From Porphyrobacter sp. LM 6 (GTDB taxonomy: Bacteria; Pseudomonadota; Alphaproteobacteria; Sphingomonadales; Sphingomonadaceae): 64,000 bases of DNA. The position numbers were made by a program, and so were the translations under genes. Under the pieces are notes generated by a model that saw nothing but the letters and a program-made list of their open reading frames with translations, was not told where the DNA came from and made no database searches. This document shows positions 1 to 64,000 of the stretch, piece by piece. The stretch lies in NCBI RefSeq assembly GCF_001720465.1, contig NZ_CP017113.1:434001-498000 (forward strand), in the 5' to 3' direction. Each line of letters starts with the position of its first letter. Position 1 is the first letter of the stretch.

Positions 1-114
1 GCTGGGATTGATCACCAGCATGTTCTCGCCTTCGTAGAAACAATCGACCGGGCACACTTCCACGCAATCGGTGTATTTGCACTTGATGCAGTCTTCGGTG
101 ACGACGTAGGTCAT
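1..114 (-). CDS. fdxA: Ferredoxin FdxA, 7Fe type (N-terminal part only)
   Basis: Only the first 38 codons lie in the window; the gene runs off the left edge. The reading begins [17 protein letters not shown] and continues with a Cys-Pro motif (cysteines at residues 9, 12, 17, 21 and 25), the pattern of bacterial 7Fe/8Fe ferredoxins that carry a 3Fe-4S and a 4Fe-4S cluster. Its ATG shares one base with the stop codon of the upstream S4 gene, so the two are translationally coupled. FdxA-type ferredoxins are cytoplasmic electron carriers; the partner enzyme cannot be told from here. An S4 protein and a Suv3-like helicase upstream form a three-gene operon reading leftwards. Confidence 0.9.
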
Positions 115-500
115 TACAGCTCTTTCAGATGCGAATTGTCGGAATCGTCGGACTTTTGGCCCCGGGCATGAGGCGACGCTGCTATGGTCATTTGCCCTTT
201 AGGGTCAAGACCCGAGCCGTCAACCTCGCGATAATGGGAACGCGCAGCCTCGGGTGAGCCGCGCCGGTCGGGCAGGGCGATCACCTCGATCACGCGGATG
301 CCCTGCCCGAGCGCGATCGTCAGCACATCGCCGATCCGCACCGGTTCCGACCCGCGCAGCACATGCTGGCGGTTGCGGCGAACCGCACGGCCTTCGATCA
401 GTGCCAGAGCGGCGCTGCGGGTGCGGGCGAAGCGCAGGCAGACCAGAAGGCGGTCGATGCGGAGCGACCCCGATGCCGGCACCGCTGCGCTTTCAATCAT
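114..500 (-). CDS. S4-domain RNA-binding protein (Hsp15-like)
   Basis: This 128-residue protein has an S4 RNA-binding domain at about residues 13-60 ([19 protein letters not shown], then a basic [11 protein letters not shown] stretch), followed by a short tail with no recognised domain. Hsp15 (HslR) in E. coli binds free 50S subunits carrying nascent chains; a ribosome- or RNA-associated role is inferred only from the domain. The start overlaps the stop of the helicase gene by four bases and the stop overlaps the ferredoxin start by one, so the three genes form a tight operon. Pairing of this S4 protein with a helicase suggests RNA handling. Confidence 0.85.
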
Positions 501-3241
501 CGCTTGAGCAGGTCCGCCAGCTTGTCGAAGGCACCGCCAGCGCGGGCCGGGCCGGTGTATACCGGGGGTCGAGGCGGGGTCTGGGCGGGTCTAGGGCCAC
601 GCTGCGCGCCCTCACGCGGGGGCTTGCGCTTGTCGCCGGGCTTACCTGACCCCCGCTTTGGCCCGCGATCATCCTTGCGTTCAGGCCCGCGCTGTTGCCG
701 CCGCGCGTCTTTTTCTTCGGGACGACGCGGACGCCAGAACCAGCGATCGGGTGCGGGCGGGCCGAAAGCGCCTTCGGGCAGGGCGCGGGCGCGGTCGCAG
801 CGGAAGCCTGCGCTGCCAAGCAGCCGCCGCGCGTTCTCCGCCTCGAGCCCGACCGACACCGCGAGCGCGAGATCGAGCCGGAACGGGCGATTGCGCTCCT
901 TGGGATGGGCGGCGAGCACAGCCCCGCGCGCTTCAAACGCGGCGCGGAAGATCTTCTCGGCCAGATCGACGCGGATCGCCTGGCTGCCGGCATAGCGGTA
1001 TCCGGCGGGCAGGCGGCCCTTGGCCCAGCTACCCTCGGCCAGCACCGGCTGCATGGCCTCTTGCACCGCGCGGGGATCAAGCCCCAGCGCGTGCAGCAAG
1101 CGCCGCGGTGCGGGCTTCAGCAGCGGCGCATCGAAAATGTCGAGCGCACCGAAAGTCACCCCCAGCTTGCGCAGATAGGGGCGCATTTCCTTGGGCAGGT
1201 GTTCGAGCCCGGCATCCTCGCGGCTGATCACCCCGCGCGCTTCGATGAGGGTGATGACCAGCGCGCGCGCTTCCGATCCGGCAGCGGGATCGCGCGCCGC
1301 CTCGGCCAGCTTGCGCAGCGGTTCGAGCGGTTCGAGCTGCTTGTCCAGCCACGCGGCAAGGCCCGCCTCGAGCTTCGCCTTCGCCGCATCGGGCAACAGC
1401 ACGACATCGCGGGTCAGCGTCAGCCGCGGCGTGCCGAAGTGACCTGCGCCCGGATGACCGGGGAAGGCGATTTCGGCCAGCGCACGACCCTGCCAGCGGA
1501 TCGCACCGCCGACGATTTCCAGCTCAGCAATGCCCTGCGACAGCAGCCATTCGGCGCGGCTTTCGAGCAGCGCGGGCAGCGCCTTTTCGCCCGCCGCGAG
1601 CAGCATCCGCCGGTCGGCGACGCCCGCATTGGGATCGACGATGAAGCGGAAGCCCTCAAGCCGTCCGATGCTCTCGCCCTCCACCGTCAGATGGCCGTCG
1701 GGTTCAAGTGTGACGGGCAGCGCACTGGCATCCTGTCCCAGCGATTTCATCAAGAGTGTCGTCCTCCGGTTGACGAAGCGTTCGGTCAGCCGCGCGTGCA
1801 GCGCATCCGAAAGCTTCGCCTCGACCGCGCGGGCCCGCGCGGCCATTTCGTCGCGTGCCAGCACCCAATCGGGCCGCTGGCAGATGTAAGCCCAGCTGCG
1901 AATCGCCGCGATCCGCCCTTGCAGCGTGTCGATGTCGCCCTGCATCCGGTCAAGCTCGGCGATGCGTGCGGCAACAAAATCGGCGGCGAGATAGCCGCCC
2001 TGTAGGTCATCCCACAAGCGCGCAACGAAGCGCGCGTGCGGTTCCACCCCGAGGCTGCGGAAGTCGGGGAGCGAGCAGGCCTCCCAGAACCGCCGGACAC
2101 TGCCCGCCCCTCGCACGCTTTCGGCGATGGGTTCCGCTGCAAGCCTGCGCAGCACCGCCATGTCGATCGCTTCGGGCGCGGCTTTGAGTTGCGGCTTGTC
2201 GGGCCGCGCTTCCAGATCGGCGATCAGCGTGTCGAGACTGTCGAAGCGGGGCTCCGCCTCGCGCCAGAACAGGTGGGTGAGCGGCGCGAAGGTGTGTTCC
2301 TCGATCGCGTAGACTTCCTCGTCGGTGAAGGCGAGCGGTTCCCCGTCTCCCTTTCCGGTGCCCGACAGCGTGCCGAAAGTCCCGTCGCGCTGGTGCCGCC
2401 CTGCCCGGCCTGCGATCTGCGCCATTTCCGACGGGGTCAGCCGCCGCTTCCGGCGTCCGTCGAACTTGCTGAGCGCGGCAAAGGCGACATGATCGAGATC
2501 GAGGTTCAGCCCCATGCCGATGGCATCGGTGGCGACGATGTAATCGACCTCGCCCGACTGGAAGAGCGCGACTTGCTTGTTGCGGGTTTCGGGCGAGAGC
2601 GCGCCCATCACCACCGCTGCCCCGCCGCGGAACCGGCGCAGCGCTTCGGCCATGGCGTAGACCTGCTCGACCGAGAAGGCGACCACGGCGCTGCGCTTGG
2701 GCAGGCGCGAAAGCTTGCACACGCCCGCGTGGCTGAGCGTCGAAAAGCGCGGTCGGCTGGTGATCTCGGCCTTGGGGATCAGCGCCTTGACCATCGGTTC
2801 GAGCGTCGCCGAGCCGAGGATCATCGTCTCGTCACGCCCCCGTGCGTGCAGCAGCCGGTCGGTGAAGATGTGCCCGCGCTCGGGGTCGGCGCCCAATTGT
2901 GCCTCGTCGAGCGCGACGAAGGCGACCTCGCCGCTGGTGCGCGGCATCGCTTCGGCGGTGCAGAGGAAATAGCGCGCCTCGGGCGGTTCGATCCGTTCCT
3001 CGCCGGTAATCAGCGCGACCTGCTTGTCGCCCTTGATCGCGCGCACCCGGTCATAGACCTCGCGCGCCAGCAGGCGCAGCGGGAAGCCCATCATGCCGCT
3101 GGAATGGCCGCACATCCGCTCGATCGCCAGGTGCGTCTTGCCGGTGTTGGTCGAGCCAAGCACGGCGCGCACGCGGCTATCATCCTGAGGGCGGGAAGGC
3201 GGGGGGAAGGTCACGACCCGGCGGTCATGGCAGGCAGGCAT
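497..3241 (-). CDS. Suv3-like DEAD/DEAH-family helicase
   Basis: A 914-residue superfamily-2 helicase. Walker A is GSTNTGKT at residues 29-36, Walker B is DEAQ near 112-115, motif III is GSAT, and motif VI is QIAGRAGR near residue 273. The arrangement and the wording of the motifs resemble mitochondrial Suv3, an RNA helicase of the degradosome, rather than RhlB-type enzymes. The last ~80 residues are very rich in Arg, Lys and Pro and low in complexity, a likely RNA-binding tail. It is the first gene of the operon with the S4 protein and FdxA. RNA unwinding or decay is the expected role by family; the actual substrate is not shown by the sequence. Confidence 0.88.
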   Translation of the reverse strand: MPACHDRRVVTFPPPSRPQDDSRVRAVLGSTNTGKTHLAIERMCGHSSGMMGFPLRLLAREVYDRVRAIKGDKQVALITGEERIEPPEARYFLCTAEAMPRTSGEVAFVALDEAQLGADPERGHIFTDRLLHARGRDETMILGSATLEPMVKALIPKAEITSRPRFSTLSHAGVCKLSRLPKRSAVVAFSVEQVYAMAEALRRFRGGAAVVMGALSPETRNKQVALFQSGEVDYIVATDAIGMGLNLDLDHVAFAALSKFDGRRKRRLTPSEMAQIAGRAGRHQRDGTFGTLSGTGKGDGEPLAFTDEEVYAIEEHTFAPLTHLFWREAEPRFDSLDTLIADLEARPDKPQLKAAPEAIDMAVLRRLAAEPIAESVRGAGSVRRFWEACSLPDFRSLGVEPHARFVARLWDDLQGGYLAADFVAARIAELDRMQGDIDTLQGRIAAIRSWAYICQRPDWVLARDEMAARARAVEAKLSDALHARLTERFVNRRTTLLMKSLGQDASALPVTLEPDGHLTVEGESIGRLEGFRFIVDPNAGVADRRMLLAAGEKALPALLESRAEWLLSQGIAELEIVGGAIRWQGRALAEIAFPGHPGAGHFGTPRLTLTRDVVLLPDAAKAKLEAGLAAWLDKQLEPLEPLRKLAEAARDPAAGSEARALVITLIEARGVISREDAGLEHLPKEMRPYLRKLGVTFGALDIFDAPLLKPAPRRLLHALGLDPRAVQEAMQPVLAEGSWAKGRLPAGYRYAGSQAIRVDLAEKIFRAAFEARGAVLAAHPKERNRPFRLDLALAVSVGLEAENARRLLGSAGFRCDRARALPEGAFGPPAPDRWFWRPRRPEEKDARRQQRGPERKDDRGPKRGSGKPGDKRKPPREGAQRGPRPAQTPPRPPVYTGPARAGGAFDKLADLLKR

Positions 3242-3322
3242 CGGGCGGGCAAGGCTGCGGGGCGGGGTGGGCGCGATCTACGCACAACACCTTACCGCAC
3301 GCGGGGTGCGGCTGATCGCTGG

Positions 3323-3337
3323 TTAACGCGGGATTTA
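3323..3337 (+). promoter_or_regulatory. Possible CtrA binding site
   Basis: TTAA-N7-TTTA (TTAACGCGGGATTTA), one base off the CtrA consensus TTAA-N7-TTAA, lies 86 bp upstream of the M23 peptidase start codon. CtrA regulates cell-cycle and envelope genes in alphaproteobacteria, and a cell-wall hydrolase is a plausible target. A single motif can occur by chance, although AT-rich strings are uncommon in this GC-rich DNA. Confidence 0.35.
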
Positions 3338-3422
3338 CTTTGTTCTGGCAGAAAAACGCGGCATTGGAGCGACCAGGTCAGCCACAGGCCTGCCCCGGCA
3401 GGGGGTCGCAATCGGGGCACGG

Positions 3423-5198
3423 ATGTTGGAACACGCGCGCAATCTCAACGAACCGGCTGCGCCCCTTGCGGGCGCAGAGGGCGGCGTTGACGATGATATT
3501 CCCGCGCTGCCGGCGTTCCATAACGTCGCGCCGCAATCGCTCGATCCCGAAGCCGCGCGTGAACTTCTGCCCTATCTCCGCAATGCCCAGGCGCTTGCGC
3601 CACCCTCGATCGCGGCGCGTCTGAAGCAGCGCCTGCTGGCGCGGGTCGGACGTTCGGCTGCGGATTACGAGGCGTGGCGGGAGAAGGCCTCGCACTGGTT
3701 TGATCGCCTCGATCTCGCGCCCGATCTGGCCGAGAATGTCGGCAGCCGCCGCTGGTTCCGCGGGCTCGGCACGATGGTCGGGCTGGGCGCGGTGGCGCTG
3801 GCCTTCTGGCCCGATTTCACCCCGCTCGAAGCGCGCCCCGCCATGCCGCAGGATGAAGCGGTGACGAGCGAGCTGCGCAGCCAGATGATCCTGCCGCTCG
3901 CGCTCGGCGCGGACAGCGGCCGGCGGATGGGGCCGACGCAGGCGGTGATCCCCCTGAAGAGCGCGCCCGAACGTCCGCAGATCGCGATGGTGGTGACCCT
4001 TGCTCCTGGGGACAGCTTCGCCTCGATGCTGCGCCGCGCAGGGGTGGCCGCGGGCGATATCGACCGGGCGACCGCGCTGGTCGGACAGGCTTTGCCGATT
4101 TCCGAGATTGCTTCGGGCACGCAGATGGACCTGCTGCTCGGCCGCCGCCCGGCGCCCGGCCAGCCCCGCCCGCTCGACAGCCTCGCCTTCCGCGCGCGTT
4201 TCGATCTGGAGCTGGAACTGACCCGCCCCGGCGTCGGCGTCACCAACCCTGATGGCACTCCCGTCGCGCCGTCCGGCCCGCTGGCGCTGAAGCGCAACAT
4301 CATCCGTGTCGACGATACCCCGCTGCGCGTGCGCGGCCCGGTCGGCTCGAGCCTCTACCGCTCGATGCGGCAAGCGGGCGTTCCGGCGAGCGCGGTGCAG
4401 GAATATCTCAAGACGCTGGATTCGCAGATCGACATGGAGCGCGAGGTGCGCGCCGGCGACGAATTCGACATCATCATCGCCTATCGCCGCGCCGCTACCG
4501 GCGAACGGCAGGCAGGCCAGCTGCTTTATGCCGGGGTCGATCGCGGCGGCAAACCGCGCACGCAGCTGATGCGCTGGGGCAGCGAGGGGCGGTTCTACGA
4601 AGCCTCGGGCGTGGGCGCGCAGCGGCGCGGACTGCTGGCACCGGTGCCGGGGTCGATTTCCTCGACCTTCGGGATGCGCCGCCACCCGATCCTCGGCTAT
4701 ACCCGGATGCACGCGGGGATGGACTTCAAGGCACGCTACGGCACGCCGATCGTTGCGGTGAGCGACGGGCGCGTGACCAGCGCCGGCCGCGCGGGCGGCT
4801 GCGGCATCGCGGTGCGGCTGGATCACGGCAGCGGGCTGTCGACGCGCTATTGCCACATGAGCCGCATGGCGGTGTCTCCTGGGATGCAGGTACGGCGCGG
4901 GCAGGTGATCGGCTATGTCGGATCGACCGGCCTGTCGACCGGCGCACACCTCCACTACGAGATGTATCGCGGCGGTCGCCCGATCAATCCGGCCAGCGTC
5001 GAATTCGTCAACCGCGCCGAATTGTCGGGCACCCAGCTGATCGATTTCCGCCGCCAGCTGATCCGCCTGAAGGAAATCGAGGTGGGCGCGGCGCTCAAGG
5101 ATCTCGAAGCCCTGCCGAGCGAGGTCAAGGAACCGCTGCGCGAGATCGAAAAGGTCGATATGGTCGCACAGCGCAAGCGCACCGGCACCGCGCTGTAA
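3423..5198 (+). CDS. M23 family metallopeptidase (LytM-type murein hydrolase)
   Basis: A 591-residue protein. A single hydrophobic segment at about residues 115-135 (GLGTMVGLGAVALAF) probably anchors it in the inner membrane with the long C-terminal part in the periplasm. The LytM/M23 domain lies at about residues 415-520 and keeps the zinc ligands and catalytic residues: HAGMD near 430 and HLHYE near 508. The middle region resembles the LysM/OapA-like linker of M23 peptidases such as MepM. These enzymes cut peptide cross-links in peptidoglycan during growth or division. It is transcribed divergently from the helicase operon, with a possible CtrA site upstream. It is one of three M23-type proteins in the window. 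Confidence 0.9.
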   Translation: MLEHARNLNEPAAPLAGAEGGVDDDIPALPAFHNVAPQSLDPEAARELLPYLRNAQALAPPSIAARLKQRLLARVGRSAADYEAWREKASHWFDRLDLAPDLAENVGSRRWFRGLGTMVGLGAVALAFWPDFTPLEARPAMPQDEAVTSELRSQMILPLALGADSGRRMGPTQAVIPLKSAPERPQIAMVVTLAPGDSFASMLRRAGVAAGDIDRATALVGQALPISEIASGTQMDLLLGRRPAPGQPRPLDSLAFRARFDLELELTRPGVGVTNPDGTPVAPSGPLALKRNIIRVDDTPLRVRGPVGSSLYRSMRQAGVPASAVQEYLKTLDSQIDMEREVRAGDEFDIIIAYRRAATGERQAGQLLYAGVDRGGKPRTQLMRWGSEGRFYEASGVGAQRRGLLAPVPGSISSTFGMRRHPILGYTRMHAGMDFKARYGTPIVAVSDGRVTSAGRAGGCGIAVRLDHGSGLSTRYCHMSRMAVSPGMQVRRGQVIGYVGSTGLSTGAHLHYEMYRGGRPINPASVEFVNRAELSGTQLIDFRRQLIRLKEIEVGAALKDLEALPSEVKEPLREIEKVDMVAQRKRTGTAL

Positions 5199-5243
5199 CG
5201 ATTACTTGTCGTCCAAGGGGCATTGCCTGTAAGCCTTGACCCT

Positions 5244-6239
5244 ATGACCGGACACTATCCCAACACCCGCCTGCGCCGCACCCGCGCCCATGCATGGAGC
5301 CGCGCGCTGCACCGCGAGACCATGCTCACCCCGGCCGATCTGATCTGGCCGCTGTTCGTCACCTCCGGGAGCGGGGTTGAGGAGCCGATCGCGACCCTGC
5401 CCGGCGTATCGCGCTGGTCGGTCGACGGGATCGTCGCGCGGGCCAAGGAAGCTGTCGCGCTCGGCATTCCGGTCGTGGCGCTGTTCCCTAACACCCAGCG
5501 CGAACTGCGTTCGGACGACGGGGCCGAGGCGCTCAATCCCGATAACCTGATGTGCCAGGCAATCCGCGCGATCAAGGACGCGTGCGGCAATGATATCGGC
5601 GTGCTGACCGATGTCGCGCTCGATCCCTATACCAGCCACGGGCAGGACGGGCTGGTCAACGATGCGGGCTATGTCGTCAATGACGAGACGGTCGCCGTGC
5701 TGGTCGATCAGGCGGTCAATCAGGCGAACGCGGGCGCGGACATCATCGCGCCTTCGGACATGATGGATGGCCGCATCCACGCGATCCGCCGCGCGCTCGA
5801 GATGAACGCGCACCCCAATGTCCAGATCATGTCCTACGCCGCCAAGTATGCCAGCGCCTTCTACGGCCCGTTCCGCGATGCGGTGGGTTCTGGCGGGCTG
5901 CTCAAGGGCGACAAGAAGACCTACCAGATGGACCCGGCCAACACCGACGAGGCGCTGCGCGAAGTCGCGCTGGATATCGCCGAGGGTGCGGATTCGGTGA
6001 TGGTGAAGCCCGGCCTCGCCTATCTCGATATCGTCGCGCGGGTGAAGGCCGAGTTCGATGTGCCGGTGTTCGCCTATCAGGTGAGCGGCGAATACGCGAT
6101 GATCGAGGCCGCTGCCGCTGCCGGTGCGGGGGACCGCAATGCGCTGGTGCTCGAAACCCTGCTCGCCTTCAAGCGGGCCGGGGCGAGCGGCATCCTCACC
6201 TATCATGCCGCCCACGCTGCCCGCCTGCTGAACGGCTGA
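5244..6239 (+). CDS. hemB: Porphobilinogen synthase (delta-aminolevulinate dehydratase)
   Basis: Condenses two 5-aminolevulinate molecules into porphobilinogen in haem and bacteriochlorophyll synthesis. The 331-residue protein has the two active-site lysine regions YAAKYASAFYGPFRD and SVMVKPG. The metal-site segment LDPYTSHGQDG carries Asp in place of the cysteines of zinc enzymes, so this is the magnesium-type form. The ATG at 5244 was chosen over an in-frame TTG at 5223 because the protein then begins MTGHYPNTRLRR, like relatives. Two GNAT genes and a carbonic anhydrase follow with almost no gaps, so the four genes probably form an operon. Confidence 0.96.
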   Translation: MTGHYPNTRLRRTRAHAWSRALHRETMLTPADLIWPLFVTSGSGVEEPIATLPGVSRWSVDGIVARAKEAVALGIPVVALFPNTQRELRSDDGAEALNPDNLMCQAIRAIKDACGNDIGVLTDVALDPYTSHGQDGLVNDAGYVVNDETVAVLVDQAVNQANAGADIIAPSDMMDGRIHAIRRALEMNAHPNVQIMSYAAKYASAFYGPFRDAVGSGGLLKGDKKTYQMDPANTDEALREVALDIAEGADSVMVKPGLAYLDIVARVKAEFDVPVFAYQVSGEYAMIEAAAAAGAGDRNALVLETLLAFKRAGASGILTYHAAHAARLLNG

Positions 6240-6243
6240 AGCC

Positions 6244-6810
6244 GTGGCGGATTTCCGGCACGAAACCGCCCGCCTGATCATGCGCGACTGGCGCGAGGAG
6301 GATTGGCCCGAATTCTGGCGCCTCACCAACACCCCCGCGGTGATGCGCTGGCTCGGCGGCGTGGCGGACGCGGCCACCCGCACGGCGGCGCAGACGCGGG
6401 TCGAAGGATACCGCCGCGATCACGGCCACACCTTCTGGGTGGTCGAACGCAAGGATGATGGCGCGCTGCTCGGCTTCTGCGGACTGAAACGCTCCAATCA
6501 GGCGGGCGGCCCGATCGGCATGATGGAGGTCGGCTGGCGGCTGCGCGAGGATGCATGGGGCAAGGGCTATGCCAGTGAAGCCGCCGTCGCCTCGCTCGAT
6601 CTGGCCTTCGACCGCTTCGGCGCGGACGAGGTGATCGCGCTGACAGTGCAAGGCAACACCGGAAGCTGGGGCCTGATGCTCCGCCTCGGGATGGAGCGGC
6701 GTGAGGATCTCGATTTCGACAATGCCGATTTCGATCCGGAACTCCCACGCATCATCGTCCACGCGATCAGCCGCGAGTCGTGGCAGGCGGCGCGCGGCAT
6801 GACGTCATGA
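6244..6810 (+). CDS. GNAT family N-acetyltransferase (RimJ/RimL type), first of a tandem pair
   Basis: A 188-residue acetyltransferase starting with GTG, four bases after the hemB stop. It has the RimJ/RimL layout: ETARLIMRDW at the start, TNTPAVMRWLGG, then the acetyl-CoA binding region RLREDAWGKGYASEA. The next gene encodes a clear paralogue with the same landmarks (NTPAVM-x2-LGG, and a closing ERR-x-DLDF segment), so the pair arose by tandem duplication. Substrates of this family range from ribosomal proteins to small molecules and cannot be assigned here. Confidence 0.85.
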   Translation: MADFRHETARLIMRDWREEDWPEFWRLTNTPAVMRWLGGVADAATRTAAQTRVEGYRRDHGHTFWVVERKDDGALLGFCGLKRSNQAGGPIGMMEVGWRLREDAWGKGYASEAAVASLDLAFDRFGADEVIALTVQGNTGSWGLMLRLGMERREDLDFDNADFDPELPRIIVHAISRESWQAARGMTS

Positions 6811-7355
6811 CCGCCATTATCCTGCAAACCGAGCGGCTCACGCTGCGGATGATCGAGGAACGCGATCTCGATCCGCACATGACCCTGCTCAACACGCCGG
6901 CGGTGATGCAGCATCTGGGCGGGGTGCAGCCGCGCGAAGTTATCGCGGCCAAGCACGCCGCCGCCCGCGCGAGCTTCGCTGCCGAAGGCTACGGCTTCAT
7001 GATCATGGAGGAACGCGCCACGGGCGAGGTCGTGGGCCATTGCGGTTTGCGCCGCGTCGCCCACCCGCTCGCGCCCAACCCTACCGATCACGAAATCGGC
7101 TGGCTGGTGCGCGAGGATCGCTGGCGCATGGGCTTCGCCTTCGAAGCCATGCGCGCGGTGCGGGACTGGGGCTTTGCCGAGCATGGCGCGCCGCACATCG
7201 TCGCCTTGACCTGCCAGCCCAACATCGGCAGCTGGCGGTTGATGGAAAAGCTCGGGATGGAGCGGCGGGCTGACCTCGATTTCACCGACCCCGCCGATCC
7301 TGAACCGATCATCCAATACGCGATCACCTGCGCCCAATGGGAGGCTTTGCAATGA
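6807..7355 (+). CDS. GNAT family N-acetyltransferase, second of a tandem pair
   Basis: A 182-residue RimJ/RimL-type acetyltransferase. The start at 6807 makes an ATGA overlap with the upstream stop; an in-frame GTG at 6780 is possible but would deepen the overlap. It shares LLNTPAVMQHLGG, a VREDRWRMGFAFEA acetyl-CoA loop and ERRADLDF with its neighbour. The normally well-kept R/Q-x-x-G-x-G/A acetyl-CoA motif is loose in both (RWRMGFA here, AWGKGYA in the first). The substrate is unknown. Confidence 0.85.
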   Translation: MTAIILQTERLTLRMIEERDLDPHMTLLNTPAVMQHLGGVQPREVIAAKHAAARASFAAEGYGFMIMEERATGEVVGHCGLRRVAHPLAPNPTDHEIGWLVREDRWRMGFAFEAMRAVRDWGFAEHGAPHIVALTCQPNIGSWRLMEKLGMERRADLDFTDPADPEPIIQYAITCAQWEALQ

Positions 7356-7918
7356 CCGTGCGCCCCGGCGTCAACATCATCCCGATCCACGGCAAGACCC
7401 CGAAGATCCACGAAACCGCCTTCATCGCGCCCGGCTGCACGATCATCGGCGATGTCGAAATCGGGGCGGGCTCGTCGATCTGGTACAATTGCGTGCTGCG
7501 CGCCGACGTGTTCTCGATCCGCATCGGGGAACGCACCAATGTGCAGGACGGAAGCGTGCTCCACTGCGATCCGCCGCGCCCCGGCGATCCCGACGGCTGC
7601 CCGCTGGTGATCGGCGATGATGTGCTGATCGGCCATATGGCGATGGTGCACGGCTGCACGATCCATGATCGCGGCTTTGTCGGCCTCGGCGCGATTGTGA
7701 TGAACAAGGCGGTGATCGGCTCGGACGCGATGCTCGGAGCAGGCGCGATGCTGACCGAACGCAAGGTGATGGGCGAGCGCGAGCTGTGGGCGGGCCGCCC
7801 GGCGGTGAAGCTGCGCGATCTGCCCGAGCCCGCGATTGCCGGAATGCGCGTCGGCGTGGCGCACTACGCCGAAAACGCGAAGCACCACGCCGAGGCTGTA
7901 AAGGCAGCGTTGGGTTAG
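7352..7918 (+). CDS. Gamma-class carbonic anhydrase family protein (left-handed beta-helix)
   Basis: A 188-residue hexapeptide-repeat protein with stepped [LIV]-G-x4 rungs (IIGDVEIGAGSSIWYNCVLR) typical of gamma-carbonic anhydrases. Candidate zinc histidines occur in VLHCD and in IGHMAMVHGCT. ATG 7352 overlaps the upstream TGA as ATGA and is preceded by GGGAGG at 7339-7344, so it is preferred over the ATG at 7337. Many members of this family are of unproven catalytic activity. Its stop overlaps the convergent DUF1993 gene by four bases. Confidence 0.88.
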   Translation: MTVRPGVNIIPIHGKTPKIHETAFIAPGCTIIGDVEIGAGSSIWYNCVLRADVFSIRIGERTNVQDGSVLHCDPPRPGDPDGCPLVIGDDVLIGHMAMVHGCTIHDRGFVGLGAIVMNKAVIGSDAMLGAGAMLTERKVMGERELWAGRPAVKLRDLPEPAIAGMRVGVAHYAENAKHHAEAVKAALG

Positions 7919-8427
7919 GCGCCCGGCTGGCGGATATACTTCATCATGTAGCCGATGAAGTCCGCCTTGCCGATTGCGAGGCCTTCCATCCGCAGGATTG
8001 CATAGGCCGCAGTGAGGTGGAAATAGAGCTGGGGGATCACCCAGTCGCGGCAATATTCATGGGCCTGCATCACGAAGCGCATGCCGTTGGGCAGCGTGAA
8101 CTCCACCGTATCACCGCTCGCTGGCCATTGCGCAGGATCGCTGGCCGCGACCAGTGCCTGCGCCGCCGCGATGCGCGATCGCGCTTCGGCCAGGGTAGCG
8201 GGATCGACATCGCTCGAGGTGAATTCCAGTCCCGTGAGCCGCGCCAACCCTTCGCCCGGCATGTTGGCAAGGAACCGCAGCTGGGTGGAGAGCGGGAACA
8301 TGTCCTCCGCAATCCGCGATTGCAGCAGCGCCTCGCCCTTTTCATGGCTCTCGGCCTTGGTGACGAGATGATCGAGCGTGCCGAGGATATTGGCATAGGT
8401 GGCAAGCATCGCGGTGGCGTAGGACAT
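7915..8427 (-). CDS. DUF1993 family protein
   Basis: A 170-residue protein recognised as the DUF1993 family, a DinB-like four-helix bundle of unknown function. Helical segments ATYANILGTLDHLVTKAESHEK and HEYCRDWVIPQLYFHLTAAYAIL fit that fold; histidines H19, H27 and H141-area residues could bind metal. The ribosome-binding site lies in the 3' arm of a hairpin just upstream (see 8434-8457). The DNA ligase gene lies 41 bp upstream on the same strand. No function is assigned. Confidence 0.82.
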   Translation of the reverse strand: MSYATAMLATYANILGTLDHLVTKAESHEKGEALLQSRIAEDMFPLSTQLRFLANMPGEGLARLTGLEFTSSDVDPATLAEARSRIAAAQALVAASDPAQWPASGDTVEFTLPNGMRFVMQAHEYCRDWVIPQLYFHLTAAYAILRMEGLAIGKADFIGYMMKYIRQPGA

Positions 8428-8433
8428 TGATCT

Positions 8434-8457
8434 CTCTCCCGTGAATCTGCGGGAGAG
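8434..8457 (-). promoter_or_regulatory. Hairpin masking the ribosome-binding site of the DUF1993 gene
   Basis: Perfect 8-bp stem (8434-8441 with 8450-8457, CTCTCCCG/CGGGAGAG) around an 8-nt loop. Read on the minus strand, the 3' arm contains GGGAGAG, the only good Shine-Dalgarno sequence before the ATG at 8427. Pairing would hide it. It could also serve as a weak terminator for the ligase gene, but no T-run follows. Confidence 0.5.
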
Positions 8458-8468
8458 GTAGGCGGCGC

Positions 8469-10067
8469 TCAGTCCTTTATCAATGCGCGCAGACTTTCCA
8501 GCCGGTCCGCTTCGTGCGCGGGTTTGTCCCAGCGGATGCGGTGGATGCGGGGGAAGCGCACCGCGAGGCCCGACTTGTGGCGCTTGCTCGAATGGACAGA
8601 ATCGAACGCCACTTCGAACACCAGGCTGCGCGCGACTTCGCGGACCGGGCCAAAGCTGTTCAGCGTGTTCTGCCGCACGAACTTGTCGAGCTGCTTCAGT
8701 TCCGCGTCGGTGAAGCCGAAATAGGCCTTGCCCACGGGGAGCAGCTCCGCCCCGCTATCGGGATCGCCGTCCCAGCAGCCGAAGGTGTAGTCCGAATAGA
8801 AGCTCGAACGCTTGCCGCTGCCGCGCTGGGCATACATCACCACGCAATCGATGAGCAGCGGATCGCGCTTCCACTTGTACCACAGCGCCGCCTTGCGCCC
8901 GGCGACATAGGGGCTCTCGCGGTGCTTGAGCATCAGCCCTTCGATCGCCTCGTCGCGCGCGGTGTCGCGGATGCGGGCGAGGTGGGCGAAGTCATCCGCA
9001 TCGACCAGCGCCGAGAGATCGAAATGGCTCTCCGGAAGCCGCGCCATCAGCCCTTCCAGAGTCGCGCGGCGCAACTTCCACGGATGCTCGCGCCAGTCCT
9101 GCCCCTCGGCGAGCAGCACGTCATAGAGCCGCACGAAAGCGGGATAATCGCGCAGCATCGCTTTGGAGACGGTCTTGCGCCCGAGCCGCTGCTGGAGCGC
9201 GTTGAAACTCGCCGCGCCCCCGGCCTCACCGCCCTGCGCCGAGCCGCGCACCAGCAACTCGCCATCAAGCACCGCGTCGAAAGGCAGGACATCGAGCAGT
9301 TCGGGGAAACTCGCCGAGATATCGTCGCCCGAGCGCGAATAGACCCGCGTTGCCTCTCCGGCACGGACCAGCTGCACGCGGATGCCGTCCCATTTCCACT
9401 CGGCGGCGTAGTCGGCGAGATCGACTTGCGCCTCCTCAAGCGGGTGGGCGAGCATGAATGGGCGGAAGCGCGGGACGCCGGCAAGATCGGGCGGGGGTGC
9501 GCCGTCCGCCGCCCAAGCGAACAGCTCGGCATAGGGGGCGCTGAGCGCGTGCCAGTATTCCTCCACCGCCTCGACCGCCACGTCGAAGGCTTGCGCGAAG
9601 GCGGTCTTGGCGAGGCGCGCGGACACGCCAACGCGCATTCCGCCGGTGGCGAGCTTGATCAACGCATAGCGGCCCTTGGCATCCATCCGGTCGAACAGCG
9701 CGGGCAGTTCTTTGGGTGCCGTGGCGCGGGTGAGCGCCGCCAGCCGCTCCACCACTTCGGCCAGCGACACATCGGGCGCGGGCGCGGCATTCTCAGGCGC
9801 AGGCCACAGCAGGCTCGCCGTCTCGGCCGTGTCGCCCACGAAATCGCGGCTCAGCGTCCACAGCACCGGATCGACCCGCTCCATCATCAGATTGCGGATG
9901 GTCGCGGATTTCACCGCAGGGAAATCAAGCCCGTCGGTCAGCGCGGCCAGCGCCCATCCGCGATCGGGATCGGGCGCGGCGCGCAGATAGGCGGCGATCA
10001 GCGCCAGCTTGCGGTTGCGGCTGGTGGTGTAGACCAGCGCATCGAGCAGGGCGGCGAATTCCTCCAT
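8469..10067 (-). CDS. ATP-dependent DNA ligase of the DNA-damage (cisplatin) response type
   Basis: A 532-residue ATP-dependent ligase. The adenylation motif I is KWDGIR near residue 222 (EWKWDGIRVQL, Lys being the site of AMP attachment), with later motifs GLMLKHR and ALWYKWKRD. The N-terminal ~200 residues match the DNA-binding domain of archaeal/eukaryotic-like ligases. This family is usually encoded next to a metallo-beta-lactamase-fold exonuclease, a DEXH helicase and a PdeM-type phosphoesterase. Here the exonuclease is present at 10500-11507 but is separated by a small gene on the other strand, and the helicase and phosphoesterase are not in the window. Confidence 0.92.
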   Translation of the reverse strand: MEEFAALLDALVYTTSRNRKLALIAAYLRAAPDPDRGWALAALTDGLDFPAVKSATIRNLMMERVDPVLWTLSRDFVGDTAETASLLWPAPENAAPAPDVSLAEVVERLAALTRATAPKELPALFDRMDAKGRYALIKLATGGMRVGVSARLAKTAFAQAFDVAVEAVEEYWHALSAPYAELFAWAADGAPPPDLAGVPRFRPFMLAHPLEEAQVDLADYAAEWKWDGIRVQLVRAGEATRVYSRSGDDISASFPELLDVLPFDAVLDGELLVRGSAQGGEAGGAASFNALQQRLGRKTVSKAMLRDYPAFVRLYDVLLAEGQDWREHPWKLRRATLEGLMARLPESHFDLSALVDADDFAHLARIRDTARDEAIEGLMLKHRESPYVAGRKAALWYKWKRDPLLIDCVVMYAQRGSGKRSSFYSDYTFGCWDGDPDSGAELLPVGKAYFGFTDAELKQLDKFVRQNTLNSFGPVREVARSLVFEVAFDSVHSSKRHKSGLAVRFPRIHRIRWDKPAHEADRLESLRALIKD

Positions 10068-10165
10068 CAGCGCGCCCGCTTTCGTTCATTGCACCGACAT
10101 GCAGATGCGCTAGAGGGCGTTGCTGACACGGGTGTCAATCCCGTCGCAAACAAGGAATCGCCTCT

Positions 10166-10474
10166 ATGAAGTTCGCTCCGCTTGCCGCTCTTTGCCTCGT
10201 CGCTGTCGCCTCGACTCCGGCGCTGGCTGATGATGCCGCCGCCACCGCTCCTGCGCCGGCCGCCGCCTACACTGTCGACACCCCGATCGAAACGCTGGTC
10301 GCCAATGAAAGCACCAAGGCCGTGCTGGTGAAGCACCTGCCGGGGATCGATCAGCACCCCGCTTACGACCAGTTCAAGTCGCTCAGCCTGCGCACCGTCG
10401 CGCCGTTCTCGCAGGGCATGATCAGCGATGATCTGCTCGCCAAGATCGACGCCGATCTGGCCGCGATCAAGTAA
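10166..10474 (+). CDS. Small secreted protein of unknown function
   Basis: A 102-residue protein with a clear signal peptide (MKFAPLAALCLVAVASTPALA, cleavage after ALA near residue 21) and an Ala/Pro linker. The mature part of about 70 residues has no cysteine and ends in a helix-like segment (ISDDLLAKIDADLAAIK). It probably resides in the periplasm. It sits on the plus strand between the ligase and exonuclease genes, which would otherwise be adjacent and co-oriented. No function recognised. Confidence 0.75.
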   Translation: MKFAPLAALCLVAVASTPALADDAAATAPAPAAAYTVDTPIETLVANESTKAVLVKHLPGIDQHPAYDQFKSLSLRTVAPFSQGMISDDLLAKIDADLAAIK

Positions 10475-10499
10475 GCACAGCGATGCGAGGGCGAGGGGC

Positions 10500-11507
10500 T
10501 CAGTCATCCTCGTCCTCGTAACCGACCAGCGCCAGCGCACGGGCGCGGCGCTGGTTCAGCGCGCACCAGCGCAGCAGTGCCTCCTCGCGGCCATGGGTGA
10601 TCCAGGTTTCGTGCGGGTTCACTTGCGCGATGGTCTGCGTCAGCTCGTTCCAGTCGGCATGGTCGGAGATGATCAGCGGCAGCTCAACCCCGCGCTGCCG
10701 CGCGCGGGCGCGCACCCGCATCCAGCCTGATGCCATCGCGGTGACGGGATCGGGCAGGCGGCGGCTCCAGCGATCATTGAGTGCGGCGGGAGGCGCGATG
10801 ATGATGGCCCCGCGCAGCGCCTCTTTCGAAGGCGCATCACTCACAAGCCGCAGATCGCCCAGCGCCACGCCGTGTTCCTCGTAGAGGCGACACATCGCCT
10901 CCATCGCGCCATGCAGCCAGATGACGTCATGGTGGCCTGCCGCCCGCAGTTCGGCGATCACCCGCTGCGCCTTGCCCAGCGCATAAGCGCCGACGAGGAT
11001 GCAGGAATCGGGGTTTTGCTCCCGCGCATTCAGCAGCTTGGCCATTTCCCCGGTAATCGGCGGATGGGTGAAGACCGGGAGGCCGAAGGTCGCCTCGGTG
11101 ATGAAGATATCGCAGGGGGTGACCGCAAAGGCTTCGCAGGTCGGATCGGGCGCGCGCTTGTAATCGCCGGTGATGATCACCCGCTCGCCCGCGTGTTCGA
11201 GCAGGATTTGCGCGCTGCCGAGCACGTGGCCCGCAGACAAGAAGGTCGCCTTGACCCCGCCGCCGAGGCTGAGCGTTTCGCCATATTCCGCCGGAGCCGC
11301 GCCATCGGAAGTTGCGTAGCGCAACTTCATGATCGCCAGCGTCGCCGGAGTGGCGATGGTTTGCCCGTGTCCGCCGCGCGCGTGATCGGCATGGCCATGC
11401 GTGACCAGCGCCCTCGGCACGGCGCGCGAGGGATCGACCCAGACATCGGCCGGGGCGATGTAGATTCCCTGCGGCTCGGGCCGGATCCAGGAGAACGGGA
11501 CGGTCAT
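10500..11507 (-). CDS. Ligase-associated DNA-damage-response exonuclease (metallo-beta-lactamase fold)
   Basis: A 335-residue protein with the metal motif THGHADHARG (HxHxDH) near residues 35-42, a beta-CASP-like region (GAYALGKAQRVIAEL) and a C-terminal ISDHADWNEL plus THGREEALL, as in the SNM1/CPSF-related exonuclease that accompanies bacterial ATP-dependent repair ligases. The start at 11507 (MTVPFSWI) is preferred; longer in-frame readings enter a repeat element. The expected role is trimming DNA ends for the ligase encoded downstream at 8469-10067. Confidence 0.9.
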   Translation of the reverse strand: MTVPFSWIRPEPQGIYIAPADVWVDPSRAVPRALVTHGHADHARGGHGQTIATPATLAIMKLRYATSDGAAPAEYGETLSLGGGVKATFLSAGHVLGSAQILLEHAGERVIITGDYKRAPDPTCEAFAVTPCDIFITEATFGLPVFTHPPITGEMAKLLNAREQNPDSCILVGAYALGKAQRVIAELRAAGHHDVIWLHGAMEAMCRLYEEHGVALGDLRLVSDAPSKEALRGAIIIAPPAALNDRWSRRLPDPVTAMASGWMRVRARARQRGVELPLIISDHADWNELTQTIAQVNPHETWITHGREEALLRWCALNQRRARALALVGYEDEDD

Positions 11508-11551
11508 GCGATCATAACCCGCACTGCGGGCGCGATGTTCCGGGATTTTCA

Positions 11552-11832
11552 GCCCTGGAGCACTTTCCGGCCATTCCATCCCATCCTGACGGAGCCGATT
11601 TTGGCTCAGCGTAAGGAACGACGAGAGAGCCATGCCGAAGCATAGGGAACGAGGAGAGACGCCGCGCTGGGCCAAAATCGGCCCGCCCCTTCGGGGTCGT
11701 GTCAGGAGATCCGCTGGCTTCGTCGCGACGCTTGACCGGGGGCCGACAGGCCCGCTCTGCGCGCCGCTCCTGTCCAGCGGATCTCCTGACGCGATCAGGG
11801 TGGGTTGGAATGGCCGGAAAGTGCTCTAGGGC
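11552..11832. repeat. Nested inverted-repeat element, MITE-like
   Basis: This 318-bp gap between genes (11508-11825) is filled by a structured element. The outer arms 11552-11589 and 11795-11832 are 38-bp inverted repeats with three mismatches, including a perfect 21-bp core (11558-11578 with 11806-11826). Inside are a 19-bp inverted pair (11593-11611 with 11665-11683, two mismatches), a perfect 17-bp pair (11701-11717 with 11774-11790), a CCCCTTCGGGG hairpin near 11686, and an imperfect direct repeat of GGAACGACGAGAGA. The right arm runs into the stop codon of the neighbouring gene. No transposase or convincing target duplication is visible. Confidence 0.8.
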
Positions 11833-12332
11833 ATCGGTACGAGTTCGCCCCAGCAATCTTCCGCATCGAGCAATGTCGAGATGGTCCCATCGGGAAGCTT
11901 CAACTGCGTGCCGGCGGTGCAAATCATCGCCCGCGCGCCACCATCGAAGAAGATCACCTGAAAGGCGGCGGTCTTGTAGGGATATTCGTTCTTGTCGACC
12001 GCGCGGCCCATGCAGTCAGGCCCGTCGGTGGTGGACTCGTTGGTCACGAACACGAACTGGCCGAGGTTCTTGAGCGTTTCGGTCTCCCAGCTGGTGGTGA
12101 CGCGTTGCTGCCCGCTGACGACGAGGCCCGTATTGTCGGCGTTGAACGTCCAGCTTTCGTAGCATTCCGGCTTGCCATCGGGCCCAAGGCGCGTGGCCGA
12201 AAACTGCCACGTGCCGACCTCGATCAGGCGGGCGGGCATGGTTTCTTCGGTCTGTTCCCACGCTGGCGGCTCGGCAACGGCAGGCGCGCCCATCAGCGCG
12301 CCCGCAGTTACCATCGCCAATACGGCAGACAT
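11826..12332 (-). CDS. Secreted protein of unknown function
   Basis: A 168-residue protein with an N-terminal signal peptide (MSAVLAMVTAGALMGAPAVA, cleavage near residue 20). The mature part contains four cysteines that could form disulfides (PECYES, PDCMG, AMICTAG, EDCWGE). It starts five bases after the clpA stop codon, so it is probably co-transcribed with clpA, although a periplasmic protein has no obvious link to that cytoplasmic protease. The stop codon lies in the right arm of the inverted-repeat element. A longer in-frame reading into clpA was rejected because it loses the signal peptide. Family not recognised. Confidence 0.7.
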   Translation of the reverse strand: MSAVLAMVTAGALMGAPAVAEPPAWEQTEETMPARLIEVGTWQFSATRLGPDGKPECYESWTFNADNTGLVVSGQQRVTTSWETETLKNLGQFVFVTNESTTDGPDCMGRAVDKNEYPYKTAAFQVIFFDGGARAMICTAGTQLKLPDGTISTLLDAEDCWGELVPMP

Positions 12333-12337
12333 TCGCC

Positions 12338-14698
12338 TCAGCCTTCGTCCGTTTCGGGTGCGGGCTTCTTGGCGGCGGCTTTCTTCTTCGGCGCGGCCTT
12401 CTTCTTGGCGGCCTTCACCTTGGGCGGGGCCGGGGTCATTTCGAAGGCGGGCTTGCCGTCCTTCACGGTGACATGGACCTCGCCGCCTTCGGCCAGCTTG
12501 CCGAACAGCAGTTCTTCGGCGAGCGGCTGCTTGATCCGTTCCTGGATCAGGCGGGCCATCGGACGCGCGCCGTAGAGCTTGTCGTAGCCCTTGTCCGCCA
12601 GCCACGCGCGGGCATCGCTGTCGAACTGGATGTGGACGTTCTGTTCGGCCAGCTGGAGTTCGAGCTGGAGGATGAACTTGTCGACCACGCGGGCAACGAT
12701 GCTCTTGCCGAGATAGGCAAACGGCACGATTGCATCGAGGCGGTTGCGGAATTCGGGGGTGAACATCTTCTTCACCGCCTCGTCGCCCGCGTCTTCCTTC
12801 GACACGTCGCCAAAGCCGATGCCCTGCCGCGCCATGTCGGCCGCGCCCGCATTGGTGGTCATGATCAGGACCACGTTGCGGAAATCGACCGTCTTGCCGT
12901 GGTGATCGGTCAGGCGCCCGTTATCCATCACCTGCAGCAGGATGTTGAACAGGTCGGGGTGGGCCTTCTCGATCTCGTCGAGCAGCAGCACGCAATGCGG
13001 GTTCTGGTCGACCGCGTCGGTGAGCAACCCGCCCTGATCATAGCCGACATAGCCCGGAGGCGCGCCGATCAGGCGGCTGACCGAGTGGCGCTCCATATAT
13101 TCCGACATGTCGAAGCGCTTGAGCTCGATCCCCATGATGTTGGCGAGCTGGCGCGCGACTTCGGTCTTGCCGACGCCGGTGGGGCCGGAGAACAGGAACG
13201 AGCCGATCGGCTTGTCCGGATCGCGAAGCCCTGCGCGGCTCAGCTTCATCGCGGTGGCAAGGCGGGTGATCGCCTCGTCCTGCCCGAAGACGACGTGCTT
13301 GAGATCGCGTTCGAGGTTCTCGAGCGCCTTCTTGTCATCCTTGCTGACCGACTTGGGGGGGATGCGCGCCATCGTCGCGATCACCTGTTCGATCTCGCGC
13401 GCGGTGATCGTCTTCTTGCGGCGGCTGGGCGGCACCAGCATCTGCATCGCGCCCACCTCGTCGATCACGTCGATTGCCTTGTCGGGCAGCTTGCGGTCAT
13501 TGATGTAGCGCGCCGACAGCTCGACCGCGGTCTTGATCGCGTCGGGGGTGTACTTGACTTTGTGGTGATCTTCGAAGGCGCTGCGCAGACCTTTCAGGAT
13601 CTTGATCGTGTCCTCGATGGTCGGCTCGTTCACGTCGATCTTCTGGAACCGGCGCAGCAGGGCGCGGTCCTTTTCGAAGTGGTTGCGGAATTCCTTGTAG
13701 GTGGTCGAGCCAATGCAGCGGATCGCGCCGCTCGAGAGGGCCGGCTTCAGCAGGTTCGAGGCGTCCATCGCGCCGCCGCTGGTCGCGCCCGCACCGATCA
13801 CGGTGTGGATTTCGTCGATGAACAGCACCGCGTTGGGCATGGCCTCAAGCTCGGTCACGACCTGCTTCAAGCGCTCTTCAAAATCGCCGCGATAACGCGT
13901 GCCGGCGAGCAGCGCGCCCATGTCGAGCGAGTAGATCACGGCTTCGGCCAGCACTTCGGGCACATCGCCTTCGACGATCTTGCGCGCGAGGCCTTCGGCG
14001 ATGGCGGTCTTTCCCACGCCGGGATCGCCCACATAGAGCGGGTTGTTCTTCGAACGGCGGCAGAGGATCTGGATCGTCCGGTCAACCTCCGGCCCGCGAC
14101 CGATCAGCGGATCGATCTTGCCGTTTTCGGCCTTCGCATTGAGATTGACGGTGAACTGGTCGAGCGCGGTTTCCTTCTTGTTGCCGCCGCTTTCCTTGGT
14201 CTGCGCGGCCTCTTCGGGCTTGTCGGCGCCTTGCGGATTCTTCGATTCGATCTGGCGGCCACCCTTGCCGATGCCGTGGCTGATGTAGCTCACCGCATCC
14301 AGTCGGCTCATGTCCTGCTGCTGGAGGAAATAGACCGCGTAGCTATCGCGTTCGGAGAACAGCGCCACCAGCACATTGGCGCCGGTGACGGTGTCCTTGC
14401 CCGAAGACTGGACGTGCAGAATCGCCCGCTGGATCACCCGCTGGAAGCCTGCGGTGGGCTGTGGATCGGCCCCGTCCTCAGTCTTAAGTGATTGATATTC
14501 TTGGTCTAAATACTGTTTCACGACCTCGCCGAGTTCGGCCAGGTCGACCCCGCAGGCGGCCATCACCTGGGCTGCATCCTCATCATCGATCAGCGCCAGC
14601 AGCAGGTGTTCGAGCGTGGCATATTCGTGCCGACGTTCGGACGCATTGCCGAGCGCGTTGTGCAGCGTGCGTTCGAGGTTCTGGGCGAAGCTGGGCAT
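12338..14698 (-). CDS. clpA: ATP-dependent Clp protease ATP-binding subunit ClpA
   Basis: A 786-residue Hsp100 unfoldase that feeds substrates to ClpP. It has the N-terminal ClpN repeats (residues 1-145), a first AAA module with GDPGVGKT and DEIHTVIGAG, and a second with GPTGVGKT and LLLDEIEKAHPD. The ClpP-docking loop is present as QGIGFGD. The last ~30 residues are a Lys/Ala/Pro-rich low-complexity tail (KAAKKKAAPKKKAAAKK) that ClpA of E. coli does not have. The adaptor gene clpS, often next to clpA, is not adjacent here. Confidence 0.97.
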   Translation of the reverse strand: MPSFAQNLERTLHNALGNASERRHEYATLEHLLLALIDDEDAAQVMAACGVDLAELGEVVKQYLDQEYQSLKTEDGADPQPTAGFQRVIQRAILHVQSSGKDTVTGANVLVALFSERDSYAVYFLQQQDMSRLDAVSYISHGIGKGGRQIESKNPQGADKPEEAAQTKESGGNKKETALDQFTVNLNAKAENGKIDPLIGRGPEVDRTIQILCRRSKNNPLYVGDPGVGKTAIAEGLARKIVEGDVPEVLAEAVIYSLDMGALLAGTRYRGDFEERLKQVVTELEAMPNAVLFIDEIHTVIGAGATSGGAMDASNLLKPALSSGAIRCIGSTTYKEFRNHFEKDRALLRRFQKIDVNEPTIEDTIKILKGLRSAFEDHHKVKYTPDAIKTAVELSARYINDRKLPDKAIDVIDEVGAMQMLVPPSRRKKTITAREIEQVIATMARIPPKSVSKDDKKALENLERDLKHVVFGQDEAITRLATAMKLSRAGLRDPDKPIGSFLFSGPTGVGKTEVARQLANIMGIELKRFDMSEYMERHSVSRLIGAPPGYVGYDQGGLLTDAVDQNPHCVLLLDEIEKAHPDLFNILLQVMDNGRLTDHHGKTVDFRNVVLIMTTNAGAADMARQGIGFGDVSKEDAGDEAVKKMFTPEFRNRLDAIVPFAYLGKSIVARVVDKFILQLELQLAEQNVHIQFDSDARAWLADKGYDKLYGARPMARLIQERIKQPLAEELLFGKLAEGGEVHVTVKDGKPAFEMTPAPPKVKAAKKKAAPKKKAAAKKPAPETDEG

Positions 14699-14827
14699 GG
14701 GAGAGGCCTTTTCAGCGGGTGGTTGCTCGTGGCGAGCGAGCGGGGGGAGCCATTTTCCGACTATATGGGATCGCGCACAGGAATTGCGAATCGGTTTCCA
14801 AGGTTACAGGCAGGTCTGCGCAGAACC

Positions 14828-15031
14828 TCATCCGCCGGGCTTTCCGAACAGCGCATCGGCAGCGGCGCGGTGCGCGGCAGCCTTGTCGCGGTGGGCCTTG
14901 ACCCGGGCAATCTCGGCTTCGAGCAGCGCGACACGCTCGTCCAGTTCGGCTTGGGAATAAGGTGCAAGATCTTCGGCCGCGAGGCGGGCGGCGGCATCTC
15001 CGACAGGGCGTGGGCGGTCGGGTTCTTCCAT
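14828..15031 (-). CDS. DUF1192 family small protein
   Basis: A 67-residue protein with a predicted coiled coil (ELDERVALLEAEIARVKAHR) followed by an Ala-rich helix ending in AADALFGKPG, the hallmark of the DUF1192 family of alphaproteobacteria. The function is unknown. It is transcribed divergently from the quinone oxidoreductase gene, with 101 bp between them. The interval 14699-14827 between it and clpA shows no other feature. Confidence 0.75.
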   Translation of the reverse strand: MEEPDRPRPVGDAAARLAAEDLAPYSQAELDERVALLEAEIARVKAHRDKAAAHRAAADALFGKPGG

Positions 15032-15132
15032 TGCCAGGCAGCATCAGCCCCAAGCGGCTTGCTGTCAATCGGTGAGAGCGGTATTCGCCCCGCCTGTTTG
15101 GTTAGCGGTTCAGGTTCAGGGGGATATTGGCG

Positions 15133-16155
15133 ATGGTCGCAAGAAGCGTGGCGGACCTGCCCGAGACGATGCAGGCGATCGGCTTCGATGCGCCCGGCGG
15201 GCCGGATGTGCTGCGCATCGAAACAGTCCCGCTGCCGCGCCTGCGCCCTGACGATCTGCTGATCCGCGTCGCCTATGCCGGGGTCAACCGCCCCGATTGC
15301 TTGCAGCGCGCCGGGGCTTATCCGCCGCCGCCGGGCGCTTCTCCGCTGCTCGGTCTAGAAGTGTCGGGCGAAGTGGTCGCCGTGGGCAGCGAAGTCCCGC
15401 GCGAAATGCTCGGCCAGATGGTCGCCGCGCTTACGCCGGGCGGGGGCTATGCCGAATATTGCGCGGCGCATTGGCAGCACTGCCTGCCCGTGCCCGACGG
15501 GATGCTGCTGGCCGAAGCCGCCGCGCTGCCCGAAACGCTGTTCACCGTGTGGCACAACCTGTTCGAACGCGGTCTTGCGCGCGATGGCGAGAGCGTGCTG
15601 ATCCACGGCGGCACCAGCGGCATCGGGACAATGGCGATCATGCTCGCCAAGGCCTTCGACATGGAGGTGATCGTCACTTGCGGCGATGCCGACAAATGCG
15701 CCGCCGCCACCCGCATCGGCGCCGACCTTGCGATCAATTACCGCGAGACCGACTATGTCGAGGCGGTGCTGGCGCATACGGGCGGCAAGGGCGTGAACGT
15801 GGTACTCGATATGGTGTCGGGCGATTATGTCGCGCGCAACCTCAGGTGCATGGCCGAGGATGGCCGCCACGTGACCATCGCGGTGCTGGGCGGGGCCAAG
15901 GCCGACATCAATATGGCGGTGGTGATGATGCGGCGGCTGACGCTGACCGGATCGACCCTGCGCCCGCGCACCGACGCCTTCAAATCCGCGCTTGCCGATG
16001 AAATCGCCGACAACGCCTGGCCGCTGTTCGCCGATGGCGAGCTGTCGCCGGTGATGGACATGACCTTCCCGCTCGCAGACGCCGCCGCCGCCCACGCGCG
16101 GATGGAGAAGGGCGAGCATATCGGCAAGATCGTGCTGGAGGTCGCCGGTGGTTGA
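15133..16155 (+). CDS. NAD(P)H-quinone oxidoreductase (zinc-less MDR family, PIG3/QOR type)
   Basis: A 340-residue medium-chain dehydrogenase/reductase. It has the GroES-like N-terminal fold (DDLLIRVAYAGVNRPDCLQRAG), the substrate/cofactor region LPETLFTVWHNLFERG and the Rossmann motif HGGTSGIGTMAIMLAKA. Catalytic zinc ligands are absent, which places it with quinone oxidoreductases such as PIG3. ATG 15133 was chosen; a TTG lies two codons upstream. The GST gene follows with an 8-bp overlap, so the two are probably co-expressed and may deal with electrophilic or oxidative stress. Confidence 0.9.
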   Translation: MVARSVADLPETMQAIGFDAPGGPDVLRIETVPLPRLRPDDLLIRVAYAGVNRPDCLQRAGAYPPPPGASPLLGLEVSGEVVAVGSEVPREMLGQMVAALTPGGGYAEYCAAHWQHCLPVPDGMLLAEAAALPETLFTVWHNLFERGLARDGESVLIHGGTSGIGTMAIMLAKAFDMEVIVTCGDADKCAAATRIGADLAINYRETDYVEAVLAHTGGKGVNVVLDMVSGDYVARNLRCMAEDGRHVTIAVLGGAKADINMAVVMMRRLTLTGSTLRPRTDAFKSALADEIADNAWPLFADGELSPVMDMTFPLADAAAAHARMEKGEHIGKIVLEVAGG

Positions 16156-16789
16156 GGCGCTGATACTCCACGAGGACCCTCGCAGCGGGAACTGCTACAA
16201 GATCAAGCTCACCGCCGCGCTGCTCGGCCTGCCGCTTGCCACCCGCGCCTACGACATCACGAAGGGCGAAACCCGCACGCCGGAGTTCCTCGCCACCGTC
16301 AACGCCAACGGGCGCATTCCGGTGCTCCAGATCGGAGAGGGGGCGCCAGAAAATGGGGGCGCGCGCTTCCTCCCCGAAAGCAACGCCGCGTGCTGGTATC
16401 TCGCCCACGACAGCGCGCTGATCCCGGCGGAACGCTTTGCCCAGGCCGATATGCTGCGCTGGATGTTCTTCGAACAGTATAACCACGAACCCAACGTCGC
16501 GACCCTGCGTTACTGGCTGAGCATCCTCGGCGAAGCGAACCTTGCCGAACAGCAGCGTGCGCTCGTGCCCGCCAAGCGCGCAGGCGGCGAGGCGGCGCTG
16601 GCGCTGATGAATGATCACCTCGCGACCCATGATTTCTTCTGCGGCGCTGCTCCGACACTCGCCGATATCGCGCTGTTCCCCTACACCCATGTGGCCGAGG
16701 AAGGCGGGTTCGGGCTGGGCGATTACCCGCACATTCTGGCGTGGATTTCGCGGATGCAGGCGCTCCCTGGCTTCGTGCCGATGGACTGA
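16148..16789 (+). CDS. Glutathione S-transferase family protein
   Basis: A 213-residue cytosolic GST. The thioredoxin-like half (ALILHEDPRSGNCYKIKLTA, with Ser in the usual catalytic position; PVLQIGEG; LPESNAACWYLA with the Glu-Ser glutathione-binding pair) precedes the helical half with TLADIALFPYTHVAEEGGF. It starts with GTG inside the end of the oxidoreductase gene. The natural substrate is unknown; a detoxification role is inferred from the family and the neighbour. Confidence 0.88.
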   Translation: MVEALILHEDPRSGNCYKIKLTAALLGLPLATRAYDITKGETRTPEFLATVNANGRIPVLQIGEGAPENGGARFLPESNAACWYLAHDSALIPAERFAQADMLRWMFFEQYNHEPNVATLRYWLSILGEANLAEQQRALVPAKRAGGEAALALMNDHLATHDFFCGAAPTLADIALFPYTHVAEEGGFGLGDYPHILAWISRMQALPGFVPMD

Positions 16790-16902
16790 CGCACCTGTCG
16801 CATCTCTGAAAAACTTACGCAAAACCGTCATTTGCCTGAGAGTCTGCTGTAACATTGCGCTGCCATGAGGGGGCCAGCGTGATGTGACACCCGAGGCCTC
16901 AA

Positions 16903-17808
16903 ATGACCGGCGCCGACCTCCACGACCTGATCAGCGACAATGTCGCGAGCTTCCCGCTCAGCTCCCCGCGGACTCCCGAACCCGAAGGGGGCGAGCGGCG
17001 CTCCTATCGCACCATCTGGATCAGCGACGTGCACCTTGGCACCAAGGGCTGCAACGCCAAGCTGCTGATCGACTTCCTCGACCACACCGACAGCGAGACG
17101 ATGTACCTTGTCGGGGACATCATCGATGGTTGGCGCCTCAAGAAGAAGTTCTACTGGCCCGCGGCGCATAACGACATCGTGTGGCGGATCATGAAGCGCG
17201 CCCGGCGGGGCACGCGGGTGGTCTACATCCCCGGCAATCACGACGAGATGTTCCGCCAGTTCACCGGATTGAACTTCGGCGGGATCGAAATCCGCCGCGC
17301 GGCCTTCCACGACACCGCCGATGGCCGCCGCCTGATGGTGCTGCACGGCGACGAATTCGACGCGGTGATGCTCTCGCACCGCTGGCTCGCCTTCGTGGGG
17401 GACCATGCCTACCACCTGATGATGAAGCTCAACGTGGCGGTGAACGCTGTGCGCCGCTGGCTGGGCAAGCCTTACTGGTCACTCTCCAAGGCCGCCAAGC
17501 ACAAGGTCAAGAACGCGGTCGAGTTCATCGGCAAGTACGAGGAAGTCGTCGCGCGGGCCGCGGGCGAGCGCGGGGTCGACGGGGTGGTGTGCGGCCACAT
17601 CCACACCGCCGAATTCCGCAGCTTCGACCACCACGGACGGGCCATCGAATACTGGAACGACGGTGACTGGGTGGAAGGCTGCAACGCGCTGGTCGAGCAC
17701 CACGACGGGCGGATGGAAATCCTCCACTGGCCCGACGAGATCAAACGGCGCGAGGCAGAGCGCGCGCTTGTTGCCGAACCCGCCGCACCGGCGCGCGAGG
17801 CGGCGTGA
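16903..17808 (+). CDS. Metallophosphoesterase, UDP-2,3-diacylglucosamine diphosphatase (LpxH) family
   Basis: A 301-residue calcineurin-like phosphoesterase. All five metal motifs are present: SDVHLGTKGCN, GDIIDGW, PGNHDEMF, HGDEFDAV and GHIHTAEF. The family includes LpxH, which cuts UDP-diacylglucosamine in lipid A synthesis. However, many alphaproteobacteria use LpxI for that step, so this protein may act on another phosphate ester at the membrane. It overlaps the following GT4 gene (GTGA), a pairing that suggests a shared lipid or glycolipid pathway. Confidence 0.85.
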   Translation: MTGADLHDLISDNVASFPLSSPRTPEPEGGERRSYRTIWISDVHLGTKGCNAKLLIDFLDHTDSETMYLVGDIIDGWRLKKKFYWPAAHNDIVWRIMKRARRGTRVVYIPGNHDEMFRQFTGLNFGGIEIRRAAFHDTADGRRLMVLHGDEFDAVMLSHRWLAFVGDHAYHLMMKLNVAVNAVRRWLGKPYWSLSKAAKHKVKNAVEFIGKYEEVVARAAGERGVDGVVCGHIHTAEFRSFDHHGRAIEYWNDGDWVEGCNALVEHHDGRMEILHWPDEIKRREAERALVAEPAAPAREAA

Positions 17809-18905
17809 ACCGCTACACCTCGATCCTGCCCGAGGCGGCCACACCCGCCCTCGCCGAGCCCGCTCGCATCGCGATCGTCACCGATGCCTGGCACCCCCAG
17901 ACCAACGGCGTCGTCCGCACGCTGTCCACCACCTGCGAGGTGTTGCGCCGCTGGGGGCATGAGGTGACCGTGATCTCGCCCGACAGCTATGTTTCGGTGC
18001 CTGCGCCGAGTTACCCCGAAATCCGCCTTGCGCTGACTGCGCCCGGCGTGATCGGGCGGCGCTTGGCGCGGCTGGCCCCCGATGCGGTGCATATCGCCAC
18101 CGAAGGCCCGCTCGGGCTGGCGGCGCGGCGCTACTGCATGCGGCGCAACGTGCCCTTCACCACCGCCTATCACACCCAGTTCCCCGATTACCTCGCGAAG
18201 CGCACCGGACTGCCTGCGCGGGTGTTTTGGCCCTATATCCGCTGGTTCCATCGCCCGGCCGCGCGAATCATGGTGGCGACCGAAACGATCCGGGCGACCT
18301 TGCGCGAGCAGGGCCTCACCCGGCTGACCCACTGGAGCCGCGGAGTCGATCTCGCCTGCTTCACGCCGCATGCCCCGCCCCCGCCCGAATATGCCGCGAT
18401 GGAGGGGCCGATCCTGCTCTATGTCGGCCGCGTGGCGGTGGAGAAGAATATCGAGGCCTTCCTCGCCTGCCCCTATCCCGGCACCAAGGTGGTGGTCGGC
18501 GATGGCCCGGCGCGGACTGCGCTGCAGGCAAAGTTTCCCGACGCGCACTTCCTCGGCAAGAAGACCGGGGTTGAGCTCGCCGGCTGCTATGCCGGGGCCG
18601 ATGTCTTCGTGTTCCCGAGCCGCACCGACACTTTCGGCCTCGTCATGATCGAGGCGCTCGCCTGCGGCACACCGGTCGCGGCCTTTCCGGTGCCCGGCCC
18701 GCTCGACATCGTCACCGAGGCGGTTGGCGCGCTGTCCGAAGATCTGACCCGGGCGATCGATGCCGCGCGCTACTGCGAACGCCGGGTCTGCGCGGCCTAT
18801 GCCGCGACCTACAGCTGGGAGGCCGCGACCCGCCAGTTCCTCGCCGGACTGGCCGCGCTTGATGAAGAGGAAGTCGCCGGCTTCGGGGCTTTGATCCCCG
18901 CCTGA
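17805..18905 (+). CDS. Glycosyltransferase family 4 (GT-B), mannosyltransferase-like
   Basis: A 366-residue GT-B enzyme. The N-terminal half opens RIAIVTDAWHPQTNGVVRTL and contains HTQFPDYLAKRTG; the C-terminal half has LLYVGRVAVEKNIEAFL, GDGPARTALQ, and the nucleotide-sugar motif FPSRTDTFGLVMIEALACG. The layout matches MgtA/PimB/SqdX-type transferases that add a hexose to a lipid acceptor. The GTG start overlaps the upstream phosphoesterase stop, so the pair may build a glycolipid. Acceptor and sugar are not certain. Confidence 0.87.
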   Translation: MNRYTSILPEAATPALAEPARIAIVTDAWHPQTNGVVRTLSTTCEVLRRWGHEVTVISPDSYVSVPAPSYPEIRLALTAPGVIGRRLARLAPDAVHIATEGPLGLAARRYCMRRNVPFTTAYHTQFPDYLAKRTGLPARVFWPYIRWFHRPAARIMVATETIRATLREQGLTRLTHWSRGVDLACFTPHAPPPPEYAAMEGPILLYVGRVAVEKNIEAFLACPYPGTKVVVGDGPARTALQAKFPDAHFLGKKTGVELAGCYAGADVFVFPSRTDTFGLVMIEALACGTPVAAFPVPGPLDIVTEAVGALSEDLTRAIDAARYCERRVCAAYAATYSWEAATRQFLAGLAALDEEEVAGFGALIPA

Positions 18906-18955
18906 ATCCATTCCTTGCCGTTTTGTGTGCTTTCGCCTATCTAGCCTGCCAAGGC

Positions 18956-18977
18956 GGCCGCTCCGAAAGGGGCGGCC
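18956..18977 (+). terminator. Hairpin with GAAA tetraloop after the GT4 gene
   Basis: A 9-bp GC-rich stem (18956-18964 with 18969-18977, one G-T pair) closes a GAAA loop, followed by CTTTCATTTT. It lies 50 bp after the glycosyltransferase stop and 27 bp before the TrcR start. Intrinsic termination is likely but the T-run is interrupted; it could also sit in the leader of the TrcR mRNA. Confidence 0.6.
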
Positions 18978-19003
18978 CTTTCATTTTCAACGGAGATTTC
19001 CCC

Positions 19004-19741
19004 ATGGCGACCAAGGATCAGCCCAAGCCGCTGATGCCGCATGCCACCGCGACCTGGCTGGTGGACAACACCGCGCTCTCGTTCGAGCAGATTGCCGAGT
19101 TCTGCGGCCTCCACATCCTCGAAGTGCAGGCGATGGCCGACGATCTGGCCGGCAGCAAGTATACCGGACGCGACCCCGTTCACTCGGGCGAACTGACCCA
19201 GGCCGAAATCGAGCTGGGCCAGAACGATCCGGCCTATTCGCTCAAGATGCACAAGGCGCCGGTCGAAGTGACCCGCACCAAGGGCCCGCGCTACACCCCG
19301 GTGTCGAAGCGTCAGGACAAGCCCGATGGCATCGCCTGGATCCTGCGCAACCACCCGGAAGTGTCGGACGCGCAGATCTCCAAGCTGATCGGCACCACGC
19401 GCAACACCATCGGTGCGATCCGCGATCGCAGCCACTGGAATATCCAGAACATCACCCCGAAGGATCCGGTGACGCTCGGCCTGTGCTCGCAGCGCGAACT
19501 GGATGCGATGGTCGCCAAGGCCGCCAAGCGCGCCGGTGTCACTGATGATCCCGATGCGCCGGTCAAGTCCGAACGCAACGATCGCGAAAAGCTGATCGAG
19601 GAACTGCGCGCCGAGCGTGACGCCCAGACCAAGGCCGCAGGCGAAGCCGCGCAGGCGGCCGAGGCCGAAGCCTGGCTCGCCGCGCGCCGCGCTGCCGAAG
19701 CGGCGGAAGAAAAGATCGACCCGGAGAGCGGGTTCATCTGA
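19004..19741 (+). CDS. trcR: DUF1013 protein, cell-cycle transcriptional regulator TrcR family
   Basis: A 245-residue protein recognised as DUF1013, a family nearly confined to alphaproteobacteria and named TrcR for its role in cell-cycle transcription. The helix-turn-helix-like core is around IAWILRNHPEVSDAQISKLI and TTRNTIGAIRDRSHWN; the C-terminal 60 residues form an Ala/Glu-rich helix (LIEELRAERDAQTKAAGEAA). The ATG at 19004 is preceded by GGAGATTTCCCC and fits the family start. A hairpin precedes the gene and a palindromic repeat follows it. Confidence 0.9.
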   Translation: MATKDQPKPLMPHATATWLVDNTALSFEQIAEFCGLHILEVQAMADDLAGSKYTGRDPVHSGELTQAEIELGQNDPAYSLKMHKAPVEVTRTKGPRYTPVSKRQDKPDGIAWILRNHPEVSDAQISKLIGTTRNTIGAIRDRSHWNIQNITPKDPVTLGLCSQRELDAMVAKAAKRAGVTDDPDAPVKSERNDREKLIEELRAERDAQTKAAGEAAQAAEAEAWLAARRAAEAAEEKIDPESGFI

Positions 19742-19765
19742 TCGCCTGAACACGTTGGTTTAGGT

Positions 19766-19854
19766 CGTCGCCCCGTGCTTGACACGGGGCTTGGCTTTCT
19801 TGGGCCTAGCCCTCCAAGGAAGAAGCCAAGCCCCGGATCAAGTCCGGGGCGACG
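19766..19854. repeat. Palindromic intergenic repeat (REP/BIME-like)
   Basis: Two 32-33-base arms (19766-19799 and 19822-19854) form an imperfect inverted repeat, and each arm also folds by itself: CCCCGTG/CACGGGG in the left arm and CCCCGGA/TCCGGGG in the right. The right arm's GGATCAAGTCC core resembles a palindrome widespread between genes in sphingomonads and relatives. It lies between two co-oriented genes and could end transcription or protect mRNA. Confidence 0.75.
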
Positions 19855-19935
19855 CTGTTTTGGGCTGGCGAGAAATCACGCAAATCCCGCCACTTTCGCT
19901 TGTGCAGCCAGCGATTGTTCGCCACAATTACTGAC

Positions 19936-21597
19936 ATGACTGTCAGTAGCGCCGCCTATCACCATCCCGTTCCGCTCGACACCCGGTTCGAGGCGATGAG
20001 CCTTCCGGCAATGTTTGAGCGCACCATGCGCGCCAACCCCGACGCGCCGTTCCTGCACTTCCTCGGGCGCACATACAGCTACAGGCACATCTTCGAACAG
20101 GCCAAGGCCTTCGCGCTCGGGCTCGCCGAGATGGGCATTGCCAAGGGCGACCGCGTCGGCCTGTTCCTCCCCAACGTGCCAATCTACGCCGCCGCCTATT
20201 ACGGGGCGATGATGGCGGGCGCGGTGGTGGTGAACTTCTCGCCGCTCTATTCGGTCGAGGAACTGAGCTGGCAGGTCGGCGATTCCGGCACGCGGCTGCT
20301 GGTGACGGTTGATGTGCCCGAACTCTACAAGACCGCGCACAAGGTGCTGGAGGCCACCCACCTCGAAACGCTGGTGGTTGGCAGCCTTGCCGACCAGCTG
20401 CCGTGGTACAAGGGCCTAGCCCTGAAGCTGTTAAAGCGCAGCCAGATCGCCGATGTGGCCTATGGGCCTGCGGTGAAAAGCTGGCGCGATGTGACGCCTG
20501 CGGGGATACCGCCAGCGGTCGAAGTCACCCCCGCCGATCTCGCTCTGCTGCAATATACCGGCGGCACCACCGGGCGGCCCAAGGGGGCGATGCTGGGGCA
20601 TGACCAGCTTTCGGTGAATGCGCAGCAGGTCGCCGCGCTTAACCCCTTCGGTGCGCCGGCGTCCGAGGTGTTCATGGGCGCGCTGCCGTTCTTCCATGTC
20701 TTCGCCAACACCGCGCTGCTCAATCACGCGATGGTGACGGGCGCGTCGATCGCGATGGTGCCGCGGTTCGAGACGAAACAGGTGCTCGCCACGATCCAGC
20801 GCTATCGCTGCACCGGTTTTCCCGGCGTGCCGACGATGTTCCAGGCGATGCTCGATCACCCCGATCTGCCCAAGACCGACCTGTCGAGCCTCAAGGTCTG
20901 CATTTCGGGCGGCGCACCGATGCCCGCGCCCGTCCACCTGCGCTTCGAGGAAGTGACGAGGGTGCGCGTATGCGAAGGCTATGGCCTGACCGAAAGTTCG
21001 GGCGTGGTCTCCGCCAACCCCTACGAGGGCGAGCGCAAGCGCGGCACCATCGGTCAGCTGGTGCCGGGGACAGAGGTGGTGCTGCTCGACAAGGAGCACC
21101 ACTCGCAGCTCGCGCCCGAAGGCGAGCCGGGCGAACTCGCCGTCCACGGCCCGCAGGTGATGCGCGGCTACTGGAACCGGCCCGAAACCGATGCCGAGAC
21201 GTTCGTGGAGATCGGCGGCAAGCGCTACCTGCGCACCGGCGATGTCGCGCGGATCGATGCGGACGGGTTCCTCGAGATCGTCGACCGCATCAAGGACATG
21301 ATCGCGGTGGGCGGCTTCAAGGTCTTCCCCAGCGTGGTCGAGGACGTGATTCTCGAACATCCGGCGGTGAAGGAAGCGCTGGTGATCGGCGTTCCGGAAG
21401 AATACCGCGGGGAGGTGCCGCGTGCCTATGTCACGCTCAACGAAGGTGCATCGGCGACGGGGGCCGAACTGGCCGAATGGCTCAACGCCCGTATCGGCAA
21501 GCACGAACGGGTCGATCAGGTGGTGGTGCGCGAGGCGCTGCCCAAGACGATGATCGGCAAGCTTGATCGCAAGACCCTGCGCGCCGAGGTTCTCTGA
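19936..21597 (+). CDS. Long-chain fatty acid--CoA ligase (AMP-binding)
   Basis: A 553-residue acyl-CoA synthetase of the FadD class, activating fatty acids through an acyl-AMP intermediate. The AMP-binding signature is YTGGTTGRPKGAM; later motifs are GYGLTESSG, YLRTGDVARID, IVDRIKDMIAVGGFKVFP and the C-terminal catalytic lysine in PKTMIGKLDRK. The ATG at 19936 (MTVSSAAY) was chosen over a TTG 12 codons upstream. It is convergent with the bactofilin operon. Confidence 0.93.
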   Translation: MTVSSAAYHHPVPLDTRFEAMSLPAMFERTMRANPDAPFLHFLGRTYSYRHIFEQAKAFALGLAEMGIAKGDRVGLFLPNVPIYAAAYYGAMMAGAVVVNFSPLYSVEELSWQVGDSGTRLLVTVDVPELYKTAHKVLEATHLETLVVGSLADQLPWYKGLALKLLKRSQIADVAYGPAVKSWRDVTPAGIPPAVEVTPADLALLQYTGGTTGRPKGAMLGHDQLSVNAQQVAALNPFGAPASEVFMGALPFFHVFANTALLNHAMVTGASIAMVPRFETKQVLATIQRYRCTGFPGVPTMFQAMLDHPDLPKTDLSSLKVCISGGAPMPAPVHLRFEEVTRVRVCEGYGLTESSGVVSANPYEGERKRGTIGQLVPGTEVVLLDKEHHSQLAPEGEPGELAVHGPQVMRGYWNRPETDAETFVEIGGKRYLRTGDVARIDADGFLEIVDRIKDMIAVGGFKVFPSVVEDVILEHPAVKEALVIGVPEEYRGEVPRAYVTLNEGASATGAELAEWLNARIGKHERVDQVVVREALPKTMIGKLDRKTLRAEVL

Positions 21598-21624
21598 ACC
21601 TGGTTAGGTAAGGAGGCGAGGTGA

Positions 21625-21642
21625 GCGGCGCCGAAGCGCCGC
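21625..21642. terminator. Bidirectional hairpin between convergent genes
   Basis: A perfect 7-bp stem GCGGCGC/GCGCCGC closes a CGAA loop, read as TTCG on the other strand. It lies 27 bp after the acyl-CoA ligase stop and 4 bp beyond the bactofilin stop on the opposite strand. No long T-run follows in either direction, but position between two convergent stops supports a terminator role. Confidence 0.6.
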
Positions 21643-21646
21643 CCCG

Positions 21647-22018
21647 TTATTCCGCGACGGCGATGCTCACCGGCGGCACAGCCTTGACTGGCTGGCGCGC
21701 ATTGGGGGCGAAACGGCCATCAACCTGCGCGCCCTGTTCGATCGTCAGCGCGTCATAATGCACGTCGCCTTCGATCTGCGCGCTCTTGAGAATCACCAGC
21801 TCGCGCGCGGTGATCGAACCATTGACCTTGCCGGCGAGGCGCGCGCTTTCGGCGACGACCGCGCCGCTGATGCTGCTCTTCTCGCCCTGCACCAGGCTGG
21901 CGCACTTGATGTCGCCTTCGATCGTGCCGTCGATATGCAGATCGGCCGATGCCGCGATGTCGCCCTTGATGACCACATCGGCACCGATCACCGAAAACGT
22001 CGAACCAGAACCCATCAT
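21647..22018 (-). CDS. Bactofilin (polymer-forming cytoskeletal protein)
   Basis: A 123-residue bactofilin: a central beta-helix of short repeats (TFSVIGADVVIKGDI, LHIDGTIEGDI, KVNGSITARELVILKSAQIEGDV) flanked by short disordered ends. Bactofilins polymerise at the membrane without nucleotide and recruit cell-wall enzymes. Two adjacent ATGs (22018 and 22015) follow AGGAG; either may be used. It starts 7 bp after the stop of the M23 peptidase gene. Such bactofilin-M23 pairs are known in other bacteria to set cell shape or stalk/bud morphology. Confidence 0.9.
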   Translation of the reverse strand: MMGSGSTFSVIGADVVIKGDIAASADLHIDGTIEGDIKCASLVQGEKSSISGAVVAESARLAGKVNGSITARELVILKSAQIEGDVHYDALTIEQGAQVDGRFAPNARQPVKAVPPVSIAVAE

Positions 22019-22025
22019 GCTGCTC

Positions 22026-23204
22026 CTATTTGCCGGGCGCGGGGGCGGGGGTGCGGCCAGATCCGGCTCGGCGGACTTCTTTGAGAACATCGGGGGCGGC
22101 CTCCAGGAAGGGGCGCGGATTGACCGCGCGGTTATTGATGCGGACTTCGAAATGCAGGTGCGGACCGGTCGAACGGCCGGTGCTGCCCAGCCCGCCGATG
22201 GTGGCACCGGCGGCGACCGGCTGGCCGACCTTCACCCCGATGCGCGACAAGTGCGCATAGCGGGTCAACATCCCGTTACCGTGGGTGATCTCGATCGCAT
22301 TGCCATAGCCCGCCTTGCGTCCGGCAAAGGTCACGCGGCCATCGGCTGCGGCGAAGATCGGCGATCCCATCGCGCCTTTGAAATCGATCCCGGCGTGCAT
22401 CGCGCCGCGCCCGTTGAACGGGTCGCGCCGGTAGCCGAAGCCGGAGGTAATGTTCTGCACGCTCGCGGGGACGACCTGCGGAATGCCGTCGAGCGCGCGC
22501 TCGAGTACGGCCATGCGCGACAGGCTGAGGCCGAGGCGTTCGAAGCGCGGGTCGAGATCCTCACCGCCGCCCAGAATGGCCTCGAACGGACCACCCATCG
22601 CTTGCTGCGTCTGGCGGCTGAGGAGCTTGGGATCGAGGTTGAGCTTGCGCATCGCGGCTTCGGCGCGGCGGGCGCGGGCATCGGCAAAGCGGGTCAGCCG
22701 TTCAACGAAGGCGAGCTGGCGCGCTTCGACTTCCGCGAGGCCGCGCGCCTGCGGGATCAGCGCGCTGACCTTCTCGATGGTTTTGGCGGCTTCGGCCGAG
22801 GAATCGGTGACAGTGCCACTCGCCGCGCCTTCTGCCACCACGTCTTCGGGCAGCATCCGCGCCATTTCTTCGAGGAATTCCTGACGCTGCTGGAGATCGT
22901 CAACCACGCGGTCGAGATTGCCGCCATAGGCCTCAAGCCGTTCGCCAGCCTTGGCGACGCGGGCCTTTTCCTCGGCGAAGGAGGCGAGATCGGCTTCGGC
23001 GCGGTACTGGCCCCAGGCCATCACGGCGAGCGCGATCAGCCACACCAGCGCAAGCGCAACCGCACCGGCGGCGACGCGCATCTGCAGCTTCGACGAAATC
23101 TTGATGAAGCGCACCTGACCATCGGCGCGCATGAAGAATTCCCGGTCGGGGAACCACTGCCGTAGCCGCTCGCCCCACTTGAGTGCGGTAATCTTGTCTG
23201 ACAC
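22026..23204 (-). CDS. M23 family metallopeptidase paired with bactofilin
   Basis: A 392-residue bitopic protein. Residues 1-35 are cytoplasmic and basic, a transmembrane helix covers about 42-65 (AGAVALALVWLIALAVMAWG), a coiled-coil stretch covers about 68-215, and the LytM domain covers about 265-375 with HAGIDF, YAHLSRIG and HLHFEV, so zinc and catalytic residues are intact. It should cut peptidoglycan in the periplasm and be positioned through its cytoplasmic part by the bactofilin encoded next. This layout is like the LmdC/Csd1-type hydrolases that work with bactofilins. Confidence 0.92.
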   Translation of the reverse strand: MSDKITALKWGERLRQWFPDREFFMRADGQVRFIKISSKLQMRVAAGAVALALVWLIALAVMAWGQYRAEADLASFAEEKARVAKAGERLEAYGGNLDRVVDDLQQRQEFLEEMARMLPEDVVAEGAASGTVTDSSAEAAKTIEKVSALIPQARGLAEVEARQLAFVERLTRFADARARRAEAAMRKLNLDPKLLSRQTQQAMGGPFEAILGGGEDLDPRFERLGLSLSRMAVLERALDGIPQVVPASVQNITSGFGYRRDPFNGRGAMHAGIDFKGAMGSPIFAAADGRVTFAGRKAGYGNAIEITHGNGMLTRYAHLSRIGVKVGQPVAAGATIGGLGSTGRSTGPHLHFEVRINNRAVNPRPFLEAAPDVLKEVRRAGSGRTPAPAPGK

Positions 23205-23435
23205 TGCGGCCCCGATATTGTTCTGGTTTGCCCCGACAGGGCCGCTAACAGCGCAATCACGCGCGGTCGAATCCCGCTTTTGCCAGTGCAGATGAATCGA
23301 AACGGAATCGCGATGAGATGTTGAATCATCCGCAACCGGGGTGATGCGTCGTCGCTGGCAGGCCGATTGCGCCGCAAAGACCGCCCGAATCGGATCACCT
23401 GACAGGCCAGCGTCGGCCTGCTAGAAGCCCCGGCC

Positions 23436-24725
23436 ATGAACCACGCTTCCGCCTCGCTCGCACCGACTGATTCGACCGATCCCACTGCGCTGGTAACCGC
23501 GCTGGCGCAGGCCGCGCGCCGCGCGCAGCGCCAGCTTGCCGGGATGCCGAGCGCGGCCCGCGCAGCGGCGCTCCACCTTGCCGCCGAGGCGCTGCGGGCG
23601 GCGACTCCGGCGGTGCTCGAAGCCAATGCCAAAGACCTTGCAGCCGGCGCTGCGAATGGCCTCAGCAAGGCCATGCTCGACCGGCTCGCGCTGGATGAAG
23701 CGCGGCTGGCGGGGATCGCCGATGCGGTCGCGGCGGTGGCCGATCTGCCCGATCCGGTGGGCCAGGTGATCGACACGCACCAGCAGCCCAATGGTCTGAA
23801 ATTCCAGCGCATCCGGGTGCCGATCGGGACCATCGGGATCATCTACGAAAGCCGCCCCAACGTCACCGCCGATGCGGCCGCGCTGTGCGTGCGGGCGGGC
23901 AATGCGGCGCTGCTGCGCGGCGGGAGCGAGGCGGTGCATTCCAACCGCGCGATCCATGCCGCGCTGGTCGAAGGGCTGACCCAAGGCGGGGTGCCGGCCG
24001 ATGCGGTGCAGCTCGTGCCGACGCAGGATCGTGCGGCGGTCGGCGCGATGCTGACCGCGAGCGGCCTCATCGACATGATCGTGCCGCGCGGCGGCAAAAG
24101 CCTCGTCGCGCGGGTGCAGGCCGATGCCCGCGTGCCCGTGCTCGCGCACCTTGACGGCATCTGCCACACCTATGTCCACGCCGCTGCTGAACCCGCGATG
24201 GCCGAGCGAATCGCGCTCAACGCCAAGCTGCGCCGCACCGGCATCTGCGGGGCGATGGAGACCCTGCTGATCGACAGCGATTATCCCGATCCCGCCACGC
24301 TCGTCGGCGCGCTGATCGACAAGGGCTGCGAAGTGCGCGGCGATGCGCGCATCCGCAGCCTCGATCCGCGTGTCATTCCGGCGAGCGCCAATGATTGGGA
24401 CACCGAATATCTCGACGCGATCCTGTCGGTGGCGATGGTTGACGGGCTGGACGATGCGCTGGCGCACATCGCCCGTCATTCCTCGGCCCACACCGATGCG
24501 ATCATCACCGCCGACGAAGCGGCGGCCGAGCGCTTCCTGGCCGAAGTCGACAGCGCGATCGTGATGCACAACGCTTCCTCGCAATTCGCAGACGGGGGCG
24601 AGTTCGGGCTCGGCGCGGAGATCGGCATCGCCACCGGGCGGCTGCACGCGCGTGGGCCGGTCGCGCTTGAAGGGCTGACGACCTACAAGTGGCAGGTGCG
24701 CGGGAGCGGGCAGACCCGCCCGTAA
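23436..24725 (+). CDS. proA: Glutamate-5-semialdehyde dehydrogenase (gamma-glutamyl phosphate reductase)
   Basis: Second step of proline synthesis: reduces gamma-glutamyl phosphate to the semialdehyde with NADPH. The 429-residue protein shows IGTIGIIYESRPNVT, GNAALLRGGSEA, LIDMIVPRGGKSL and the catalytic cysteine in RRTGICGAMETLL, followed by ALEGLTTYKW at the C-terminus. It is divergent from the M23/bactofilin operon. The proB gene (glutamate 5-kinase) is not in the window. It is the first gene of a long co-oriented run through nadD, rsfS and rlmH. Confidence 0.96.
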   Translation: MNHASASLAPTDSTDPTALVTALAQAARRAQRQLAGMPSAARAAALHLAAEALRAATPAVLEANAKDLAAGAANGLSKAMLDRLALDEARLAGIADAVAAVADLPDPVGQVIDTHQQPNGLKFQRIRVPIGTIGIIYESRPNVTADAAALCVRAGNAALLRGGSEAVHSNRAIHAALVEGLTQGGVPADAVQLVPTQDRAAVGAMLTASGLIDMIVPRGGKSLVARVQADARVPVLAHLDGICHTYVHAAAEPAMAERIALNAKLRRTGICGAMETLLIDSDYPDPATLVGALIDKGCEVRGDARIRSLDPRVIPASANDWDTEYLDAILSVAMVDGLDDALAHIARHSSAHTDAIITADEAAAERFLAEVDSAIVMHNASSQFADGGEFGLGAEIGIATGRLHARGPVALEGLTTYKWQVRGSGQTRP

Positions 24726-24730
24726 CCGCC

Positions 24731-25414
24731 TTGGCGTCACGCCCCCACCTTACTGGACTGCTCGGCGGCAGCTTCAACCCCGCACATGGCGGGCATCGCC
24801 GGGTGAGTTTGTTCGCAGCCCAGGCGCTCGGGCTCGACGAGGTTTGGTGGCTGGTGTCGCCCGGCAATCCCTTGAAGCCGCGTGCCGGCATGGCCCCGCT
24901 CGCCGCGCGGCTGCGCTCGGCGCAGAAGCAGGCGCGCCGCGCGCCGATCGTGCCGACCGCGATCGAGCAGGCGCTCGGCACCCGCTACACCGTCGATACG
25001 CTCGCGCGGCTGGTGCGACGCTATCCCAAACGCCGTTTCGTGTGGCTGATGGGGTCCGACAATCTCGCCGAGTTGCACCGCTGGAAGGACTGGCGACGGA
25101 TCGCGCGGACAATGCCGATTGCGGTCATCGCCCGCCCCGGCTATGATGCTGCTGCAATGGCGAGCCCCGCCATGGCCTGGCTCAGGCGCTATGTCGTGTC
25201 TGCCGCCAGCATTCGGAAACGGGGGCAATGGAGCGCACCGGCCCTGGTGTTATTGCGTTTCGATCCTGATCACCGCTCGGCCACGGCCATTCGCCGTGCC
25301 CATGCCGGGTGGGCCGAGGACATCCTCGGCGCAGGATCGGGTGACAGACCACGCAATGCGCTGGTGCGCGATCGGCTGACATTCCGCAGCATCCGGCCAG
25401 AGGAGGACGCATGA
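24731..25414 (+). CDS. nadD: Nicotinate-nucleotide adenylyltransferase
   Basis: Transfers AMP to nicotinate mononucleotide in NAD synthesis. The 227-residue protein has the HIGH-family motif GGSFNPAHGGHRR at the start, LMGSDNLAELHRWKDW in the middle, and the closing SATAIRR motif. No ATG fits: TTG at 24731, just after the proA stop, gives a start close to relatives, and GTG at 24689 inside proA is an alternative. The genes proA-nadD-rsfS-rlmH are clustered in many alphaproteobacteria. Confidence 0.92.
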   Translation: MASRPHLTGLLGGSFNPAHGGHRRVSLFAAQALGLDEVWWLVSPGNPLKPRAGMAPLAARLRSAQKQARRAPIVPTAIEQALGTRYTVDTLARLVRRYPKRRFVWLMGSDNLAELHRWKDWRRIARTMPIAVIARPGYDAAAMASPAMAWLRRYVVSAASIRKRGQWSAPALVLLRFDPDHRSATAIRRAHAGWAEDILGAGSGDRPRNALVRDRLTFRSIRPEEDA

Positions 25415-25504
25415 GGCGCATTTCGCGCTTATCCGGCCTCGCTTCTGCCGGTCTGCCGCGTGTCCGCTATCATCGCCCCGAACTCTGGAGATACCCGATT
25501 GCCG

Positions 25505-25942
25505 ATGACCGACGCCCTTTTGACCTCCCTCCCGGCCGGCCCTGTGCAAGCCGCCGCCAAGCTCGCCCAGTCCATGGGCAAGCCTGAGATGGGTGCCGAT
25601 GCGCTGCACCAGTTGGTGCTGGCCCAGCTTGACGATGATCAGGCGCAGGAGGTCGTGTCGATCCCGCTCGAGGGCAAAAGCTCGATTGCCGATCACATGG
25701 TGATAGCCAGCGGTCGCTCGACCCGTCAGGTCGCGTCGATGGCGCAGAAGCTGGCCGAGAAGATCAAGCAGGCCGGTTTTGGCCATGCGCGGGTCGAAGG
25801 CCTGCCGGCGGCGGACTGGGTGCTGATCGATGCGGGCGACGTGGTCGTTCACCTTTTCCGGCCCGAAGTTCGCAGCTTCTACAACCTTGAACGGATGTGG
25901 AGCTTCGAGGGCAGCGAAACGTCGATGCTGGGTAGAAACTGA
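25505..25942 (+). CDS. rsfS: Ribosomal silencing factor RsfS
   Basis: A 145-residue member of the RsfS/Iojap family, which binds ribosomal protein L14 and blocks subunit joining when nutrients are low. Typical stretches are SIADHMVIASGRSTRQV, ARVEGLPAADWVLIDAGDVVVHLF and RSFYNLERMW. The ATG at 25505 was chosen; a GTG/TTG-like earlier start at 25460 is possible. It sits between nadD and rlmH as in many bacteria. Confidence 0.94.
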   Translation: MTDALLTSLPAGPVQAAAKLAQSMGKPEMGADALHQLVLAQLDDDQAQEVVSIPLEGKSSIADHMVIASGRSTRQVASMAQKLAEKIKQAGFGHARVEGLPAADWVLIDAGDVVVHLFRPEVRSFYNLERMWSFEGSETSMLGRN

Positions 25943-25951
25943 TTTGTGTTC

Positions 25952-26001
25952 CGCAGCCCCTCCGGGCTGCGAAATCCTCGCTTATGCGGCCTGAAGGCCG
26001 C
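25952..26001. repeat. Tandem hairpins between rsfS and rlmH
   Basis: Two hairpins: CGCAGCCC/GGGCTGCG (25952-25971, loop CTCC) and GCGGCC/GGCCGC (25986-26001, loop TGAA). They are followed by CTGCGGGCGGG and CTTGCGGCC strings. A second group of the same plan lies at 30236-30289, suggesting a repeat family. The hairpins could end rsfS transcription, though no T-run follows. Confidence 0.6.
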
Positions 26002-26078
26002 GTCGCTGCGGGCGGGCGGTCGCCCTTGCGGCCTGCTTTGCAGACCGGAATTGCTCTGCTGAAGAGAGGTTGGGTCCC

Positions 26079-26504
26079 ATTCTTCTTCACATCATCGCGC
26101 GCGGGAAGATTGGGCGGTCGCCGGAGGGCGATCTGGTTGATCGCTATGCCAATCGCCTGACCTGGCCGGTGAAGCTGACCGAATGGCCCGATACCGGCGC
26201 GGGCAAGGTCGCCGATCCGCTCACCCCCACCCGCACCGTGCTGCTCGACGAACGCGGCAAGGCCATGTCCTCGGAGGCCTTCGCCGGCCTGCTCGGCAAA
26301 TGGCGCGACGAGGGCGTGCGCGAGACCCGCTTCATGATCGGCGCGGCGGATGGCCATTCCGATGCCGAGCGTGCCAGCGCCGACCTGCTGCTCGCCTTCG
26401 GCCCTGCGACCTGGCCGCACATGATGGCGCGCGCGATGCTGATGGAACAGCTCTACCGCGCCACGACGATCCTTGCAGGGCATCCCTATCATCGGGCAGG
26501 ATAG
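26079..26504 (+). CDS. rlmH: 23S rRNA (pseudouridine(1915)-N(3))-methyltransferase RlmH
   Basis: Methylates pseudouridine 1915 of 23S rRNA on the assembled ribosome. The SPOUT fold is visible: [14 protein letters not shown] at the start, [24 protein letters not shown] and the knot region [17 protein letters not shown], ending HPYHRAG. No ATG or GTG is available. An in-frame TTG at 26070 directly abuts the GAGAGG motif, whereas an ATT at 26079 lies nine bases after it and gives the N-terminus usual for relatives. The start codon may therefore be the rare ATT; the product is 141 residues from there. Confidence 0.92.
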
Positions 26505-26508
26505 CGCC

Positions 26509-27741
26509 ATGACCCGTCCGGTGGTGCTCACTCTTATGGCTGGCGCTGCAATCAGCGCTGCGTTCCTTTCGGCGCTGCCCTCGTCACGCGCGACCGAGGC
26601 GGCGGTGCTGATGGAGCCCGAACAGGCCGAAGCCGCGCTCGCCCGCGCCACCCGTGAAAGCCGCCGGGCCGAAGGGCGTGCCGCGCGCCTCACCCGCGAG
26701 GCCGAAGCCGCGACCGAAGCCGCACAACGCACAGCAAACGAAGCCGCCGCACTCGCCGCGCGCATCCAGCAGGCCGAGGCCGAGATCGAGGTCGTCCGCG
26801 CCCGCCACGCCATCATCCGCAGCCAGCGCGCCGCGCTGACCGCACGCCTTGCCAAGAAGCAGGAACCGACCGCACGCCTCGCCGCCGCCTTGCAGACCGC
26901 CGCGCGCCGCCCGCTGGTGCTTTCGGCGCTGCAACCCGGCTCGCTCAAGGATGTCGTCCATGTTCGCGCGGTGCTCGACAGCGCGGTCCCGCAGATCCGT
27001 GCCCGCACGGCTGCGCTGCGGAGCGATCTGGAGCGCGGGCGGGCGCTTGAGGCGCAGGCGGCCCGCGCGCTCGATGCCTTGCGCGATAATGAAGGCACCC
27101 TGCGCGAACGCCGCCAGAGCCTTGCCGCGCTCGAAAACCAGCAACGCCTCGCCTCGCGCACCGCGCGCAGTTCCGCGCTGCGCGAGGCAGAACGCGCACT
27201 GGGTCTGGCCGAGGAGGCGCGCGATCTCGACGGGCTGGTCGACCGGCTTGACGAAGTCGCAGCGCTGCGCCGCGAACTCGCCGCCATGCCGGGGCCGGTG
27301 CTGCGTCCCGCCAATATCGCCGCGTCCCTGCCCGCACCCGAAGCGAGCCTGCCTTCGCCGACTGCCAGCGTGCCGCCGCCGGGCGACTTCCAGTTGCCCG
27401 TCCAGGGGCGCACGCTGATCGGCTTCGGTGCACGGCGGGGCAGCGGTTTGCCGAGCACCGGGTTGACGCTGGTCCCGGTGGCCGGCGCGCAGGTGGTCGC
27501 CTCCGGGCGCGGGCGCATTGCCTTTGCTGGGCCCTATCGCGGGTTCGGGCGAATCGTGATCATCGAGCATGGCGGCGGCTGGACCAGCCTCGTCACCGGG
27601 CTCGACCGCGCCGATGTCGCGGTGGGCGACAGCGTGATCGGCGGCAGCCCGCTGGGCCTGGCTGGCCGCGCGAACACCCCCGTCACGATCGAGTTGCGGC
27701 GTGACGGAACGCCAGTCAACCCGTTGCAATTCCTGCGATAA
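26509..27741 (+). CDS. EnvC-like murein hydrolase activator (degenerate M23 domain)
   Basis: A 410-residue exported protein with a signal peptide (MTRPVVLTLMAGAAISAAFL), a long Ala/Arg/Glu-rich coiled coil (about residues 35-250) and a C-terminal LytM domain (about 295-410). The zinc-binding motifs are lost: SGLPSTGLTLVP stands where HxGxD is expected, and NTPVTIELRRDG where HLHFE is expected. This is the pattern of EnvC, which activates amidases instead of cutting murein itself. It starts four bases after rlmH and precedes ctpA, a conserved alphaproteobacterial order. Confidence 0.9.
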   Translation: MTRPVVLTLMAGAAISAAFLSALPSSRATEAAVLMEPEQAEAALARATRESRRAEGRAARLTREAEAATEAAQRTANEAAALAARIQQAEAEIEVVRARHAIIRSQRAALTARLAKKQEPTARLAAALQTAARRPLVLSALQPGSLKDVVHVRAVLDSAVPQIRARTAALRSDLERGRALEAQAARALDALRDNEGTLRERRQSLAALENQQRLASRTARSSALREAERALGLAEEARDLDGLVDRLDEVAALRRELAAMPGPVLRPANIAASLPAPEASLPSPTASVPPPGDFQLPVQGRTLIGFGARRGSGLPSTGLTLVPVAGAQVVASGRGRIAFAGPYRGFGRIVIIEHGGGWTSLVTGLDRADVAVGDSVIGGSPLGLAGRANTPVTIELRRDGTPVNPLQFLR

Positions 27742-27873
27742 ATGTGAACTTGATGCCGCGCCATGGCGGCTATGTGTGCCAACGGGATACGCTCGATCAG
27801 CCTGTGCGGCTCTCATCTGGCGTTCAGTCTGGCAAAGCTATACATTGCGCAGACCAAGGAGCTTTGCCCACAC

Positions 27874-29223
27874 ATGAAAATCGCCGCTCTCCTGCGTAGC
27901 GCCGCTCTGGTGACTGCCGTTGCCCTGATCCCCGCCACCACCGCAACCATGGCGCAGGTCGATGGCCGCGCCGGCCCCGAATTCGCCAAGCTGTTCGCGG
28001 TCTACCAGCGGGTGAAGGCCAGCTATGTCGAGCCGGTTGAGGATGATGTGCTGATCCGCGGCGCGATCGACGGGATGCTGGCCGCGCTAGATCCGCATTC
28101 GGCCTATCTCGACGGGGGCGATCTCCAGCGGCTCGAAACCATGATCGACGGGCAGTATTCGGGTCTCGGCCTGTCGGTCGTGATGGAAGAGGGCGCGGTC
28201 AAGGTCGTCTCCCCGTTCCGCGGCAGCCCGGCCGAAGTCGCCGGGGTCAAGGCGGGCGATTTCATCACCCACCTCGATGGCAAGCTGATCTATGGCGGCA
28301 GCCTTGATGATGCCGTGGCGCAGATGCGCGGGCCGAAGGGCACTGCGATCAAGCTGACTCTCTTCCGCCCGGGCCGTGACGAGCCGCTCGAAGTAAGCGT
28401 GACCCGCGGCGTGATCGAGCTTGAGCCGGTGTCGTCCGATCTGGCTTCGGGCAATATCGGGGTGATCACCGTCAACGAGTTCTCCGCCAATGTCGGCGCG
28501 GATGTGTTCGCCGCCTATCAGGATATCAAAAAGAAGGCGCCCGGCGGGCGGCTCAACGGTCTGGTGCTCGACCTGCGCAACAATCCGGGCGGCAGCCTCG
28601 ATGAATCGGTCGCGCTGTCCGATCTGTTCCTGACCTCGGGCCGGATCGTCAGCCAGCGCGGCCGCGCGCGCGGCGAAACCATGCTCTACGATGCCGAAAC
28701 CGTGTTCCGCGGCGACATGGCCGAAGGCGTGCCGATGATCGTGCTGATCAACGCCGGCTCCGCCTCGGCGTCTGAAATCGTGGCGGGCGCGTTGCAGGAT
28801 CACCGCCGCGCGCTGATCATGGGCGAACGCAGCTTCGGCAAGGGTTCGGTCCAGTCGCTGCTGCCGCTCGGCAATGACGCGGCGCTCAAGCTCACCACCG
28901 CGCGCTATTTCACCCCGGCCGGCAAGTCGGTGCAGGAAGGCGGGATCAAGCCCGATATCGCGGTGCCGCAGCTTTCCGATCCCGATCTGGCGCTGCGCAC
29001 CAAGTATCAGACCCGCGAGAGCGATTTGCGTGGCCACCTGATCAACGAGCTTGGCGTCAAGGACGAGGAAATGGAGGCCGACAAGGTCGCCGATCCGCGC
29101 TTCCAGCTGACCGCTGCCCAGCTTGAGGAGCAGGGCGTCAAGGACTTCCAGCTGCATTATGCGGCGGAAACCCTCCGCCGCACCACCAAGAGCACGGTGG
29201 CACTGCGTCCGGCCAAGCGCTAG
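27874..29223 (+). CDS. ctpA: S41 family carboxy-terminal processing peptidase
   Basis: A 449-residue periplasmic protease with a signal peptide (MKIAALLRSAALVTAVALI, cleavage near ATMA), a PDZ domain at about residues 95-170 and the catalytic region GSASASEIVAGALQDH (nucleophile Ser) with the general-base Lys in ERSFGKGSVQ. Such enzymes trim or degrade envelope proteins, including cell-wall hydrolases. Co-location with envC fits a role in cell separation. ATG 27874 was chosen because longer readings disrupt the signal peptide. Confidence 0.94.
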   Translation: MKIAALLRSAALVTAVALIPATTATMAQVDGRAGPEFAKLFAVYQRVKASYVEPVEDDVLIRGAIDGMLAALDPHSAYLDGGDLQRLETMIDGQYSGLGLSVVMEEGAVKVVSPFRGSPAEVAGVKAGDFITHLDGKLIYGGSLDDAVAQMRGPKGTAIKLTLFRPGRDEPLEVSVTRGVIELEPVSSDLASGNIGVITVNEFSANVGADVFAAYQDIKKKAPGGRLNGLVLDLRNNPGGSLDESVALSDLFLTSGRIVSQRGRARGETMLYDAETVFRGDMAEGVPMIVLINAGSASASEIVAGALQDHRRALIMGERSFGKGSVQSLLPLGNDAALKLTTARYFTPAGKSVQEGGIKPDIAVPQLSDPDLALRTKYQTRESDLRGHLINELGVKDEEMEADKVADPRFQLTAAQLEEQGVKDFQLHYAAETLRRTTKSTVALRPAKR

Positions 29224-29233
29224 AGCCTGACCC

Positions 29234-29686
29234 ATGGACAATCTGAACAAGGCGCGGCTGCTGGCCGTGCTCGTTCCCGCGTTTCTCTTGGGCGGGGCCT
29301 ATGTCGCGCAATTGGGTTTCGGTCTGCCGCCGTGCGAGATGTGCTGGTGGCAGCGCTACCCGCACTTTGCCGCGCTCGGGCTGGGGGCGCTTGCCTTCTT
29401 CGTGCCGCCCGCGCGGCTTTGGACCATGCTGGCTGGCCTCGCGATCATCGGCTCGGGTCTGATCGGCGGATTTCACGCCGGGGTCGAATATGGCTGGTGG
29501 GAAGGCATCACCGCCTGCACCAAGCCGGCAACTGCGCTCGATGTGCTCAATACCGCTGCCGCCCCCGCCGTGCGCTGCGATGTGGCGCCGTGGGATCTGT
29601 TCGGAATTTCGCTCGCGGGCTTCAATTTCCTGATTTCGTCCCTTGCCGGTGCGGCCATTCTGGCGTTCGCCGCGTATCGCAAGTAG
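29234..29686 (+). CDS. dsbB: Disulfide bond formation protein DsbB
   Basis: A 150-residue inner-membrane protein with four hydrophobic helices. The first redox pair is CEMCWWQR, the classic DsbB signature, and the second pair is in the periplasmic loop (TACTKP and VRCDVAP). It reoxidises DsbA and passes electrons to ubiquinone. It follows ctpA by 10 bp and precedes the ubiquinone-synthesis gene coq7, so it is probably part of the same operon. dsbA is not in the window. Confidence 0.92.
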   Translation: MDNLNKARLLAVLVPAFLLGGAYVAQLGFGLPPCEMCWWQRYPHFAALGLGALAFFVPPARLWTMLAGLAIIGSGLIGGFHAGVEYGWWEGITACTKPATALDVLNTAAAPAVRCDVAPWDLFGISLAGFNFLISSLAGAAILAFAAYRK

Positions 29687-29708
29687 GCACTAGGCAAAGG
29701 AGTCGAAC

Positions 29709-30230
29709 ATGGAACGCGACGAACTGCACCGCATGATCAGGGTCGATCAGGCCGGAGAATTCGGCGCGACCCGCATTTATCAGGGCCAGCTTGCCGTGAT
29801 GGGTGATCGCGGACCGCATTCGGCCGAGATCCGCCACATGGCTGAACAGGAAGCCGATCATCGCGCCAAGTTTGATGCACTGCTGGTGCGGCGCGGTGTG
29901 CGCCCGACGGCGCTGCACCCGTTCTGGTCGGCGGCGGGCTATGCGCTCGGCGCAGGCACTGCGCTGCTCGGGCCCGAAGCGGCGATGGCCTGCACTGCCG
30001 CGATCGAGACCGAGATCGACAAGCATTACAGCGATCAGCTCGATCAGCTGGAAGCCAGCGGCGCCGATCCCGAACTCGCCGAGATGATCGCCGCCTTCCG
30101 CGAGGACGAGCGCGAACACCGCGATGCCGCGCTCGCCAATGGTGCCGAACGCGCGCCCGCCTATCCGCTGCTCTCGGGCGCAATCCGCCTCGGTTGCCGC
30201 CTTGCGATCCGGTTGAGCGAGAGGATCTAG
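29709..30230 (+). CDS. coq7: 3-demethoxyubiquinol 3-hydroxylase Coq7
   Basis: A 173-residue di-iron hydroxylase that carries out the penultimate hydroxylation in ubiquinone synthesis. The carboxylate-bridged iron ligands are recognisable: RVDQAGEFGA, AEQEADH, and ETEIDKHY with EDEREHRD. The form is the short alphaproteobacterial one with a weakly hydrophobic centre (WSAAGYALGAGTALLG) that lets it sit at the membrane. It is the last gene of the run; a group of hairpins follows directly. Confidence 0.95.
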   Translation: MERDELHRMIRVDQAGEFGATRIYQGQLAVMGDRGPHSAEIRHMAEQEADHRAKFDALLVRRGVRPTALHPFWSAAGYALGAGTALLGPEAAMACTAAIETEIDKHYSDQLDQLEASGADPELAEMIAAFREDEREHRDAALANGAERAPAYPLLSGAIRLGCRLAIRLSERI

Positions 30231-30235
30231 GATTG

Positions 30236-30289
30236 CACACCCGCCTCCGCGGGTGTGTCCTCAGTGCTGTTTCGAGCCCTGCGGGCTCG
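30236..30289. repeat. Tandem hairpins after coq7
   Basis: CACACCCGC/GCGGGTGTG (30236-30257, loop CTCC) begins five bases after the coq7 stop, followed by CGAGCCC/GGGCTCG (30273-30289, loop TGC), then CTGCGGGG and CTTGCGGCC strings. The order and the CTCC loop repeat those at 25952-26001. The first hairpin is well placed as a terminator; the rest of the gap to 30475 shows nothing further. Confidence 0.6.
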
Positions 30290-30475
30290 AGCACCTGCGG
30301 GGCGCGCGCTTGCGCTTGCGGCCGTGCCGGCCGGAGCCATCACTCTTCAGCCGTTCTTCCGGGCGGGAGAACCTTCGCGTCTTCACCGGCGGTTCAGGCC
30401 CTCGGCTCTAGACAAGGCCCCGCCGACAGGGGCATGGCTGGCCCCGTAGTCGCGCCCGACAGAGGACCTATTGCC

Positions 30476-31045
30476 ATGAAGCATCTGCTTGCCCCCGCTG
30501 CTCTCGCCGGACTTGCCGCGCTCGCCGCCGCCAGCCCCGCTGCGGCGCAGAGCGCGAACGAGAAGATCAACATGGTGATCGCCTACGACGAATCCGAATG
30601 CCCCGTCGCCAAGCAGGGCGAAGTGGTGGTGTGCGAGATTCTGGTCGAGGAGGAGCGTTACCGCATCCCTTCGAACCTGCGTTACAGCGACAACCCCGCC
30701 AACCAGTCGCTCGCGCGGCAGGTCGACCAGATCAAGTATGTCGGCGATTTCGGTGCGATGAGCTGCTCGCCGGCGGGCGCTGGCGGCTTTACCGGCTGCA
30801 CCCAGAAGTTCGTCGAGGCCTGGGCTGCGGACCGTAGCGAGGCCGAAGGCGTGCGCTTCGGACAGCTGATCGAGAAGGCGCGGGCCGAACGCCTCTCCAC
30901 CATCGATGCCGATGCTGCCGCCGAGCAGGAGCGGGTCGAGATGATCGAGCGCGAATATATGGAGCGGCTCGAACGTGAACGTCAGGGTGAACTGCCGGGC
31001 GATTCCGCGCTGCCGTCTCCCGCGCCGCAGCCGCCCGAAGGCTGA
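30476..31045 (+). CDS. Secreted protein of unknown function
   Basis: A 189-residue protein with a signal peptide (MKHLLAPAALAGLAALAAAS, cleavage at AAA-QS near residue 25). The mature part has four cysteines (SECPVA, VVCEIL, MSCSPA, TGCTQK) that could form two disulfides, then a strongly charged helix (EQERVEMIEREYMERLERE) and a Pro-rich end. No family recognised. The start at 30476 was chosen because longer readings run through the repeat region. Confidence 0.72.
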   Translation: MKHLLAPAALAGLAALAAASPAAAQSANEKINMVIAYDESECPVAKQGEVVVCEILVEEERYRIPSNLRYSDNPANQSLARQVDQIKYVGDFGAMSCSPAGAGGFTGCTQKFVEAWAADRSEAEGVRFGQLIEKARAERLSTIDADAAAEQERVEMIEREYMERLERERQGELPGDSALPSPAPQPPEG

Positions 31046-31051
31046 TCTCGC

Positions 31052-32065
31052 CTAGATCCGGTAGTAGTCGCGATACCAAGCGACGAAGTGCGCCACCCCG
31101 TCGCGGAATGACGTCTGCGGCGCATAGCCGGTGAGCGATTTCAGCAGGCTTGCATCGGCCCAGGTCGCCGGCACGTCGCCGGGCTGCATCGGCAGGAAGT
31201 TCTTCACCGCCTCGCGCCCGCATTCAGCCTCGATCGCGGTGACGAAATCCATCAGCCGCACCTTTTCGCCATTGCCGATATTGATCACCCGGAACGGCGC
31301 GGCGGGGGACAGGCTGTCGCCCTCGGCAATGTCCTCGGGGCTTTCGGGGCGCACCGGCGGCTTGTCGATGAGCAGCCGGATGCCGCGCACCAGATCGCTG
31401 ACATAGGTGAAGTCGCGGTACATCTCGCCGTTGTTGTAGATGTCGACGGCCGTGCCTTCGAGGATCCCGCGGGTGAACTTGAACAGCGCCATGTCGGGCC
31501 GACCCCACGGGCCGTAGACCGTGAAGAACCGGAACATCGTGGTCGGCAAGTCCCAGAGGTGGGCGTAGGAATGCGCCATCACCTCGTTCGCCTTCTTGGT
31601 CGCGGCGTAGAGCGTCAGCGGCGTATCGACCTTCTGGCCTTCGTGGAATGGCATCTCGGTGTTGGCCCCGTAGACCGAACTGGTCGAGGCCATCAGCAGG
31701 TGCTCGACCCCCAGCTCGCGGGCGCATTCCATCACGTTGAAGGTGCCGGTGAGGTTGGCATCGACATAGGCGCGCGGATTTTCGAGGCTGTAGCGCACCC
31801 CTGCCTGCGCCGCGAGGTGGACGATCACGTCGGGCTTTTCGGCCAGCGCGAGAGTGTGGAGCTTGTCGAAATCCTCCAGCATCCCCTCGGTGCAGCTGAA
31901 ATTCGGGTGCTGGAGCAGCATCTGGTGGCGCCGCTGCTTCAGCGCGACGTCATAGTAATCGGTCATCCCGTCATAGCCGACGACCCGGAAGCCCTCGTCC
32001 AGCAGCAGCTGCGCGAGGTGATAGCCGATGAACCCGGCCGATCCGGTGACGAGAACGCTACGCAT
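31052..32065 (-). CDS. NAD-dependent epimerase, UDP-glucuronate 4-epimerase-like
   Basis: A 337-residue extended SDR enzyme. The NAD motif is TGSAGFIGYH, the active site is STSSVYG with YAATKK (Tyr-x3-Lys), and RFFTVYGPWGRPDMAL is the wording seen in UDP-glucuronate 4-epimerases that make UDP-galacturonate. It is divergent from the TolC gene and stands at the edge of a block of secretion and polysaccharide genes, so it probably supplies an acidic sugar for an exported glycan. The exact sugar is inferred. Confidence 0.88.
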   Translation of the reverse strand: MRSVLVTGSAGFIGYHLAQLLLDEGFRVVGYDGMTDYYDVALKQRRHQMLLQHPNFSCTEGMLEDFDKLHTLALAEKPDVIVHLAAQAGVRYSLENPRAYVDANLTGTFNVMECARELGVEHLLMASTSSVYGANTEMPFHEGQKVDTPLTLYAATKKANEVMAHSYAHLWDLPTTMFRFFTVYGPWGRPDMALFKFTRGILEGTAVDIYNNGEMYRDFTYVSDLVRGIRLLIDKPPVRPESPEDIAEGDSLSPAAPFRVINIGNGEKVRLMDFVTAIEAECGREAVKNFLPMQPGDVPATWADASLLKSLTGYAPQTSFRDGVAHFVAWYRDYYRI

Positions 32066-32158
32066 GACAGGGCCTTCCCCAACAAGGGTGTCTTCCCGCC
32101 CTAATGCGGGGCTAGCCGCGCGGATGCAATTGCCTTGGCGCGTGGCGAGCGCGCTGCC

Positions 32159-32176
32159 GACAAGTTTTTGCTTGTC
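32159..32176. promoter_or_regulatory. Inverted repeat upstream of the type I secretion genes
   Basis: GACAAG-TTTTTG-CTTGTC, a perfect 6-bp inverted repeat with six bases between the arms, lies 41 bp before the TolC start codon and 94 bp before the divergent epimerase start. The size and position suit a regulator operator. No regulator gene is adjacent, so this is only a candidate. Confidence 0.35.
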
Positions 32177-32216
32177 TGTTCATCGAACTGCGTCGATTGC
32201 TGACACGGCTACTGGC

Positions 32217-33578
32217 ATGGACAATCCGGCAAATCCCCCCCTTCGCACGATCCCGCGCGCGCGCTCGCGGCGTCGCGCTGCGTTGTCGCTGGCTGCGGGC
32301 GGATTGGCGGCGTGCATGGCTGTGTCCAGTGCAGCGCAGGATGAGGCCCAGACCTATGGCCCGGTCGCAGGGCCGCCAACGAGCGCCGCTGATGCGGGTG
32401 TGGTGCCTGCCGGCCTGCCGCCGACCTTGGCTGTGCTTGCCGATCGCGCCTTGTCGGACAATCCGCAGGTCATCGCCAGCCGCGCTGCGCTTGCCGCCTC
32501 GCAGGCCGATCTCGAAGCGGCACAATGGCTGCGCTACCCCGGACTCAGCGCCGAGGCGCTGGCGGCCACGCGCGGATCGAACGCGGCCGACCGCGATGGC
32601 TTTGCGGTCAATGTCGCGCTTGAACAGCCGCTCTGGGCGGGCGGCAGTATCGACAGCCAGATCGATGCCGCGCGCGGCCAGCGCGATGCCGGGGCCGAAT
32701 CGCTGCGCGAGGCGCGACTCGGGGTGCTTTCGGGGATCATCGAGGCATGGTTCGGCTTCCTGCGGGCTGAAGAGCGTGCTCGCGCGCTCGAGGCGGGGCT
32801 CGCCGATCATCGCGCGCTTGTCGCCTCAATCGAGCGGCGGGTGGCGCAGGATGTCTCCCCGCTGGCTGACCTGACGCTGGCACGCTCGCGTGCGACCCAG
32901 CTCGAAATCGAACTGGCTGCCGTGCGCGAGGCGGGTGCCAATGCCCTGCTGCGCCTCAAGGAGCTGGCGGGCGATGCCGCCGATGCGCCGGTGATGCCCG
33001 ACGAGGCGATCTTTGCCGCCGTCCCGCCCGAGCCGGTCGCGGTTGAGGAGATGATCGCCTGCGCGCCTGCAATCGGGCGGGTCAAGGGGCAGATGGCGGC
33101 TGCCGAAGCCGAAGTGCGCGGCGCCAAGGGCGCGCTCTATCCGCGCGTGCTGCTCCAGCTGTCGCAGAACGAACTGACCGGCGCGCGCGCGGCGGTGGTG
33201 GTGCGCGCGCAGACGGGCAACGGCCTGTCGCGCTTTTCGGCGATCGACCGGGCCGAGGCGCGGGTCGACCAGACCATGGCGGTGCTCGGCGCGGTCGACC
33301 GCGAGCTGCGCGCCCGGTTGGCGAATGATTTCGTCGCGCTGCGTTCCAACCGCGCGCAGGCCGAGGCGGGGACGCTGGCGAGCGCGGCGTCGGCCGATCT
33401 TCAGGCAAGCTATCAGCGCCAGTTTGTCGCCGGACGGCGCAGCTGGCTTGATGTGCTCAATGCGGCGCGCGAGGTCATCAGCGCGCGGATTTCCGAGAGC
33501 GATGCGCGGGTCAATGCCGCGGCGAGTGCGACGCGCATTCTCGCCCTGTCTTGCCGCTGGCGTCCGGCGGGGCTTTAG
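32217..33578 (+). CDS. TolC family outer-membrane protein of a type I secretion system
   Basis: A 453-residue protein with a basic N-terminus and export signal (RRRAALSLAAGGLAACMAVSSAAQ). Two repeats of alpha-helical barrel segments follow: LADRALSDNPQVIASRAALAASQADL in the first half, and a matching region near residue 280-400 ending in QRQFVAGRRSWLDVLNAARE, the LapE/AggA-type signature. It should form the outer-membrane channel for the ABC transporter and adaptor encoded immediately downstream. Gene order TolC-ABC-HlyD-cargo is that of adhesin/RTX secretion loci. Confidence 0.9.
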   Translation: MDNPANPPLRTIPRARSRRRAALSLAAGGLAACMAVSSAAQDEAQTYGPVAGPPTSAADAGVVPAGLPPTLAVLADRALSDNPQVIASRAALAASQADLEAAQWLRYPGLSAEALAATRGSNAADRDGFAVNVALEQPLWAGGSIDSQIDAARGQRDAGAESLREARLGVLSGIIEAWFGFLRAEERARALEAGLADHRALVASIERRVAQDVSPLADLTLARSRATQLEIELAAVREAGANALLRLKELAGDAADAPVMPDEAIFAAVPPEPVAVEEMIACAPAIGRVKGQMAAAEAEVRGAKGALYPRVLLQLSQNELTGARAAVVVRAQTGNGLSRFSAIDRAEARVDQTMAVLGAVDRELRARLANDFVALRSNRAQAEAGTLASAASADLQASYQRQFVAGRRSWLDVLNAAREVISARISESDARVNAAASATRILALSCRWRPAGL

Positions 33579-33593
33579 CGCAGGTTGAACGAC

Positions 33594-35717
33594 ATGGGCG
33601 GGGATCTTCTTTCAGCGATTGAACGCTACGCCGAAGCGGCGGGCCGGGCCTTGCCGCCTGATTGGGCGGCCGCGTGCGAGGTAGACACGCTGCCCGAAGG
33701 CGCCGAAGCGCTCGCCGAACTGCGCGTCGCGCTGGGTTGGGACGCGCCGCAAGCGATCATCGGACGCCCGCGCCCCGATGCCTTCCCGCTGCTGGTCCAC
33801 GATGCCGCGCTGGGATGGCAGGTCGCGCAGCAGTGGATCGGAGAGGACGAGCTGGCGCTGACCAGCGGTGCGAGCCTGACCTTCGACGAGGCGGGGCAGG
33901 CGTTTTTCCGGCTCGACTGGCGCGATCCGCTGGGCACGCCGGAGACGACCGCCTCGCAGGTATTCGTGCGCGCCATCGCCCGGCGCAGCCGTTCGCTGGT
34001 GCTGGCCGGCCTTGCGACGATTTTCGCCAACCTGCTCACGCTCGCCACCTCGCTTTACGCGATGCAGCTCTATGACCGGGTGATTCCGCTGGCGAGCTTC
34101 GACACGCTGGTCGTGTTGACGGTCGGGGTGATGTTCGCGCTGCTGCTTGACCTGGCGCTCAGGTCTCTGCGCGGGGTGCTGATCGAGGCCGAGGCGCAGG
34201 CGATCGACCGCGAGGTTTCGGAATTCTTCTTCGCCCGCACCCAGGCGATCCGGCTCGATGCGCGGCCCGGCGGGATCGGGACGATGGCGGCGCAGATCCA
34301 GGGGCAGGAACAGATCCGGCAGGTGATGTCGGCGAGTTCGCTGTTCGTCATCACCGATCTGCCCTTCGCGGTGCTGTTCATCATCGTGGTGCTGGGGATC
34401 GGCGGGCCGCTGGCGCTGGTGCCGGTGATCAGCTTCCCGATCGCGATCGGCATGGCGCTGCTGTTCGCGCGCATTATCCGCACCAATTCCGCCCGCGCGC
34501 AGGTGACCGGCACCCGCAAGAACGGGATGCTGGTCGAGATGCTCGACGCGTCCGAAACGCTCAAGGCCAACCTCGGCGGCTGGCACATGCTGGCGCGCTG
34601 GAACCGGCTGATCCGCGAGATCCACCATTACGAGGACCCGGTGAAGCGCGCTTCGGCAGTGTCGGGCGCGCTGTTCTCGACGATGCAGCAGATCACCTAC
34701 ACCATCGTGCTGGCGTACGGCGCCTATCTCGCGGCGACCGGCGCGATCACGACCGGCGCGCTGCTCGCCTGTTCGATCATTGTCGGACGCATCAATGGTC
34801 CCCTCGTCGCGCAATTGCCCGGATTGATCGTGCAATGGGGCTATGCCCGCTCGTCGCTGAAGGGGCTCGATATGCTGCTGCGCTATCCGGTCGAAAAGAC
34901 CGCCGCGCGGGGCGGGCTGCGGCCCGGCAAGCTCGGCGGTGCGCTGGTGGTGGACGGGGTGCGCTTCGCCTATCGCGGCGGGCCGGACGTGCTGGGCATC
35001 GAGCGGTTGCAGATTGCGCCGGGCGAGAAGGTGGCGGTGATCGGCGGGATCGGTGCGGGCAAATCGACGCTGCTGCGCCTGCTCGCCGGGCTCTACACGC
35101 CCACGGCGGGCAACATCACGCTGGGCGGTCTCGATTGCACGCAAATCGCCGAGGATACGCTGCGCCGCCATGTCGGCTACCATTCGCAGAATGCGCGGCT
35201 GGTGGGCGGTTCCTTGCGTGAGAGCCTCACCATGGGGCTGGCCGGGATCAGCGACGATGCACTGATCCGCGTGGCGCAGGCGACCGGGCTGGAGGCCTTG
35301 TTTGCAGGCGGCAGCCGCGGGCTCGATGCCGCGCTGGAAGAAGGCGGAGCGGGGCTTTCGGGCGGGCAGCGCGCGCTGGTCGGGCTCAACCGGCTGATCC
35401 ATGCCGCGCCTGCGGTCTGGCTGCTTGACGAGCCCACCGCCGCGCTTGATGCGGCAAGCGAGAAGTCGGTGCTCGATGCCATCTTCGCCGGCCTTGGCCG
35501 CGAGACGATCATGGTGATGGCGACCCACAAGCTGCCGCTGCTCGACCGCTTTGACCGGGTCATCGTGATGGCCCGCGGGGCGATCATCAGCAATGAACCG
35601 AGGGAGGAATTCCTGCGCAAGATCAGGGAGTTCTCCAGCGCGCCGCGGCCTGGCGGCGATAACCTCGTCAGCACCCGGATCACGCCGGGCGGTCTCAGGC
35701 CGGGAGGCGGATCGTGA
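33594..35717 (+). CDS. Type I secretion ABC transporter (permease-ATPase fusion)
   Basis: A 707-residue exporter. Residues 1-120 form a degenerate C39-peptidase-like domain without the catalytic Cys, as in transporters that take RTX cargo without cleaving a leader. Residues ~130-420 hold the six-helix permease. The ATPase has Walker A GGIGAGKST, the signature LSGGQRALVGLNR and Walker B VWLLDEPTAALD. ATG 33594 was chosen; a TTG lies three codons upstream. It lies 15 bp after the TolC gene and overlaps hlyD by four bases. Confidence 0.93.
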   Translation: MGGDLLSAIERYAEAAGRALPPDWAAACEVDTLPEGAEALAELRVALGWDAPQAIIGRPRPDAFPLLVHDAALGWQVAQQWIGEDELALTSGASLTFDEAGQAFFRLDWRDPLGTPETTASQVFVRAIARRSRSLVLAGLATIFANLLTLATSLYAMQLYDRVIPLASFDTLVVLTVGVMFALLLDLALRSLRGVLIEAEAQAIDREVSEFFFARTQAIRLDARPGGIGTMAAQIQGQEQIRQVMSASSLFVITDLPFAVLFIIVVLGIGGPLALVPVISFPIAIGMALLFARIIRTNSARAQVTGTRKNGMLVEMLDASETLKANLGGWHMLARWNRLIREIHHYEDPVKRASAVSGALFSTMQQITYTIVLAYGAYLAATGAITTGALLACSIIVGRINGPLVAQLPGLIVQWGYARSSLKGLDMLLRYPVEKTAARGGLRPGKLGGALVVDGVRFAYRGGPDVLGIERLQIAPGEKVAVIGGIGAGKSTLLRLLAGLYTPTAGNITLGGLDCTQIAEDTLRRHVGYHSQNARLVGGSLRESLTMGLAGISDDALIRVAQATGLEALFAGGSRGLDAALEEGGAGLSGGQRALVGLNRLIHAAPAVWLLDEPTAALDAASEKSVLDAIFAGLGRETIMVMATHKLPLLDRFDRVIVMARGAIISNEPREEFLRKIREFSSAPRPGGDNLVSTRITPGGLRPGGGS

Positions 35718-36868
35718 AAAGTCTCTTGCGGCCCGCCGGGCTGATCATCCTTGCCATCTGCGCCGCGATTGCCGGCTTCATCGGCTGGTCGCTGTGGGCC
35801 GAGCTCGATCAGGTCGCCCGCGCACCCGGACGCGTGGTGCCGTTTGCGCGGGTGCAGATCGTGCAGAGCGAGCAGGACGGCGCGATTGCCCGCATCGCGG
35901 TGCGCGAAGGCGCGCGGGTGAAGAAGGGCGACCTCCTGATCGCGCTCGACACGGTGCAGCTCGAAGCGGCCGTGCGCGAGACGCGGCTCAAGGTCGCAGG
36001 GCTCGAAAGCCGGATGGCGCGGATCGAGGCGGAACTTTACCAGCGGCCGCTCAGCTTCCCCGCCTCGCTGGCCGACTTCCCCGAATTCACCGCCAACCAG
36101 CGCCAGCTCTATAACCAGCGCCGTGCGAGCCTCGACAACGATCTGTCGACGCTGCGTTCGCTGGCGAAGCTCCAGCAGCAGGAGCTCGATCTCAACCTGC
36201 CGCTGCTCGAGACCGGCGATGTCGCGCGCTCCGAGATCATCGCCATGCGCCAGCGGGTGGTCGAGACCGAAGGGCGGATCAACAACCGCCGCGGCGATTA
36301 CCTGCGCGAATTGCAGGGCGAGTTCACCAGCACCGAAGAACAGCTCGCCGCAGCACGCGAACAGCTGGCACGGGCCGAGGATAGCCTCGCCGCATCCCGC
36401 CTGACCGCGCCAACCGACGGGATCGTCAAGAACGTGCGGATCACTACCATCGGCGGCGTGGTGCGCGCGGGCGAGGAAGTGCTCCAGATCGTGCCGGCCG
36501 GGCGCAAACTGATCGTTGAAAGCCGCGTGTCCCCGCGTGACATCGCTTTCGTGAAGGTCGGCCAGAAGGCGCGGGTCAACTTCGATGCCTTCGATAATGC
36601 GATCTACGGATCGGCCAGCGGCAAGGTGGTGTTCGTCAGCCCCGACACCATCGTCGAAACCGCGCCTGACGGATCGAGCCAGGCCTATTACCGGGTGAAC
36701 CTCGAGGTCGACACCGGCACGATGGAAAAGGATGCCGGCAGCGTGCCGGTGGACCTGCAACCGGGTATGACCACCAGCGCGGAAATCCTCACCGGCAAAT
36801 CGACCGTGTGGAATTACCTCACCAAGCCGATCTTCAAGACCGTGTCGCAGTCGATGCAGGAGCAATAG
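35714..36868 (+). CDS. HlyD family type I secretion periplasmic adaptor
   Basis: A 384-residue membrane-fusion protein. One N-terminal transmembrane helix (AGLIILAICAAIAGFIGWSLWAEL) is followed by a split lipoyl domain (GRVVPFARVQIVQSEQDGAIARI and LTAPTDGIVKNV), a long coiled-coil hairpin (about 95-235) and a beta-barrel domain ending in the HlyD signature region TSAEILTGKSTVWNYLTKP. GTG start, GTGA overlap with the ABC gene. It bridges the inner-membrane transporter and the TolC channel. Confidence 0.93.
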   Translation: MKSLLRPAGLIILAICAAIAGFIGWSLWAELDQVARAPGRVVPFARVQIVQSEQDGAIARIAVREGARVKKGDLLIALDTVQLEAAVRETRLKVAGLESRMARIEAELYQRPLSFPASLADFPEFTANQRQLYNQRRASLDNDLSTLRSLAKLQQQELDLNLPLLETGDVARSEIIAMRQRVVETEGRINNRRGDYLRELQGEFTSTEEQLAAAREQLARAEDSLAASRLTAPTDGIVKNVRITTIGGVVRAGEEVLQIVPAGRKLIVESRVSPRDIAFVKVGQKARVNFDAFDNAIYGSASGKVVFVSPDTIVETAPDGSSQAYYRVNLEVDTGTMEKDAGSVPVDLQPGMTTSAEILTGKSTVWNYLTKPIFKTVSQSMQEQ

Positions 36869-36966
36869 GCGGGCACCTTTTTCGTCTTCACCAAGCCGCT
36901 GAAACCGCATAGAAGTCCGATGCTTTTCGCCGGAATTGGGGCCGTGCGGGGCATGGAGAGTCGCAG

Positions 36967-39900
36967 ATGCCCACCATCAACGGAACCACCGGCAACGACG
37001 TGCTGCCCGGCACCCAGGCGGATGACACGATCAACGGCGGGGCTGGCAACGACACCATCGTCGATCGCTATGGCGATGACGTCATCGACGGCGGTGATGG
37101 CGACGATGTGATCGTCGACGAGGGTGGCAGCAACACCATCCGGGGCGGCAACGGCAACGACCGCATCACATTCAGCGACGTCTATTCGCTGCCCGGCAGC
37201 ACCATCGGGAACCCGGCGCGCACCAACCTGATCGAGGGCGGGGCGGGCAACGACTTCGTCACGGTTGGCCGCCTGACGCGCGGTGCGTTGACCGTCGATC
37301 TGGGCGAGGGTGACGATATTCTGCGGATCACCAGCCTGATCCCCGACATTGCGGTCTTCCGGCTCGGCGCGGGCCGTGACACGGTCCTGCTGACTTATGA
37401 CTTTGGCGATACCGTCAGGGCCAATCTTGGCATCCTGACGATTGCCGATTTCACCGCGGGCGATGCGGGCGATATCCTCAACCTCGGCGAGATGGTGCGC
37501 GGGCTGTTCAGCAGTCCTTCGGTATTCGCCGCCTTTGACGGCGCCAACCCCTTTGCCAATGGCGTGCTGCGCTTGGTGCAGGACGGCGCAGATACGCTGA
37601 TCCAGCTCGATTACGATGGCTCCAAGAGCAACATAACTGCACCCTTCACCATCATCCGGCTCGAAAACGTCGTCGCCACATCGCTCACGGCTGCGAACTT
37701 CTCCGGCCTCAATCCGGCTGGCGGCGCGCCCGCGCTGCCGACGGTTGGTGGCACGGCTGGCGACGATCTGATCTTCGGCCCGTCATCGGGCGCGATCATC
37801 AACGGCGGTGATGGCCGGGACGAGATCATCGGCGGCTTCCGCGCCGACGAGATCAATGGCGGCAGCGGCAATGACATCATCGATGGCGGTGCGGGGGCCG
37901 ACGTGCTGCGCGGCGGTGATGGCGACGACACGATTACCGACCAATGGGGCAATGACACCATTGAAGGCGGCATCGGCAATGACCGCATCCTGATTTACCG
38001 CCCGGGTATCTCCGGGGTCGACACGGTGCTCAACGAAACCGTGACGGTCAATGCCGGCGACGGCAACGACTATGTCCGCCTCGAACTCGACCGCCGCGAT
38101 TTCGCTCCGCTCACCCAGCGCACGCTTCACGGGATCGTCGATCTCGGCGCGGGCGATGACGTGATCGAACTCGTGGCGCCGAGCTACAATATCCTGTTGC
38201 CGACGGCGCAGATCACTCTCGGCACCGGGCGCGACCGCGTGATTGTGGACACCCGCGCACCGCAACTGGGAATGTCGGTCACGATCACCGATTTTGCTGC
38301 GGGCAACAGCGGCGATATTCTCGAAGTTGCGGTGCCGATCGGCCTTGCCCCGGCGTGGAACCGGGTCAGCAACCCCTTTGCCAGCGGACACCTGTTCCTC
38401 CAGCAGGACGGCGCGGACACGCTGGTGCGGTTCGACTATGACGGTACCGGCGGCGGCAGCGGTGATGGCTATCACTTCACGCTGGTGCGGCTCGTCGGCG
38501 TCACCGCAGCGAGCCTGACGGCGGCGAACTTCAACGGCTACGACCCCACCGGCGCGACCTCGTCCTTCCAGATCCGCGCGGGCACTTCGGGCAATGACGA
38601 ACTGACTGGCTCGTTCGGCAATGACCTGATCGAGGGCGGGGACGGCGATGACGTCATCACCGAGGTCTATGGCGGCTCCGATACGCTGCGCGGCGGCAAC
38701 GGCAACGACACCATCCGCGTGGCGACGCTCTATTCGCCCACGTCCGATACGGTGACGATCAGCGGCGATGCCGGCAATGATCTGGTCGATTTCAGCCTCA
38801 GCACGACCTCAGGGCTCACCTATGCCGCCAATATCGATCTCGGCATCGGCGATGATCGGCTGATCCTGCGCTCAGCCCCAAGCGGCGGGATGGTGATCAC
38901 GTTGGGGGCGGGGCGCGATGTGATCGAGCTTGCGCCGGGCCTTGCCGGCACTTCGGTTGGTGCCATCACCATTACCGACTTCCAGACCGGAAATAGCGGC
39001 GATCTGCTCGACTGGAACCTGTTTGCCGAAAGCGATCTGTCGATCGACGCGGACACCGATTTCGAGGGCTTCGTGCAGGAGCATATGCGGCTGCTGCAGG
39101 TCGGCAACGACACCCACTTGCAGATATCCGAAGTCGGCTACAGCCAGCAGTTCGTGACGCTCGCGGTGTTCCAGAACACCGTGGCGACCAGCTTTACTGC
39201 GGCCAATCTCGGCTTCGATCCCAACCATGCAACATTGCTCGGCACGGCGGCGGGAGAAACGCTTGGCGGCACCGCCAATCTCGACATCATCTGGGCTGGC
39301 GAGGGCAATGACACGATCAACGGGCTGGTCGGCGATGATCGCCTCTATGGCGAAGCGGGCACTGACATCATCAACGGCGGCGACGGAAATGATTTCATTC
39401 GCGGCGGGCTTGGTGACGACACGCTGAACGGGAACGATGGTGACGATACGATCGACTCCGGTGGCGGGCGCGATGGCGTGTTCGGCGGCGGCGGAAATGA
39501 CATCATCGACGATTTTGGCGGGATTGACGATATCGATGCAGGTTCGGGTAACGACCGCGTCAACGTCAGTCTGACTTTCGCATTGACCGCCGATGGTGGC
39601 GGCATTGCACCCGGCAGAGTCATCGCTGGCGATGGCAATGATGTGGTCACCATAACCGATGCATTTTTGGGGACGAGCAACCCGCCGGAAGGCGCGACCC
39701 CCTATTCGGTCGATCTCGGCGCGGGGGACGATCTTCTGATCACTGACGGGCATTTCGGGCGGATCACGCTCGGCGCCGGACGCGATGTGGTCCAGTTTGT
39801 CGAAGGCGTCGACAGCTACGGGTCGGTCATCACCGACTTCGCAACCGGAGCGACAGGGGACCGGATCGATCTCACCGGATTGCTCGGCTTTTCGATCGAC

Positions 39901-42240
39901 GTTTTCGACCGCACCTTGATCGACCTGCTTCGGCTCGGCGGCAATCCGTTTGAGCTAGGCATCTACGAGCTGCGTCAGGTCGGCAGTGACGTGCAGCTGA
40001 TCCTGAGCCCGTCAGTCAGCGGCGATTATGTCGAACAGCTGGTGATGACCTTCCAGAACACGCAGGTCTCTGCCTTCACGGCCGAGAATTTCTCCGGCTT
40101 CGATCCGCACGCTGTCCCGCTCGTCCCGCGCTACATTTACGAGAACACCACCATCGGCACCGGCGAGTCGCTGTCGCTCGTCAACATCACCCCCGACGGG
40201 CTGGTGTTGATGGGCGCGAATAGCGGTTTCGTTTACCGCGCAATCGACGATTCTGATTTCATCAACAATGGCAGCGTCACCACCATCGCCGACCGACCCG
40301 GATACGGCCTGCCGATCGGGTTCGGGGTGAGCCGGAGCTCCGCCCCCGGCGTGGATGCATGGTTCGTCAACAGCGCGACCGGCGAATTCATCGTCGCCGC
40401 CAACTTTGATGACGGTTCGGGCATCATCTCCTTCAGTGCCACGCAAGCCTTCGGTTTCTACGCCCCGCAGCAGGCGGTGCATTTCCGCAATGACGGCTAT
40501 TTCGAGGTCACTTCGGCCATCGGAAGTGCCTTCGGGGTGGTCACCGGTTTCGATACCACCACGACGCGGCAATTCGTCAACAACGGCACTTTGATCGCCG
40601 ATGGGGCCTATGGCGGCTTTGCAGTCGAACTGGGCTTTGCCGCCAGCTTCCTTAACACCGGAGCTATTGCGGCATTCGGTCTGGTCGAGGCGGTTGGCGT
40701 GCGTTGGAGCCAGTATGGCGGCGGCAGCTTTGTCAACTCGGGAACGATCTTCGCGCTCAACAGCCTCGATTCGCCGTTCTTCAGTGTCGGAGTGCTGCTG
40801 ATCGAGGTGCCCGACGCCAATGTCACCCCGCCGCGTGTGATCGAAAACAGCGGGATCATCTCCGCCGACATCGCGATCCTCTCGGCCGACGGCAGCCCGG
40901 CGGGGCAGGTCACCAACCACGTCCGCAATACCGGTCTGATCGAAGGTGCGATCCTGCTCGGCTTCGGCAATGACGCGGTGTTCAACAATGACGGCGGCGA
41001 AATCCGCGGTGCGGTGCTGCTCGAGGAAGGCAACGACCTTTACGATGGCATCGGCGGTACGCTGGTCGGCAGTGTGCGCGGCGGTCTGGGCGATGACACC
41101 TACCGCATTGACGATGCTGCGATCGACATCATCGAGAACGCGAGCGAAGGGACCGACACGGTCGAGATCGGGCGCGACTACACGCTGCGCGACAATTTCG
41201 AGGTTCTGCGCCTGCTGGGCAACGACGGGTTCTCGGGAACGGGCAACACACTCGACAACCAGCTCTTTGGGAATGCAGCCGGCAACCGCCTGACGGGCCT
41301 TGGCGGCAACGACACGATCAACGGCGGCAGCAATGTGGATACGGCGGTCGTGCGCGGTCTGCGCTCGGCCTATACCGTGACCCAGACCTCGACCGGCGTG
41401 TTCCAGGTGGTGGGGCCGGACGGGACGGATACGCTGACCGCGATCGAGTTCCTGCAGTTCGACGATCAGGTGCTTCGCTTGCGGCCCGGGACCGGAGTGA
41501 GCGTCAACTTCAACACTGCCGATCCCTCGGTATACCAGTCGGCGATGAACAATATCCGCGACTTTGACGGCAATGCGCTGGGCGGCAATGGCTCGTGGCT
41601 GCGGATCGGTTCGGCGGACGTGAACGGGGATGGCGACGTTGACCAGATCCTCGTCAACCGCACCATCGGACGGTTCGCCACCATCGGCACAGCCCCCGAT
41701 GGCCTCGTCTACTTCTCGGATCACAGCTGGGCGGGCGAGACGCGCGTGGCGGGGATCTATATCGATCCGCTGGTCGCTTCGGGGCAGGTGGTTGCAGGCA
41801 GCGCCAACGACAGCCAGCGCCGGTTCCAGAACGATCTCCAGATCGAGAACATCAACCGCGTGCTGGGTGCCAGCGACTACGACCGCGATGGCTTGCAGGA
41901 GGTCTACTTCGCGCTGACCGACGGGACGGCCTATCTGCGCGCGATCATGGAGGCTGACGGCAACATCCGCTACGCCAACTACCAGTCGCAGCAGGAGGTG
42001 ATCAACTACCTCACCGCCAACGGCTTTGGCCCGTCGACCTGGGCAGGCTGGTTCCCGCAACCCACCAGCGGCGAGGCGAGCCTGATCGGCGAGGATGATG
42101 CGAGCCTCGTCAAGGGCGATCCCGGATCAGACACGCTCGGCACCGGCGCGCTGGACGCAGGGCTGGCGGGCACCCCCCACAGCTTCCACCCGATGTTCAC
42201 CATCCCGACCGAAGTGCTCGCCCCCGAATTCTACGGGTAA
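36967..42240 (+). CDS. Large RTX-type calcium-binding protein, probable type I secretion cargo
   Basis: A 1757-residue acidic protein without a Sec signal. Residues 1-1048 are four tandem modules of 225-295 residues. Each has glycine-aspartate RTX nonapeptides (GGAGNDTI, GGDGDDVI), then LGAGRD, ITDF-x-TG-x2-GD, LRLxQDGADT and a closing TAANFSG-like motif. Residues ~1050-1355 are Asn-rich with NNGS/NSGT steps, likely a beta-helix. Residues ~1360-1460 have more RTX repeats, and ~1520-1690 an FG-GAP/VCBS-like segment (ADVNGDGDVDQIL). The last ~40 residues probably carry the secretion signal. No protease HExxH motif was found. GGAGAG precedes the ATG. It follows the TolC-ABC-HlyD operon by 98 bp. 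A surface adhesin or matrix role is inferred. Confidence 0.9.
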   Translation: MPTINGTTGNDVLPGTQADDTINGGAGNDTIVDRYGDDVIDGGDGDDVIVDEGGSNTIRGGNGNDRITFSDVYSLPGSTIGNPARTNLIEGGAGNDFVTVGRLTRGALTVDLGEGDDILRITSLIPDIAVFRLGAGRDTVLLTYDFGDTVRANLGILTIADFTAGDAGDILNLGEMVRGLFSSPSVFAAFDGANPFANGVLRLVQDGADTLIQLDYDGSKSNITAPFTIIRLENVVATSLTAANFSGLNPAGGAPALPTVGGTAGDDLIFGPSSGAIINGGDGRDEIIGGFRADEINGGSGNDIIDGGAGADVLRGGDGDDTITDQWGNDTIEGGIGNDRILIYRPGISGVDTVLNETVTVNAGDGNDYVRLELDRRDFAPLTQRTLHGIVDLGAGDDVIELVAPSYNILLPTAQITLGTGRDRVIVDTRAPQLGMSVTITDFAAGNSGDILEVAVPIGLAPAWNRVSNPFASGHLFLQQDGADTLVRFDYDGTGGGSGDGYHFTLVRLVGVTAASLTAANFNGYDPTGATSSFQIRAGTSGNDELTGSFGNDLIEGGDGDDVITEVYGGSDTLRGGNGNDTIRVATLYSPTSDTVTISGDAGNDLVDFSLSTTSGLTYAANIDLGIGDDRLILRSAPSGGMVITLGAGRDVIELAPGLAGTSVGAITITDFQTGNSGDLLDWNLFAESDLSIDADTDFEGFVQEHMRLLQVGNDTHLQISEVGYSQQFVTLAVFQNTVATSFTAANLGFDPNHATLLGTAAGETLGGTANLDIIWAGEGNDTINGLVGDDRLYGEAGTDIINGGDGNDFIRGGLGDDTLNGNDGDDTIDSGGGRDGVFGGGGNDIIDDFGGIDDIDAGSGNDRVNVSLTFALTADGGGIAPGRVIAGDGNDVVTITDAFLGTSNPPEGATPYSVDLGAGDDLLITDGHFGRITLGAGRDVVQFVEGVDSYGSVITDFATGATGDRIDLTGLLGFSIDVFDRTLIDLLRLGGNPFELGIYELRQVGSDVQLILSPSVSGDYVEQLVMTFQNTQVSAFTAENFSGFDPHAVPLVPRYIYENTTIGTGESLSLVNITPDGLVLMGANSGFVYRAIDDSDFINNGSVTTIADRPGYGLPIGFGVSRSSAPGVDAWFVNSATGEFIVAANFDDGSGIISFSATQAFGFYAPQQAVHFRNDGYFEVTSAIGSAFGVVTGFDTTTTRQFVNNGTLIADGAYGGFAVELGFAASFLNTGAIAAFGLVEAVGVRWSQYGGGSFVNSGTIFALNSLDSPFFSVGVLLIEVPDANVTPPRVIENSGIISADIAILSADGSPAGQVTNHVRNTGLIEGAILLGFGNDAVFNNDGGEIRGAVLLEEGNDLYDGIGGTLVGSVRGGLGDDTYRIDDAAIDIIENASEGTDTVEIGRDYTLRDNFEVLRLLGNDGFSGTGNTLDNQLFGNAAGNRLTGLGGNDTINGGSNVDTAVVRGLRSAYTVTQTSTGVFQVVGPDGTDTLTAIEFLQFDDQVLRLRPGTGVSVNFNTADPSVYQSAMNNIRDFDGNALGGNGSWLRIGSADVNGDGDVDQILVNRTIGRFATIGTAPDGLVYFSDHSWAGETRVAGIYIDPLVASGQVVAGSANDSQRRFQNDLQIENINRVLGASDYDRDGLQEVYFALTDGTAYLRAIMEADGNIRYANYQSQQEVINYLTANGFGPSTWAGWFPQPTSGEASLIGEDDASLVKGDPGSDTLGTGALDAGLAGTPHSFHPMFTIPTEVLAPEFYG

Positions 42241-42396
42241 GCGGGCAAATCGACCGACAGAACGTTGCCCGGCCGCGCCAGAAAGGTCGGCAATGGAGCG
42301 GATACGCTTGAATTGACGCGGTTACCTTGCAAGGATGCCGGCAGCCCTGATGCTCGCCGGGCTGCGGAGTAGCGACATGTCACGGCAGACTATGCG

Positions 42397-43614
42397 ATGA
42401 CGGCAGTCAGTCCGGCCGAGCGCGCCGGTGCCGCAATCACCGAACCGGTCCTGTTGGACGTGACGCGCCTCGTCGCCCGCGCCTGGTCGGGGCGGCACTC
42501 CACCGGGATTGACCGCGTATGCGCGGCCTATCTCGATCACTTCCGTCCGCATGCCCGCGCCGTGGTGCAGCATCGCGGGCTCATTCGCGCGCTGCCGCAT
42601 CGGGAATCCGCTGAACTGTTCACGCTGATTGAGGCTCCGCCTCGCGGGCGCCGCACTGCGCTTGCGCGGGTGCTCTCATCGGCCCTGCTGTCGGGGACGG
42701 CGGAGGCAGAGTTGTCCGGGCGCGCCTATCTCAATGTCGGCGATACCGACTTCGACTTGCGATCCCATCACCGCTGGGCCGAGCAGACCGGCGTCCGGCC
42801 CTTCTACTTCCTGCACGATCTCATTCCTGCGCTGAACCCCGCTTTTTCGCGCCCGCATGCGGTGAGGCGCCATCGCGGGCGTGTGCGCGGCGCGCTTGAG
42901 CATGGCGCGGGCGTGATTGTTGGCACCCAGGCGGTCCGGCAAGAGGTTGAAGCCTACGCCGCCGCGAATGGCTGGCCGTTGCCACCACTGGCAGTCGCAC
43001 CCCTTGCCGGAGCCGATTTCGCGCAGATGCCGGAGGTTCGGGCCGAGGAACAGGCGCCATTCTTCCTGTGCGTCGGCACGATCGAGCCACGCAAGAACCA
43101 CCGCCTGCTGTTTGCCGTCTGGGAGCAATTGGCTGCCCGCTTGGGGGCGGAAACCCCTAAGCTCATCATAGCCGGCCAGACCGGGCCGATGACCGGCGAC
43201 CTGCTCGCACCGCTCGCAAACCTCGCGCCGCATATCGAACATCGCCCGTCGTGCAGCGACGCCGAACTGGCCGATCTGATGCGCGGCGCGCGCGCTGTGC
43301 TGATGCCGAGCCTTGCAGAGGGCTTCGGCTTGCCCGTGGTCGAGGCGCTGCAATGCGGTACCCCCGTCATCGCCAGCGCCTTGCCAGTCTTTGCGGAAAT
43401 CGGGCAAGGTGCAACGCGGCTGGTCGATCCGCGTGACAGCGCCGCCTGGGAGCAGGCGGTCTGCGCCGCAGTTCACGCGCCGTCGCGCAAGACCGGCCCC
43501 GTACCGGGTTTCGTCCCGCCACGCTGGCAGGACCATTTTGAAGTCGTCGAGCGTTTCATTGCCAGCCGGGTGCCCTGTGCCCAATCCTCCAGCAAAAGAG
43601 TTCTTGCCGCGTGA
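42397..43614 (+). CDS. Glycosyltransferase family 4, capsule cluster
   Basis: A 405-residue GT-B enzyme. It opens with VLLDVTRLVARAWSGRHSTG, followed by GIDRVCAAYLDHF, the pattern of mannosyl- and other transferases in capsule and O-antigen loci. The C-terminal half has FLCVGTIEPRKNHRLLFAVW and MPSLAEGFGLPVVEALQCG. Its stop overlaps the KpsE-like gene (GTGA), so it belongs to the export operon. Donor and acceptor sugars are unknown. The 156-bp gap after the RTX gene shows no clear terminator. Confidence 0.88.
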   Translation: MTAVSPAERAGAAITEPVLLDVTRLVARAWSGRHSTGIDRVCAAYLDHFRPHARAVVQHRGLIRALPHRESAELFTLIEAPPRGRRTALARVLSSALLSGTAEAELSGRAYLNVGDTDFDLRSHHRWAEQTGVRPFYFLHDLIPALNPAFSRPHAVRRHRGRVRGALEHGAGVIVGTQAVRQEVEAYAAANGWPLPPLAVAPLAGADFAQMPEVRAEEQAPFFLCVGTIEPRKNHRLLFAVWEQLAARLGAETPKLIIAGQTGPMTGDLLAPLANLAPHIEHRPSCSDAELADLMRGARAVLMPSLAEGFGLPVVEALQCGTPVIASALPVFAEIGQGATRLVDPRDSAAWEQAVCAAVHAPSRKTGPVPGFVPPRWQDHFEVVERFIASRVPCAQSSSKRVLAA

Positions 43615-44702
43615 TCACCCGATTGAAATCCACCGCCGGTCTTGCCTTGCTGACGGTGATCCTGCCGACGCTGATCGCGCTCGTCTATTTCGGCTTGCTG
43701 GCCGAGGACGTCTACATCTCGGAAGCGCGCATCGTGGTGCGGCACCCCGAGCAAGGCCAGGTATCGCCGCTTGATGCCGCGCTCGATCGCACCGGGTTCG
43801 GCGCGGCGAACGAGGGCAACAACACCGTTATCGCCTATCTGCAATCGCGCGCCGCGATTACCGAAGCGAACGCCGATGGTTCGCTCAAGGGGGCCTATAC
43901 CCGCCCTGACCTGTTCTGGTTCGACCGCTTTGGCCTGCTGGGTGACAGTGATGAGCAGTTCTACCGCTATTTCCAGGACAAGCTGGAAGTCGAGGAGGGG
44001 GCCACCACCCAGGTTCTCACGATCCGCGTGCGGGCCTTCGATCCCAAGAAAGCGCAGGCGATCAACGCGCGTTTGGTTGAGCGGTCCGAGGCGCTGGTGA
44101 ACAGCCTGTCCAAGCGCTCGCAAAGCGACCTCATCACCATCGCCGAAACCGAAGTCGCTGATGCCACCGCCAAGGCGCGAGGCGCTGCGCTGGCCCTGGC
44201 GCGCTATCGCAACCAGAGCGGGATCGTCGACCCGGTGCAGGAATCCGAGGTCGGCTTGCAGATGATCTCGAAGTTGCAGGACGAATTGATCGCCGCCCAG
44301 ACCCGGCTGCGCCAGCTCCAGACCTACACGCCGGAAGCCTCGCAGATCCCGTTCCTCAAAAGCCAGGTGCGCGATCTCCAGCGAGAGATCGACGAGGCGC
44401 GCAGCAACCTTACCGGCGGGCGATCGTCGCTGTCTTCCGCGCTGACGCGGTATCAGGAGCTGCAGCTTGATGTCGAGTTCGCCGAAAAGCAGCTCGCCGC
44501 CACCCGCGCTTCATTGCAGGAGGCCCGCGCCGAGGCGCGGCGCAAGCAGGCCTATCTCGAACAGATCGCCGCGCCGAGCCTGCCCGATTACCCGGTCGAG
44601 CCGCGCCGCATCCGTTCGATCTTCGCCACGCTGGTGCTGGGCCTGCTGGCGTGGGGCGTGCTGTCGATGCTGTTGATCGGCGTGCGCGAGCACCGGGACT
44701 GA
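43611..44702 (+). CDS. Capsule polysaccharide export inner-membrane protein (KpsE/CtrB/BexC family)
   Basis: A 363-residue polysaccharide co-polymerase. Transmembrane helices near residues 9-30 (LALLTVILPTLIALVYFGLL) and 338-356 (SIFATLVLGLLAWGVLSMLL) enclose a periplasmic part with long coiled coils (AETEVADATAKARGAALALA and later). The early motif YISEARIVVRHP matches KpsE/CtrB. It links the ABC transporter to the outer-membrane channel protein encoded at 48315-49526. Starts with GTG. Confidence 0.92.
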   Translation: MITRLKSTAGLALLTVILPTLIALVYFGLLAEDVYISEARIVVRHPEQGQVSPLDAALDRTGFGAANEGNNTVIAYLQSRAAITEANADGSLKGAYTRPDLFWFDRFGLLGDSDEQFYRYFQDKLEVEEGATTQVLTIRVRAFDPKKAQAINARLVERSEALVNSLSKRSQSDLITIAETEVADATAKARGAALALARYRNQSGIVDPVQESEVGLQMISKLQDELIAAQTRLRQLQTYTPEASQIPFLKSQVRDLQREIDEARSNLTGGRSSLSSALTRYQELQLDVEFAEKQLAATRASLQEARAEARRKQAYLEQIAAPSLPDYPVEPRRIRSIFATLVLGLLAWGVLSMLLIGVREHRD

Positions 44703-45505
44703 TGGCTTCCCTGCCCGACACCCCGGTGCCTCTGTGGCATTCGCTGCGCATCCAGCTGCGGGTGATCGACGCCTTGCTGCGGCGCGAGATGCTGACGCGC
44801 TATGGCCGGCATAATATCGGCTTCCTGTGGCTGTTCGTCGAACCGATGATCTTCACCATCGGGGTGACGATCCTGTGGACCGCGACCAAATCGGTGCATG
44901 GCAGCGATCTGCCGATCTCGGCCTTCGCGCTGACCGGTTATTCGAGCGTGCTGCTGTGGCGCAACATGCCGGGCCGCTGCATCGGTGCCCTGCAGAACAA
45001 CCTCGCGCTGATGTATCACCGCAACATCAAGGTCGGCGATATCTATGTCGCGCGGCTGCTGATCGAATTCGGCGGTGCGACCATTTCCTTTGCGGTGCTG
45101 GGGCTGTTCTTCATCGCGGTCGAATGGATCAAGCCGCCGGAGGATTTCCTGCAAGTTGTGGCCGGCTGGCTGCTGATCGCGTGGTTCGGCAGTGCGCTCG
45201 CAGTTGCGCTCGGCGCGCTGTCGCACCTGAGCGAGCTGGTCGACAAGCTGTGGCACCCGTTTTCCTACCTGCTGTTCCCGCTGTCAGGTGCGGCTTTCAT
45301 CGTCGCCGCGCTGCCGCAATTTGCGCAGGAAATCGTATTGTGGATCCCGACGGTCCACGGGATCGAGCTGGTGCGCGAAGGCTTTTTCGGCGACCGCGCC
45401 CGGGCGATCTACGACCTTGGCTACGTTATTCCGTTCAATCTGGTTCTAACCCTTATCGCACTGATTGCGCTGCGATATGTCGCGCGTAGGGTGGTGCCTG
45501 AATGA
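44702..45505 (+). CDS. Capsule polysaccharide ABC transporter permease (KpsM/CtrC family)
   Basis: A 267-residue ABC-2 type permease with six hydrophobic segments. The N-terminal cytoplasmic part contains VIDALLRREMLTRYGRHNIGF, typical of KpsM, and the end has WIPTVHGIELVREGFFGD. The ATG shares one base with the upstream stop; the downstream ATPase gene overlaps by four. It should move lipid-linked or otherwise finished polysaccharide across the inner membrane. Confidence 0.93.
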   Translation: MASLPDTPVPLWHSLRIQLRVIDALLRREMLTRYGRHNIGFLWLFVEPMIFTIGVTILWTATKSVHGSDLPISAFALTGYSSVLLWRNMPGRCIGALQNNLALMYHRNIKVGDIYVARLLIEFGGATISFAVLGLFFIAVEWIKPPEDFLQVVAGWLLIAWFGSALAVALGALSHLSELVDKLWHPFSYLLFPLSGAAFIVAALPQFAQEIVLWIPTVHGIELVREGFFGDRARAIYDLGYVIPFNLVLTLIALIALRYVARRVVPE

Positions 45506-46950
45506 TCGAAGTCCGCAACCTTACAAAGGTCTATCCGACCCGCTTCGGCGAGAACCTGGTGCTGGACGATGTCAGCTTCGACCTTGCGATGGGGGAGCGG
45601 CTTGGCATTCTCGGCCGCAATGGCGCCGGCAAATCGACCATGATCCGCCTCATCAGCGGGGCAGAGCGGCCGACTTCGGGCACGGTGCGCCGGTCGATGT
45701 CTGTGTCCTGGCCGATAGCGTTCGGCGGGGCGTTCCAGCCAAACCTGACCGGGATCGATAACGTCCGCTTCATCAGCCGCATCTACAATCAGGACGAAGA
45801 GAAGAACCTTCGTTTTGTCGAGGAATTTGCCGAGCTTGGCCCCTACCTGCGCGAGGAAGTGCGGACCTATTCCTCCGGCATGCGTGCGCGGCTCGCCTTC
45901 GCGATCTCGATGATCATCGAGTTCGACTGCTTCCTGATCGACGAGGTTGGCGCCGTGGGCGATGCGCGGTTCCACGAGCGCTGCAATCGGGAATTGTTCC
46001 GCAAGCGCGCTGACCGGGCAATGATCATCATTTCCCACGACGCGTCCTACATCCGCGATCACTGCAACCGCTTTGCTGTGCTGCATAACGCCAAGCTCAC
46101 CCTGTTTGACGATTTCGACGCCGCCTATGGCCACTTCCGCGAACAGCTTGGGCTCGCCGCCCGCGAACATTCGCCGCTCGAACAGCTCCCCGATGACCGC
46201 CGCCAGCTGATCGAGACCACCCATACCGTGTCGGTGCTCGACGATGCCTTCCGCGCCAGCGTGCAGCAGGCCGACTGGAAACGCGATGCCGCGCAATGGG
46301 CAGAAGCGGAGACCGAATACGCCCGCGCGCTGGCCCTGTTTCCCTTCCAGCGGTCATACTGGGTGCAGAAGGGCCATGTCGCCAAGGAGGCTGGCGCTTT
46401 CGAGCGCGCCGAGATCGCCTATCGCACCGCGATTGCGCTGGGCGAGGCGTTCGAGGACGTGCGAGAACATCTCGATTTCGTGCTGCGCCGGCAAGGCACC
46501 GATCTCGCCGCATGGCCCGCCGCCATCTATCAGCGAGTCCCGGCCGCCATGGCTGCGCCAGCCGCCCCCGATCTCGCCGTACTCGTGCGTGCGGCGTGGG
46601 GCGAGCCTGCCTTGGCCGAGGCCGAGGAACGCGATCTGTTGCGCCGACATGCGACCTGCAACGCATTGCTCGCCACAATCATTGCCGATCCGCGCTTTGC
46701 AGTCGCCCGCCGCCGGTCTGAGGGCGACCACGAGACCAGCGCTGCTTCCGAGGGGCAGGTGCCCGCATGGATCGCCGATCTGGTGGTGATTGCCTGCGCC
46801 GCTGCCGATCGGGACGAAAAAACCGCCATTGCTGCACGCATCGCTGCAGCAATCGCCGCCGGCCGTGACCCCTGGCCGGTTCTTACAGCCGCAGGCGGCT
46901 TTCATGACTGGCCGGCCGTCAATCACACACAGACCGTAGAAACGGCGTGA
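45502..46950 (+). CDS. Capsule export ABC ATPase (KpsT/CtrD family) with C-terminal TPR-like extension
   Basis: A 482-residue protein. Residues 1-215 are a complete KpsT-type ATPase: Walker A GRNGAGKST, signature YSSGMRAR, Walker B CFLIDEV, and switch histidine in IISHDASY. KpsT proteins normally end there. Here about 265 further residues follow, including TPR-like helices (WAEAETEYARALALFPFQ and AFERAEIAYRTAIALGEAF, about residues 265-325) and an Ala-rich end. The added part may bind a glycosyltransferase or sense the glycan. The reading frame is continuous, so it is a real fusion unless the sequence contains an error. Confidence 0.92.
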   Translation: MIEVRNLTKVYPTRFGENLVLDDVSFDLAMGERLGILGRNGAGKSTMIRLISGAERPTSGTVRRSMSVSWPIAFGGAFQPNLTGIDNVRFISRIYNQDEEKNLRFVEEFAELGPYLREEVRTYSSGMRARLAFAISMIIEFDCFLIDEVGAVGDARFHERCNRELFRKRADRAMIIISHDASYIRDHCNRFAVLHNAKLTLFDDFDAAYGHFREQLGLAAREHSPLEQLPDDRRQLIETTHTVSVLDDAFRASVQQADWKRDAAQWAEAETEYARALALFPFQRSYWVQKGHVAKEAGAFERAEIAYRTAIALGEAFEDVREHLDFVLRRQGTDLAAWPAAIYQRVPAAMAAPAAPDLAVLVRAAWGEPALAEAEERDLLRRHATCNALLATIIADPRFAVARRRSEGDHETSAASEGQVPAWIADLVVIACAAADRDEKTAIAARIAAAIAAGRDPWPVLTAAGGFHDWPAVNHTQTVETA

Positions 46951-46978
46951 CCCACTCTCTTCAGCCAACAGGTACAAA

Positions 46979-48289
46979 ATGAGCCGGATCCTTATCGACG
47001 GGTACAATCTCGGATTGGAGAAAGGCACTGGTGTAGCCACCTATGCGCGCAACCTCAGCTACGAGATCTCCAATCTCGGACACGAGGTCGACGTGCTCTA
47101 TGGCAACAATGCCAGCGCCACCCGCAACGATCTGCTGCGCGAGATCTACTTCTTCGATTCTTCGGTTGATGAACGGATCAAGTGGCTCGAGATCCTCGAT
47201 CAGGCCTATCAGGCGCTGCAAGGCCCGCTGGCGTTCAAGGCGCGGCAGATCCCCGTTACGGGACGGGTCGTCACCCGCACGTTCCAGTCGCGCCTGCCGA
47301 AGTTCGACCGGCTCTACAACGCACCCGATCTGTTCATGCGGGCACAGAGCGCGTTCAAGCTGTGGAAGCGCCCGCTGCGTATCCGGATGCCGGAAAAGCC
47401 CGATCTGGCGCACTGGACCTACCCGATCCCGCTGCGTGTCCCGGGTCGGCCCAATATCTATACGTTGCACGATGTTGTGCCGCTGCGGCTGCCCTATACG
47501 ACGCTCGATCACAAGCGGCGTTATCTGCGTCTGCTCCAACAGCTCGATCGCAAGGCCGCGCACTTTGTCACCGTCTCGGAAAGTTCGAAGCAGGATCTGG
47601 TCGACCTGGTCGGGATCGCGCCTGAGCGGATCACCAACACCTACCAGTCGGTCAGTATTCCCGACAAATACCGCTTCAAGCCCGAAGATCAGGTCGCCCG
47701 CGAGGTCGAGGGGCTGACGGGGTTCGATTACAAAGGCTATTTCCTGTTCTGGGGCTCGCTCGAGCCGAAGAAAAACATCGGCCGGCTGATCGAGGCGTAT
47801 CTGTCCTCGCAGGTCGATACGCCGCTGGTCATCGTCGGCGCGCAGGCATGGAAGTCCGAGCAGGAACTGAAGCTGCTGGGCGAGACCGGCACAGTCTATG
47901 GCAGCCTCGAACGCCGCCGGGGCGCGCGCAAGCGGATCATCCAGATGCCCTATGCGCCGTTCCCGCTACTGGTCAGCCTGATCCGCGGGGCCAAGGCTGC
48001 GATGTTCCCCTCGCTATACGAAGGTTTCGGCCTGCCGGTGCTCGAAGCCATGCTGCTCGGCACGCCGGTGATCTGTTCGAACACCTCCTCGCTGCCAGAA
48101 GTGGCGGGCGATGCGGCGCTGATGGTCGATCCCTATGATACCCAGGCAATCACCCAGGCGATCCGGACGCTCGATGCCGATGATGACCTGCGCGATCATT
48201 ATATCGCAAGCGGGCACCAGCAGGCCGCCCGCTTCAGCCCCGAAGTCTATCGCGATCGCCTGAAAGCCGTCTATGACCGCCACTTGTGA
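46979..48289 (+). CDS. Glycosyltransferase family 4, capsule cluster
   Basis: A 436-residue GT-B enzyme. It begins [20 protein letters not shown] (start of a GT4 acceptor domain), has [14 protein letters not shown] and [11 protein letters not shown], and ends with [19 protein letters not shown] and [19 protein letters not shown]. An unusual basic insert of about 90 residues (residues 60-150) separates the first strands. It lies 28 bp after the KpsT-like gene. It should add a sugar to the exported glycan. Confidence 0.9.
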
Positions 48290-48314
48290 CCTCTTGCCGC
48301 GCAGGAACATTGCC

Positions 48315-49526
48315 ATGTCAGCCCAGCCTCAGCTCCGGTCGCGCGCTTCGCTGATCGCTCTCGCGCGCAGCGCAGCGGGGGCCCTTTGCCTTGGCGCGGT
48401 TTCGGCCTGCACCAGCCTGGGCGGGGCAGGCCCATCGACCGGAGCGATCCGTGAAGCGCAGCAGGATGGGCAGACCTATGCTGACGGCGCTATCCAGGTG
48501 CTGCCTTTGGGGGCCGAGCTCGTCACCGGCCTCAACACCTACGAACGCCGGGCGACCTTTGCCGAGATGTTCGGCGATGCGGGGGTTTCGGCCACGGTGA
48601 TTGCTCCGGGAGACCAGATCGATATCGCGATCTGGGAAGCCCCGCCCGCCGTGCTGTTCGGCGCCGCTCCGTCAGATGGGCAGCCGATCGGCGGCGATCT
48701 GGCCAGCAACACGCCGATCCCGCGCCAGCAGGTCGATGAGGACGGAATGATCGCGATCCCGTTTGTCGGGCGGATCAAGGTGCTCGGGATGCGGCCCGAA
48801 CAGGTCGAGGCGATCATCGTTTCGCGGCTGCGGCGTCAGGCCAACGACCCGCAGGCGGTGGTGCGGCTGGTGCAGAACGAGACTCGCACGGCGACAATTC
48901 TCGGCGCTGTCGGAGCCAGCCGCCAGATCGGCCTTTCGGCGCGCGGCGAGCGCTTGCTCGATGCCATCGCACTCGCCGGCGGCACGCGCGAACCGATCGA
49001 GCAATCGACCGTGCAACTCGCACGCGGCACGCAACAGGCTCTGATGCCGCTCGAACGGGTGATTGGCGATCCGGTGCAGAATGTTCGCCTGCGGCCCGGC
49101 GATGTCGTCACCGTGCAGCATCAGCCCTTCAGCTTCGTCGCCTTGGGCGCGGTGGCGCGCAATGCCGAGGTGCCGTTCGAGGGCGGCGGGATCACGTTGG
49201 CCGAAGCGCTTGGCCGGGCAGGCGGGCTCAATGATCGCCGCGCCGACGTGAAGGGCGTGTTCGTGTTCCGGCTGGAAGACCGCGCCGCCTTGCCGTCACT
49301 GGCTGGAACCGAAGTGCGCGCCACCAGCGACGGGCGCGTTCCGGTGGTCTATACCTTGCGGATGAATGACGCGGCGAGCCTGTTCGTGATGCAGGATTTT
49401 CGCATGCGCGATGGCGATGTGCTTTACATCTCGACCGCGCCGGGGGTGGAGCTGGAGCGGTTCCTGCAGACCATCTCGAGCACCGCTTTCTCGATCGTCG
49501 CCACCGGCAACGCGATCAACCAGTAG
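48315..49526 (+). CDS. Polysaccharide export lipoprotein (KpsD/Wza family)
   Basis: A 403-residue outer-membrane auxiliary protein. A lipoprotein signal ends in GAVSAC (lipidated Cys near residue 33 from the ATG at 48315, which follows CAGGA). The Poly_export domain has VIAPGDQIDIAIWEAP and GMIAIPFVGRIKVLG; two SLBB-like domains follow (VGASRQIGLSARGERLLDAIALAGG and GAVARNAEVPFEGGGITLAEALGRAGG). It forms the outer-membrane exit for the polysaccharide. The reading overlaps nothing if the ATG is used; an earlier in-frame start at 48273 would overlap the glycosyltransferase gene. Confidence 0.92.
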   Translation: MSAQPQLRSRASLIALARSAAGALCLGAVSACTSLGGAGPSTGAIREAQQDGQTYADGAIQVLPLGAELVTGLNTYERRATFAEMFGDAGVSATVIAPGDQIDIAIWEAPPAVLFGAAPSDGQPIGGDLASNTPIPRQQVDEDGMIAIPFVGRIKVLGMRPEQVEAIIVSRLRRQANDPQAVVRLVQNETRTATILGAVGASRQIGLSARGERLLDAIALAGGTREPIEQSTVQLARGTQQALMPLERVIGDPVQNVRLRPGDVVTVQHQPFSFVALGAVARNAEVPFEGGGITLAEALGRAGGLNDRRADVKGVFVFRLEDRAALPSLAGTEVRATSDGRVPVVYTLRMNDAASLFVMQDFRMRDGDVLYISTAPGVELERFLQTISSTAFSIVATGNAINQ

Positions 49527-49532
49527 CCCGTT

Positions 49533-50300
49533 TCAGGCCGCGACGGCGCGCGCGACCGGTTGGGGCAGGCCCGTCAGGTAGTGGGGGGCTTGTGCTTCCG
49601 CGACGCGGTGCATGTGCGGGCAATCGACATCGATCCACCAGTTGCCGGTGACATCGATCGTGTCGGCCATTCCGCAATCGGCGAGCCGCTGCATGCCTTC
49701 CGACAGGCTACCGGCCGCTCCTTCGGACACGGCCTGGGCGATCGCCTCTGCCAGATCGGGCGTGCCGATGAAGGCTCCGCAATCGACCGCGTCATAGCGG
49801 TTCAGGTGCTTGCCGATCAGCGCGATCCGGCCATTGGCGCGCTGCCGCACCCAGGTTGCATCATCGGGATCAATCGTCGGCCCTTCGACCTTGCGGTCGA
49901 TCGCCAGCGCGGCGCCGCCCTGCCGGTCAAAGTCGCGCACAAGGGTGCGCAGCAATCCGGCGCTGAACAGGTGATCGGCCATCATCAGCAGGTAATTGCC
50001 CTTGATCCGCGCCGCACCGGCCAGCACCGAATGACCATTGGGCCGTGACCAGTCCGACAGGCGGCACGCTTCCAGCCGCACGCCGGTCCGGTAGGAAATG
50101 CCCGGAAGACGCGCCTCGATCTCGTCAGCCCGGTGGCCGGTCACGACCACGGCGCGGGTGATTCCAGCGCAAGACGCCTGCCGAACCGACCATTCGAGCA
50201 TTGAAACGCCGGCGACCGGCACCAACGGCTTGGGCGCAGGCAAGGAGGCCAGACGGCTCCCATATCCAGCAGCGAGGATCAGTGCGTTCATTTGTTGCAT
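49533..50300 (-). CDS. Nucleotidyltransferase, candidate inositol-1-phosphate cytidylyltransferase
   Basis: A 255-residue sugar-1-phosphate nucleotidyltransferase-like protein. The catalytic motif is LILAAGYGSRLASLPAPKPL, followed by VVVTGHRADEIEARL, a MMADHLF metal site and an IDVDCP segment. The Leu-x2-Gly-x-Gly-x-Arg-Leu and Pro-Lys wording and length fit the IPCT half of inositol-phosphate cytidylyltransferase/DIPP synthase. It lies 61 bp downstream of the inositol-3-phosphate synthase gene on the same strand, so CDP-inositol formation is the best guess; another NDP-sugar is possible. ATGs at 50300 or 50291 are both plausible. Confidence 0.75.
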   Translation of the reverse strand: MQQMNALILAAGYGSRLASLPAPKPLVPVAGVSMLEWSVRQASCAGITRAVVVTGHRADEIEARLPGISYRTGVRLEACRLSDWSRPNGHSVLAGAARIKGNYLLMMADHLFSAGLLRTLVRDFDRQGGAALAIDRKVEGPTIDPDDATWVRQRANGRIALIGKHLNRYDAVDCGAFIGTPDLAEAIAQAVSEGAAGSLSEGMQRLADCGMADTIDVTGNWWIDVDCPHMHRVAEAQAPHYLTGLPQPVARAVAA

Positions 50301-50360
50301 CACCGTGGAGAGGCGGGGACGGAAGAGGGCGGCGTATTTATATTCGGTCGGTATCTGGCG

Positions 50361-51461
50361 TTATTCAGCGGCATCCAGCCGGATGTTGGGGCGCGGGTCG
50401 AGGGAAGCGAGCGCTTCCTCCTCGGCCATCTGCACCGGCGGATGCTTGCAGTAATAGGCGGATTCGGGAACGAGCGCGCCGCCGATGCCGCGGTCGCGTG
50501 CCAGCTTGCAGAAGCGGATCGCGTCCATCGCGCAGGCGGCGGCGTTGGGGCTGTCTTCGACCGACAGGCGCAGTTCCAGGTTGACCGGAACCCCGCCCCA
50601 CTGCGTCCCTTCGAGCCGCAGGAAACAGATCTTGTTGTCCTTCTGCCACGGCACATATTCGGATGGGCCGATGCGGATATTCTCGTCATCCAGCCGCTCG
50701 GACAGCGCGGCCTGCACCGCTTCGGTCTTGGACAGCTTCTTGTAGGTCAGCCGCTCGCGATCGAGCATGTTCATGAAGTCGGTGTTGCCGCCGGTGTTGA
50801 GCTGATAGGTGCGCTCGATCGTGGCGCCGCGGGTCGAGAACAGGCTGGAGAGCGTGCGATGGACGATCGTCGCGCCGACCTGCGCCTTGATGTCATCGCC
50901 CACAATCGGCAGGCCGCGCTGGCGGAAGCGCGCTTCCCACTCTGGGTCGCTGGCGATGAACACGGGGATCGCATTGACCACGCCGACCCCCGCCTCAAGC
51001 GCGCATTCCATGTAGAATGCACTCGCTGCCTGCGAGCCGACCGGCAGGAAGTTGATGAGCACATCCACCCGATTGTCGCGCAGCGCGGCGACGATGTCCT
51101 GCTGGGTCGGTTCGGGGGCGTCGGCCAGCTGAAAGCCGCGCTCGCCCGCCTCGGTCATGTGTGACGCCACGCCGTCAAGCACCCGGCCCATCATCACCTG
51201 CGCCGCGCTCGGCGGGATGACAGGTTCGAAGACCATCGTATTGTTGGGGCCCGCGAAGATCGCCTCGCTGAGCGGCTTGCCGACCTTGCGACGATCGATA
51301 TCGATGCCCAGCACGAAATCGACATCCGCGGCGTGATAGGGGCCGACGGCTTCGTGGATGAGGCCCTGTGCCGTGCCCGTGCGGCGATAAAAAGCTGCGC
51401 CCTGAACCAGCGAACTGGCACAGTTCCCGACACCTATGATCGCAACGCGGACGCGGTTCAT
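50361..51461 (-). CDS. ino1: Inositol-3-phosphate synthase
   Basis: Converts glucose-6-phosphate to myo-inositol-3-phosphate (equivalent to L-myo-inositol-1-phosphate) with bound NAD. The 366-residue form is the short prokaryotic/archaeal type. Landmarks are the NAD motif VAIIGVGNCASSL, INFLPVGSQAA, VGDDIKAQVGATI, LNTGGNTDFMNML and KICFLRLEGTQWGGVPVNLE. It is the committed step for any inositol-containing product. Such synthases are uncommon in this bacterial group; neighbours include a nucleotidyltransferase and two CDP-alcohol transferases. Confidence 0.95.
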   Translation of the reverse strand: MNRVRVAIIGVGNCASSLVQGAAFYRRTGTAQGLIHEAVGPYHAADVDFVLGIDIDRRKVGKPLSEAIFAGPNNTMVFEPVIPPSAAQVMMGRVLDGVASHMTEAGERGFQLADAPEPTQQDIVAALRDNRVDVLINFLPVGSQAASAFYMECALEAGVGVVNAIPVFIASDPEWEARFRQRGLPIVGDDIKAQVGATIVHRTLSSLFSTRGATIERTYQLNTGGNTDFMNMLDRERLTYKKLSKTEAVQAALSERLDDENIRIGPSEYVPWQKDNKICFLRLEGTQWGGVPVNLELRLSVEDSPNAAACAMDAIRFCKLARDRGIGGALVPESAYYCKHPPVQMAEEEALASLDPRPNIRLDAAE

Positions 51462-51717
51462 CGGGCTTTCCTCAAAATCGATGACAATTCATCAGTGCAA
51501 TTCGTTGGGGGTGTCAACTGCAACGGATTCACGGCAAAAACCCTTCGAAAGCGCACAAGTTCCAGAATTACAGAGACATGTTAACCCATGCCGGGTTTGG
51601 ATTTATAGCTAAAGAACCTGCGGGATTCCGCGTGTTTTCGCCCTTTCTCGCGCGCCCGTGTTAGATATCGTAAGACAATGTTACTGCTGGCTGAATGCCC
51701 TTCGCACGTGCGGTAAG

Positions 51718-52908
51718 ATGCAGGAATTTCGAGATGAAACGACACCATTTCGGTTCAGTTTCTCGGTGACGGGCCGTGCTGCCCGAATCGCGATCGACTG
51801 TCGCTATGTCGGGCCCCGTCCCAGCGGCATTGGCGAGGTCGTGGCGTCATTGATTGAACATCTGCCCGGTCTTGCGCCCGATCTGCAATTCACCCTGCTG
51901 CGCGCGCCCGCGCGGACCGAGCCGCTGAGCCATGCGCCCAACGTGCGCGAGATCGTGGTGCGAAGCCCGGCGAACGGCCCGATCACGCTGATGCACCTGC
52001 CGCTCGCGGTCGATCTTTCCGGGATCGATCTGTTCCATGCTCCCGCCAACATCCTGCCCGGGGGGTTGCGGATGCCGAGCATCACGACGGTTCATGACGT
52101 CATGTGGCTCACGCATCCGCACTGGTGCAATCCTCGGCCCTGGGGCCGGATCGAGCGCCTGTTCTACGGGCACGGCATCCGCCGGGCGCTCTCCCGGTCG
52201 GCGGCGATCACCACTGTCAGCGAGGCGAGCCGCGCGGCCATTACGGCTTTGGCGCCGGAGGCTGCCGGGCGGGTGCTGGTGACACCATCCGGTGTTGCGG
52301 AGGACTTCAGGCCGGTTGCGCGCGATCCTGCCGCGCTTGCCGCGCTCGGGGTCCCGGCGGGCCGGCGCTATGTTCTCGTGGTCGGGCAGGGGGCGCCCTA
52401 CAAGAACCACGAAGGCGCGCTGCGGGCCTTCGCGCAGGCGTTTGGCGGCGACGGGACGATCGATCTGGTGCTGGTGCGGCGGCGCGAGGCCAGCGGGGCG
52501 CCGATCACGCGGCTTATCAGCGCGTGCGGACTGGCGGGGCGTGTGCACTGCCTTGGCCCGATGGACCGCGATGCGCTGATCCGCCTCTACGCCGGGGCCG
52601 AAGTGCTGCTGCACCCCTCGTTCATCGAAGGCTTCGGCAATCCGGTGGCAGAGGCGATGGCCTGCGGTTGCCCTGTCGTTACCAGCGACCGGTCGGCCAT
52701 GCCGGAAGTGGCAGGCGGGGCAGCATTGCTTGCCGATCCTTACGACACGGCCGCGCTCGCCGCAGCCTTGCGCCGTGTGGTTGATGATCCCGCCCTTTCT
52801 GCCGATCTGCGCGAACGGGGCCTTAAGCGCGCGGCCGCACTCGACTGGCGCGAATTTGCCGCCGCCAATCTCGAGCTCTACCGTCGGGTACTGGCCGGGA
52901 CAGTCTGA
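51718..52908 (+). CDS. Glycosyltransferase family 4, inositol cluster
   Basis: A 396-residue GT-B enzyme from the ATG at 51718; a GTG at 51658 would extend it by 20 residues. It shows RIAIDCRYVGPRPSGIGEVV, TTVHDVMWLTHPHW, YVLVVGQGAPYKNHEGALRA and HPSFIEGFGNPVAEAMACG. It is divergent from the inositol synthase (256 bp apart, no feature seen there) and its end overlaps the convergent CDP-alcohol transferase gene by 31 bp. A role in adding sugars to the capsule or to an inositol lipid is inferred from location only. Confidence 0.88.
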   Translation: MQEFRDETTPFRFSFSVTGRAARIAIDCRYVGPRPSGIGEVVASLIEHLPGLAPDLQFTLLRAPARTEPLSHAPNVREIVVRSPANGPITLMHLPLAVDLSGIDLFHAPANILPGGLRMPSITTVHDVMWLTHPHWCNPRPWGRIERLFYGHGIRRALSRSAAITTVSEASRAAITALAPEAAGRVLVTPSGVAEDFRPVARDPAALAALGVPAGRRYVLVVGQGAPYKNHEGALRAFAQAFGGDGTIDLVLVRRREASGAPITRLISACGLAGRVHCLGPMDRDALIRLYAGAEVLLHPSFIEGFGNPVAEAMACGCPVVTSDRSAMPEVAGGAALLADPYDTAALAAALRRVVDDPALSADLRERGLKRAAALDWREFAAANLELYRRVLAGTV

Positions 52909-53759
52909 GCCAGCACCGCGCCGAATGCGGCCCGCACGCGCCGCAGCGACAATGCCAGAACGACGTTCAGCGCGACCACCTCGAACAGGAAATACCAGTG
53001 GGGCCTGCCCGCCAGCATCGCCGCGCCTACCGCCAGGGTGCGGTAATTGGCGCTGAGCAGGCTCATGCCCGCCAGCCACCCACCTCTGCCCGCACGCATC
53101 GCGGTCCCGATTGCACTATGGTGCTCCGGATCCCGCATGGCTGACGTCAGGGCAGCGCCGTGGGGGACGATCAACCCTGTCAGCCATAGGTAATAGATCA
53201 CGAAGGGATGGCGCGCCTCGGCCGGATCTGCCGCCGAGGTGGAGGCGAGCCACGGTGTTGCATAGACCGCCTGCTGATACTGCCGCCGCGCGCCCTCGTA
53301 ATGCGCGGCCTGCACCACCCGGCTGGCTCCGGCCGCCCACATCAGCCCCCAGCCCGCCACGCCGATCTGGGCCGAGGCGAGGAACCCGAGGGTGACGTAC
53401 AGCACGATATGGCCCGCGTAGTCGCAGATCCCGTCGACCAGCTCGCCATGGGCCGAGCCACCTCCGCGCAGCCGCGCCAGATCGCCATCCGCCCCGTCGA
53501 ACACGTGCCAGCTCATGTGCAGCGCGAGGCCGAGCGCCACGCCCCACGGCGAGGCCAGCCAGCCATAGGCGGCGGCGGCGAGCATGATCATCACCGCGCC
53601 GATGATCGACACCATATCGGGCGTGATCCCGGCCGGTACGAGCCGTCGCGCCAGCCGCCACGAGAGCGGATGGTAAAGCCGCCCGTTGAGCCAATCCTCA
53701 AGCTCCTCCGGGCGACGGGGGCGATCTGGCGGAACGGGCGAAGGTTCGGGGTCAGTCAC
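52878..53759 (-). CDS. CDP-alcohol phosphatidyltransferase family membrane protein
   Basis: A 293-residue integral membrane enzyme of the CDP-alcohol phosphotransferase family. The signature D-G-x2-A-R-x8-G-x3-D-x3-D is fully present (DGDLARLRGGGSAHGELVDG and ICD). It begins with a soluble Pro-rich stretch and LEDWLNGRLYHPLSWRLARR before the first helix; six hydrophobic segments follow. Such enzymes transfer a phospho-alcohol from a CDP-linked donor, here possibly CDP-inositol or CDP-diacylglycerol. It is one of two family members in the inositol cluster, so they probably act at different steps. Confidence 0.88.
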   Translation of the reverse strand: MTDPEPSPVPPDRPRRPEELEDWLNGRLYHPLSWRLARRLVPAGITPDMVSIIGAVMIMLAAAAYGWLASPWGVALGLALHMSWHVFDGADGDLARLRGGGSAHGELVDGICDYAGHIVLYVTLGFLASAQIGVAGWGLMWAAGASRVVQAAHYEGARRQYQQAVYATPWLASTSAADPAEARHPFVIYYLWLTGLIVPHGAALTSAMRDPEHHSAIGTAMRAGRGGWLAGMSLLSANYRTLAVGAAMLAGRPHWYFLFEVVALNVVLALSLRRVRAAFGAVLAQTVPASTRR

Positions 53760-53863
53760 GCATCACCGGGCGAGGGAAAGGACGCAGTCGGCCCATCTTG
53801 CCACCTTCCGGCCTGAATGTCCCGACTATACGGCACAAATCCGCGCCGTTACGAAGGTTTGTC

Positions 53864-54889
53864 ATGTCTGCCGTCACAATCCGCTTTGCCTCTGCGCAGA
53901 CCGCCAACCAGCTGGTGGCCGGGGTTCCGGCGCTCGCCCGCGTGGCGCGGGCGGTGGCTGAAGTCGCGCCCGAGGGACGTATCGCGGTGGTGCTGGGGCA
54001 TGGCAGTGCGATCAATGCGCTTACCCGGGCCGAGCTAGCGCGACTGGCCCCCGGGATCGACATCGCCCTTGTGCCGGAGGCCGATTCCGCGGCCATTCCG
54101 GGCGAAACGCTGCCGGATGCCGGGGCGCTTGCCGCCATGATGTCGGGCGCGATCCCGATACCATCCCCGCCCCGCGATCCGGCTGGAGAGCTGGCCAAGG
54201 CCGCCCGCGCGATTATCCGCGCCACCGCCAAACCGGGTGACGGGATTGTCTCGCGACACCTCAATCGCCCGGTATCGCAAGCCTGCTCGGCGCTGCTGCT
54301 GCGGTTCGCCTGGATGCGGCCCGGCCATGCGACGGCGCTGACCGCGCTGGCAGCGGCGGCGATGCTCGCCTGCCTGCTGACCGGCACCGTGGCCGGGTTG
54401 ATGGCGGGGGCCGTACTGTTCCAGATCGCCTCGATCGTCGACGGGATCGACGGCGAGATAGCGCGGGCGACCTTCCGCACATCACCGCAAGGCGCGGCGT
54501 GGGACAGCGGGATCGATGCCGCGACCAATCTCGGCTTTCTCGCCGGGGTGATCGCCAACCTGCTGATGCGCGGCGAGGCCGCCACGGCCACCACCGGCCT
54601 TGCGGGCTTCGGCATCCTCATGGTCGGCATGGGGCTGCTCGGCGCCCGTGCCCGCGCGCGGGGCGAGCCGCTCCATTTCGACGGGGCCAAGGCGATGCTC
54701 GGCCGCCGCGAGACGGCGCTGACCCGCTGGCTGCGCTATCTCACGATGCGCGATTTCTACTGCCTGTTCCTCGCCGTGATGATCTTGCTCGGATGGGTGA
54801 GCGCGGCACTGGCGATCTTCGCGGCGGCGGCGGCGGGCTGGCTGGTGACGGTGATCGCGCTGCTATGGCGCGCCCGCACCCCGGCCTAG
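53864..54889 (+). CDS. CDP-alcohol phosphotransferase resembling DIPP synthase, with diverged N-terminal domain
   Basis: A 341-residue membrane protein. The C-terminal ~220 residues carry the complete family signature (DGEIARATFRTSPQGAAWDS and GID) and five to six helices. Just before them, KPGDGIVSRHLNRPVSQ matches the joint found in fused IPCT/DIPP-synthase proteins (lysine-proline, GDG, VSRxxNR). The first ~115 residues occupy the place of the nucleotidyltransferase domain but lack its Gly-rich and Pro-Lys motifs, suggesting a decayed or repurposed domain. It could transfer phosphoinositol from CDP-inositol to an acceptor not identified here. Confidence 0.85.
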   Translation: MSAVTIRFASAQTANQLVAGVPALARVARAVAEVAPEGRIAVVLGHGSAINALTRAELARLAPGIDIALVPEADSAAIPGETLPDAGALAAMMSGAIPIPSPPRDPAGELAKAARAIIRATAKPGDGIVSRHLNRPVSQACSALLLRFAWMRPGHATALTALAAAAMLACLLTGTVAGLMAGAVLFQIASIVDGIDGEIARATFRTSPQGAAWDSGIDAATNLGFLAGVIANLLMRGEAATATTGLAGFGILMVGMGLLGARARARGEPLHFDGAKAMLGRRETALTRWLRYLTMRDFYCLFLAVMILLGWVSAALAIFAAAAAGWLVTVIALLWRARTPA

Positions 54890-55692
54890 CTGAGCGCGAT
54901 ATCCGGCGCGTCTTCCTGCTTCATCCCGATCAGGTGATAGCCGGCATCGACATGATGCGTTTCGCCGGTCACGCCGGATGACAGGTCGGACAAGAGGTAG
55001 AGCGCCGATCCGCCGACATCCTCGATGGTGACATTGCGGCGAAGCGGCGCGTTCAGCTCGTTCCACTTGAGGATGTAGCGGAAGTCGCCGATGCCGCTGG
55101 CGGCCAGCGTCTTGATCGGGCCGGCGCTGATCGCGTTGACGCGGATGTTGCGCGGGCCAAGGTCGTTGGCGAGATACTTCACGCTGGTTTCCAGCGCCGC
55201 CTTGGCCACGCCCATGACGTTGTAATGCGGCACGACCTTTTCCGCACCGTAATAGCTCAGCGTCAGGATCGCGCCGCCGGTTTCCGGCATCATCGCCGCC
55301 GCGCGCTGGGTGATCGCGACCAGTGAATAGGCCGAGATGTTCATCGTCATCAGGAAGTTGTCGAGGCTGGTATCGACATATTGGCCTCGCAGCTCGTTCT
55401 TGTCGGAATAGCCGATCGCGTGGACCACAAAGTCGATCGTGTCCCAGCGCTGCTTCAGTTCGGCAAAGGCCGCGTCGAGCGATTCCATCCGCGAAACGTC
55501 GCATTCGAAGGTGAAGTCGCTGCCGAGTTCGGCCGCGAGCGGGATCACCCGCTTGGCCAGCGCCTCGCCCTGATAGGAAAACGCCAGCTCCGCGCCCTGC
55601 TCGGCGAGCTTCTTGGCAATGCCCCAGGCCAGCGACTTGTCGTTGGCGAGCCCCATGATCAGCCCGCGCTTGCCCTGCATCAATCCGTTCAT
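54886..55692 (-). CDS. fabI: Enoyl-[acyl-carrier-protein] reductase (NADH) FabI
   Basis: A 268-residue short-chain dehydrogenase that carries out the last reduction in fatty-acid elongation. It has GLANDKSLAWGIAKKLAEQG at the cofactor site, AIGYSDKNELRGQY, and the catalytic YNVMGVAK (Tyr-x6-Lys), and ends near the SGVTGETHHVDAGY segment typical of FabI. ATG 55692 follows AGGAG at a good distance; a longer open frame upstream was rejected. It starts six bases after the stop of the YihY-type gene, so the two are co-transcribed. Triclosan and isoniazid-class target enzyme by family. Confidence 0.96.
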   Translation of the reverse strand: MNGLMQGKRGLIMGLANDKSLAWGIAKKLAEQGAELAFSYQGEALAKRVIPLAAELGSDFTFECDVSRMESLDAAFAELKQRWDTIDFVVHAIGYSDKNELRGQYVDTSLDNFLMTMNISAYSLVAITQRAAAMMPETGGAILTLSYYGAEKVVPHYNVMGVAKAALETSVKYLANDLGPRNIRVNAISAGPIKTLAASGIGDFRYILKWNELNAPLRRNVTIEDVGGSALYLLSDLSSGVTGETHHVDAGYHLIGMKQEDAPDIALS

Positions 55693-55697
55693 TCCGA

Positions 55698-56567
55698 TTA
55701 CTCCTCGCTTGCCTCGCCCGAGGTTCCTTGCGGCGGCGTCAGCGCCAGTGCCGCGTTCAATTCCGCGCCGATAACGAGCCCGAGCCCGACGAGCCAGAAA
55801 AACAGTAAGGTCACCATGCTTCCCGCAAGGCTGCCATAGGTAAGATCGTAGGTGAAGAACCGCCGCAGCACCACTGGCAGCGCCGCCGCAACGATGATCC
55901 ACCATACCATCGTGAACAGCGCGCCGGGCCAACGCGGTGCTCCGCTGGCGCGATAGGCCGCCGGGGTCAGCGTTGCAAACAGGACATAGAGCGATCCGGC
56001 AAGACCGAAGGCGGGCACGATGCGTGACAGGCTGAGCGTGGATACCGCTTCGGCCAGCTGCGGGAAGGCGGCCGCGATCACCTCCTGCGCGGTGCCGATG
56101 GCGACCTGGGCAAACAGCGAGATCATCAGCAACACCACCGCGCCGAGGATCAGGCCGGCGGAAAACAGCCAGGTCTTCCAGTAGGCCTGCACCTGCGCGG
56201 TGCCATAGGCCCGGCGCAGGATATCGCGGATCGTCTCGATCAGGCTCGACACCGTCCACAGCCCGACCCCGGCGCCGAGCCACAGCAGCCAGCCCGACCG
56301 GGCGTAGATCACATCCTCGGCCACCGGCACGATCACCGCCGCGACCGAAACCGGCAAGGCGCGCGCGACCGCCTCGACCATCGCCTGGGCATTGGCACGG
56401 CCGCCGATCAGATCGAACAGCGCCGCTCCGAGGATGAAGAACGGGAAGATCGCCAGCATCGACAGATAGGCGAGGTTGCCCGCGTGGATGAAGCCATCGT
56501 TGAAGGTGCCGGTAGCGACCCGGCGGACCACCGCCATGCTGTGCCTGATCGAGGCAGTGCCGATCAC
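55698..56567 (-). CDS. YihY/virulence factor BrkB family membrane protein
   Basis: A 289-residue protein with six hydrophobic segments (AGNLAYLSMLAIFPFFILGAAL, AAVIVPVAEDVI, SAGLILGAVVLLMISLF and others) and the family region YGTAQVQAYWKTWLFSAGL. The family, once thought to be RNase BN, has no proven activity. The GTG at 56567 or ATG at 56537 could start it. It lies between dnaJ-like and fabI on the same strand, 22 bp after the former. Confidence 0.85.
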   Translation of the reverse strand: MIGTASIRHSMAVVRRVATGTFNDGFIHAGNLAYLSMLAIFPFFILGAALFDLIGGRANAQAMVEAVARALPVSVAAVIVPVAEDVIYARSGWLLWLGAGVGLWTVSSLIETIRDILRRAYGTAQVQAYWKTWLFSAGLILGAVVLLMISLFAQVAIGTAQEVIAAAFPQLAEAVSTLSLSRIVPAFGLAGSLYVLFATLTPAAYRASGAPRWPGALFTMVWWIIVAAALPVVLRRFFTYDLTYGSLAGSMVTLLFFWLVGLGLVIGAELNAALALTPPQGTSGEASEE

Positions 56568-56589
56568 CGTGCGTCGCCTGTCGGGCCTG

Positions 56590-57579
56590 TCAGAGGCCGA
56601 ACTTCTCGCGCGGGCGCGCCGGATCGATCCACCCTTCGAGCCGCTCCTCGAGGCTCGAGAGGTCTTCGGGGAGCTGGATTTCGAGCGTTACCAGCTGATC
56701 CCCGCGTTCGGGCTTGCCGTCGATCACCCGGCCGTTCTTCTTGGTCCAGCCCTTGCCGCCGAGCCGCAGCACGGTGCCGCCCGAGCTGCCCGGCTTGATC
56801 GTCAGCATCACTGCGCCATCGACTGTCGGGCATTTGACCTTGGCCCCGCGCACCGCCTCGTCGAGCGTGACCGGCAGGTCCATGCGGATATTGTCGCCTT
56901 CGCGGCGGAAGAAGGGATGGGGGCCGACTTCGACCATCACGATCCCGTCGCCATGCCCGCCGGGGCCGGGCTGGCCCTTGTCCTTGAGGCGCATGATGGT
57001 GCCGTCCTCGACACCTGCGGGCAGTTTCAGGTTGATCGCCTTGCCATCGGCCAGCGTGATGCGCTGGTCGCGTCCGGCGGCCGCATCGACGAAGGGCACG
57101 GCGAGGCGGTACTGGATATCTGCGCCGCGCCTCGGCGGAGGGGGCGGGGGTTGGCGGCCGAAACCGCGCCGCGCGCCGTTGCCGCCCGGCTGCTGGCGCG
57201 CCTTGCCGCCGAACAGGCCTTCGAACAGATCGCCCAGATCGAGATCATCGGGGCTGAAATTGCCGTAATCGCCGCCGCTGGCACCCGGGCCCGCGCCATA
57301 GGTGCCGCCCCGATTGAAGCCGCCGCGCGCACCCATTCCGGCAAAGGGATTGGCGGGATTGCCGTCGCCATCAATCTCGCCGCGATCATACTGGGCGCGC
57401 TTGGTCTTGTCCGACAGCAGATCATAGGCGCTGGTCACTTCGGAGAACTTCTCCGCCGCCTTGGGGTTGTCCTTGTTGCGATCGGGGTGCAGCTCCTTCG
57501 CCAGCTTGCGATAGGCGCTCTTGATGTCGGCTTCGGAGGCCGTGCGGGGAACGCCCAGAATGCTGTAGGGATCGCGCAT
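56590..57579 (-). CDS. DnaJ-family co-chaperone, CbpA type
   Basis: A 329-residue J-domain protein without the zinc finger. The J domain is at residues 1-70 with the HPD motif in [12 protein letters not shown], then a Gly/Phe-rich segment ([19 protein letters not shown]), then the substrate-binding C-terminal domains ([17 protein letters not shown] and [13 protein letters not shown]). It stimulates Hsp70 (DnaK) ATPase by family. It heads the leftward operon with the YihY-type gene and fabI and is divergent from pdxH. Confidence 0.93.
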
Positions 57580-57761
57580 GGTGAGTTAGCTAGGTGCAAC
57601 AGTCGCCCTGTGCAAGCTTGCGCTAGGGGCAAGTCACAGGGTTGCGCCGTTCCGGAACATCGACAAGCGGCGCATTGGCCTCGCCCAGCGGCCCGCTTGC
57701 GGCTTTCCGCGCGGCCCCTGCGTAGCTATGTGCCTTCCCGCAGCCACACAGGAACGCAACC

Positions 57762-58418
57762 ATGTCCGACGCCGCCCCTCTCGATAGTGCCCAACTGGCC
57801 GATAGCGTGCTGCCCGCCGGCGCGGACCCCTTCGCACTGTTCGAGGAATGGTTTGCCGCAGCGCAGGTGAGCGAGCCGAATGATCCGAATGCGATGGCGC
57901 TCGCCACCGCGACGGCAGATGCCGCGCCATCGGTGCGGATGGTGCTGCTGAAGGGGCATGGCGCGGGCGAAATCGCGGGCGGCGGGTTCACCTTCTTCAC
58001 CAATGCCGAAAGCCGCAAGGGCGCGCATATCCGCGCCAATATGCAGGCCGCATTGCTGTTCCACTGGAAGAGCCTGCGCCGCCAGATCCGCATTGAAGGG
58101 CCGCTCACCGAAGTCTCGCCCGAACGTGCCGATGCCTATTTCCACTCGCGCCCTTACAAAAGCCAGGTCGGCAGCGCGGCGAGCGATCAGTCGCGGCCGC
58201 TGGCCGAGCGGCAGGACTATCTCGACCGGGTGCAAGCCCTGTGGGCCGAGCATGAAGCCGAAGGCCAGGTGCCGCGCCCGCCGCACTGGACGGGCTTCAC
58301 CCTCTCGCCCCGCCGGATCGAATTCTGGATCGATCGCGACAACCGGCTGCATGACCGCCGCGAATTCACGCGTGCGGGCGCTGGTGCGCCGTGGTCCGAC
58401 ACGCTGCTTTACCCCTGA
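57762..58418 (+). CDS. pdxH: Pyridoxamine 5'-phosphate oxidase
   Basis: Oxidises pyridoxine/pyridoxamine phosphate to pyridoxal phosphate with FMN. The 218-residue protein has the typical FMN-binding region SVRMVLLKGHGAG and the C-terminal FTLSPRRIEFWIDRDNRLHDRREF. It begins with ATG at 57762 after CAGGAACGCAACC. The PhzF-like gene follows after 11 bp. In alphaproteobacteria pdxH is often near dnaJ-like genes, as here. Confidence 0.95.
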   Translation: MSDAAPLDSAQLADSVLPAGADPFALFEEWFAAAQVSEPNDPNAMALATATADAAPSVRMVLLKGHGAGEIAGGGFTFFTNAESRKGAHIRANMQAALLFHWKSLRRQIRIEGPLTEVSPERADAYFHSRPYKSQVGSAASDQSRPLAERQDYLDRVQALWAEHEAEGQVPRPPHWTGFTLSPRRIEFWIDRDNRLHDRREFTRAGAGAPWSDTLLYP

Positions 58419-58429
58419 GGAATGCCCAG

Positions 58430-59224
58430 ATGCCGCAGAAAATCCCCTATTGGCACGTCGATGCCTTTGCCGCTTCGCCCTTTGGCGGGAACCAGGCGGC
58501 CGTCATGGTGCTCGATGAATGGCTGCCCGATGATGTGCTGGTCGCGATCGGGGGCGAGAACCTCTTCGCCGAGACTGCCTTCGTGGTGCGCGATACCACC
58601 GGAGAGGCCGACTGGGAGCTGCGCTGGTGTACGCCGACCTATGAAATCGCACTGTGCGGCCACGCGACGCTGGCGAGCGGGCATATCCTGCTGACCCGCG
58701 ACGGCGGCGATCGCCTGACCTTCCGCACTCGCAAGTCGGGCATTCTGGAAGTGGTCAAGGCGGGTGACGGTTATGAGCTCGCGCTTCCGGCCATCCACAC
58801 CGCGCCGCGTGATTTTCCCGAGGCGGTGCCGCTGCTCGGCGCGACCCCGCTTGAGGTGTGGCGCAACGAGAGCCGCTACAACGTCTTCCTGTTCGAGAAC
58901 GAGGCCGCGATCCGCGCGCTCGATCCCGATATCCGCGGGCTGGGCGCTCTGGGCACCGACCAGTTCATCTGCACCGCTCCCGGCGAGACAACCGACATCG
59001 TCAGCCGCGTGTTCGTGCCCGGCGGCGGGGTGGACGAGGACAGCGTCACCGGATCGGCTCATGCGGTGCTAACCCCGTTCTGGGCGAAGCGGTTGGGCCG
59101 CAACAGCTTTACCGCGCATCAGGCGAGCCAGCGCGGCGGGGACCTTACCCTGCGGCTTGATGGCGAGAAGGCGTGGCTCGGCGGGCCGTGCGTGACCGTG
59201 GTCGAGGGTAGCTTCTACCTCTGA
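58430..59224 (+). CDS. PhzF family isomerase
   Basis: A 264-residue PhzF/YddE-family protein of the diaminopimelate-epimerase fold. Typical segments are WHVDAFAASPFGGNQAAV, NLFAETAFV, WCTPTYEIALCGHATLASGH and CTAPGETTDIVSRVFVPGGG. Phenazine genes are absent, so it is probably one of the many family members with unknown substrates. The ATG at 58430 follows GAGGA; it lies 11 bp after pdxH and is probably co-transcribed with it. Confidence 0.9.
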   Translation: MPQKIPYWHVDAFAASPFGGNQAAVMVLDEWLPDDVLVAIGGENLFAETAFVVRDTTGEADWELRWCTPTYEIALCGHATLASGHILLTRDGGDRLTFRTRKSGILEVVKAGDGYELALPAIHTAPRDFPEAVPLLGATPLEVWRNESRYNVFLFENEAAIRALDPDIRGLGALGTDQFICTAPGETTDIVSRVFVPGGGVDEDSVTGSAHAVLTPFWAKRLGRNSFTAHQASQRGGDLTLRLDGEKAWLGGPCVTVVEGSFYL

Positions 59225-59233
59225 AATCCTTGC

Positions 59234-59291
59234 GTTCCTGCACAAGCAGGAACCCATTCGGTTCCGCATCGACCCCCTGCTTTCGCAGGGG
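59234..59291. terminator. Two hairpins between convergent genes
   Basis: GTTCCTGC/GCAGGAAC (59234-59253, loop ACAA) and CCCCTGC/GCAGGGG (59274-59291, loop TTTC) lie between the PhzF-like stop and the stop of the convergent hydrolase gene. Both share a CCTGC...GCAGG core, so the second may be a copy of the first. No T-run follows. They may work as terminators or belong to a repeat family. Confidence 0.55.
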
Positions 59292-59292
59292 A

Positions 59293-60432
59293 TCAACGCG
59301 AGGGATACAGCTCCAGCACGTCCGCCGCCTGCTGCAACATCGGCGGGCGCTGTTCGTCGTCCGAATGGCCGAGCCGCACCAGCGTCACACCCTGCGACGG
59401 CGAGACCATGACATATTGCCCCATGTGGCCGATCAGGCTGAACAGGCTTTTGGGCGCGCGATCGGGGAATAGTGGCTGGTCTTCGCCCTCGGGCAGCTTG
59501 CGGTTGAGCCAGATCTGGAAGCCGTAATTGGCGCGTGCGGGGCTGGGGGTCACCATCGCTTCTACCCAGCGCTGCGGCACCAGCTGCTCGCCGCCGGGCG
59601 CGCGGCCCTTGAGGCGGAGCATCTCTCCCAGCTTGGCCCAGTCGCGCGCGGTTGCGTGCATCAGGCTGCCGCCGATCAGCGTGCCGCTCGCGTCGAATTC
59701 GGGCACCATGCTGGTCATGCCGAGCGGGCCGAACAGCCGCACCTGAAGGTAATCCGCCACCGCCTTGCGCCGCGCATCGGGCTTGTCGCTTGTTGTAAGC
59801 GCGCGCGCCGCGATGTCGGCGAGGATCACGCTGGTGTTCGAGGAATATTCGAACCGCTTGCCCGGTTCATCCTCGAGCGGCTGCTCCTCTGCCCAGCGGG
59901 CCATATTGTCGCGCCCGTCGAGGAACAGCATCCGCACCTCGCTCGATTCGTAAGGCGGATCGCCGCTTTCGGTGTGGCGCAGGCCGCTGCGCATCTGGAG
60001 CAGGTGGCGCAGGGTGATCTCGGCGCGCGGATCGCCGGGGCGCTGCCACAGCGGCACGGGTGCGGGGGCATCAAGGCTCAGCTTGCCGTCGGCGACCAGC
60101 ATCCCGATCAGCACCGCGCTGACAGTTTTCGCCATCGACCAGCTGACGAAACGGGTGTCGGGGCCGTAGCGTTCGCCATAGCGCTCGGCGGCGATCTTGC
60201 CGTTCGCCATCACCACCACGGCGCGGGTTTCGCCGAGGCCGTCCTGCACGAACAGATCGTCGATCTGGCGCGCGAGCTGATCCTTGGGGGCGCCTGCATT
60301 GTCCGTCACAGCGGCGAGCGCTTCCTCGGACAGCGGCGCTTCTGCCGCGGGCGCACCGCCGCATCCGGCGAGCGTGAGCAGGGCTGGCGCGAGCAGGAAC
60401 GCGCGGTTATGGAGGCGGCGAGGGGCGATCAT
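59293..60432 (-). CDS. Serine hydrolase, class C beta-lactamase-like lipoprotein
   Basis: A 379-residue exported protein. The signal ends in LLTLAGCGG, a lipobox, so it is probably lipid-anchored. The penicillin-binding fold motifs are SWSMAKT (SxxK), YSSN (YxN) and GHMGQYV (HxG in place of KTG), the pattern of the beta-lactamase/esterase class C family (6-aminohexanoate-dimer hydrolase type). Substrate unknown; resistance should not be assumed. A longer in-frame reading to 60603 was rejected because it runs through the divergent gene and hides the lipoprotein signal. Confidence 0.88.
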   Translation of the reverse strand: MIAPRRLHNRAFLLAPALLTLAGCGGAPAAEAPLSEEALAAVTDNAGAPKDQLARQIDDLFVQDGLGETRAVVVMANGKIAAERYGERYGPDTRFVSWSMAKTVSAVLIGMLVADGKLSLDAPAPVPLWQRPGDPRAEITLRHLLQMRSGLRHTESGDPPYESSEVRMLFLDGRDNMARWAEEQPLEDEPGKRFEYSSNTSVILADIAARALTTSDKPDARRKAVADYLQVRLFGPLGMTSMVPEFDASGTLIGGSLMHATARDWAKLGEMLRLKGRAPGGEQLVPQRWVEAMVTPSPARANYGFQIWLNRKLPEGEDQPLFPDRAPKSLFSLIGHMGQYVMVSPSQGVTLVRLGHSDDEQRPPMLQQAADVLELYPSR

Positions 60433-60449
60433 CGCGCCCTCAATTCCCG

Positions 60450-60818
60450 ATGCAAATGAGCTTGGCAATGGCGAAATCACCTTCCCCCTCCGCATCCCGC
60501 CGCCCGCGCTATGGCCTGTGGCTGCTGGCGATCGCGGCGCTGGCCGTGGGCGGGGCGGCGTGGGCGTTTCGCGAGCCGATCGACGGTTATGGCCGGATCG
60601 CATCGGCCTATTCGGCGCGGGTCGCCTGTTCGTGCCGATTTGTCGCAGGCCGCAGCATCGGCGATTGCGCCAAGGACAAGCTGGCCGGAATGGAAGCGGT
60701 CACGCTGGTCGAGGATATCGAGACCAAGAGCGTCACCGCACGCTTCCCGCTGGTGGCCGAAGCGACTGCGACCTACCGCAAAGGCTATGGCTGCGTGCTG
60801 GAGCCTTACGAGGGCTGA
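60450..60818 (+). CDS. Small membrane-anchored protein of unknown function
   Basis: A 122-residue protein with a basic N-terminus and one hydrophobic segment (YGLWLLAIAALAVGGAAWAF), followed by about 75 residues probably in the periplasm. These contain a cysteine group ACSCRF with a further GDCAKD and YGCVLEP, so disulfides are likely. It is divergent from the serine hydrolase gene with 17 bp between them, which suggests shared regulation. ATG 60450 or 60468 may start it. Family not recognised. Confidence 0.7.
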   Translation: MQMSLAMAKSPSPSASRRPRYGLWLLAIAALAVGGAAWAFREPIDGYGRIASAYSARVACSCRFVAGRSIGDCAKDKLAGMEAVTLVEDIETKSVTARFPLVAEATATYRKGYGCVLEPYEG

Positions 60819-60828
60819 ACCCTCGCAA

Positions 60829-60844
60829 TGTTCCACGTGGAACA
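60829..60844. other. parS-like centromere site
   Basis: TGTTCCACGTGGAACA, a perfect 16-bp palindrome that extends to 24 bp (60825-60848). It agrees with the chromosomal parS consensus TGTTNCACGTGNAACA bound by ParB. It lies between convergent genes, the usual placement of such sites. parA and parB are not in the window. No second copy was noticed in these 64 kb. Confidence 0.75.
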
Positions 60845-60853
60845 TTGCCGCAA

Positions 60854-60888
60854 GAGGGGTCTAAAGGGGGTCTAAGGGGGGTCTAGGA
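60854..60888. repeat. Short G-rich tandem repeat GGGGTCTAA
   Basis: Three imperfect copies of a 9-11-base unit (GGGGTCTAA, GGGGGTCTAA, GGGGGGTCTAGG) follow the parS-like site and end five bases before the mnmA stop codon. The G-run grows by one per copy. Function unknown. Confidence 0.6.
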
Positions 60889-60892
60889 CGAC

Positions 60893-62062
60893 CTAGCCCG
60901 CGACTTTTTCCGTCGAATCGATCCACCCGCCGCCGACCACGCGGTCACCCGCATAGATCACCGCCGCCTGCCCCGGTGCGACGCCGAATTCGGGTTCGGC
61001 AAAATGGATCGTTACCGCCGCGCCATCTCCGAGCGGTCCTTCGAGCGTTACCGGCACGGGCTTGGCAAGGCTGCGCACCTTCGCCGTCAGCGGCGTATCT
61101 GGCAGCGCGCCAATCCGGTTGGTCTCGGTCAGCCGTGCCGCGTTTACCGCCAGCATCCGCTTCGGCCCGACCCGCACTTCGCGCGCAGCCGCATCGAGGC
61201 CGATGACATAGAGCGGCTCAGGCTGCCCGCCGATCTCCAGCCCCTTGCGCTGGCCCACGGTGAAGTGGACGATACCCTTGTGCTCGCCCAGCACATCGCC
61301 GGTGGCGGCGTGGACGATATTGCCGGGGGCCGCGCCTTCGGGCCGCACCTTGGTGACGATCTTGGCGTAGTTGCCATCTGGCACAAAGCAGATGTCCTGC
61401 GAATCCGGCTTGGCCGCGTTCCTCAGCCCCGCCGCCTCGGCCAGCTCGCGCACCTGCGGCTTGGGCATCCCGCCCAAGGGAAAGCGCAGGTAATCGAGCT
61501 GCGCTTCGGTGGTGCCATAAAGGAAGTACGACTGGTCGCGCGCCGGATCGAAGGCGCGGTGCAGCTCGACGCCCTCGGGCGTCATCACGCGGCGGACATA
61601 ATGCCCGGTGGCAAGGCAATCCGCACCCAACTCGCGCGCCATGCGGAACAGGTCGGTGAATTTCGGTCCCATATTGCAGCGGATGCAGGGGACGGGGGTG
61701 CGGCCGGCGAGATATTCGTCGGCGAATTGCTCGACCACTTCCTCGCGGAAGGCGCTTTCGTGGTCGAAGACATAATGCGCGATGCCGAGCCGGTCAGCCA
61801 CGGCGCGCGCATCACGGATATCGTCGCCCGCGCAGCACGCGCCCTTGCGGCCCGTCGCTGCGCCATAGTCATAAAGCTGGAGCGTGATGCCGATCACCTC
61901 CGCCCCGCTGGCATGGGCAAGCGCGGCGACCACCGACGAATCGACCCCGCCGCTCATCGCCACGACAATGCGGCAATCGGCGGCAGCGCGCGGCAGATCG
62001 AACAGCGCGGCAGCATCGGGCCCGGTCATCGGGCCGGCGGGGGAGAGGGCGGTCGTCGTCAT
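60893..62062 (-). CDS. mnmA: tRNA-specific 2-thiouridylase MnmA
   Basis: Thiolates uridine 34 of Lys, Glu and Gln tRNAs. The 389-residue protein has the ATP PP-loop [15 protein letters not shown], the catalytic cysteines in [11 protein letters not shown] and [10 protein letters not shown], and the C-terminal barrel ending in [10 protein letters not shown]. The sulfur donor chain is not encoded nearby. It is divergent from the small gene before sciP and convergent with the membrane-protein gene across the parS-like site. Confidence 0.95.
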
Positions 62063-62158
62063 GGAAGCGGGGCGCGATATAGCGATGCTTGTGCTGCTCC
62101 GCCAGTGGCGCGCGGAACGCCGAATTCTGCCTTCCGGGCGCGGACTAATCCTAAGCTT

Positions 62159-62179
62159 GGGTAAACGGCGGTTTTACCC
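62159..62179. promoter_or_regulatory. Inverted repeat GGGTAAA-N7-TTTACCC
   Basis: A perfect 7-bp inverted repeat with seven bases between the arms lies 34 bp before the start of the gene at 62213 and 97 bp before the divergent mnmA start. It resembles an operator. It is not a CtrA box because the half-sites are inverted, not direct. Confidence 0.4.
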
Positions 62180-62212
62180 GATCTTGACGCACTGGCCTTA
62201 TGCATCGTCGTC

Positions 62213-62659
62213 ATGTTCGAGAAAGCGAATCCTTTTGCTGCCACTATCCGCGGGCCTGCCAATGGCTTGCGGCCGGAGAACGGTGCCGATCCGCGCCGTT
62301 CCATGCCGGGCATGGCGGACGAGCGATTCGGGGTGCGTGACCAGCGCCGGGCGGGGGGTGCCTTGCGCGCGGTCGAATGGAGCGAACTCACCGCAAGGCT
62401 TAACGCCGCGCGGGACCTGCGGTTGCTGCTCAGAACCGAATCGCAGTCGCCGATCGGGGCCGTGGCGGCCAGCTTCGGCGATGCGGCGGCGAGTTATTTC
62501 GCGCTCCTCGACGATAGCCAACGTGACGTTAACCATGATGCTTTAGGGCAATCTAAAGCCTTCGGCGCCACAGACGAAAACAACAAAGCAAATCGGCCCG
62601 ATTGGCCGTCAGGTGGATCATCTGCCGACAACCGGGACGCTGCGAGAGATATGCAATGA
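62213..62659 (+). CDS. Protein of unknown function upstream of sciP
   Basis: A 148-residue protein rich in Arg, Ala and Asp, with no signal peptide or membrane segment. Residues 55-100 may form two helices (EWSELTARLNAARDLRLLL and AVAASFGDAAASYFALLDD); both ends look disordered. The stop overlaps the sciP start as ATGA, so the two are coupled. No family recognised. A palindrome GCTTTAG/CTAAAGC lies inside the gene at about 62540-62559, 97 bp before sciP. Confidence 0.65.
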   Translation: MFEKANPFAATIRGPANGLRPENGADPRRSMPGMADERFGVRDQRRAGGALRAVEWSELTARLNAARDLRLLLRTESQSPIGAVAASFGDAAASYFALLDDSQRDVNHDALGQSKAFGATDENNKANRPDWPSGGSSADNRDAARDMQ

Positions 62660-62955
62660 TCGAAAACCAGGACATCCGCCCCGCACAGGTAATCGGCCCG
62701 CTCGGCGAGCCACTGACCCTTGCCGACCTGCCCTCGCCCGAAACCCGTCGCTGGGTCGTGCGGCGCAAGGCCGAGGTGGTGGCGGCCGTCAATGGCGGTC
62801 TCCTGACGCTTGACGAGGCGCTGGCCCGCTACGGCCTCACGCTCGAGGAGTTCGCCTCGTGGCAGCGCGCGGTTGACCGTTCGGGCATGCACGGCCTGCG
62901 CGTTACCAAGATCCAGCACTACCGCGATCTCTACGAGCGCCAGCTCAAGTACTAA
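62656..62955 (+). CDS. sciP: CtrA inhibitor SciP (DUF1153)
   Basis: A 99-residue helix-turn-helix protein. The body LPSPETRRWVVRRKAEVVAA, then GGLLTLDEALARYGLTLEEFASW, is the conserved DUF1153 sequence. In Caulobacter SciP binds CtrA or DNA and blocks CtrA-driven transcription in swarmer cells. The ATG at 62656 gives the family N-terminus. A strong terminator follows. Together with TrcR and a possible CtrA box, it shows that the host has the alphaproteobacterial CtrA circuit. Confidence 0.94.
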   Translation: MIENQDIRPAQVIGPLGEPLTLADLPSPETRRWVVRRKAEVVAAVNGGLLTLDEALARYGLTLEEFASWQRAVDRSGMHGLRVTKIQHYRDLYERQLKY

Positions 62956-62986
62956 GCCGCCACCCACTTCCCATCGGGACATGAGC

Positions 62987-63020
62987 GCACGGGCCACCCT
63001 TGGCCCGTGCGTTTTGCTTT
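62987..63020 (+). terminator. Intrinsic terminator after sciP
   Basis: A perfect 10-bp stem GCACGGGCCA/TGGCCCGTGC (62987-62996 with 63001-63010) with a CCCT loop is followed by GTTTTGCTTT. It lies 31 bp after the sciP stop codon and is the best intrinsic terminator in the window. Confidence 0.85.
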
Positions 63021-63136
63021 GTGCGCCGCGCGTTCGGGCTGACAGGCCGGGAACCGCTCTCCGCGCCCTTCGTCTAGGCTGAAAGTCATCGGTCGATGCA
63101 TGCGTTGCCCGATTGGAAGCGGGCGTTTATCAGCCG

Positions 63137-63165
63137 TTGCACTGGGTGACTTATAAGAGTAATAC
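63137..63165 (+). promoter_or_regulatory. Weak promoter candidate for the RND adaptor gene
   Basis: TTGCAC (63137-63142), 17 bases, TAATAC (63160-63165), 55 bp before the ATG at 63220. The -35 fits fairly well, the -10 only partly. The region is unusually AT-rich for this genome (TTATAAGAGTAATACAC), which supports a promoter. Confidence 0.3.
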
Positions 63166-63219
63166 ACTCGGGGACGCACACTACCCTTGCTGGGGATGGG
63201 TCTCTGTGAGGGAATAACA

Positions 63220-64000
63220 ATGAATTACGAGACCACGATCAGGGCTGAAGCGGCAGACGGTGTTGCCACCGACTTTACCGGCGCGCACACGCTGGCGCCT
63301 CCGGCTATCCCGCGCTGGCTGATCATCGGCGGACTGTTCCTGTTCGGCCTGCTGCTCGCGATCGCGGCCTATTTCGCGCTGACCGGCGGTGAGCCGACGG
63401 CCGCGGGTGATGATCGCTCGCAGGCGCCGACCGTGACGGTGGTGACGCCGGGCCAGACCATGATCGCAGGCGAGATCGAGGCGCCCGGCACGCTCGCGGC
63501 GCGCCGGCCGATGCCGGTGGGCGTGGCGGGTGAAGGCGGTCAGGTGCTGCGCGTCACTGTGGATGCCGGTGACTGGGTGCAGGCCGGGCAGGTTCTGGCG
63601 GTGATCGATCGCAGCGTGCAGGTGCAGCAGGCCGCAGCGCAGGCCGCGCAGGCCGAAGTCGCGCGTGCCGATGCCAATCTGGCGCAGGCCAATCTCGACC
63701 GTGCATTGAAGCTCGTCGAGCGCGGGTTTGTCTCCAAGGCCGATGTCGACCGGCTGACGGCAACCCGCGATGCGGCCATCGCGCGGGTCAAGGTCGCCGA
63801 GGCGCAGCTGCGCGAACAGCGCGCCCGCAACGAACGGCTCAACATCTACGCCCCGGCAACCGGCTATGTGCTCGCCCGCAATGTCGAACCCGGCCAGACT
63901 GTCAGCGCGGGCACCCCGGCGCTGTTCACCATCGCCAGCGGCGGCGAAATGGAAATGCTCGCCCAGCTGAGCGAGGAACAGCTCGCCGGTCTTTCGGTCG
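63220..64000 (+). CDS. RND efflux periplasmic adaptor subunit (N-terminal part)
   Basis: The gene runs off the right edge; 260 codons are visible. After a cytoplasmic start (MNYETTIRAEAADG) comes one transmembrane helix (WLIIGGLFLFGLLLAIAAYF), then the adaptor layout: VAGEGGQVLRVTVDAGDWVQ (lipoyl half), a coiled-coil hairpin (about residues 130-200, with LVERGFVSKADVDRL), and LNIYAPATGYVLARNVEPGQ (second lipoyl half). The ATG at 63220 follows GAGGG. The RND pump gene is expected downstream outside the window. Substrate unknown. Confidence 0.9.
   Translation, partial: MNYETTIRAEAADGVATDFTGAHTLAPPAIPRWLIIGGLFLFGLLLAIAAYFALTGGEPTAAGDDRSQAPTVTVVTPGQTMIAGEIEAPGTLAARRPMPVGVAGEGGQVLRVTVDAGDWVQAGQVLAVIDRSVQVQQAAAQAAQAEVARADANLAQANLDRALKLVERGFVSKADVDRLTATRDAAIARVKVAEAQLREQRARNERLNIYAPATGYVLARNVEPGQTVSAGTPALFTIASGGEMEMLAQLSEEQLAGLSV

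Follow-up and report, generated by a model that had tools for sequence, protein, structure and literature searches.

Introduction

Inositol lipids have been called relatively uncommon among bacteria; their synthesis in alphaproteobacteria is unsettled. Jorge et al. 2015 reportedly described CDP-inositol-dependent synthesis of dialkylether glycerophosphoinositol in Rhodothermus marinus and noted alphaproteobacterial homologues. There, the Ino1 product is said to be converted to CDP-inositol, after which a CDP-alcohol phosphotransferase hands it on to a lipid alcohol. A similar route is predicted for the locus of Porphyrobacter sp. LM 6 analyzed here, which differs from R. marinus in its two transferases, its glycosyltransferases and its exporter of capsule type. 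The IPCT/DIPPS enzymes of Archaeoglobus and Thermococcales (2xme, 4mnd) resemble the Porphyrobacter IPCT by sequence and its transferase AP2 by fold and joint, whereas the Porphyrobacter IPCT is a separate gene and the cytidylyltransferase half of AP2 is shortened. Group 2 ABC-dependent capsules are made with KpsMTED and KpsC/S and have a Kdo-lysophosphatidylglycerol anchor; the Porphyrobacter locus shares KpsM/T/E- and Wza-like parts with them, but its genome has no KpsC/KpsS match.

A putative alternative inositol-lipid cluster of Bacteroidetes contains an NTP transferase, a CDP-alcohol transferase and a HAD hydrolase, and Novosphingobium acidiphilum reportedly shows no homology to it (extract of PMC9246714). 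This cluster and our locus are alike in having MIPS, NTP transferase and CDP-alcohol transferase genes adjoining, whereas no HAD hydrolase was found among the 12 proteins encoded from 42397 to 55686 of the Porphyrobacter locus. The Vi capsule of Salmonella has an ABC exporter without KpsC/S and a diacyl-HexNAc anchor made by VexE (extract of PMC12220298). The Porphyrobacter locus likewise combines an ABC capsule exporter lacking KpsC/S with what may be another lipid anchor, but has CDP-inositol enzymes where Vi has the VexE-made diacyl-HexNAc.

Results

Organization of the locus

The window analyzed is a stretch of 64,000 nucleotides from Porphyrobacter sp. LM 6 (NZ_CP017113.1, positions 434,001 to 498,000). 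The five neighbouring genes that a preliminary description had placed at 49533-54889 were all open at the positions claimed (Table 1), and Ino1 and IPCT lie on the same strand with a gap of 57 bases. Leftward of these genes, the locus runs on into an exporter operon (42397-49526).

Table 1. Features of the locus, with positions in the window
Feature	Position	Strand	Basis
GT4 'a' glycosyltransferase of exporter operon	42397..43614	+	
KpsE-like / Wzz-domain inner-membrane protein	43611..44702	+	named from its place and a weak Wzz match under cut-off
KpsM-like ABC exporter permease	44651..45505	+	profiles
KpsT-like ABC exporter ATPase, long C-terminal extension	45502..46950	+	profiles
GT4 'b' glycosyltransferase (GT4b)	46979..48289	+	profiles
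Wza-like outer-membrane polysaccharide export protein	48273..49526	+	profiles
CTP:inositol-1-phosphate cytidylyltransferase (IPCT)	49533..50303	-	profiles, solved relatives, proximity to Ino1
Ino1, inositol-3-phosphate synthase, mycothiol type	50361..51461	-	profiles, solved relative
GT4 'c' glycosyltransferase (GT4c)	51658..52908	+	profiles; in 12/12 exporter-linked loci
AP1, CDP-alcohol phosphotransferase, core member	52878..53759	-	profiles, residue alignment
AP2, CDP-alcohol phosphotransferase, DIPPS/AF2299 type	53858..54889	+	profiles, residues, fold comparison

Ino1 and the predicted cytidylyltransferase

The presence of Ino1 in the cluster was borne out by matches to PF01658 (E 1.2e-32), to TIGR03450 (E 7.2e-119, yet below the cut-off of the model) and, among solved structures, to M. 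tuberculosis 1gr0 (E 2.7e-113). The Pfam profile search showed an NTP_transf_3 domain in the IPCT product, whose top NCBIfam model was the bifunctional IPCT/DIPPS enzyme (E 2.6e-29; runner-up model 1.7e-14). Its score lies under the full-length cut-off of this model because the IPCT half alone is present. The best solved relatives were the Archaeoglobus IPCT 2xme (E 8.3e-18) and IPCT-DIPPS 4mnd; the protein groups with IPCT models and structures, apart from hexose-1-phosphate enzymes, as the preliminary description had supposed. The profiles and solved relatives ruled out a hexose-1-phosphate nucleotidyltransferase identity for 49533-50303.

In the co-occurrence check suggested for Sphingomonadales, which covered 246 genomes of the order, in which kin genomes are not independent samples, Ino1 was present in 73/73 IPCT-bearing genomes. 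In 71 of these 73, IPCT and Ino1 lie at most 5 kb apart, and single-frame Ino1-IPCT fusions were found in four genomes. At the sequence level, the prediction that the 49533-50303 product is a CTP:inositol-1-phosphate cytidylyltransferase, coupled genetically to Ino1, is supported.

Distribution in the order

AP1 was found in 72/246 genomes and AP2 in 25/246, AP1 being the widespread core member and AP2 optional. The core is not exotic in the order, since 68/246 genomes carry Ino1, IPCT and AP1 together. The earlier suggestion that such a pathway would be unusual for this group did not hold: Ino1 with IPCT occurs in 73/246 genomes, and an inositol-type sphingolipid has already been reported in N. 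acidiphilum (extract of PMC9246714). Some of the stretches around 118 IPCT loci were short; the exporter was found beside IPCT in 12 of them and a flippase-like protein in 27, and two loci (L132 and L155) are near copies of each other. A protein family of about 380 residues (F5) had no Pfam or NCBIfam match (E 0.01), and the PDB sequences gave it nothing better than E 0.66.

Two CDP-alcohol phosphotransferases

AP1 and AP2 both scored above the PF01066 cut-off. The two intact CDP-alcohol signatures noticed earlier proved to be conserved: the AP2 signature D-G-x-D-G-x2-A-R ... G-x3-D-x3-D was invariant in 38 aligned sequences (D195, G196, D198, G199, A202, R203, G212, D216 and D220), and the corresponding AP1 residues (D88, G89, D91, G92, A95, R96, G105, D109 and D113) were invariant in 25. 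The joint of AP2, KPGDGIVSRHLNRP, which had been likened to that of DIPP synthase, indeed aligns with GDGFISRKINRK of 4mnd, and its counterpart TRDGPV(A/S)RHLNRPVS recurs in IPCT-transferase fusions from other alphaproteobacteria. AP2 groups with DIPPS and AF2299; its grouping with fused proteins in the tree depends on long branches. No pgsA or pssA model matched AP1 or AP2 at E 0.001 in NCBIfam. Elsewhere in the genome, another gene (L001 piece) passes the pgsA cut-off and L002 lies just under that of pssA; a PgsA, PssA or cardiolipin synthase identity for AP1 and AP2 was thus ruled out by the profiles.

The N-terminus of AP2, overlooked in the preliminary description, is a shortened, degenerate cytidylyltransferase-like domain of about 105-120 residues, compared with about 230 for an intact IPCT domain, and no LxxGxGxRL motif was found in it on reading the translation. 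The position 53798 is an alternative start of AP2. The protein has the CDP-alcohol signature and the two-domain fold of 4mnd and lacks an intact fused IPCT domain. Comparison of modelled folds supports the view that AP2 and IPCT have this N-terminal domain in common, but the profile comparison of AP2 with IPCT does not (not significant, probability 0.2%).

Exporter linkage and missing KpsC/KpsS

In the Porphyrobacter sp. LM 6 lineage, the core, AP2 and GT4c travel with the Kps-type exporter and two further GT4s (42397-49526). This linkage, which lies beyond the genes first described, is the new part; CDP-inositol lipid synthesis itself is known elsewhere. The linked exporter clade stood beside Ino1 in 8/8 survey genomes having that clade, and GT4c, present in each of the 12 exporter-linked loci, was still attached in the rearranged locus L173. 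GT4c is possibly an inositol-lipid glycosyltransferase; its likeness to MshA is not specific, because GT4b matches the same model.

The enzyme families, catalytic residues, fusions, linkage and absence of KpsC/KpsS are all read from sequence. The KpsM/T/E/OPX parts of the exporter are present, the KpsM, KpsT and Wza matches being below NCBIfam cut-offs and the KpsE match below that of Pfam. No KpsC/KpsS match (PF05159) was found in this genome (2979257 bases, one contig). Eleven of the 12 genomes with the linked set have no KpsC/KpsS, and the twelfth (G163) has one weak, partial, unlinked match (43 bits); the sister exporter clade has KpsC/KpsS in 17/17 genomes. KpsC/S were also missing from 2/7 and 3/8 Novosphingobium-type genomes without the linked exporter (two scans), and two of these five (G117 and G136) have no KpsM match either. 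The exporter set is present without an AP1 match in G163, and with neither AP1 nor AP2 found in G227, where the contig ends.

Discussion

In the proposed pathway, Ino1 would convert glucose-6-phosphate to L-myo-inositol-1-phosphate, from which IPCT would form CDP-inositol with CTP. AP1, a putative CDP-inositol:lipid phosphoinositol transferase, would then pass phosphoinositol to a lipid alcohol, most likely diacylglycerol and possibly ceramide, while AP2, a DIPPS relative with a shrunken cytidylyltransferase half, may carry out another transfer that depends on CDP-inositol. On the inositol lipid, GT4c and the two GT4s of the operon would assemble a glycan; the KpsM/T/E-Wza-like exporter would carry the product to the cell surface. 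That genes which probably make an inositol lipid sit next to those for glycan assembly and export suggests that the inositol lipid holds the glycan, filling the place of the Kdo-lysophosphatidylglycerol (KpsC/KpsS) of ordinary ABC-dependent capsules. Substrates, acceptor, glycan-lipid bond and export are what we infer here. The route from Ino1 through CDP-inositol to a phosphoinositol lipid is held with good confidence, on the basis of profiles, solved relatives, AlphaFold models, natural gene fusions and co-occurrence; for the entire chain including the glycan anchor, our judgement falls slightly on the doubtful side. The best explanation, evenly poised between right and wrong, is a CDP-inositol lipid pathway built into a glycan-export locus in this lineage. 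Among the partners first envisaged (diacylglycerol, ceramide, inositol phosphate or the nearby capsule), the capsule is the best supported in this lineage, by the exporter linkage.

A plain phosphatidylinositol pathway from CDP-inositol and diacylglycerol, as in Rhodothermus, with the exporter as an unrelated neighbour, is a rather unlikely alternative. Such synthesis is cited as known (extract of PMC9246714), phosphatidylinositol is a major polar lipid of the genus Pseudoblastomonas of the Erythrobacteraceae (extract of PMC12210278), and 106/118 IPCT loci, some on short stretches, have no such exporter; against it stand the linked exporter clade never being apart from Ino1, the retention of GT4c after rearrangement and the missing KpsC/S. 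It is also unlikely, to a similar degree, that AP1 (or AP2) moves phosphoinositol to ceramide, giving a PI-DHC-like lipid as in N. acidiphilum, where such a lipid was reported without a homologue of two Bacteroidetes clusters (extract of PMC9246714). IPCT is common in Novosphingobium: nine of the 16 species named in an extract of PMC12210278 are among loci L076-L155 and a tenth is represented by protein P0288, among the matches listed; those of the IPCT protein search (120 of 2864) include Novosphingobium sp. FSW06-99 and N. nitrogenifigens. However, N. acidiphilum is not among the matches listed (80 of 184 loci; 120 of 2864 proteins), and ceramide and diacylglycerol are not distinguishable as acceptors from the sequences.

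Synthesis of a di-myo-inositol phosphate solute, in which AP2 would be a genuine DIPP synthase, has DIPPS and AF2299 as nearest relatives of AP2 in its favour, but is very unlikely, as AP1 is the widespread core and AP2 optional, and linkage to glycosyltransferases and an exporter, or to a flippase-like protein, fits a lipid and not a solute. Activity of the cytidylyltransferase on phosphocholine, phosphoglycerate or another phospho-alcohol is highly improbable: relatives of this fold use several substrates and Caulobacter CpgD, though similar to Thermotoga IPCT, forms CDP-glycerate (extract of PMC12275187), but IPCT gave the best profile and structures, and Ino1 accompanies IPCT in 73/73 genomes and is fused to it in four.

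In open-licence PMC articles, we found no report linking CDP-inositol with Alphaproteobacteria and none of an inositol-containing sphingolipid or ceramide in Erythrobacter. By title and abstract start, the same collection gave nothing relevant on inositol phosphorylceramide in Sphingomonadales, only Toxoplasma work, and no phosphatidylinositol-anchored ABC capsule among the matches listed.

The glycan-export reading could be extended to a new class of Gram-negative ABC-exported surface glycan, resting on a phosphoinositol lipid that is made from CDP-inositol, glycosylated and used in place of the Kdo-lysophosphatidylglycerol anchor. Such a lipid would be a bacterial equivalent of GPI anchors or of the PIM/LAM anchors of mycobacteria; elsewhere in the order, other devices, either a flippase-like protein or a transporter of the HpnN-like MMPL type, would move the same inositol lipid. 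We offer this extension tentatively, as one that may fail more readily than it holds. The inositol-type sphingolipid of N. acidiphilum was left without assigned genes in a Nature Microbiology study (extract of PMC9246714), and the Ino1-IPCT-AP1 core provides candidate genes for it. If the exporter link is true, Kdo-lysophosphatidylglycerol and the diacyl-HexNAc of Vi would be joined by a further kind of lipid anchor for ABC-exported glycans, and the genomes that make an inositol-anchored glycan would be predictable.

Identity and co-occurrence of the inositol genes

The five inositol genes were found at the positions assigned to them in the preliminary description. In profile searches, the nucleotidyltransferase matched the IPCT (CTP:inositol-1-phosphate cytidylyltransferase) half of the IPCT/DIPPS (DIPP synthase) model at E 2.6e-29, with the runner-up model at 1.7e-14, and its product matched the Archaeoglobus IPCT 2xme (E 8.3e-18). 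Ino1 was of the mycobacterial/mycothiol type (match to 1gr0, E 2.7e-113). Both AP1 and AP2 belonged to PF01066, and their CDP-alcohol signatures, previously described as intact, did not vary at any residue across alignments of 25 (AP1) and 38 (AP2) sequences.

Features of the window
Feature	Position	Strand	Remarks
Secretion gene set	32028-42240		TolC-, ABC- and HlyD-type genes ahead of RTX-repeat protein
RTX-repeat protein	36967-42240		1757 residues
Exporter operon	42397-49526	+	GT4a, KpsE-like, KpsM-like, KpsT-like, GT4b, Wza-like; left of inositol genes
KpsT-like ATPase	45502-46950	+	C-terminal extension of about 250 residues
IPCT	49533-50303	-	Nucleotidyltransferase
Ino1	50361-51461	-	
GT4c	51658-52908	+	
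AP1	52878-53759	-	CDP-alcohol phosphotransferase
AP2	53858-54889	+	CDP-alcohol phosphotransferase

Among 246 genomes of the order, Ino1 was present in 84, IPCT in 73, AP1 in 72 and AP2 in 25, and 68 carried the core of Ino1, IPCT and AP1. All 73 IPCT genomes had Ino1, at most 5 kb away in 71; 70 of the 72 AP1 genomes had it, within 10 kb on one contig in 55. Eleven genomes had Ino1 without IPCT, and five had IPCT without AP1. AP2 lay inside the cluster in 11 of its 25 genomes and was not seen near Ino1 in the other 14 (on another contig of a draft in 11, far off on the same contig in two, without Ino1 in one). In these 14 genomes, of family f8, the match to the AP2-like transferases was limited to their transferase half.

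For named genomes, mostly Novosphingobium, 80 of 184 IPCT loci were listed, 77 with Ino1 and 71 with AP1. A DUF2141 gene stood near IPCT in 63 of these 80 (L076-L155), mostly directly behind it. In loci L072-L075, Ino1 occurred without IPCT near epimerase and methyltransferase genes, where inositol phosphate may serve a different purpose.

IPCT was rare in the class as a whole: a search at E 1e-22 that started from a more distant IPCT found it in 10 of 289 genomes, the window's own included. The class survey revealed natural fusions of Ino1 with IPCT in one open frame (L176, L180, L181, L185) and of IPCT with the transferase (L178, L179, L183). CpgD, which has the same fold as IPCT, acts on phosphoglycerate according to PMC12275187. 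Because of the fusions and the linkage, inositol-1-phosphate appears to be the best candidate for the IPCT substrate, ahead of alternatives such as that of CpgD. In a separate family of about 460 residues (F6; L066:4366-5748 and seven other loci, all without AP2), a cytidylyltransferase-like half, by reading devoid of the usual motif, was fused to a CDP-alcohol transferase.

A capsule-type exporter linked to the inositol genes

We compared 120 fetched loci, in which at least five genomes were represented twice, none among the exporter-bearing loci. At least three of four exporter proteins were encoded in 10 loci, all with GT4c, Ino1 and IPCT; GT4c accompanied the exporter in every locus that had it, and occurred without it in two others (L113 and L119). 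Together with the window and L173, where the same genes stood in a different order with GT4c still attached, the linked set comprised 12 loci. AP1 was present in 10 and AP2 in 11 of them; locus and genome-wide searches found no AP1 for L046 (genome G163) and neither AP1 nor AP2 for L173 (G227), whose locus ended at contig edges.

KpsM homologues occurred in 40 of the 246 genomes at E 1e-30, and those of at least 71% identity, in eight genomes, all lay within about 6 kb of Ino1. In a tree of 31 KpsM proteins, the 12 linked ones fell on one side of a single branch (94/93). Ordinary KpsT is not known to carry a C-terminal extension like that of the KpsT-like ATPase. The neighbouring secretion genes form a type I secretion set, with the RTX-repeat protein as its likely substrate.

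Absence of KpsC and KpsS

It is well established that ordinary ABC-dependent capsules are anchored by Kdo-lysophosphatidylglycerol made by KpsC and KpsS (PF05159); this is covered in the review PMC12220298, the main text of which does not contain the word "inositol". No KpsC/KpsS match was found in 11 of the 12 linked-exporter genomes, namely G000 (that of the window), G220, G143, G127, G177, G050, G227 and G246-G249, the completeness of the last four not being given; G163 had a single match, which was partial, unlinked and scored 43 bits. In contrast, all 17 genomes with sister-clade KpsM (51-65% identity) had matches (Fisher p = 3.5e-7, to be read loosely because the genomes are related). 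Of the 15 genomes with distant KpsM (≤36%), at least two, G209 and G217, had matches. KpsC/KpsS were also absent from core genomes without the linked exporter, in two of seven (G117 and G136, without a KpsM match in the order survey either) and in three of eight in a second sample overlapping the first by one genome (G178). An ABC capsule that lacks KpsC/KpsS is already known in Vi, which has a diacyl-HexNAc anchor (PMC12220298).

Other transport partners of the core

Among 118 IPCT loci of the order, 27 encoded a flippase-like protein, recognized by a weak MOP/Wzx-type match that stayed below the cut-offs, and seven an HpnN-like MMPL protein; exporter and flippase-like protein never shared a locus, and 78 loci showed none of the three in the stretches covered, some of them short. 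Elsewhere in the order the core has other possible transport partners, flippase-like or MMPL, which fits a lipid product that needs to cross the membrane. Near the core in 9 of 40 loci was a family of about 380 residues (F5; L069:4649-5797 and eight others) with, by reading, a likely signal peptide; searches with it found nothing in Pfam or NCBIfam and nothing credible among PDB sequences.

Proposed pathway

Family membership, fusions and linkage lend good support to a predicted pathway in which Ino1 would supply inositol-1-phosphate, IPCT would convert it to CDP-inositol and AP1 would form a phosphoinositol lipid, with AP2 performing a second transfer. The acceptor lipid may be diacylglycerol or ceramide, neither being preferred on this evidence. 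From the linkage and the missing KpsC/KpsS, we infer that this lipid may carry or anchor a glycan that the three GT4 enzymes would make and the Kps-like machine would export. MshA, an inositol-phosphate glycosyltransferase, was among the best models for GT4c; GT4b matched the same model, so we take this likeness as no more than a hint.

CDP-inositol lipids have been reported for Rhodothermus (work cited in PMC9246714). In the open-licence PMC literature, we found no published description of an inositol core combined with a capsule exporter. According to PMC9246714, an NTP-transferase route to inositol lipid has been proposed in Bacteroidetes, and a PI-DHC-like sphingolipid, of inositol type, was found in N. 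acidiphilum, its matching genes not. At least 10 of the 16 Novosphingobium species named in a passage of PMC12210278 carried this IPCT among the matches listed, and for this reason the inositol core would be a good candidate for the genes behind the N. acidiphilum lipid.
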